Translations under genes and position numbers: made by a program
Notes under the pieces: model-generated
The model's database searches: none
What the model saw: the letters and a program-made list of their open reading frames with translations, nothing else
What the model was told of the DNA's origin: nothing
Shown: positions 1-25,591 of the stretch, in pieces
Layout: each line of letters opens with the position of its first letter
How positions within the stretch are numbered: the first letter of the stretch is position 1
Assembly: GCA_947472635.1 (NCBI GenBank)
Contig: CANJDY010000007.1
Span: forward strand, 1 to 25,591
Length of the DNA: 25,591 nt
Source: Chitinophagaceae bacterium
GTDB lineage: Bacteria > Bacteroidota > Bacteroidia > Chitinophagales > Chitinophagaceae
Direction of reading: 5' to 3'

Positions 1-438
1 GGAAATTTAGATGCTAAAAGAGACTGGGGTCATGCAAAAGATTATATAGAAGGAATGTATTTGATTTTGCAACAAGAAAAACCAGAAGACTTTGTTTTAG
101 CAACTGGAATTACAACTACTATCCGCGATTTTGTCAAAATGAGTTTTGCTGAATTGGGGATTGAATTAGGATTTAGAGGAAAGGACGAAGCTGAGGAGGC
201 ATATGTTGTGAAAAATACTGGTGAATACAAATTGGAAGAAGGAAAAGTAGTTGTTAAAGTAGATCCCAAATATTATAGACCAACTGAAGTTGATTTATTA
301 ATTGGAGATCCAACTAAAGCAATGACTCAGTTAGGTTGGAAACCTAAGTATGATTTAGCAGCATTGGTTAAAGAAATGGTAGCCAGTGATATTTCCTTGT
401 TTAAAAAGGAATTGTATATTAAACAAAGTGGATTATAA
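1..438 (+). CDS. gmd: GDP-mannose 4,6-dehydratase, 3' part only
   Basis: This is the C-terminal part of a GDP-D-mannose 4,6-dehydratase, which forms GDP-4-keto-6-deoxy-D-mannose, the precursor of GDP-L-fucose. The reading frame is open from base 1, before the first ATG at 55. It begins [20 protein letters not shown], the strongly conserved Gmd stretch near the substrate-binding region, followed by the conserved FVLATG and the late [11 protein letters not shown] segment (KYYRPTEV region). The N-terminal Rossmann nucleotide-binding half and catalytic TYE/YxxxK residues lie outside the window, so this is cut by the window edge rather than shown to be broken. The fucose synthase follows after 2 bp, the usual gmd-fcl pairing. 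Assignment is secure for the family; LegB-like GDP-GlcNAc dehydratases are related, but adjacency to fcl favours Gmd. Confidence 0.93.
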
Positions 439-440
439 TT

Positions 441-1376
441 ATGGAGCAAAATGCTAAAATATATATTGCTGGACACAGAGGAATGGTAGGTTCCGGATTA
501 GAGCGTAAATTAAGGAAAGAAGGATATAACAATATTGTTGCAAGAACTTCTAGTGAATTAGATTTAAGAAACCAGCAAGCTGTAAATGATTTTTTCAAAA
601 AAGAAAAACCAGCATATGTAATCCTAGCTGCAGCAAAAGTAGGAGGTATTCATGCCAATAATACCTATAGAGCAGAATTTATTTATGATAATTTAATGAT
701 TGAAGCCAATATTATTCATGCTGCCTATTTAAATAAGGTTACTAAATTATTGTTTTTAGGTTCTTCTTGTATATACCCTAAAATGGCTCCACAGCCGTTG
801 AAAGAAGAATACTTGTTAAGTGGATATCTAGAGCCGACTAATCAACCCTATGCCATTGCAAAAATTGCTGGTATTGAAATGTGTGATAGTTATAGAGCGC
901 AGTATGGTTGCAACTTTATTTCTGCGATGCCTACAAATTTGTATGGTACCAATGACAACTATCACCCAAAAAACTCTCACGTACTGCCTGCTTTAATTAG
1001 AAGAATTGTTTTAGCAAAAAAGAATAATGAGCACACTGTTACTATTTGGGGAACAGGAACACCAAGAAGAGAGTTTTTACATGTTGATGATTTAGCTGAT
1101 GCTTGTCATTTTTTGCTTACAAACTACAACGATAAAGGGTTAGTAAATATTGGCTGTGGTGAAGATATAAATATTAAAAATTTGGCAGAATTAGTAGCAT
1201 CAATTGTAGAATTTAAGGGTGAAATTTTATTAGATAAAACCAAACCCGATGGTTCATCTAGAAAGTTAATGGATTGTTCGAAAATAAATAATTTAGGATG
1301 GGCGCCAAGTATAAAATTACATGAAGGGATTCTTAAAACAATAAAAGAATTTAACAAAATAATTGATGAAAAATAA
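441..1376 (+). CDS. fcl: GDP-L-fucose synthase
   Basis: NADPH-dependent epimerase/reductase that converts GDP-4-keto-6-deoxy-D-mannose to GDP-L-fucose in the cytoplasm. It is an extended SDR of 311 residues, normal for Fcl/WcaG. The N-terminus carries the Rossmann motif GHRGMVGS. The LGSSCIYP motif supplies the catalytic Ser around residue 108, and YAIAK provides Tyr137 and Lys141 of the SDR dyad. A conserved [15 protein letters not shown] stretch contains the His expected to act as acid in epimerisation. It starts 2 bp after gmd, and its last 11 bases overlap the downstream dehydrogenase. Together with gmd it predicts L-fucose, or a fucose-derived residue, in the glycan. Confidence 0.95.
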
Positions 1377-2643
1377 TATCAAAATTGCAATCATAGGTTT
1401 AGGCTATGTGGGTTTGCCTCTTGCTATAGAGTTTGGGACAAAATATCAAGTATTAGGATTTGATATTGATGAAGTGAGAGTATTAGAATTAATAAATGGC
1501 ATTGACCGAACATTAGAGGCAGATATCTTTCGTATGAATCACGCCATAAAAGGTACTCAGAAATCTGGATTAACTTTTTCATGTAATCCATATGATTTAA
1601 TAAAGTACAATATTTTTATTATTACTGTTCCTACACCTATTGATCATTTTAAAAAACCAGACCTTGGTCCCTTACTAAAAGCAAGTGAAACGGTAGGTAA
1701 ATTTTTAAAAAAAGGTGATATTGTTATTTATGAATCAACTGTTTATCCAGGATGCACTGAGGAAGATTGTGTGCCAATTTTAGAAAAATACTCTTCATTA
1801 AAATTTAATCTCGATTTTTTCTGTGGTTATTCTCCAGAGCGAATTAATCCAGGTGACAAAATAAATACTTTAACTAAAATTAAAAAAGTAACTTCTGGTT
1901 CAACTGTTAATATAGCTAAGAAAATTGATGAATTGTATAAAAGTATTATAACTGCTGGTACACATTTAGCACCTAGTATTAAAGTTGCAGAAGCTAGTAA
2001 AGCAATTGAGAATGCACAACGTGATGTCAATATTTCATTTGTAAATGAATTAGCATTAATTTTTGATCGTATAGGAATAGATACACATGATGTGTTGGCT
2101 GCTGCTGGAACTAAATGGAACTTTTTGCCTTATAAACCAGGGTTGGTTGGTGGACATTGCATTGGAGTTGACCCATATTACCTTGCCTATAAAGCAGAAA
2201 GTTTAGGATATCATCCCCAAGTTATTTTGTCCGGCCGTCGTGTTAATGACACTATGGGAATGTTTGTCGCGAACAAAGTTGTTAAGTTAATGATAAATAA
2301 AGGAATAACTATAAAAGGAGCTAAGGCATTGGTCCTAGGTATAACTTTCAAAGAAAATTGCCCAGATATACGTAATTCTAAGGTTATTGATATTGTAAGA
2401 GAATTAATTCAATTTGGATTAATTCTTGATGTTTATGACCCACATGCTAACAAAGAAGCAGTAAAAAATGAATATAATTTAAATCTGTTAGATAGTATTG
2501 TAGATAATTATAATGCTGTGGTACTCGCTGTTTCACATGAGGAATTTAAAATTATTGATTTAAAAAACATAGTCAAATCAAATAGTGTAATTTTTGATAC
2601 TAAGGCATTTTTTGATCGTTCAATTGTAGATGGACGTTTATAA
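1366..2643 (+). CDS. UDP-N-acetylhexosamine 6-dehydrogenase (TviB/WbpO/WbpA type)
   Basis: NAD-dependent oxidation of UDP-GlcNAc or UDP-GalNAc at C6 to the uronic acid. The N-terminal Rossmann motif [10 protein letters not shown] is at about residues 11-20. The central part has the [11 protein letters not shown] stretch typical of the TviB/WbpO/WbpA branch, and [12 protein letters not shown] carries the catalytic Cys265. The C-terminal UDP-binding domain has [15 protein letters not shown] and a YDPHA turn. The open frame extends to a TTG at 1363, but I chose the ATG at 1366; either way it overlaps the end of fcl. Length of about 425 residues is standard. The sequence does not tell me whether the substrate is GlcNAc or GalNAc. 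The product could be a backbone uronic acid or the acceptor of the amidination module further downstream. Confidence 0.9.
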
Positions 2644-2658
2644 TTCTAATACTTCTTT

Positions 2659-3675
2659 ATGAATAATCATGTTTACATAATTGCGGAAGCAGGAGTAAAT
2701 CATTGCGGAAATATTGATATCGCAATACAGTTGATTGATGAAGCAAAAAAATGTGGTGTTGATTGTATAAAGTTTCAGACATTCAAGGCAGCACAAATTG
2801 TAACAGAAATCTCGCCTAAGGCAAATTACCAGCTCAATGTTACTTCAAAGACGGAATCTCAGTTTGACATGTTAAAGAAGTTAGAATTAGATTATAATGA
2901 TTATTTGTTATTGATAAAAAAGTGTCAGGAAAACGAAATTGATTTTTTGTCAACGCCATACAATTTTGAAGATGTAGATTTTCTTATGAAACTTGGTGTA
3001 GACGGATTTAAAGTTGCTTCTGGCCAACTTACAGAATTACCTTTTCTGAAATATGCTGCTAAACAGCATAAGAAAATGATTATTTCGACAGGCATGGCAA
3101 CAATGGCAGAAGTATTCGCAGCAGTAGAAGCAATTAGAGAAACTGGTAATAATGATATTGTTGTTTTGCAGTGCACTACAAACTATCCCTCAAAAATTGA
3201 AGATACAAATTTATTTGCCATGAATAGCATTGGAATGGCTTGCAAAGTTGATGTGGGATATTCTGATCATACTGAAAACAACTATGCCTGCTTTGCTTCA
3301 GTAGCATTAGGTGCAAAAATTATTGAAAAGCATTTTACACTTGATAAAACATTTGAAGGGCCAGATCATTCATCATCACTAAATCCCAAAGAGCTTAAAG
3401 AATTAGTATATGGAATAAGGGAGGTTGAAAAAGCGCTTGGAACGGGATTGAAATTACCAACAGTGGCAGAGAAGGCTAATATGTATGGTATGAAAAGAAG
3501 CATGGTTGCATTGGAGACTTTACTAGAGGGAACAATTATAGAAGAAAAGCATATAGGTTTTAAAAGACCCTCTAATGGTTTAGGGCCAAACCTTTACGAA
3601 AATATACTTGGCAAAAAAATTGCGAAAGCCATTAAACCAGATGAGGCATTTCAATATAGTAATATTGAATGGTAA
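2659..3675 (+). CDS. NeuB/SpsE/LegI-family nonulosonate synthase
   Basis: Condenses phosphoenolpyruvate with a hexose-derived aldehyde (ManNAc or a 6-deoxy-diacetamido hexose in known members) to give a nine-carbon 2-keto acid. The N-terminal TIM barrel shows IIAEAGVNHCG, KFQTFKA, STPYNFEDV, KVASGQ, STGMA, VGYSDHT, and the PEP/metal region KHFTLDKTFEGPDH. A C-terminal SAF (antifreeze-like) domain occupies roughly residues 278-338 (KRSMVA through GLGPNLYENILGK). Length of 338 is normal. Residue choice does not separate Neu5Ac, legionaminate, pseudaminate or SpsE-type substrates. It heads a nine-gene block running to 11215; no NeuC/LegG-type epimerase is present nearby, so the aldehyde substrate is unusual or is made elsewhere. 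Confidence 0.9.
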   Translation: MNNHVYIIAEAGVNHCGNIDIAIQLIDEAKKCGVDCIKFQTFKAAQIVTEISPKANYQLNVTSKTESQFDMLKKLELDYNDYLLLIKKCQENEIDFLSTPYNFEDVDFLMKLGVDGFKVASGQLTELPFLKYAAKQHKKMIISTGMATMAEVFAAVEAIRETGNNDIVVLQCTTNYPSKIEDTNLFAMNSIGMACKVDVGYSDHTENNYACFASVALGAKIIEKHFTLDKTFEGPDHSSSLNPKELKELVYGIREVEKALGTGLKLPTVAEKANMYGMKRSMVALETLLEGTIIEEKHIGFKRPSNGLGPNLYENILGKKIAKAIKPDEAFQYSNIEW

Positions 3676-4115
3676 CCAAGAAATTGACATACATAATAAG
3701 AAAAGTTACTGATCCCAAATTTATTGAAAGCTTTGTGCTTCATGCAGGGGATTCTTTAACCTATTTTAGATATTATAAAAGCCGACCCTATGATGTTATA
3801 AAGCATCATTTAGCCACTTATCTGTTATTTATTTCTGATCAGGAAAATGCAATAGGATATGGACATTTAGAATTTGAAGCAAACAAACTTTGGTTGGGTA
3901 TTGCAGTTTCTGCAGATTACAAAGGGAAAGGATTTGGGAATTTACTTTTAGGTGAATTAATTGCAACAGCAAAAGATATCAAATGTGAACATATATTTTT
4001 ATCTGTTGATATAAATAATAAACCTGCAATTTGCTTATATGAAAAGTTTGGGTTCAAATTTTTCGAGATAAAAAATGAACTTGTTCAATTAATGAGACTT
4101 TCTTTATATGAATAA
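3669..4115 (+). CDS. GNAT-family N-acetyltransferase (SpsD/PseH-like)
   Basis: Small acetyl-CoA-dependent acetyltransferase of 148 residues. The acetyl-CoA-binding motif A is visible as VSADYKGKGFGNLLLGELI (about residues 78-96), preceded by the substrate-side strand LWLGIAV and followed by LSVDINNKPAICLYEKFGF, the usual motif B. It overlaps the NeuB-like gene by 7 bp and the next gene by 8 bp, so translation is probably coupled. In nonulosonic-acid loci such GNATs (PseH, LegH, SpsD) acetylate an amino group on the sugar before condensation. By position I infer that it acetylates the amine installed by one of the two aminotransferases in this block. The exact substrate is not readable from sequence. 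Confidence 0.85.
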   Translation: MVTKKLTYIIRKVTDPKFIESFVLHAGDSLTYFRYYKSRPYDVIKHHLATYLLFISDQENAIGYGHLEFEANKLWLGIAVSADYKGKGFGNLLLGELIATAKDIKCEHIFLSVDINNKPAICLYEKFGFKFFEIKNELVQLMRLSLYE

Positions 4116-4956
4116 ATATGTTAGCTCTTTAGCTTTTTATGGGAAAACCCCTGAGGAAATTGTAAGTATTGCAAAGGAATACAAGTTTGCAATAGAGTTT
4201 AGTTCGGGAATGCCTTATAGACCAGATATGGAGCAATTCTTTAATGAAACACAACTTAAAAAAATACTCCATAACTACTTCCCTGCACCAAAAGAGCCCT
4301 TTGTATTAAATCTTGCAAGTGCAAATGAAGCAATTCGTAATAAATCAATTAAACATTGTTTAAATGGGATTAAAATATCTGCACTAAATGGGTGCCCGTT
4401 TTTTGCTGCACATGCAGGTTTTTGTATTGACCCTAGCCCAAACGATTTAGGTAATCATTTGAAACTGGAAAATGATTTTGATGTTGATTATAATTTGGAG
4501 CTATTTTTTGAATCTCTTGGGGTATTAATTAGCCATGCAGAATCTCAAAAAGTTCAGTTTTTAATTGAAAATAATGTACTTGCATCTTTTAATTTTAAAG
4601 ATTCAATAAGTCCATTATTATGTTGTGAGAGTAAGGATATTATAAAGGTCTTTGAACATTTTAAATACAGTGATTATTTTGGCCTTTTATTAGATACTGC
4701 TCATTTGAAAGTAAGTTGTCAAACAATGAAATTAAATATAACAAAAGAATTAGAAAAAATAAGTAACTATATCAAGGCGCTACATCATAGTGATAATAAT
4801 GGTGAAATCGATAATAATTTGCCCATCAAGAATGATTATTGGTTTCTACCTCATTTAAAAAATTATGCTGTACTTCCTCAGGTGCTTGAAGTGAAAAAAA
4901 GTAGCATAAGTTCAATTATTGATCAATTACAATTATTAGAAATATATGGAAATTAA
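4108..4956 (+). CDS. Xylose-isomerase-like TIM-barrel sugar isomerase/epimerase
   Basis: Member of the sugar phosphate isomerase/epimerase (AP-endonuclease 2-like) superfamily, 282 residues. Candidate divalent-metal ligands fall at the expected strand ends: Glu154 in FLIENN, Asp196 and His199 in LLLDTAHLK, His226/His227 and Asp229 in HHSDNNG, and Glu261 in VLEVKKS. A TIM-barrel pattern of alternating strands and helices fits the rest. Members isomerise or epimerise sugars and keto-sugars. Within this block it is the best candidate to supply a 2-epimer or ketose/aldose for the NeuB-like enzyme, replacing the missing hydrolysing 2-epimerase; that role is inference. It overlaps the GNAT by 8 bp and the CBS-aminotransferase by 11 bp. 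Confidence 0.78.
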   Translation: MNKYVSSLAFYGKTPEEIVSIAKEYKFAIEFSSGMPYRPDMEQFFNETQLKKILHNYFPAPKEPFVLNLASANEAIRNKSIKHCLNGIKISALNGCPFFAAHAGFCIDPSPNDLGNHLKLENDFDVDYNLELFFESLGVLISHAESQKVQFLIENNVLASFNFKDSISPLLCCESKDIIKVFEHFKYSDYFGLLLDTAHLKVSCQTMKLNITKELEKISNYIKALHHSDNNGEIDNNLPIKNDYWFLPHLKNYAVLPQVLEVKKSSISSIIDQLQLLEIYGN

Positions 4957-6391
4957 TGATTTAACAATACACAATTTGTCTGATTTGAAAGAGGCGTTGT
5001 TACGACTAGAAAGTTCTGGTTTGGGAATCCTCTTTGTTGTAAATGATGAGCAAAAGCTAGTAGGAGTTTTAACTGATGGTGATATTAGAAGGGTATTAAT
5101 TGGAGGGGCATTAATGCATATTTCAGTGTTAGAAGTGATGAACACTAATTTCGTATCACTTCCGATTGAGACTGATAATATTCAGATACTTCACTGTATT
5201 ACTGAAAAAGTAAAGATTATTCCACTTGTTGATAAAAATAATATCTTGGTTGATTATGCATCGATCAATAAAATTCGAAAAATTACTGTAGCAGCCCCAT
5301 TATTGGATGGAAATGAATTGGCATATGTGACTGATTGTATCAAAACTAACTGGATATCATCTCAAGGTAAATATGTTAGAAAATTTGAGAATTTATTTGC
5401 CGATTATCATGAGCAAAGAGCATCGTTAGCAGTTAGTAATGGTACAGTGGCACTACATTTAGCATTAGTTGCATTGGGTATTGGAGAAGGTGATGAAGTA
5501 ATAGTTCCAGATTTAACTTTTGCTGCTTCAGTAAATGCAATAATATATACAGGGGCTACTCCTGTATTAGTTGATGTTGAAGCAGATACCTGGAATATCG
5601 ACATTGAAAAAGCTGCAAAACTGATTACTACTAAAACCCGGGCAATTATGCCGGTACACTTATTTGGTCATCCTTGCGATATGGATGCAATTTCAGATTT
5701 AGCGAATAAGCATAATCTATTGATTATTGAAGATTGTGCTGAAGCTTTAGGTAGTTTATTTCATGGAAAGCCTGTTGGTGTATTTGGTGATGTTGCAACA
5801 TTTAGTTTCTATGGCAACAAAACGATAACCACAGGAGAAGGTGGAATGGTAGTTTTTAAAGACCCTATTATTGCAGAGTATGCTTCGGTTCTTAGAGATC
5901 ATGGAATGGAAAAAACAAAACGCTATTGGCATGCATATGTTGGCTTTAATTATAGATTAACTAATATTCAGGCAGCAATTGGAGTTGCGCAATTTGAACG
6001 GTTACCGGAATTCGTTATAACTAAAAGAAAATTAGCAGCTGTTTATAATCAATGTATTGGAAAGTTACCTTATTTGAAAACTCCTGTAGAAAGAAATAAT
6101 TGTTTAAATAGTTATTGGTTATATACTTTTTTAGTTGATAAAAATGCACCCTTTACGAGAGATGAATTAATTGAATACTTAGACAGTTGTGGAATTGAAT
6201 CTAGGCCAGTATTTTATCCGTTGCATTTAATGCCCCCTTATGAATCGTTTGGAAATAAAAGCCAATTATTATCATCTTCTGATATTTCAAGTTCAGGAAT
6301 TTCATTGCCATCAGCAAGTTCCTTGTCAAATATAGAACAACTTTATATTTGCAATTGTATTGAAATTTTTTTAAATAATAAAAAACAATAA
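4946..6391 (+). CDS. Tandem-CBS / DegT-DnrJ-EryC1-StrS aminotransferase fusion
   Basis: A 481-residue fusion. Residues about 1-110 are a Bateman pair of CBS motifs: GILFVVNDEQKLVGVLTDGD with IRR, then a second repeat ending IIPLVDKNNILVDYASI. From about 112 it is a full-length (about 370 residues) PLP aminotransferase: NWISSQGKYVRKFE, AVSNGTVALHLAL, VPDLTFAASVNA, PVHLFGHPCDM, IIEDCAEALGS, and the PLP Schiff-base Lys292 in FYGNKTITTGEGG. Known members transfer an amine to keto-sugar nucleotides, mostly at C3 or C4. CBS pairs usually bind adenine nucleotides and regulate; in PtmE of the legionaminate pathway a similar CBS pair is fused to a nucleotidyltransferase. Here it is joined to an aminotransferase instead. 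Substrate unknown: either a precursor in this block or GDP-4-keto-6-deoxymannose from gmd. Confidence 0.9.
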   Translation: MEINDLTIHNLSDLKEALLRLESSGLGILFVVNDEQKLVGVLTDGDIRRVLIGGALMHISVLEVMNTNFVSLPIETDNIQILHCITEKVKIIPLVDKNNILVDYASINKIRKITVAAPLLDGNELAYVTDCIKTNWISSQGKYVRKFENLFADYHEQRASLAVSNGTVALHLALVALGIGEGDEVIVPDLTFAASVNAIIYTGATPVLVDVEADTWNIDIEKAAKLITTKTRAIMPVHLFGHPCDMDAISDLANKHNLLIIEDCAEALGSLFHGKPVGVFGDVATFSFYGNKTITTGEGGMVVFKDPIIAEYASVLRDHGMEKTKRYWHAYVGFNYRLTNIQAAIGVAQFERLPEFVITKRKLAAVYNQCIGKLPYLKTPVERNNCLNSYWLYTFLVDKNAPFTRDELIEYLDSCGIESRPVFYPLHLMPPYESFGNKSQLLSSSDISSSGISLPSASSLSNIEQLYICNCIEIFLNNKKQ

Positions 6392-6392
6392 A

Positions 6393-7280
6393 ATGATAAC
6401 GAATAACATCGAGAAACAATTAATTGAATTAGGCATTATTGATATAAATCAGGTTGAATCATATTATCCTATGACTAGGGATAACAATAATATAAGTGTA
6501 AAAAAATGCAAAAAATCTAATGTTATTTATTTGTCTGAAAATCAATATCTCGATGACTCTAGTTATGAAAATAAAAGCTTTATTGATTATTGGGGGGGGG
6601 GTAATCGTGAAACAGCTTTGAAAAATACAAGTAAAGATGATAATCGAAGGTTCGAGATGTTTTCTGATTTAATAAAAAACAAAAATTATTTAGATTATGG
6701 TACAGGGTTAGGAGGGGCAATTGATTTATTTTCAAAAATCGCAAATTCAGTTACAGGTATTGAATTGCAACAACAAATTTGTGACTATTTAAATCATTCT
6801 TTGGGATATGATATGTACCAAAGTTTAGTTAGTATGCCCAAGGATTTAAAATTTGATATTATTTCATTATTTCATGTTTTTGAGCATGTATCAACTCCTC
6901 TTGAACAACTAATACTTTTAAGGGAACGTTTAAATGAAAAAGGTAAAATAATTATTGAAGTGCCCCATGCAAAAGATGCTTTGATAAGTTTATATAACAT
7001 TGAAGAATTTAAATCATTTACTTTTTGGAGCGAACATCTAATATTGCATACACGAGAAAGCTTAGAGATTTACTTGAGAACTGCAGGGTTTAATAAAATT
7101 GTTATTTCTGCCTACCAAAGATATCCTTTAGCTAACCATCTTTATTGGTTAAGTGACAAAAAACCTTGCGGAGAAATTGAATATAATTATTTGACAAACA
7201 AAAATATTGATTCGGAATATTCAAACATTCTCAAGAGTATTGACAAGACTGATACTTTAATTGCAATCGCTGAAAAATAG
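6393..7280 (+). CDS. Class I SAM-dependent methyltransferase carrying a G10 tract
   Basis: A 295-residue methyltransferase. Motif I is YLDYGTGLGGAIDLF (SAM binding), followed by an acidic strand end in VTGIEL and the post-motif HVFEHV, IIEVPHA. The N-terminal third (about 90 residues) is an extra domain of no family I recognise. Trp67-Gly70 are encoded by a run of ten G, described separately; gain or loss of one G stops the protein within a few codons. Starts 1 bp after the CBS-aminotransferase stop. It may methylate the sugar built by the surrounding genes, either on a hydroxyl or an amino group; no substrate is readable. A 55-bp gap follows before the next gene, one of the longer gaps in the cluster. 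Confidence 0.82.
   Translation: MITNNIEKQLIELGIIDINQVESYYPMTRDNNNISVKKCKKSNVIYLSENQYLDDSSYENKSFIDYWGGGNRETALKNTSKDDNRRFEMFSDLIKNKNYLDYGTGLGGAIDLFSKIANSVTGIELQQQICDYLNHSLGYDMYQSLVSMPKDLKFDIISLFHVFEHVSTPLEQLILLRERLNEKGKIIIEVPHAKDALISLYNIEEFKSFTFWSEHLILHTRESLEIYLRTAGFNKIVISAYQRYPLANHLYWLSDKKPCGEIEYNYLTNKNIDSEYSNILKSIDKTDTLIAIAEK
6592..6601 (+). repeat. G10 homopolymer inside the methyltransferase gene (possible phase-variation tract)
   Basis: Ten consecutive G residues in a strongly AT-rich gene, encoding part of Trp67-Gly-Gly-Gly. With nine G the frame reads a few aberrant residues then TGA; with eleven G a TAA follows the tract directly. Poly-G tracts of this length in surface-glycan genes are known contingency switches in Campylobacter and Neisseria; use in Bacteroidota is an inference here. 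Confidence 0.75.
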
Positions 7281-7335
7281 TTTTCTAAAAATAGAATTAA
7301 GTTTGATTTATTAGTTAATAAAAATAGTTCATAAA

Positions 7336-8340
7336 ATGAAGTTTTTAATTATAGGGTTAGGTTCAATGGGGAAAAGGAGAATTAGGAATTTGCAATATCT
7401 TGGATATTCTAAGATATTTGGTTTCGATTTAAATGAAGATCGGAGACAAGAAGCAGTAAACAAATATGGAATTACAACTATAGAAAATTTTGACAATGTT
7501 GCTAGCTTAGAAGTTGATGTATTAATCATTTCAGTGCCCCCTGATAAGCATCATATTTATATGTTAAAATCTATTGAATTAAATAAACCATGTTTTGTTG
7601 AAGCTAGTGTTGTTGATTATTCATTTAATGAATTAATATCTTTATCTGAAAAGAACAAGGTATTTATTGCGCCATCTTCAACGATGTATTTTCATCCAGC
7701 AATAAAGAAAATAAAATCTATAATTGAAGAAAAGATTATTGGCCTCACTACTAATATTTCATACCATTCTGGGCAATATCTCCCTGATTGGCATACCTAC
7801 GAAAAAGTAAAAGATTTTTATGTGTCACAAAAGGAAACTGGCGGAGCAAGAGAAATAGTACCTTTTGAACTCACCTGGATAACAAAGATCTTTGGATTCC
7901 CAAGTTCTGTTTTTGGGTGCGTAAAAAAAACCATTGAAATTGAAGGAGCCGAATTGATTGATGATACATATGTAGGAGTTCTTGATTATGAGAGTTTTAT
8001 ATTGTCTCTAACAATCGATGTGACATCTCGAGTTGCAACCCGTAAATTGTTAATCAATGGTTCAAAGGGTCAATTGATATGGGACTGGAACAACAATTTT
8101 ATAAGTGTTTATACACCTGCAAATGGTTGGAATAATATAGAATTCGAAATGTTAGCAGCTGAAGAAGGGTATAATAAAAATATTACAGAACAGATGTATA
8201 TAGATGAGCTGTCTTGTTTTATAGCAGGAATACTTGATTGTCAGGTATATGTTAATACCTTGACTGATGATCATGCAGTTTTAAAAGTTTTATATGCAAT
8301 CGAAGAATCTTCTAATTCTAGAAAAACAATTTTACTATAG
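7336..8340 (+). CDS. Gfo/Idh/MocA-family oxidoreductase
   Basis: NAD(P)-dependent sugar oxidoreductase of 334 residues. The N-terminal Rossmann fold starts FLIIGLGSMGKRRIRNL, then VDVLIISVPPDKHH (the conserved S-x-P nucleotide-site segment). NKPCFVEASV aligns with the usual E-K-P motif, but the catalytic Lys of EKP is not obvious here. The C-terminal half is the alpha/beta substrate domain, with the segment GGAREIVPFELTWI where members often show a G-x-x-x-D-x-x-x-H-like motif; here the equivalent reads E-x-x-P-F-E-L. Missing canonical Lys/His residues suggest a divergent or altered activity. In Campylobacter legionaminate loci an oxidoreductase is part of amino-sugar precursor supply; a similar role is inferred from context only. 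Confidence 0.82.
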   Translation: MKFLIIGLGSMGKRRIRNLQYLGYSKIFGFDLNEDRRQEAVNKYGITTIENFDNVASLEVDVLIISVPPDKHHIYMLKSIELNKPCFVEASVVDYSFNELISLSEKNKVFIAPSSTMYFHPAIKKIKSIIEEKIIGLTTNISYHSGQYLPDWHTYEKVKDFYVSQKETGGAREIVPFELTWITKIFGFPSSVFGCVKKTIEIEGAELIDDTYVGVLDYESFILSLTIDVTSRVATRKLLINGSKGQLIWDWNNNFISVYTPANGWNNIEFEMLAAEEGYNKNITEQMYIDELSCFIAGILDCQVYVNTLTDDHAVLKVLYAIEESSNSRKTILL

Positions 8341-9111
8341 ATGGTTGGAATATTTATTACAGCGCGCCTTGGATCGACAAGGTTGCATAGGAAACATTTA
8401 ATTCTTACCGAAAGAAAAACAATGATTGAATGGTTGGTTTTACGTTATCAAGCAATCTTTGAAAATGAGCTACTATCTGGTGAGGTTAAAATATTTCTTA
8501 CAACCTCAGTAAAAGAAGAAAATAAAGTATTTTCAAGTTTGCTAAATAAATATGGGGTTGAAGTGTATTTTGGCGAAGACTCGAATATTCCTAAAAGGTA
8601 TTTTGATTGTGCAAAAAAGCATTTGGTTGATTATTTTATTGTAGTGGATGGAGATGATATTCTATGTTCTGCTTATGGATCTTATCAATTATATAAAAGT
8701 ATTCAAGAAAAATTGAATTACGATATTTTGAAGGTTGAGGGCTTACCTATCGGATTGAATTCATCTGCCTATAAAACTAGTTATCTTGAAGCTTGTTTAA
8801 GCAAACATCAAAACGAAAATTTAGAGGTAGGGTGGTCTAGGATATTTACAACACCAAAAACCAAACAGATTGTTCTTGGCAATTATGATATTCAGGGCAA
8901 TTTACGATTTACCCTAGATTATGAAGATGATGCTAAATTTTTTAAATCAATCATCAGCTTTTTTGGAGAAAAAATTTTAATAACAACTGATTTAGAATTA
9001 ATTGATACTGTCATAAACCAAAAATTTGACAAAATTAATGGCCATTTATCAAAAGAATATTGGGAAAACTACAGCAATACTATAAAAAAACAAACTGAAA
9101 ATAATGAGTAA
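8341..9111 (+). CDS. SpsF/NeuA-like cytidylyltransferase family protein
   Basis: Nucleotidyltransferase of the CMP-acid-sugar synthetase / SpsF family, 256 residues. The N-terminal nucleotide-binding signature reads IFITARLGSTRLHRKHL; the usual RxGSxRLPxK has His where Pro is expected. The metal-binding region is YFIVVDGDDILC (about residues 97-108). The C-terminal part has LRFTLDYEDDAKFF, typical of the family, ahead of a late helix. It begins immediately after the stop of the oxidoreductase and its last 8 bases overlap the next gene. Its likely role is CMP activation of the acid sugar made by the NeuB-like synthase, as NeuA or LegF do. It is the only cytidylyltransferase in the window, which supports that pairing. 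Confidence 0.8.
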   Translation: MVGIFITARLGSTRLHRKHLILTERKTMIEWLVLRYQAIFENELLSGEVKIFLTTSVKEENKVFSSLLNKYGVEVYFGEDSNIPKRYFDCAKKHLVDYFIVVDGDDILCSAYGSYQLYKSIQEKLNYDILKVEGLPIGLNSSAYKTSYLEACLSKHQNENLEVGWSRIFTTPKTKQIVLGNYDIQGNLRFTLDYEDDAKFFKSIISFFGEKILITTDLELIDTVINQKFDKINGHLSKEYWENYSNTIKKQTENNE

Positions 9112-10471
9112 CAAACAATTTTCTGAAGAGTTATCGAAGTACATCCCAGGTGGTGCACATACTTATAGTAGGGGAAATGATCAATATCCATTAAATGCAC
9201 CATCCATTTTAGAAAAAGGCAAAGGTGCTTATGTTTGGAGCCCTGATGGTACAAGGTTTTTAGACTATGGAATGGCATTGCGTGCAGTGACTTTAGGATA
9301 TTCTAACGATCGTGTAAATCAAGCCGCCTTTAGAGAGATTGAAAAAGGAGTTAACTTAACAAGAGCTACAACTATTGAATTGGAAGCTGCAAAAAGAATG
9401 GTAGATCTAATTCCTGGAGCAGAAATGGTAAAATTTGCTAAGAATGGATCAAATGTAACAACGGCAGCAGTTAAAATAGCTAGGGCTTATACAGGAAGAA
9501 AATATGTATGTGTACCAAGACAGCAGCCATTTTTTTCATTTGATGATTGGTTTATTGGAGTAACCCCAATTAAAAAGGGTATTCCACAAGAACATTATGC
9601 CTGCACTTTAGTATTTGATTATAATGACATTAATTCTTTGCTTTCATTATTTGATCAATATCCTCGTCAAATTGCAGCTGTAATATTGGAGCCTGCAACT
9701 ACTTTAACTCCATGTAAAGGGGACGAATGTGTTGTACAAATGGATCCAGAATTAACTTGTGCATCATGCGCTAACAATAAAAGTAATTTTTTACATCAGG
9801 TACAAAATGTTTGTAAGAAAGATGGTGCTGTTTTTATCATAGATGAAATGATAACAGGGTTTAGATGGCATTTAAGAGGCGCACAAACCTATTTTGGAAT
9901 AGAACCAGATTTGTCAACTTTTGGTAAAGGAATGGCAAATGGATTTGCAGTTGCTGCTTTGGTTGGAAAGAAAGAATTGATGGATATTGGCAGTATTGAT
10001 GAAAGAGGTAGCGAACGAACATTTTTGCTATCAACCACACATGGTGCAGAAATGCCAGGTATGGGAGCTTTTATAGAAACGGTTGCAATTTATGAAGAGC
10101 AAGACGTTGTTGGTCATTTATGGAAATATGGAAAGAAACTATTTGACGGTATTAATAAAATAAGTAAAGGTTTAGGATTGTCTGACTATTTCTATATGGA
10201 CGGATCTTATATTTCTATGAATTATGTTACGAAAAATGAAGCTGGAAATATTTCAATGGCATTTAGAACATTATTCTCACAAGAATTAATAAAAAATGGT
10301 GTACTAATGCCTTGGATTGCCCCTAGTTATGCGCACGGTGAAGAAGAGTTGCAGGCAACTCTTAAAGCCGTATTAGCAGCTTTGGAAGTTTATAAGAATG
10401 CATTGGCAAACGGGATAGAAAAATATTTGGTAGGGCCAGAAATCAAGCCTGTTTTCCGTCAATTTAATTAA
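9104..10471 (+). CDS. Class III (glutamate-1-semialdehyde aminomutase-like) aminotransferase with a four-Cys insert
   Basis: PLP enzyme of 455 residues in the GSA-aminomutase branch: IPGGAHTYSRG, FLDYGMALRAVTLGY, KFAKNGSNVTTAAVKIARAYTG, FIIDEMITGFRW, and the PLP Lys275 in STFGKGMANG. True HemL has a similar core, but this protein sits in a sugar operon and carries an insert after ILEPATTLTP containing Cys204, Cys209, Cys219 and Cys222 (C-x4-C-x9-C-x2-C), which looks like a metal-binding knuckle and is not a feature I know in HemL. It overlaps the cytidylyltransferase by 8 bp and ends directly before the SDR. Role inferred: a second amination or an amino-migration on a keto-sugar or acid sugar. 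HemL housekeeping function is unlikely by context. Confidence 0.85.
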   Translation: MSNKQFSEELSKYIPGGAHTYSRGNDQYPLNAPSILEKGKGAYVWSPDGTRFLDYGMALRAVTLGYSNDRVNQAAFREIEKGVNLTRATTIELEAAKRMVDLIPGAEMVKFAKNGSNVTTAAVKIARAYTGRKYVCVPRQQPFFSFDDWFIGVTPIKKGIPQEHYACTLVFDYNDINSLLSLFDQYPRQIAAVILEPATTLTPCKGDECVVQMDPELTCASCANNKSNFLHQVQNVCKKDGAVFIIDEMITGFRWHLRGAQTYFGIEPDLSTFGKGMANGFAVAALVGKKELMDIGSIDERGSERTFLLSTTHGAEMPGMGAFIETVAIYEEQDVVGHLWKYGKKLFDGINKISKGLGLSDYFYMDGSYISMNYVTKNEAGNISMAFRTLFSQELIKNGVLMPWIAPSYAHGEEELQATLKAVLAALEVYKNALANGIEKYLVGPEIKPVFRQFN

Positions 10472-11215
10472 ATGAAATTAAACGACAAGATAATTATAGT
10501 AACCGGTGGTAATGGATTGATTGGACAGGCAATCATTAATCACCTATTTTGTAAAGGAGCATTCGTGATCAATGTTGATATTGCAGATACAAGTGTAGTG
10601 GAATCTTCTTTTTATTATAAATGTGATATTACTGACGCAGAAGCAGTGAGAGAGATGGTTATAATGGTAGTTGAAAAATTTAAAAGAATTGATGGTTTGG
10701 TAAATAATGCCTATCCCAGAACGAAAGATTGGGGAAATGTATTTGAAAATGTAAGTTTAGACTCATGGAAACAAAATGTTGATATGCAGCTATCTAGTTG
10801 CTTTCATTTGTCTCAATTAGTTTTAGCAGAGATGAAGGCAAATAGATCAGGCTCAATAGTTAACATAGCGTCTATTTATGGAATTGTTGGGAATGATTTT
10901 TCACTATATGAAGAAGTAGAAGGAATGACATCTCCTGTGGCATATTCTGCCATTAAGGGGGGGATAATTAATTTAACAAGGTATCTCGCTTCATATTTTG
11001 GCCCTTATTCAATTAGGGTTAATTGTGTATCGCCTGGCGGAGTGTTTAATAATCAAGCTGAATCATTTGTGAGAAAGTTTGAAACAAAAGTACCTCTTCG
11101 TAGAATGGCATCGCCCAATGATATCGCCCCTTCAGTTGCTTTTTTGCTATCAGATGATGCAACCTATATTACTGGCCATAATCTAGTTGTGGATGGTGGA
11201 TGGACCGCAATTTGA
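10472..11215 (+). CDS. PtmA-like short-chain dehydrogenase/reductase
   Basis: Classical SDR of 247 residues. NAD(P) motif TGGNGLIGQAI near residues 11-21, LVNNAYPR (NNAG equivalent, here NNAY), catalytic Ser in NIASIYGI, Tyr158 and Lys162 in YSAIK, then RVNCVSPGGV and the C-terminal LVVDGGW. The NNAYPR and SIYGIV segments resemble PtmA from flagellar legionaminate loci of Campylobacter, as far as I can judge from memory. It closes the nonulosonate-like block and starts with no gap after the class III aminotransferase. Probably oxidises or reduces a sugar intermediate, possibly making the keto group that an aminotransferase of this block uses. Its last 23 bp overlap the Wzy start as chosen here. 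Confidence 0.87.
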   Translation: MKLNDKIIIVTGGNGLIGQAIINHLFCKGAFVINVDIADTSVVESSFYYKCDITDAEAVREMVIMVVEKFKRIDGLVNNAYPRTKDWGNVFENVSLDSWKQNVDMQLSSCFHLSQLVLAEMKANRSGSIVNIASIYGIVGNDFSLYEEVEGMTSPVAYSAIKGGIINLTRYLASYFGPYSIRVNCVSPGGVFNNQAESFVRKFETKVPLRRMASPNDIAPSVAFLLSDDATYITGHNLVVDGGWTAI

Positions 11216-12506
11216 AATATTAAATTATACACAATTGAAGAATCTCACTTTTTTCTTATTGATTTTAACTATTCTGTTATCCCCTATAAATAAATTTTTT
11301 ATTTCTATAGGAATTAGAATTCAATACTGTGAATTTTTCAGTATACCTTTTATTATATTAGTATTACTTCAGAAAAAAAATACAATTAAGTTAGAAATTG
11401 ATACAATACACAAATATTTATATTTACAATGGCTTTACATAATTCCAATTATTCTAAGTTTACTTTCTTTTCTTTATATAGAAAAAACTACTAATCAATT
11501 TGTTTTTTTTATTAAGGGTCTTACGTTATTATTATTCTTTCTTTTGTTCATTTCTTGTTTCTTAATTTATGTACAAAAAATAAATTTTAGAAGTAAATTT
11601 TTAATTTTAGATGTATTTATATATGCAGTTACTTTCTCAGCTTTATATGGGATAATTCAAATTTTATTTTTTTTATTTTTCGAGATTGATTTCGATAAAA
11701 TTTTAAGTAATTCAATTCCCTTTATTAGTAATGAAATTGATATTTCGGAATTGGCTTTAGGATCATTTTTTCGATTAAATGGGTTTACTTCTGATCCAAG
11801 TGTACAGGCATCAATATCTATTTTAGTATTAAACATTTTGTCGTATTATATTTTTGTAAAAAAAATGTATAAATATGTTATATTTTTTTTAATTATTATC
11901 TTAAGTTTTATTTTGACAATGTCAGGAAGTGGCTTAATAGGAATATCTTTTTCAATATTAATAATTTTAGTAAGTAGTATAAATAAAATAAAATTATCAG
12001 GAATAGTTAGGTTGATATTAATATCTTTACCTATTCTAATTTTAGCTTATATATTTAATGATGAGGTAATATTTTTTATAAATCATAAATTTGAAGCAGA
12101 AGGCACCACTAAAGTACATGCAGACATTGCAAAAAAAGCTTTTGAAATAGGAATTAGTTACCCAATATTTGGTGTTGGATTTAATAATTTTTCATATGTC
12201 TATGAAAAACTTTATGGTGAAGCTAATTATAATGCTCATAATTCGTGGTTAAATTATTTTATCGAAACCGGTTTTTTCGGTTTATTTTATAAGTTTTTCA
12301 ATTCGATTTTTTATGTTTATTTAATATTGAAAAAAAAATCAAATTTTAAATATTATTTTTTAGCAAGTTTTATTGGTTTAAATGTTTCATCATTTGGTTA
12401 TGAAACTCTAAACCTTTTTTTTAATCAAACCCTTTTGTTTGTGATGTTATATTATTATCTAACGGATTTTTTTGATCTCAATTTGAGATATTACAAACTG
12501 AATTAA
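11193..12506 (+). CDS. wzy: Wzy-like O-antigen polymerase
   Basis: Integral membrane protein of about 437 residues with some ten to twelve hydrophobic segments, matching the O-antigen polymerase/ligase superfamily. The diagnostic periplasmic stretch is near residues 325-365: FGVGFNNFSYV, then YNAHNSWLNYFIETGFFGL, the H-N-x-W-L-x-x-x-x-E-x-G pattern of Wzy/WaaL proteins. Next to a Wzx flippase, a polymerase is more likely than a lipid A ligase. The frame is open to a TTG at 11187; I use the ATG at 11193, which overlaps the SDR by 23 bp, but a later TTG at 11235, just before the first membrane segment, is also possible. GC falls sharply from here on. Confidence 0.82.
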   Translation: MVDGPQFEILNYTQLKNLTFFLLILTILLSPINKFFISIGIRIQYCEFFSIPFIILVLLQKKNTIKLEIDTIHKYLYLQWLYIIPIILSLLSFLYIEKTTNQFVFFIKGLTLLLFFLLFISCFLIYVQKINFRSKFLILDVFIYAVTFSALYGIIQILFFLFFEIDFDKILSNSIPFISNEIDISELALGSFFRLNGFTSDPSVQASISILVLNILSYYIFVKKMYKYVIFFLIIILSFILTMSGSGLIGISFSILIILVSSINKIKLSGIVRLILISLPILILAYIFNDEVIFFINHKFEAEGTTKVHADIAKKAFEIGISYPIFGVGFNNFSYVYEKLYGEANYNAHNSWLNYFIETGFFGLFYKFFNSIFYVYLILKKKSNFKYYFLASFIGLNVSSFGYETLNLFFNQTLLFVMLYYYLTDFFDLNLRYYKLN

Positions 12507-13882
12507 TGAAAAAAAACGTATTAATTTATATATTAACTGGAATCCTTACTCAAGGATTAACGTTTCTATTGTGGATTTTGTTACCCCACTTTCATAAACC
12601 TGAGGTTATAGGTGAATATAATTTGTTATTATTTTATATGGAATTAGTAAGTACTTTTGTAATTTTTGGCGGTGATTCTGTAATATTAAGATACTATTAT
12701 AGTGATTTAAATAAATTTGAAATTTTCGGTAGTGTATTCTGGACTTTAATATTCTCTTTTCTTATACAAGTAATTTGTCTGTCAATTTTATATTCATTCA
12801 AAAATGGCTTATTGCATATCGCAAATTTAAATATTTATATTCTGCTTATCTGTAGTATATTATTTAATTCGTTATTTAATTTAATTTTGATCCATTTTAT
12901 TTCTAATAAAAATCCACAAACTTATAGAAATTTGCAAATAATCCGTACACTATTATTTTTTGCTACATCTTTAGTTTTAAGTTATCTTTCTTTTGGTATT
13001 TTTAGTTTTCTAGTAGCAAATATTATTTCTTTCTTATTTGTAATTATTGTTTTTGTATATAAATTCGGTTTTTCTTATTTTATTTTTCCCAAAAGGGAAA
13101 TTTTTAAAGTGACGATAAAATATGCAGCCCCTTTAGCTGTTTATAGTACTATGGGTGTAATTACAATTTATAGCAGTAGAATTTTCATTGACTCATATTT
13201 AAATCTTACATTATTAGGCGTTTTTGGTTTTTTTAATATTATAACAAATCAAATAAATGGATTATGGTCAAGTTTTAACAAGGCATGGACTCCTGAAGTG
13301 TTTTCAAAAATTCAAAAAAATAATTCTATTGACTTTATATTCGATTCTATTTATCTAGTTGTATTTATATACTTAATATTAATTTTAGTAGGAATATTTT
13401 TTGGTAAGGCTTTTCTTTTTAATATTTTCTTTCAAAAAATATATTTTAATTATATAAATGTTTTTATTATACTATTATTTTATCCCCTGATAACAAGTAT
13501 ATATACAATATTATATCCTTTATTTTATTTTAATGACAACACAATATCAATAATGAAAATTTCAATCATAGTTGCATTATTTTCAGTATTAATTACTTGG
13601 TTTCTTACAAAAAAATATGGTTTATATGGTTCAGCATTTAGCATTTTACTTTCAAGTGTGTTTAATTTATCGCTTTATTTAATATATTTCAGAAATAAAA
13701 TTATAATACCAAAAAAAGAAATAAGAAATTTTATAATAGTTTTCATTTTTCTTGTCCTATCAATTTTATTTATTACAGTTTTGAATAATTATATAATATT
13801 TTTTATGCTATTATCATTTGCAGCATTATTTGTTTTCTTGAAAGGGAATTTATACGGAAAGTTTTTAAAAAAAATTGTATAG
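12506..13882 (+). CDS. wzx: Wzx-like polysaccharide flippase
   Basis: Very hydrophobic protein of 458 residues with about twelve to fourteen predicted membrane segments, of the MOP/polysaccharide-transporter superfamily. It begins with a short basic N-terminus (MKKNVLIYI) and has the early segment ITQ/LTQGLTFLLWILLPH followed by PEVIGEYNLL, typical of Wzx proteins where the first loop reads like L-x-P-x-x-x-G-x-Y. It overlaps the Wzy stop by one base. It would move the completed lipid-linked repeat unit across the inner membrane. Wzx proteins diverge widely, so the call rests on topology, length, the first-loop motif and position beside Wzy and the glycosyltransferases. Confidence 0.83.
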   Translation: MKKNVLIYILTGILTQGLTFLLWILLPHFHKPEVIGEYNLLLFYMELVSTFVIFGGDSVILRYYYSDLNKFEIFGSVFWTLIFSFLIQVICLSILYSFKNGLLHIANLNIYILLICSILFNSLFNLILIHFISNKNPQTYRNLQIIRTLLFFATSLVLSYLSFGIFSFLVANIISFLFVIIVFVYKFGFSYFIFPKREIFKVTIKYAAPLAVYSTMGVITIYSSRIFIDSYLNLTLLGVFGFFNIITNQINGLWSSFNKAWTPEVFSKIQKNNSIDFIFDSIYLVVFIYLILILVGIFFGKAFLFNIFFQKIYFNYINVFIILLFYPLITSIYTILYPLFYFNDNTISIMKISIIVALFSVLITWFLTKKYGLYGSAFSILLSSVFNLSLYLIYFRNKIIIPKKEIRNFIIVFIFLVLSILFITVLNNYIIFFMLLSFAALFVFLKGNLYGKFLKKIV

Positions 13883-13888
13883 TAGTAT

Positions 13889-15202
13889 ATGCGAACAATA
13901 TTATTATATACAAGTGTAGAAAGGAATTTTAGATCAACTTTATTAGGATATTTATATGATTTACAATTTTTAGAAAATACGAAATTAGTTGTCTTGTACG
14001 AAAAATTTTGTGACCCTATATTAGATTTACTAGAACAAAAAAAAATATTTCCTAACGTTATTGAGAAAATTTATGTTGGACAATATGATAGTTCTAGTAT
14101 AATGAATTTTACTAGTTTTAGGAAATCCAATTTATTAGCAAAAAATATAATTAATAGGTATAAGCCAAATTTAGTAATTGTGTCTAGCGATTTTCATTCA
14201 ATTTTTGAATTAATAATATGCAAATATTCAAAAAAAAGTAAAATAAATATTATTTCAATTGCTTGTAGTAATTCTACTGGCAAAATGGATTTAATGGCTA
14301 AATGGATTGAGTTATATTCTATAAATACTAAGTACAAAAAGTTTAATAAAAATATCGCTAAATACATTTTTACAATTCGAAAATATATTTCGCATTTTAT
14401 TATTCATTATTTATTTCCAGTTTTAACTGGAAATCTCCCTTTTATCGGAAATTCAAGTTATCTATTGTATAAAGGTCAAAGTGGATGTAGGAACGCTAAT
14501 TTTCAAATTGTTTTTTCAGAACAGGAAAAACAATATTTTATTCAAAGCGGCGTTCAATCTGAGAAAATTGTAATCATAAAGCATCCATATTCTAATATAT
14601 TTACAAGAAATATCATTTCTAATTTGGTTCAAAATAAAAATGATATAGATTTTATTATTCTTCATTCAGCCGAATTAATTGGTTTCACTAATGAAAAATT
14701 GACATTAATAAACTCAAATGAAAGAATACAAATTAATGTAAGAATATTAAATATTATAGTAGATATATTTCCCTTTTCAAATATTTATATTAAATTTCAT
14801 CCCAATATTACTTTAGATAACTTAAATCACCTTAAATCTAGATACCATAGTGTATCCAATAAAATCGTCTTTATAGAGAAAAGTATTCCAATTGAGCCTT
14901 TGTTGATTAATTCTAAAGTTGTTATTGATTTGCCAAGAGCAGTAAGTACTTCATTAATTATGAATACAATAATTAACCCTAATAGTACTTCTATATCTAT
15001 GAATGTTTTTAATGAATTCCAAGGTGATTATTATAAAAATAATAAAAGTGTGGAATACATAACTTCTTTGACACAGTTTGAAGATGTATTAGAAAAATTG
15101 AAAAAGATAAGTTTGAAAAAAAATAATCAAATGAATTATTGTGATAATTCATTTGATTATGACAGCATTATAAATTTTCTAATAAACAAAATGCTTATTT
15201 AA
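13889..15202 (+). CDS. Putative GT-B glycosyltransferase, possibly the nonulosonate (sialyltransferase-like) transferase
   Basis: I do not recognise a named family with certainty. It is a 437-residue soluble protein without a signal peptide. The N-terminal half opens with an alternating beta/alpha pattern (ILLYTSVERNF, NLVIVSSDFHS). The C-terminal half has FIILHSAELIGF, IYIKFHPN with His304-Pro305, and VVIDLPRAVSTSLI with Ser353-Thr354-Ser355. HP and S/T-S motifs in that order and spacing are a hallmark of several bacterial sialyltransferase families (GT38, GT52, GT80) and of related KDO/capsule GT-B enzymes. An acidic D/E-D/E-G motif is not evident. Because the locus seems to make a CMP-acid sugar, I infer that this is its transferase. 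Alternative: another capsule-type GT-B or phosphotransferase. Confidence 0.5.
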   Translation: MRTILLYTSVERNFRSTLLGYLYDLQFLENTKLVVLYEKFCDPILDLLEQKKIFPNVIEKIYVGQYDSSSIMNFTSFRKSNLLAKNIINRYKPNLVIVSSDFHSIFELIICKYSKKSKINIISIACSNSTGKMDLMAKWIELYSINTKYKKFNKNIAKYIFTIRKYISHFIIHYLFPVLTGNLPFIGNSSYLLYKGQSGCRNANFQIVFSEQEKQYFIQSGVQSEKIVIIKHPYSNIFTRNIISNLVQNKNDIDFIILHSAELIGFTNEKLTLINSNERIQINVRILNIIVDIFPFSNIYIKFHPNITLDNLNHLKSRYHSVSNKIVFIEKSIPIEPLLINSKVVIDLPRAVSTSLIMNTIINPNSTSISMNVFNEFQGDYYKNNKSVEYITSLTQFEDVLEKLKKISLKKNNQMNYCDNSFDYDSIINFLINKMLI

Positions 15203-15203
15203 T

Positions 15204-16292
15204 ATGCAGCCAATTATATCATATAATGATAATTTTTCTAAAGTTAATTTTTCAATTTTAGTGCCTTCTTATAATAGGCCTAATTTTTTATATAAGACAA
15301 TAAAGTCTATTTTAGAAATCAATTACTCAAGTTTTGAATTAATAATTTCTGATGACAATTCTCCCTCGTTTAATGAAATATTAGAAGTAATTAAATCTTT
15401 TAATATACTTATTCCATTTAAATTATATCATCAATCTCAAAATATAGGACCTACTGAAAATAAAAACTTTTTAGTACAAGAATCAAAAGGTGAATATATT
15501 ATTTTATTAGGGGATGATGATTTAATAAACCCTAAATTATTAACATATTTAGAATTTGAAATAAAAAAAAATGAGACTGTAGAAATCTTTGGTTTTGGGT
15601 ATGACATTATTGACGAATTTGGGAATACAATAAACACTTTAAAATCTTTTAAAAATCTTTTTTTTAGAAATAACAACAATTTTGAAAATTTAATATTTTT
15701 CGAAGGAAATATTATTCCATTTTATTTTTTTCACCCTTTTACTGTTTGTTTTAAAAAGACAATTAATATAAAATATAAAAAAGAAGCCCATATAGGTTAT
15801 GATTACTTGTTTTTATATGAATCTATCTTAAATAACTTTTGTATTAAAGTTTTACCTATAGTAGGATTTTCTTGGAGAAAAGCACAAACCCTTGGTGAAT
15901 ATCAAAATTTATCAAATAACAAACAAAGCGATTTAATTTCAAGAATCGGCATTTATAAGTATTTTTTCTTGAATAAAAAATTTATTTCAAAAATGAATTT
16001 CAAACTTAAAGAAGATCATATATGTAAATTTATTGGAGACACTTTGTTAATTAATAAAAACAACATAATTATAAATCTAGAATTTTTAAAAAATGAAATA
16101 GATAATATAGGCTACAAACAATTATTGTATTACACTAGCAATTATTTTACTAAGTATAAAATTGTTTTCAATAAATTTTATTATTGTATAAGAATGCAAG
16201 AGACATATTGTTTGCATTACTTCATTTTAAGATTAAATAATATTCGTAGAAAAAAATATTATTCTTCACTAGCTAAGTATAACGGAATATAA
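15204..16292 (+). CDS. Family 2 glycosyltransferase
   Basis: Inverting GT-A enzyme of 362 residues. The N-terminal domain is classical GT2: FSILVPSYNRPNFLYKTIKS, FELIISDDNS (the first acidic pair), and GEYIILLGDDDLINP (the DxD-type metal site), all within the first 110 residues. The C-terminal 200 residues are Lys/Asn/Phe-rich and show no membrane anchor that I can support. Starts 1 bp after the preceding stop. It adds one sugar to the lipid-linked unit at the cytoplasmic face; donor and acceptor are not predictable. An A9 run at 15563-15571 lies in the coding region. Confidence 0.88.
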   Translation: MQPIISYNDNFSKVNFSILVPSYNRPNFLYKTIKSILEINYSSFELIISDDNSPSFNEILEVIKSFNILIPFKLYHQSQNIGPTENKNFLVQESKGEYIILLGDDDLINPKLLTYLEFEIKKNETVEIFGFGYDIIDEFGNTINTLKSFKNLFFRNNNNFENLIFFEGNIIPFYFFHPFTVCFKKTINIKYKKEAHIGYDYLFLYESILNNFCIKVLPIVGFSWRKAQTLGEYQNLSNNKQSDLISRIGIYKYFFLNKKFISKMNFKLKEDHICKFIGDTLLINKNNIIINLEFLKNEIDNIGYKQLLYYTSNYFTKYKIVFNKFYYCIRMQETYCLHYFILRLNNIRRKKYYSSLAKYNGI

Positions 16293-16318
16293 TTTTACTT
16301 GTACATTTAAAAATAAAT

Positions 16319-17173
16319 ATGGTTACTTTTTTTTCTTTTCCTAAAAGTTTTTCTGGGGAATTTAGTTTAATTCAGGAAAATGCTATTTTAAGTTGGCTAG
16401 CAATTAAAAATTCTCAAGTTATTCTTTTCGGAGATGAAGAAGGAGTAGATAAATTTGCTTCCATAAATGGTATTGAACATATTAAAAATATACCTACTAA
16501 TTCATATCACACACCTTTATTATCGGAAGCGTTTAAGATCATTAAATTAAAATCTAAAAATGAGATTATTATTTATGTCAATTGTGATATAATATTTACA
16601 TCTAATCTTCTTGATACAATTAATATTGTAAGCTCGAGACTTCAAAATTATATCATTGTCGGACGCAGGTCTGATTTATTAATTTCCAAAAGAATTGATT
16701 TCACGAATTTTAATTGGGAGAATAACTTTTTAAATGATAACACAAGCCCTATTAGCTTACATTCTAAATCTGGAATAGATTATATTATATTTCCCAAATG
16801 TATTGAAATTAATATGCCAGATTTTGCAGTTGGAAGACCTAGTTGGGATAATTGGATGATTTATTACTTTTTAAAAATGAATTATCATGTTATTGATTCA
16901 ACAAAAATTAATCTAGTTCTGCATCAGAATCATGAACGCGGTTATGCAATATATGGTAAAGAATCAAAATCAAATTTTTACTTGGCTGGAGGGACTATAA
17001 ATTTATGCGATATATCTCATTCGAATTATAAACTTATTATTGAACAAGGTCAATATAAAATTAGAAAGAATTTTTATGGGATAATTAAATATTTTTTACC
17101 AATTAGATTTTTATTTTCATTAAGATTGGATTTAATTAATTTTTATTTAGAGAAAATTCGAAAAGTTAAATAG
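16319..17173 (+). CDS. GT-A-like glycosyltransferase of unnamed family
   Basis: Protein of 284 residues with GT-A features but not a canonical GT2. It has EIIIYVNCDIIFT, with an N-C-D in place of DxD, at about residue 90. This is followed by IIVGRRSDL, GIDYIIFPK, DFAVGRPSWDNWMIYYFLK and VLHQNHERGYA. I recall similar W-D-N-W and H-Q-N-H signatures in uncharacterised proteins of O-antigen loci, but cannot name the family. The N-terminus FFSFPKSFSGEFSLIQENAILSW also looks conserved-domain-like. Probably a cytoplasmic transferase working on the same repeat unit. A 63-bp AT-rich gap separates it from the FkbM gene. Confidence 0.6.
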   Translation: MVTFFSFPKSFSGEFSLIQENAILSWLAIKNSQVILFGDEEGVDKFASINGIEHIKNIPTNSYHTPLLSEAFKIIKLKSKNEIIIYVNCDIIFTSNLLDTINIVSSRLQNYIIVGRRSDLLISKRIDFTNFNWENNFLNDNTSPISLHSKSGIDYIIFPKCIEINMPDFAVGRPSWDNWMIYYFLKMNYHVIDSTKINLVLHQNHERGYAIYGKESKSNFYLAGGTINLCDISHSNYKLIIEQGQYKIRKNFYGIIKYFLPIRFLFSLRLDLINFYLEKIRKVK

Positions 17174-17236
17174 TCCTCTTTTGATTTAATACTTATTATT
17201 TAATAATTTCTAATTAATAATAACAATATACTAACT

Positions 17237-18028
17237 ATGATTAAATATCTAATAAAACTTTTTTCGAAACATAAATTAATAAAAAAAATTGGAATTTTTG
17301 AATTTATAAGATTAAAAAGGTACAAAAAATTTCAAAACACAGTTACATATTTTAATGGTAGAAAGCTTCATATTGTTGACGCTTCTACATATCTAACTCT
17401 TATAAATGAAATTTTTATTGACGAAATTTATAAGTTCACAACCAATACCAGAAATCCTATTATTATTGATTGTGGAGCGAACATAGGTTTAGCTACAATT
17501 TATTTCAAAAACATTTATCCAGATTCAATTATTTATTCATATGAGCCTGATCCCGATATTTTTAAGACGCTAAAATTTAATGTTAAATCTTACAATTTTG
17601 ATAATGTACATATTGTTAACAAAGCCATTTCAATCAGTGATGGATATTGTGAATTTCTTTCTGACGGATCGCTTTCTGGAATGATTAGTACCGCTTCAAA
17701 AACTAATGTTATTTCAGTTAAAACGGAAAGATTAAAGAATATCTTAAGTAGTTTTTCAAAAATTGATTTTTTAAAAATAGATATTGAAGGTCATGAAGAT
17801 GTAGTGATAGATGATATTATTGATGAATTACCGAAAGTTCATAATTTATTTTTGGAATATCATTCTTTTGTTAATAAGCCGCAAAATTTAGGACATATTT
17901 TGCAAATTCTTACCAATGCGGGTTTTAGATATTATTTTAAAGAATCAGATTTTAAACAATACCCTTTCATTGACAGGGTATTGTTTCATGATATGGACAC
18001 TGTAGTTAATATATTTTGTTATAAATAA
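17237..18028 (+). CDS. FkbM-family methyltransferase
   Basis: SAM-dependent O-methyltransferase of 263 residues. The FkbM domain spans about residues 75-240: IIIDCGANIGLATIYF (SAM-binding motif I), IYSYEPDPD (acidic residue for the ribose), NKAISISDG, and FLKIDIEGHEDVVI, the strongly conserved K-x-D-x-E-G-x-E motif of the family. The N-terminal 70 residues are basic and of unknown role. FkbM enzymes methylate hydroxyls of sugars and polyketides. With the earlier G10-tract enzyme this gives two candidate glycan methylations. Start ATG at 17237 follows a 63-bp gap. Confidence 0.87.
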   Translation: MIKYLIKLFSKHKLIKKIGIFEFIRLKRYKKFQNTVTYFNGRKLHIVDASTYLTLINEIFIDEIYKFTTNTRNPIIIDCGANIGLATIYFKNIYPDSIIYSYEPDPDIFKTLKFNVKSYNFDNVHIVNKAISISDGYCEFLSDGSLSGMISTASKTNVISVKTERLKNILSSFSKIDFLKIDIEGHEDVVIDDIIDELPKVHNLFLEYHSFVNKPQNLGHILQILTNAGFRYYFKESDFKQYPFIDRVLFHDMDTVVNIFCYK

Positions 18029-18034
18029 TTGAAT

Positions 18035-18652
18035 ATGGTTACAATTATAGATTATGGATCGGGTAATGTAAGTGCAATTGGAAACATTTATGATCAATTA
18101 AACATTAAGTATAAAATAATAGATAAAGTCATTGATTTTCCAAGAGAAACTACTAAGATAATTTTACCTGGTGTTGGTGCATTCGATGAAACTATGAAAA
18201 GTTTAAATATCTCTGGATTTAGAGAATTGCTAGATGAAAAAGTTATATCTGAAAAAATTTCTGTACTTGGAATTTGTGTTGGAATGCAGATTTTATCTGA
18301 GGGTAGCGAGGAAGGTGAATTAGAAGGATTAGGATGGGTTAAAGGTTTTGTTAAGAAATTTGATGTGACTAAATTAAATTTTCTCCCTAAAATACCTCAT
18401 TTGGGATGGAACTCTATAAATCCTACAGTCAGCTCAAAATTGTTCGATTGTGTTGACTTTGAGACTGGTTTTTACTTTATTCATTCGTACTATTTTCAAT
18501 GCATAAACAGCTCGGATATTTTAACAACATCTCAATACGGTGATACTTTTACATCTTCAATCAATCGTGAGAATATTTTTGGAACTCAATTCCATCCTGA
18601 AAAAAGTCATAAAAATGGAATTCAATTATTGAAGAACTTTTATTATTTATAA
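18035..18652 (+). CDS. hisH: HisH-like glutaminase subunit of the sugar amidination module
   Basis: Class I glutamine amidotransferase of about 205 residues that releases ammonia from glutamine. Triad visible: Cys81 in LGICVGMQ, His187 and Glu189 in FGTQFHPEKS. The N-terminal TIIDYGSGN and PGVGAFDETM are HisH signatures. The frame is open to a TTG at 18029, but ATG at 18035 gives the standard N-terminus MVTIIDYG. It lies in order with a HisF-like protein and a WbpG-type amidotransferase, so it belongs to polysaccharide amidination (compare P. aeruginosa hisH2-hisF2-wbpG and E. coli wbuY-wbuZ-wbuX) rather than histidine synthesis. It should feed ammonia through the HisF-like barrel. Confidence 0.88.
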   Translation: MVTIIDYGSGNVSAIGNIYDQLNIKYKIIDKVIDFPRETTKIILPGVGAFDETMKSLNISGFRELLDEKVISEKISVLGICVGMQILSEGSEEGELEGLGWVKGFVKKFDVTKLNFLPKIPHLGWNSINPTVSSKLFDCVDFETGFYFIHSYYFQCINSSDILTTSQYGDTFTSSINRENIFGTQFHPEKSHKNGIQLLKNFYYL

Positions 18653-18654
18653 TT

Positions 18655-19443
18655 ATGTTAAGGCCACGTATTATTCCTTGTTTATTGGTTCATAATGGAG
18701 GATTAGTTAAAACTGTCGAATTCCAAAATCCTAAATATGTTGGTGATCCTATAAATGCAGTAAAAATATTTAATGAAAAAGAGGTTGATGAGTTAATTGT
18801 TCTAGATATTGACGCAACAAAAAACAAAAATGGCCCCGATTTTGATTTAATAAGAAAACTTGCTATTGAGTGTAGAATGCCTTTTTGTTATGGTGGTGGA
18901 GTAACAAATGTTGAACAAGCTAAGAAGATAATAAATTTAGGTGCTGAGAAGGTTGCAATTAGTAGTGCTGCAGTAACTAATTTACGTTTGTTAGAAGAAA
19001 TTGGGACGAAAGTTGGTCAACAAAGTATTGTAGTTGTTTTAGATGTTAGAAAAAAAACAAAATTGTTGGGAACTTCTGTATATGAGATTTATATTAATAA
19101 TGGTAAAACTAAATTAAATTTAAATTTTGTCGATTTCATTCATCAACTTAATGGTATTGGCATTGGAGAACTCGTTTTAAATTCAATTGATAACGATGGT
19201 CTTATGAAGGGATATGATTTGGAATTGATTGATTTAGCAAGAAAAACAACTGATTTCCCTTTAACAGCTCTAGGAGGTGCTGGTTCATTAAATGATTTAA
19301 AAGATTTGTTTGATCGTTTCGGAATTATCGGAGCTGCAGCGGGAAGTTTTTTTGTTTTTAAAGGAAAATTTAGAGCAGTACTTATAAGTTATCCATCTAA
19401 AAATGATATTCGTTTAATCACACAAAATACTTTTAAAAAGTAA
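18655..19443 (+). CDS. hisF: HisF-like ammonia-channel subunit lacking the cyclase Asp11
   Basis: TIM-barrel protein of 262 residues. Two half-barrel repeats are visible (VDELIVLDIDAT with MPFCYGGGV; GELVLNSIDNDG with FPLTALGGAG). In true HisF, Asp11 and Asp130 catalyse the imidazole-forming cyclisation. Here the N-terminus reads RIIPCLLVHNGG, so position 11 is Leu, whereas Asp130 is kept in VVLDVRK. Phosphate-binding glycine loops remain. Loss of Asp11 argues against a histidine role and fits the HisF2/WbuZ type, which conducts ammonia from HisH to the sugar amidotransferase. It starts 2 bp after hisH. Gene symbol reflects family only. Confidence 0.88.
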   Translation: MLRPRIIPCLLVHNGGLVKTVEFQNPKYVGDPINAVKIFNEKEVDELIVLDIDATKNKNGPDFDLIRKLAIECRMPFCYGGGVTNVEQAKKIINLGAEKVAISSAAVTNLRLLEEIGTKVGQQSIVVVLDVRKKTKLLGTSVYEIYINNGKTKLNLNFVDFIHQLNGIGIGELVLNSIDNDGLMKGYDLELIDLARKTTDFPLTALGGAGSLNDLKDLFDRFGIIGAAAGSFFVFKGKFRAVLISYPSKNDIRLITQNTFKK

Positions 19444-19450
19444 ATTTATT

Positions 19451-20644
19451 TTGAAAATTATATACCTACATCAATATTATAATAGTCCAAATATGTCCGG
19501 TAGTACTCGTTCTTTTGAAATGGCACGAAGACTTGTTGAAATGGGACATCAGGTTGAAATTATTACATCAACACGTGAAAATGATATTAAAAACTATGAA
19601 CTTAGAACTATTGAAAGTGGAATAATCGTAAATTGGATCAAAGTTAATTATTCCAATAATATGCTATTTTGGCCAAGAATCATTTCATTTGTAAAATTTG
19701 CATTTTTAGCTTTTTTGAAAGCCAAAAAATTAAAAGGCGATATAATATTTGCTTCTAGTACACCTCTTACTATTTCACTTCCTGGAATATTTGCAGCAAG
19801 ATTAAACAGAATCCCATTTTATTTTGAAGTAAGAGATCTATGGCCAGAAATACCAATTGCAATGGGGTACTTAAAAAATCCTATTTTACGATATCTTGCA
19901 TTAAAACTTGAAAAATATTCATATCATAATTCGAGAGGAATAGTTGCTTTAAGTGATGGGATGAAAGATGGTATAATTAATACGGGATATCCGAGTGAAA
20001 AAGTTACCGTAATTCCCAATGGCGCAGATTTGGATTCATTTGATTTTAATAAAGATTTTAAAAGCGATTTTCGGAAGAAATTTGGATTCGAAGATAATGA
20101 TGTAATTATTTTATATCCAGGAACGTTTGGACGAGTAAACAATTTAGAATATCTCGTAGATTTAGCTAATAAATTCATTTATCAAAATAATATAAAATTT
20201 ATGCTAGTTGGAGAAGGGAATGAACGAGATTTAATAATTAATAAAGCTAAAAGTTTAAGTTTATTTCAGAGAAATATGTTTTTCTTTGATAAAATACCTA
20301 AAAATGAAATATCAAATTACTTTTCAATGTCTGACATTGTTATATCTACTGTTATGCCATTAAAAGAATTAGAAGCTAATAGTGCAAATAAATTTTTTGA
20401 TGCATTAGCCTCAGGTACTTGCATGGTAGTAAATCATGGGGGTTGGCAAGAGCATGAACTTATTAAATTCAATTGTGGCTTTAGGTTGCCAAGAAATATA
20501 GACGAAGCCTTTATTAAATTAAAATATTATACCGAAGATAAAATGAAATTAAAAAATATGGGTCATAATGCTCGAATTTTAGCAAAAGAAAAATACTCTA
20601 GAGATATTTTAGCAAAAAGATTAGCTGATTTTTTTGAACAATAA
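19451..20644 (+). CDS. Family 4 glycosyltransferase (WbuB-like)
   Basis: Retaining GT-B enzyme of 397 residues. N-terminal acceptor domain: KIIYLHQYYNSPNMSGSTRS and EMARRLVEMGHQVEIITS; a DLWPEIPIAMG segment is typical of the WbuB/FucNAc-transferase branch. The C-terminal donor domain shows VTVIPNGADLDSF, ILYPGTFGRVNN, MLVGEGNE and, at the E-x7-E position, KELEANSANKFFDALASG. The start is TTG at 19451: the nearest in-frame ATG (19493) would remove the first beta strand, so TTG is preferred. It sits between hisF and the wbpG-like gene, suggesting that it transfers the amidinated sugar or its neighbour; that link is inference. Confidence 0.88.
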   Translation: MKIIYLHQYYNSPNMSGSTRSFEMARRLVEMGHQVEIITSTRENDIKNYELRTIESGIIVNWIKVNYSNNMLFWPRIISFVKFAFLAFLKAKKLKGDIIFASSTPLTISLPGIFAARLNRIPFYFEVRDLWPEIPIAMGYLKNPILRYLALKLEKYSYHNSRGIVALSDGMKDGIINTGYPSEKVTVIPNGADLDSFDFNKDFKSDFRKKFGFEDNDVIILYPGTFGRVNNLEYLVDLANKFIYQNNIKFMLVGEGNERDLIINKAKSLSLFQRNMFFFDKIPKNEISNYFSMSDIVISTVMPLKELEANSANKFFDALASGTCMVVNHGGWQEHELIKFNCGFRLPRNIDEAFIKLKYYTEDKMKLKNMGHNARILAKEKYSRDILAKRLADFFEQ

Positions 20645-20657
20645 AAATAAATAATAA

Positions 20658-21791
20658 ATGAAAAAATATCAAATATGTACAAATTGTGTAATGGATACAT
20701 CTGATCCCAAAATCACATTTGATAGTGAAGGAGTTTGTGATCACTGTAATGGTTTCTATAAAGATGTAGAACCTAATTGGCATCCAAATGATTATGGAAA
20801 AAATATATTTCGCAAACAAGTAGAAGAAATTAAAAATAACTCTAAGGGCAAGGATTATGATTGCATAATGGGTTTGAGTGGCGGTTTAGACAGTTCATAC
20901 TTACTTCATTTAGCAGTAAAAGAGTTTGGATTAAGACCTTTAATTTTTCATGTTGATGGAGGTTGGAATACAGACGTTGCAGTTAATAACATTCAAGTAT
21001 TAGTAGATAATCTTTCCCTTGATTTATATACAGAGGTAATTGATTGGAAGGAAATGGCCGATTTTCAGCTGGCATTTTTTAAATCTGGGACACCTCATTT
21101 GGATATACCACAAGATCATGCCTTTTTTGCAACAATGTTCCACTTCGCTAACAAATATGATATTAAATATATTTTGAATGGAGGAAATTTTTCAACTGAA
21201 TGTATAAGGAATCCGAAGGATTGGATTTATTATGGAACAGATATGTCTTTTATTAAAGATATTAGAAAAAAATTTAGTACATATGTAATGAAGAGTTATC
21301 CATGGAGTGGAATTTTATACCATAAAATTTACTTGAGATATTTCAAAGGGATAAAGGTAGTTCGTCCTTTGAATTATTTACCTTATACTAAAGAGATCGC
21401 AATTGAAACTTTAAAAAATGAATATGGATGGATGCCTTATCCTCAAAAACATTTTGAATCAAGATTTACTAAATTTTATGAAGGGTATTGGATGCCAACA
21501 AGATTTGGGTATGATACAAGAAGAGTTCAGTTTTCGAGTTTGATCGTGACTAAGCAAATGACAAGAAAAGATGCAATAGATCAGCTAAGTGTGTTGTCAT
21601 ATGATATAACTAAAATTGATGAAGAATTTGAATATATAGCAACTAAGCTTGGTATTAAGGTAGTTGAATTGAGAAAATATCATCAACTTCCACTCAAGTG
21701 GTATAGGGATTATAATAATGAAGAGAAATTATTCGACATCGGCGCAAAAGTAATGAAATTTCTAGGTTTAGAGCGAGTAATTAAAAGATAA
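20658..21791 (+). CDS. wbpG: WbpG/WbuX-type N-acetyl-sugar amidotransferase
   Basis: Converts an acetamido group of a sugar to acetamidino, using ATP and ammonia supplied by HisH/HisF-type partners. It has 377 residues. The N-terminal zinc-knuckle pattern comprises Cys7, Cys10, Cys27 and Cys30 (CTNC ... CDHC). The PP-loop ATP pyrophosphatase motif is LSGGLDSSY at residues 73-81. Further conserved family segments are FHVDGGWNTDVAV, ILNGGNFSTECIRNP and RRVQFSSLIVTKQMTR. Homologues include WbpG of P. aeruginosa and PseA of Campylobacter (Pse5Ac7Am formation). The target here could be the uronic acid, the bacillosamine-type sugar or the nonulosonate; sequence alone does not decide. Confidence 0.92.
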   Translation: MKKYQICTNCVMDTSDPKITFDSEGVCDHCNGFYKDVEPNWHPNDYGKNIFRKQVEEIKNNSKGKDYDCIMGLSGGLDSSYLLHLAVKEFGLRPLIFHVDGGWNTDVAVNNIQVLVDNLSLDLYTEVIDWKEMADFQLAFFKSGTPHLDIPQDHAFFATMFHFANKYDIKYILNGGNFSTECIRNPKDWIYYGTDMSFIKDIRKKFSTYVMKSYPWSGILYHKIYLRYFKGIKVVRPLNYLPYTKEIAIETLKNEYGWMPYPQKHFESRFTKFYEGYWMPTRFGYDTRRVQFSSLIVTKQMTRKDAIDQLSVLSYDITKIDEEFEYIATKLGIKVVELRKYHQLPLKWYRDYNNEEKLFDIGAKVMKFLGLERVIKR

Positions 21792-21797
21792 ATTTTT

Positions 21798-22406
21798 ATG
21801 CGAGTAATAGGAAGCGGTGGTCACGCTAAAGTTATAGTTGCATCATTGTTAAATAATGGTTGCCAAATTGAAAATATTTTTGATGAAGATGTTTCTAAGA
21901 ATGGCAAAAAATTATTAAACATAGATATTTTATCGCCAATTCCTAATTTATTAAATACTCCTCATGTTATTGGAATTGGTAATAACAAAATAAGAGAGAT
22001 GATTAGCCTAAAATATAAACAAATTAATTGGGGTAAATTAATTGATATTAATTCTATAATATCAATAGATGTTATTATTTTAGAAGGTACTGTCATTCTC
22101 TCGGGAAGTATAGTCCAAGTAGGAACAACAATTGGTCGACATTGTATTTTGAACACAAAATCTTCTGTTGATCATGATTGTATAATTCATGACTTTGTTC
22201 ATATTTCACCAGGAGTAACTTTGTGTGGTAATGTTGAAGTTAATATAGGCACACATATCGGCGCTGGTGCTGTTGTTATACCTAATACAAAGATTGGTAA
22301 ATGGTGCATAATAGGTGCAGGTTCTGTAATTACTAATGATATACCAGATTTTTCATTAGTAGTTGGGGTTCCGGGAAGAGTAATTAAAAATTTAAATAAT
22401 GTCTAA
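21798..22406 (+). CDS. pglD: PglD/NeuD-like sugar O/N-acyltransferase
   Basis: Left-handed beta-helix acetyltransferase of 202 residues. The N-terminal Rossmann-like lid has RVIGSGGHAKVIVASL, and the hexapeptide repeats run from about residue 90 to 190 (VILSGSIVQVGTTIG, CGNVEVNIGTHIGAGAVVIP, GKWCIIGAGSVI). His126 in SSVDHDCII aligns with the catalytic His of PglD. It ends VVGVPGRVIK, usual for the family. It overlaps the PglE-like gene by 8 bp. In this position it most likely N-acetylates UDP-4-amino-4,6-dideoxy-GlcNAc to UDP-diNAc-bacillosamine. NeuD-type O-acetylation of sialic acid is the alternative, but the PglE/PglC neighbours favour PglD. Confidence 0.87.
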   Translation: MRVIGSGGHAKVIVASLLNNGCQIENIFDEDVSKNGKKLLNIDILSPIPNLLNTPHVIGIGNNKIREMISLKYKQINWGKLIDINSIISIDVIILEGTVILSGSIVQVGTTIGRHCILNTKSSVDHDCIIHDFVHISPGVTLCGNVEVNIGTHIGAGAVVIPNTKIGKWCIIGAGSVITNDIPDFSLVVGVPGRVIKNLNNV

Positions 22407-23553
22407 GACTAAAATCTGGCTCTCCTCTCCTCATATAGGAACAAATGAACTTCAGTATGTAAACGAAGCATTTGCAACGAATTGGATTGCACCTTTAGGT
22501 CCTCATGTAAATGCTTTTGAACAAGGTCTGCAAGACCAAACACAATCAAAACATGCTGCTGCATTAACATCTGGGACATCTGCAATTCATTTGGCATTAA
22601 TTCTTTTGGGAGTAAAAGCAGGAGATACTATATTTTGTCAGTCAATTACTTTTTCTGCTTCGGCCAATCCAATTGTATATCAAGGAGCTATTCCTGTTTT
22701 TATTGATTCTGAAAGTGATACCTGGAATATGGACCCTATATTATTAAAAATTGCATTGGAAGATGCAAATCAGAATGGTAAATTGCCAAAAGCCATCATT
22801 CCTGTTCATTTATATGGTATGCCTGCTAAAATGGTTGAAATAATTTCAATTGCAAACGAATATGGTGTTCCTGTAATTGAAGATGCCGCAGAGGCTTTAG
22901 GTTCAAGTATTCATAATAAACCTTGTGGGAGCTTTGGGGAGTTTGGCGTTTTAAGTTTTAACGGAAATAAAATTATTACAACATCTGGTGGTGGAGCATT
23001 AATATCTGAGAATGCAGAAATGATTGAAAAAGCTCGTTTTCTTGCCACTCAGGCAAGAGATGCAGCACCACATTACCAACACTCTCATATTGGGTATAAT
23101 TACAGGATGTCTAATGTATTAGCCGGGATAGGAAGAGGCCAATTAGAGGTATTGAATGATAGAGTAGATGCTAGACGAAGTAATTTTCAGAAGTATAAGA
23201 AATTTTTTTCAAAATATAATAACTCAGGATTTAATATAAAATTTCAAGAAGAGCCAGAAGGATATTATTCAAATCGTTGGCTTACTTGTATATTGGTTGA
23301 TCCAACTACAAATAATGGATTAACTAGAGAAGAGATTAGATTAGAAATGGATGAGGAAAATATTGAAACGCGTCCATTATGGAAACCAATGCATCAGCAA
23401 CCGGTATTTGCCTCTTCAAAAAGTTATTTAAATGGTGTATCAGACAAATTATTTGAGAATGGATTATGTCTACCAAGTGGGTCTAATTTAACAGAGGAAG
23501 AATTTGAAAGGATCTTTAATTGCTTAGATAAAATATTTTCTAAGCATAATTAA
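22399..23553 (+). CDS. pglE: PglE-like UDP-4-keto-6-deoxy-HexNAc aminotransferase
   Basis: DegT/DnrJ/EryC1/StrS PLP aminotransferase of 384 residues: KIWLSSPHIGTNELQYV, NWIAPLGPHVNAFE, LTSGTSAIHLALILLG, ITFSASANPI, VIEDAAEALGS, and PLP Lys191 in SFNGNKIITTSGGG. The W-I-A-P-x-G-P segment is characteristic of PglE/bacillosamine aminotransferases. It lacks the CBS extension of the paralogue at 4946, to which it is only distantly similar. It forms a compact trio with PglD-like and PglC-like genes. The required 4,6-dehydratase (PglF type) is not in the window and must be encoded elsewhere. Confidence 0.9.
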   Translation: MSKTKIWLSSPHIGTNELQYVNEAFATNWIAPLGPHVNAFEQGLQDQTQSKHAAALTSGTSAIHLALILLGVKAGDTIFCQSITFSASANPIVYQGAIPVFIDSESDTWNMDPILLKIALEDANQNGKLPKAIIPVHLYGMPAKMVEIISIANEYGVPVIEDAAEALGSSIHNKPCGSFGEFGVLSFNGNKIITTSGGGALISENAEMIEKARFLATQARDAAPHYQHSHIGYNYRMSNVLAGIGRGQLEVLNDRVDARRSNFQKYKKFFSKYNNSGFNIKFQEEPEGYYSNRWLTCILVDPTTNNGLTREEIRLEMDEENIETRPLWKPMHQQPVFASSKSYLNGVSDKLFENGLCLPSGSNLTEEEFERIFNCLDKIFSKHN

Positions 23554-23556
23554 CTT

Positions 23557-24156
23557 ATGTATAGACATTTTATAAAACCTTCGTGTGATTTTTTTATTGC
23601 ACTATTTCTTTTAATTATCCTTTCCCCAATTATATTGCTTACTGCTATTTTGTTATTCCTTGCCAACAATGGCAAGGTTTTCTTTTTTCAGCAAAGACCA
23701 GGACTAAATAGCAAGCCATTTAAGATTGTAAAGTTTAAAACAATGAGGGATGCATTTGATCAAGAAGGCATTCCTTTGCCAGACGTATTAAGACTAACCA
23801 GGGTTGGAAGTATTGTCAGGTCTGCATCTTTAGATGAGCTTCTACAATTGATAAATGTATTAAAAGGAGACATGAGTTTAGTAGGCCCAAGACCTTTATT
23901 AATGCAATATCTCTCAAGATATACTCCAGAACAAGCCAAGAGGCATAACGTTAAACCTGGTATTACTGGATGGGCTCAAGTTAATGGCCGAAATGCAATT
24001 AGCTGGGAACAAAAGTTTAAGTTTGATATAGAGTATGTAGAAAAACAATCTTTTACTTTAGACTGTAAAATTCTTTGGATGACATTCGTTAATGTGATCC
24101 AAAGAAAAGGAATAAGTGCCGATGGTCATGTGACAATGAAAGAGTTTAAAGGGTAA
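23557..24156 (+). CDS. pglC: PglC-like initiating phosphoglycosyl transferase
   Basis: Monotopic polyprenyl-phosphate phosphosugar transferase of 199 residues, the short PglC form without the multi-helix domain of WbaP/WcaJ. One hydrophobic re-entrant segment lies at about residues 10-35 (DFFIALFLLIILSPI). It is followed by FFFQQRPG, FKIVKFKTMRD, the catalytic Asp-Glu in RSASLDELLQL, GDMSLVGPRPLL and the end segment KPGITGWAQVNGRN. It transfers sugar-1-phosphate from a UDP-sugar to undecaprenyl phosphate at the inner membrane and so starts the repeat unit. With PglD/PglE beside it, the sugar is probably diNAc-bacillosamine or a close relative. It starts 3 bp after pglE and its stop lies 1 bp from that of the opposite-strand gene. 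Confidence 0.93.
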   Translation: MYRHFIKPSCDFFIALFLLIILSPIILLTAILLFLANNGKVFFFQQRPGLNSKPFKIVKFKTMRDAFDQEGIPLPDVLRLTRVGSIVRSASLDELLQLINVLKGDMSLVGPRPLLMQYLSRYTPEQAKRHNVKPGITGWAQVNGRNAISWEQKFKFDIEYVEKQSFTLDCKILWMTFVNVIQRKGISADGHVTMKEFKG

Positions 24157-24168
24157 TTTATCCTTTAA
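24146..24168. terminator. Inverted repeat covering both convergent stop codons, possible bidirectional terminator
   Basis: Arms TTAAAGGGTA and TATCCTTTAA around an ATT loop pair over ten positions, one of them G-U. The repeat includes the stop codons of the PglC-like gene (+) and the YdcF-like gene (-). No clear T-tract follows on either strand, so terminator function is plausible but weak. Confidence 0.4.
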
Positions 24169-24898
24169 TGATGTAATAAATCCTACCTATAATTTCTCTG
24201 ATTCCAATTTCAGTTAATTCTAAATTTATTGAACTAGGAAGAAAGTACATAAATGTGACTTGATTATTTCCACTAGTTTTATAATCTACATTATAGGGAA
24301 TTACTTCAATACCTTGTTTCTCAAAGAGCTTCTTTGCTCTATACATATGATAAGACGATGTTACAAGTATAATCCTCTTACTTGGGCTAATTAATTCTTT
24401 TACAGCCACTGCCTCGTCTGCAGTATTCTCCACATCTTTTGTAACAAATATCTTTTCAGAAGGTATGTCACTTGAAATGGCATATTCCTTTAAGACGTCT
24501 CCCTCAGTTTTTCTTACTTTATCCCATGGCATTTTGCCTCCCGTAAATACTAGCTTTTGAGCCTTGCCTGCTTTAAATAAAGCGATCCCTCCAAAAAATC
24601 GATCGGGATCTCCCCATTCTACATAGGTTGCGTCTCCAATTTCATTTATTTCCAACATTCCACTTAGCACTACAATTGCATCTGCACTATCTATAGCGTT
24701 GATGGGTTTTCTGTATTCACTACCTTCTACTAGTTTAAAGAAGTTATTAGAGAATATAGGAGTTGATAGGATATATAGTAACCCAATGGCTATATAGATT
24801 AGCTTTTTCTTATTCTTGATTAATCCTATTAGTATTAATATGATGACTAGCATGATTGGAAGAACGAAGGTGGGCAGTATTTTGTGTAGGTAGATCAT
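24158..24898 (-). CDS. YdcF/SanA/ElyC-family membrane protein (DUF218)
   Basis: About 246 residues. Two N-terminal membrane segments (PTFVLPIMLVIILILIGLI; KLIYIAIGLLYILSTPIF) precede a soluble DUF218 domain that is likely periplasmic, with ADAIVVLSG, GGIALFKAGKAQKLVFTGG and ILVTSSYHMYRAKKLFEKQG, the classic SanA/YdcF signature. ElyC and SanA in E. coli affect envelope integrity and undecaprenyl-phosphate-dependent pathways; the activity of the domain itself is poorly defined. The frame is open to a TTG at 24913, but I choose the ATG at 24898. It converges on the polysaccharide cluster and may not share its regulation. An envelope role fits the neighbourhood. Confidence 0.85.
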   Translation of the reverse strand: MIYLHKILPTFVLPIMLVIILILIGLIKNKKKLIYIAIGLLYILSTPIFSNNFFKLVEGSEYRKPINAIDSADAIVVLSGMLEINEIGDATYVEWGDPDRFFGGIALFKAGKAQKLVFTGGKMPWDKVRKTEGDVLKEYAISSDIPSEKIFVTKDVENTADEAVAVKELISPSKRIILVTSSYHMYRAKKLFEKQGIEVIPYNVDYKTSGNNQVTFMYFLPSSINLELTEIGIREIIGRIYYIIKG

Positions 24899-25110
24899 TG
24901 GAGTGCTTGTCAATTTTAAAGTTAATGATTTCTCTGCGAATATAATCTTATGTGTTTTAATGGGATTTCGGGGCCTTTAATTTTGTATCAACCCCCTATC
25001 AACTGGATAAATTTCCAAAAACAGTTCGACTGTTTTGTTGGTTCTGAATGTAAAAGATATGTGTAATTTTATTTTCGCTATATGTTAATTAAAACTATCA
25101 TTTTTTAATT
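24899..25110. other. Intergenic region upstream of the YdcF-like gene
   Basis: About 210 bp with no supportable gene. It holds one perfect inverted repeat (25018-25036), described separately. I could not identify a convincing Bacteroidota -33/-7 promoter pair for the minus-strand gene; TATATTCG on the minus strand near 24935-24942 resembles a -7 box, but without a properly spaced -33 element. Confidence 0.5.
25018..25036. terminator. Perfect 8-bp inverted repeat, possible terminator for the hipA remnant
   Basis: AAAACAGT and ACTGTTTT flank a TCG loop. The A-tract/T-tract stem resembles simple bidirectional terminators. It lies about 75 bp beyond the hipA stop on the minus strand. No further T-run follows, so support is weak. 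Confidence 0.35.
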
Positions 25111-25446
25111 TTAAAGGTGGATTAGTGATGAAGCGATTGAATCACGTAGTTTAGAAGAAACCTGCACTTCGTCAGCAAAGTTGCCCCATTGATTTATTAT
25201 GAGAGAAATTTCTTCAATTGTTTGAGCTGCTTTCTTGTTTTTTATGGTATTTCCAATAGCAAGTAAATCTTCTTTAGTTATTCCTGAGCGTTTTCCATTT
25301 ATACTTAGTGCGTGCTGACTTACCCATCGGTGATTGGGCTGATAGGCATGGCATATATCGTATGCAGGTGCTAATTCCCATTCGCCGTCTTTTTGCAATC
25401 TAAATGCAAAATTTTTTGTGTGGTCATCGCAGTTCTGAGCTATATA
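25111..25446 (-). pseudogene. hipA-type toxin kinase, 3' fragment cut by an IS element
   Basis: The C-terminal about 110 residues of a HipA-family Ser/Thr kinase. The minus-strand frame reads IAQNCDDHTKNFAF, where N-x-DDHxKNF holds the catalytic Asp of HipA_C proteins. It is followed by QKDGEWELAPAYDICHAY, with the LAPAYD metal-binding Asp, and ends ASSLIHL with TAA. The frame stays open upstream of about 25446, but the residues there no longer look like HipA, and an IS3-type orfA begins at 25518 in the opposite direction. The N-terminal and P-loop parts of HipA are therefore missing from this side, so the remnant cannot be an active kinase alone. No hipB is visible. The exact break is uncertain by about 10 bp. 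Confidence 0.8.
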
Positions 25447-25591
25447 ATACTCCCCAAATTTCGGACAGGTACTTAAAATAGAAAATAGTACATTTAAAAA
25501 CCTGTAAATCTGAAAAAATGAGTAAAATTAGTCGTCGGAAATTTAGTTCGGCATTTAAATCCAAAGTATGTATTGAAGCTATCAAGGAACA
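25441..25591 (+). mobile_element. Left end of an IS3-family insertion sequence (runs off the window)
   Basis: The junction with hipA lies near 25436-25452. The stretch CTCCCCAAATTTCGGACAGG at 25450-25469 has the look of an IS3-family terminal inverted repeat, recalled rather than searched. ACAGGT (25465-25470) and ACCTGT (25500-25505) could form a small hairpin ahead of the transposase gene. The right end and target duplication are outside the window. Confidence 0.65.
25518..25591 (+). CDS. IS3-family transposase OrfA, N-terminal 24 codons
   Basis: Starts at ATG 25518 and runs off the window. The visible residues MSKISRRKFSSAFK then SKVCIEAIKE match the start of IS3-family OrfA proteins (pattern K-R-R-K-F-S-x-E-F-K-x-K-V-x-x-E-A-I-K-E), which form the helix-turn-helix DNA-binding subunit; OrfB is usually made by frameshifting. 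Direction is away from the cluster. The short length limits certainty of the subgroup. Confidence 0.78.
   Translation, partial: MSKISRRKFSSAFKSKVCIEAIKE

Follow-up and report, generated by a model that had tools for sequence, protein, structure and literature searches.

In this study, which was based on profile searches of a 25,591-nucleotide stretch of Chitinophagaceae DNA (the window) and on the comparison of related loci, we propose that the window holds an operon of two joined cassettes for a nonulosonic acid, which would be fed by GDP-mannose via GDP-perosamine and in which a xylose-isomerase-like barrel, XI, would serve as the hydrolase. We assign this explanation a probability of a little under 0.6. 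Cassette 1 would consist of gmd, the CBS-DegT aminotransferase, the GNAT, XI and neuB, while cassette 2 would comprise the Gfo/Idh/MocA, SpsF-like, class III aminotransferase and SDR genes plus the methyltransferase (Table 1). Nine of these genes are packed on one strand (+) at 2659-11215, with intergenic spacings of -7, -8, -11, +1, +55, 0, -8 and 0 bases. A preliminary description had read this stretch as a contiguous run of NeuB, GNAT, barrel, CBS-aminotransferase, methyltransferase, Gfo, SpsF-like, class III and SDR genes, and profile matches bear out both the positions and the families. It had also called the SDR PtmA-like; the likeness stands, but with 145.8 bits the protein falls short of the FlagModPtmA cut-off (350).

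Table 1. Features of the window with their profile matches and proposed roles
Feature	Position	Strand	Match	Proposed role
gmd, GDP-mannose 4,6-dehydratase, C-terminal part	1..438	+	TIGR01472 positions 217-340, 168.9 bits, 145 aa	step 1 (proposed)
fcl, GDP-L-fucose synthase type	441..1376	+	NF047922 482 bits, just below cut-off 500	
TviB-like nucleotide-sugar dehydrogenase	1363..2643	+	NF011729 532 bits, cut-off 592; TIGR03026 over cut-off	
neuB, PEP-condensing nonulosonate synthase	2659..3675	+	PF03102 307 bits; TIGR03569 413.7, cut-off 399.65	
GNAT N-acyltransferase	3669..4115	+	PF00583 57 bits	acylates 4-amino group (proposed)
XI, xylose-isomerase/endonuclease-IV-like (AP_endonuc_2) barrel	4108..4956	+	PF01261 48 bits	GDP-sugar hydrolase (proposed)
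CBS + DegT aminotransferase, GDP-perosamine-synthase type	4946..6391	+	top solved match 3dr7/3bn1, 381 bits	step 2 (proposed)
Methyltransferase (Methyltransf_23)	6393..7280	+	family match	decoration (proposed)
Gfo/Idh/MocA oxidoreductase, cassette 2	7336..8340	+	PF01408 37 bits	
SpsF-like cytidylyltransferase	8341..9111	+	CTP_transf_3 PF02348 23.8 bits, cut-off 22.6	CMP-nonulosonate synthetase (proposed)
Class III (GSAM-like) aminotransferase, cassette 2	9104..10471	+	NF004856 631 bits, cut-off 486	side-chain amination (proposed)
SDR oxidoreductase, cassette 2	10472..11215	+	PF13561 157 bits; NF006619 249.8, cut-off 255	side-chain oxidation (proposed)
Candidate nonulosonate transferase	13889..15202	+	polysialyltransferase-type PF07388 20.7 bits, E 3e-4, cut-off 23.3	
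HisH / HisF2 / WbuX-type amidation (acetamidino) genes, GT4-type gene between	18029..21791	+	NF038364 355.8 over 310; TIGR03573 297.8 over 203	

The family profile and the catalytic residues indicate that the window NeuB is a NeuB-type nonulosonate synthase. Of the 13 ligand-site residues listed in PMC6795526, nine have identical counterparts in the alignment (NmeNeuB E25, K53, Q55, K129, H215, E234, H236, D247 and R314), with the metal and PEP sites retained, and four differ in the alignment used (N74, F112, N184 and F288). The position of NmeNeuB Glu134 is taken by Gln123; Glu was found there in none of the 74 XI-linked rows compared with all seven LegG-linked rows, and the position is Asp in three of eight PseG-linked NeuBs. 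Glu134 is not a known defining feature, and its absence marks the XI-linked NeuBs as a subclass rather than excluding them from NeuB. Moreover, neither of the two large groups of XI-linked NeuBs contained a LegG- or PseG-linked NeuB.

When the 27 listed frames of the window were scanned against NCBIfam, no match over the cut-off was found for NeuC/LegG, PseG or PseB/LegB/CapD. This agrees with the preliminary description, in which the window was held to be without a hydrolysing 2-epimerase, PseG or a UDP-GlcNAc-type dehydratase; among these frames, neuB has no PF02350 (NeuC/LegG) partner such as a legionaminate or neuraminate pathway would have. The question of neuC, legB or pseB elsewhere in the genome was addressed in the genomes of relatives. 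Within 6 kb of XI in 80 XI loci, neuB was found in 74, DegT in 66 and a PseF-like gene in 61, while reference PseG, PF02350-type and CapD proteins each had a match in a single locus. For genome-level counts, 44 of these genomes were used, and the 40 further NeuBs that they encode served as the comparison. XI lay no more than 2.7 kb from a NeuB in all 44, and PF02350 or PseG was found within 5 kb of the XI-linked NeuB in none of them compared with 15 of the 40 other NeuBs (p 3e-6). The PseB/CapD and PseG pair that accompanies the synthase in pseudaminate synthesis was not observed within 5 kb either, PseG occurring in 0/44 and PF02719 in 1/44. The search for the same gene set in other genomes, which had been suggested earlier, showed that a core of neuB, acyltransferase, XI and DegT is conserved over about a dozen phyla.

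The aminotransferase of this core points to GDP-perosamine. Among solved structures, the window CBS-DegT matched perosamine synthase (3dr7/3bn1) with 381 bits, the sugar aminotransferase 7b0m with 300 and all others with at most 219, including 1o61 (205 bits) and PseC, 2fn6 (141 bits). As a control, the other DegT of the window scored 358 bits with 1o61 and 221 with perosamine synthase. Its nearest solved relative being clearly ahead of the other DegT classes, the CBS-DegT classifies by sequence as the GDP-perosamine-synthase type. All 66 DegTs near XI scored the CBS-DegT above the window's other DegT, 61 of them by more than 1.3-fold; a Lysinibacillus DegT scored 299 bits with perosamine synthase and 289 with 7b0m. 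In one relative, the best match of the acyltransferase was perosamine N-acetyltransferase (4ea7; 125 bits), although a pilin glycosylation enzyme scored practically the same (124 bits).

The gmd gene enters from the left edge of the window, so that only its C-terminal 145 residues are present; it is cut by the window and not shown to be broken. It may be shared with GDP-fucose synthesis, as fcl adjoins it. A true gmd lies within or adjoining the XI/neuB core in L003, L012, L014, L033 and L074, and a gmd-like frame of more than 35% identity was present in 19 of the 80 XI loci; in G424/L097, gmd is 1.1 kb from XI. Within 5 kb of NeuB, gmd was found for 11 of 44 XI-linked and three of 40 other NeuBs (p 0.04). 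It exceeded the cut-off in 39 of 44 XI genomes compared with 187 of 294 XI-free Bacteroidota (p 9e-4), these groups not being phylum-matched.

XI could either remove the nucleotide or isomerise a sugar. If it were a true isomerase or epimerase, the NeuB substrate would be assembled from some simple sugar, or XI would epimerise a free 2,4-diamino sugar at C2, and there would be no NDP-sugar hydrolase as such. The AlphaFold model of XI has a pLDDT of 89. In whole-fold comparison, sugar 3-epimerases and isomerases do rank first, and the top sequence-profile match is the epimerase-like 3wqo. Enzymes of the tagatose 3-epimerase type combine this fold with a one-metal Glu-Asp-His-Glu site. On the other side, XI H102, H199 and D235 align with H109, H182 and D229 of endonuclease IV (Nfo), where E. 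coli UlaE has Asp, Asn and Phe in a weak alignment. H55, H102, E154, D196, H199, H226, D235 and E261 are invariant in 81/81 rows, and also in the window and 120 homologues with a single gap at E261. In a weak alignment (hhalign probability 2.9%), XI matches seven of the nine Nfo zinc ligands at aligned positions; H55 matches by motif only and Nfo H231 is replaced by Asn237. Some relatives also carry XI in fusion with GNAT; PseG occurs in fusions of this kind too, with the two parts in the opposite order. Furthermore, the aminotransferase in the core is of an NDP-sugar type; therefore, the nucleotide must come off somewhere, and XI is the sole core gene left for its removal. The role of the hydrolase that the pathway lacks therefore suits XI better than that of an isomerase, although its overall fold is closer to the epimerases, and we consider the isomerase explanation unlikely.

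Less likely still is that gmd, fcl and DegT supply GDP-fucose or GDP-perosamine to other residues of the polysaccharide, with a conventional NeuB substrate coming from unlinked genes. The placement of fcl directly after gmd would suit this, as would the PF02350 or CapD-type genes found somewhere in 28 and 36 of the 44 XI genomes, respectively. Against it, neuB, XI and DegT are kept together over many phyla, PF02350 is absent from the other 16 genomes, PseG exceeds 100 bits in only eight of the 44 and DegT adjoins gmd inside the core in L014, L033, L074 and L097. The least probable explanation is a legionaminic- or pseudaminic-type pathway in which the hydrolase alone was swapped, the 2,4-diamino substrate being derived from UDP- or GDP-GlcNAc and the perosamine-synthase-like DegT having changed its substrate. 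This would agree with the NeuB score over the NeuB_NnaB cut-off and with the Arg314 counterpart in all 74 XI-linked rows, but not with the dehydratase inside the core, which is a true gmd, nor with the near absence of CapD (within 6 kb of XI in one of 80 loci) and PF02719 near these genes.

Cassette 2 is a separable unit. Its Gfo/Idh/MocA gene has relatives with 61% identity in L002 and 54% in L093. In one of the genomes compared (L093), the four oxidoreductase, SpsF-like and class III aminotransferase genes of this cassette stand behind a legionaminate-type front half, so that they are unlikely to make the NeuB substrate. The CTP_transf_3 match of the SpsF-like gene barely exceeds the cut-off and its PDB match was 6oew (E 4e-7); no PseF/NeuA-type CMP-nonulosonate synthetase was found in the window, and the gene scored with no PseF model. 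L002 is the sole XI locus with a clear SpsF-like relative, and the only PseF match in its genome reached 42 bits. Methyltransferase relatives occur in several XI loci, e.g., L001, L032, L039, L050 and L060. As to the other genes, fcl and the TviB-like dehydrogenase probably each serve a separate sugar, and the HisH/HisF2/WbuX-type genes possibly decorate the sugar of the block or another one. The weak polysialyltransferase-type match at 13889..15202, a frame with no NCBIfam match, would fit a user of the CMP-nonulosonate. A second aminotransferase (LegC/PglE-type), a NeuD/PglD-type acetyltransferase and a polyprenyl-phosphate sugar transferase were observed at 21798-24156.

In the two-cassette pathway that we favour, Gmd would convert GDP-mannose to GDP-4-keto-6-deoxymannose, which the CBS-DegT would transaminate to GDP-perosamine (4-amino-4,6-dideoxy-D-mannose). 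After N-acylation by the GNAT, XI would free the sugar from GDP using its endonuclease-IV-like metal site in a new role, and NeuB would condense PEP with the acylated sugar. A 2-epimerase would be unnecessary because the substrate already has the manno configuration. The predicted product is 7-acylamido-3,7,9-trideoxy-D-glycero-D-galacto-non-2-ulosonic acid, which corresponds to legionaminic acid bearing O for N at C5. The SpsF-like enzyme would form the CMP-sugar, and a hydroxyl group, that at C8 being the likeliest, would be oxidised and aminated by the SDR and the class III aminotransferase. Of this scheme, the genes present, their conservation and linkage, the type of the aminotransferase and the lack of the usual hydrolases near XI-linked NeuBs are observed, whereas every substrate, the activity of XI, the nature of the acyl group, the C8 position and the finished structure are predictions. 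The preliminary description had instead derived the substrate from a simpler sugar by isomerisation, redox and two transaminations; this route is not supported, as the DegT is of the GDP-perosamine-synthase type, gmd, which that description had set aside, is its natural dehydratase partner, XI suits a hydrolase better and cassette 2 is separable. A new amino sugar is still a live reading, on these different grounds.

More tentatively, we suggest that GDP-mannose via GDP-perosamine is a third supply line for nonulosonates in about a dozen phyla, that XI represents a new class of nucleotide-sugar hydrolase and that the sugar carries N at C7, O at C5 and, in this organism, an amino group at C8. 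If true, the entry sugar and the class of hydrolase would both be new, as would the predicted nonulosonate, and this would account for neuB without a visible substrate supply in some environmental Bacteroidota and members of other phyla. Surface nonulosonates are often predicted from genomes by neuB together with LegB/PseB- and LegG/PseG-type markers. Genomes with neuB and without the usual hydrolases nearby could be misread as producers of neuraminate or legionaminate, or as incomplete (for marker-based prediction, compare PMC7371886).

The proposed pathway shares the six-step logic of CMP-pseudaminate synthesis (PseB-PseC-PseH-PseG-PseI-PseF), i.e., 4,6-dehydratase, aminotransferase, GNAT, nucleotide-sugar hydrolase, NeuB-family synthase and CMP transferase, and in both systems the GNAT can be fused to the enzyme in the hydrolase place; it differs in having gmd, a perosamine-synthase-type DegT and an AP_endonuc_2 barrel in that place. 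A NeuB-type synthase is also common to the block and the CMP-legionaminate routes. As outlined in PMC7439481, the Campylobacter route uses GDP-linked intermediates and the sps route of B. subtilis has an SpsF-type cytidylyltransferase; these routes start from GlcNAc with their own dehydratase, aminotransferase and hydrolase, whereas here mannose and no LegG/NeuC are proposed. Endonuclease IV and the tagatose 3-epimerase/UlaE barrels have their fold in common with XI, although the sequence match is weak and the fold scores favour the epimerases. GDP-perosamine synthesis (gmd, 3dr7/3bn1, 4ea7) has the same gmd and DegT type; here, both genes stand together with those of NeuB and XI, and a CBS domain is part of the DegT. 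Flexibacter maritimus also belongs to the Bacteroidota. Its O-polysaccharide, according to PMC3210612, contains an 8-amino-3,5,7,8,9-pentadeoxynonulosonate, a sugar that, compared by structure, has a C8 amino group as proposed for cassette 2 and differs by N at C5. Finally, EpaA and EpaB, the 8-epipseudaminate enzymes of Acinetobacter prophages, likewise combine CTP_transf_3, oxidoreductase and SDR parts that act on C8 of a nonulosonate, as described in PMC12053666; where they have an aldo-keto reductase, cassette 2 has a Gfo/Idh protein, and it includes a class III aminotransferase in addition.

The window covers part of a locus for surface polysaccharide, in which nine genes lie on one strand with a spacing of -11 to +55 bases. 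Family searches bore out the preliminary description of this block, including its list of nine families. Its interpretation stood in part: the usual hydrolases are missing, but the proposed supply of the NeuB substrate by isomerisation, redox and two transaminations of a simple sugar was not upheld. Based on the sequence comparisons, the most fitting description of the block is a variant nonulosonate pathway that starts from a proposed new entry sugar and includes a candidate for a new family of hydrolases, the xylose-isomerase/endonuclease-IV-like barrel (XI). Below, cassette 1 denotes gmd, the CBS-DegT aminotransferase, GNAT, XI and neuB, and cassette 2 denotes the Gfo, SpsF-like, class III aminotransferase and SDR genes with the methyltransferase.

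Features of the window and the evidence for their assignment
Feature	Coordinates	Position or strand	Evidence
gmd, truncated by the window edge	1-438	5' of the nine-gene block	
fcl, then a TviB-like dehydrogenase		5' of the nine-gene block, after gmd	
Nine-gene block	2659-11215	one strand	family searches
XI barrel	4108-4956	within the block	
O-antigen ligase/polymerase-type, flippase-type and glycosyltransferase frames		3' of the block	family matches
Weak alpha-2,8-polysialyltransferase-type match	13889-15202		PF07388, 20.7 bits, E 3e-4, below the cut-off of 23.3
HisH, AglZ/HisF2 and WbuX amidation genes, acetamidino type	18029-21791		family matches
NeuD/PglD-like acetyltransferase, PglE-like aminotransferase, sugar-phosphate transferase	21798-24156		
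DUF218/ElyC-like frame	24158-24913	minus, facing the operon	
95-aa frame with HipA_C match	25111-25398	minus, facing the operon	31.3 bits, barely above the cut-off of 30.5

Among the surrounding genes, the product of the frame with the weak PF07388 match is a candidate nonulosonate transferase. Genes similar to the HisF/HisH genes of the window were also present in six other XI loci (L006, L033, L036, L043, L045 and L053), which suggests that the nonulosonate may be the residue that is amidated by HisH, HisF2 and WbuX. The acetyltransferase, PglE-like aminotransferase and sugar-phosphate transferase make up a set as for a first sugar of the diacetamidobacillosamine type; no dehydratase matching this trio was found within the window. 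The G+C content is 21-25% over positions 11000-18000, which hold the polymerase, flippase and transferase genes, compared to 28-35% in the rest of the window, as if this part had a different origin.

XI, as the most distinctive protein of the block, was chosen as the probe for related loci. Its relatives were encoded in 139 genomes, and the best 80 of these 139, from about a dozen phyla, were kept as loci. Because these 80 loci were retrieved using two peptide patterns that span H55 and H102, the invariance of both residues in this set is partly selected; they were likewise invariant in 120 XI homologues that were found without those patterns. A recurrent core of neuB, an acyltransferase (GNAT or PglD-like), XI, a DegT aminotransferase and a PseF-like CMP transferase emerged from the 80 loci. 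Within 6 kb of XI, neuB was found in 74/80, DegT in 66/80 and the PseF-like gene in 61/80, counts that were obtained using blastp with single reference proteins, which is less sensitive than profiles, and in which some absences reflect contig ends. The PseF-like genes of two scanned examples scored 148 and 173 bits, below the PseF cut-off of 206. The class III aminotransferase (seven clear cases and one weak), SDR (12), Gfo (five) and SpsF-like gene (one) occur in a minority of the 80 loci and can hence be regarded as add-on genes. No cassette 2 is present in the stretches covered for the XI loci of the cultured carriers Flavobacterium taihuense (L004) and Algoriphagus (L007 and L008). In three loci (L005, L010 and L011), an SDR follows XI and there is no DegT within 6 kb.

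The absence of a hydrolysing 2-epimerase beside neuB, which had been pointed out for the window, was confirmed in 44 genomes from several phyla, our own selection from the 80 loci, mostly with longer stretches. XI was located within 2.7 kb of a NeuB in all 44. A PF02350 (NeuC/LegG/WecB-type) or PseG gene was found within 5 kb of 0/44 XI-linked NeuBs compared to 15/40 other NeuBs of the same genomes (p 3e-6), the latter being every remaining NeuB match, including some that lie a few kb away from the XI in question; PseG and NeuB matches below 100 bits, together with two gmd and two PF02350 matches below the cut-offs, were dropped before this count. Within 10 kb, the numbers were 4/44 and 17/40. 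This signifies that the absence is a property of the XI-linked class and goes beyond the window alone.

The entry sugar is suggested by the aminotransferase. Among the solved structures, the CBS-DegT protein of the window matched GDP-perosamine synthases best (381 bits), followed by 7b0m (300), 1o61 (205) and 2fn6 (141); of the structures that the PDB table gives as aminotransferases, we take 1o61 and 4ztc to be PglE and 2fn6 to be PseC. As a control, the other DegT protein of the window was closest to 1o61 (358 bits; perosamine synthase 221). In each of the 66 loci where XI has a DegT nearby, this protein was closer to the CBS-DegT than to the other DegT of the window, more than 1.3-fold in 61. 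In the Lysinibacillus locus L074, DegT was also closest to perosamine synthase, albeit narrowly (299 compared to 289 bits for 7b0m). A formyltransferase in the same locus was considered as a perosamine formyltransferase; its nearest solved relatives are purine-pathway enzymes, which leaves this assignment unsupported.

Perosamine synthase has Gmd as its partner dehydratase. A true gmd gene, above the TIGR01472 cut-off, lies inside or adjoining the core in L003, L012, L014, L033 and L074, and 1.1 kb from XI in genome G424. With the gmd and PF02719 searches restricted to E 1e-80 and 1e-40, gmd was within 5 kb of the XI-linked NeuB in 11/44 genomes and unlinked to XI in most of the 44. It was present anywhere in 39/44, which by itself is weak to modest evidence because of the Bacteroidota background of 189/296 (the 44 genomes include other phyla). 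At E 1e-80, gmd was not found in the genomes of L053, L054 and L068, titled Pelagibacteraceae and Planctomycetes; their DegT proteins are more distant, a GalE-like extended SDR lies beside DegT in L053 and L068, and these loci possibly use another entry sugar.

For the window, entry from GDP-mannose is the reading that we propose. GDP-mannose would be converted to GDP-4-keto-6-deoxymannose, then to GDP-perosamine and its N-acyl derivative, from which N-acyl-perosamine would be released; condensation with PEP would yield 7-acylamido-3,7,9-trideoxy-D-glycero-D-galacto-non-2-ulosonate. Because a manno configuration is already present in the sugar, NeuC/LegG would be dispensable. The predicted configuration of the product follows from what is established about the stereochemistry of perosamine and legionaminate; the sequence in which the Pse and Leg enzymes act, and the part that each plays, are likewise taken as background. 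A search of the open-access literature, made by terms other than the systematic name of the product, found no paper on a route from GDP-mannose to a nonulosonate. One residue of the synthase points the other way: according to PMC6795526, Arg314 of the reference NeuB (NmeNeuB) helps to position the N-acetyl group of ManNAc, and its counterpart is kept in 74/74 XI-linked rows, which counts mildly against a substrate with a C2 hydroxyl. By alignment, four of the 13 ligand-site residues listed in that paper (N74, F112, N184 and F288) differ in the NeuB of the window.

The catalytic and metal residues are kept in the XI-linked NeuBs. At the NmeNeuB-134 position, Glu was found in none of the 74 XI-linked rows, the window included (Gln 41, Asp 22, His 9, Ser 1 and Met 1), compared to 7/7 LegG-linked and five of eight PseG-linked rows (the remaining three Asp); 11 unassigned rows of the 100-row NeuB tree (five Glu and six Asp) were omitted from this contrast. 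The replacement of Glu at this position (residue 123 in the window), by Gln, Asp or His in 72 of the 74 rows, could be a sequence marker for the XI-linked class. In the tree, where the NeuB of the window was closest to Chitinophagaceae and Pedobacter sequences, the XI-linked rows fell mostly into two groups of 53 and 14 with no LegG- or PseG-linked members; among the small outliers, one joined a PseG-linked row and L065 was placed among unassigned synthases. XI linkage required four changes on this tree compared to a shuffled mean of 23.3.

For XI, endonuclease IV (Nfo) was not among the 50 VIA-align matches listed, and was found by Foldseek at rank 12 (E 4e-10). No usable alignment was obtained with YcjR, and no match in the viral collection.

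Regarding cassette 2, a clear relative of the SpsF-like gene was found among the 80 loci only in L002 (247 bits; L054 reached 27 bits). The best PseF-like match in the L002 genome was 42 bits, compared to 101-172 bits in the six further genomes that carry both XI and the class III aminotransferase, which makes the SpsF-like enzyme most likely the one that produces the CMP sugar in the system of the window. The SpsF-like protein had no match in plasmids, and the SDR showed identities of up to 34% among the phage matches listed, an uninformative level. The class III aminotransferase was rejected as a marker of nonulosonate loci, as two rhizobial plasmids carry it with no neuB labelled there; its neighbours are glucose-1-phosphate cytidylyltransferase, an SDR or NAD(P)-dependent oxidoreductase, and a methyltransferase, contexts that point to a broad sugar aminotransferase.

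In L093, a locus in a genome from the family of Flavobacterium taihuense, the Gfo (54%), SpsF (43%), class III aminotransferase (58%) and SDR (57%) of cassette 2 are placed after a legionaminate-type set that consists of LegC (525 bits, cut-off 420), a NeuD-type acetyltransferase (206, cut-off 161), NeuB (471, cut-off 400), NeuC (365, cut-off 236), an FnlA/PseB-like dehydratase (85 and 68 bits, far under the cut-offs) and a sugar-1-phosphate nucleotidyltransferase-like protein (135 bits, below the cut-off). These genes thus occur behind two kinds of front half, the legionaminate-type one in a single genome. The products of both would share a C4 hydroxyl, a C7 nitrogen and a C8 hydroxyl. Oxidation of C8 by the SDR and its amination by the class III aminotransferase is a tentative proposal, to which we give somewhat less than even odds; C8 is favoured because its hydroxyl is common to both products and because there are precedents in known systems. 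According to PMC12053666, EpaA (CTP_transf_3 and aldo-keto reductase) and EpaB (SDR) convert Pse to 8-epiPse, and an 8-amino nonulosonate is known from Flexibacter maritimus, as stated in PMC3210612.
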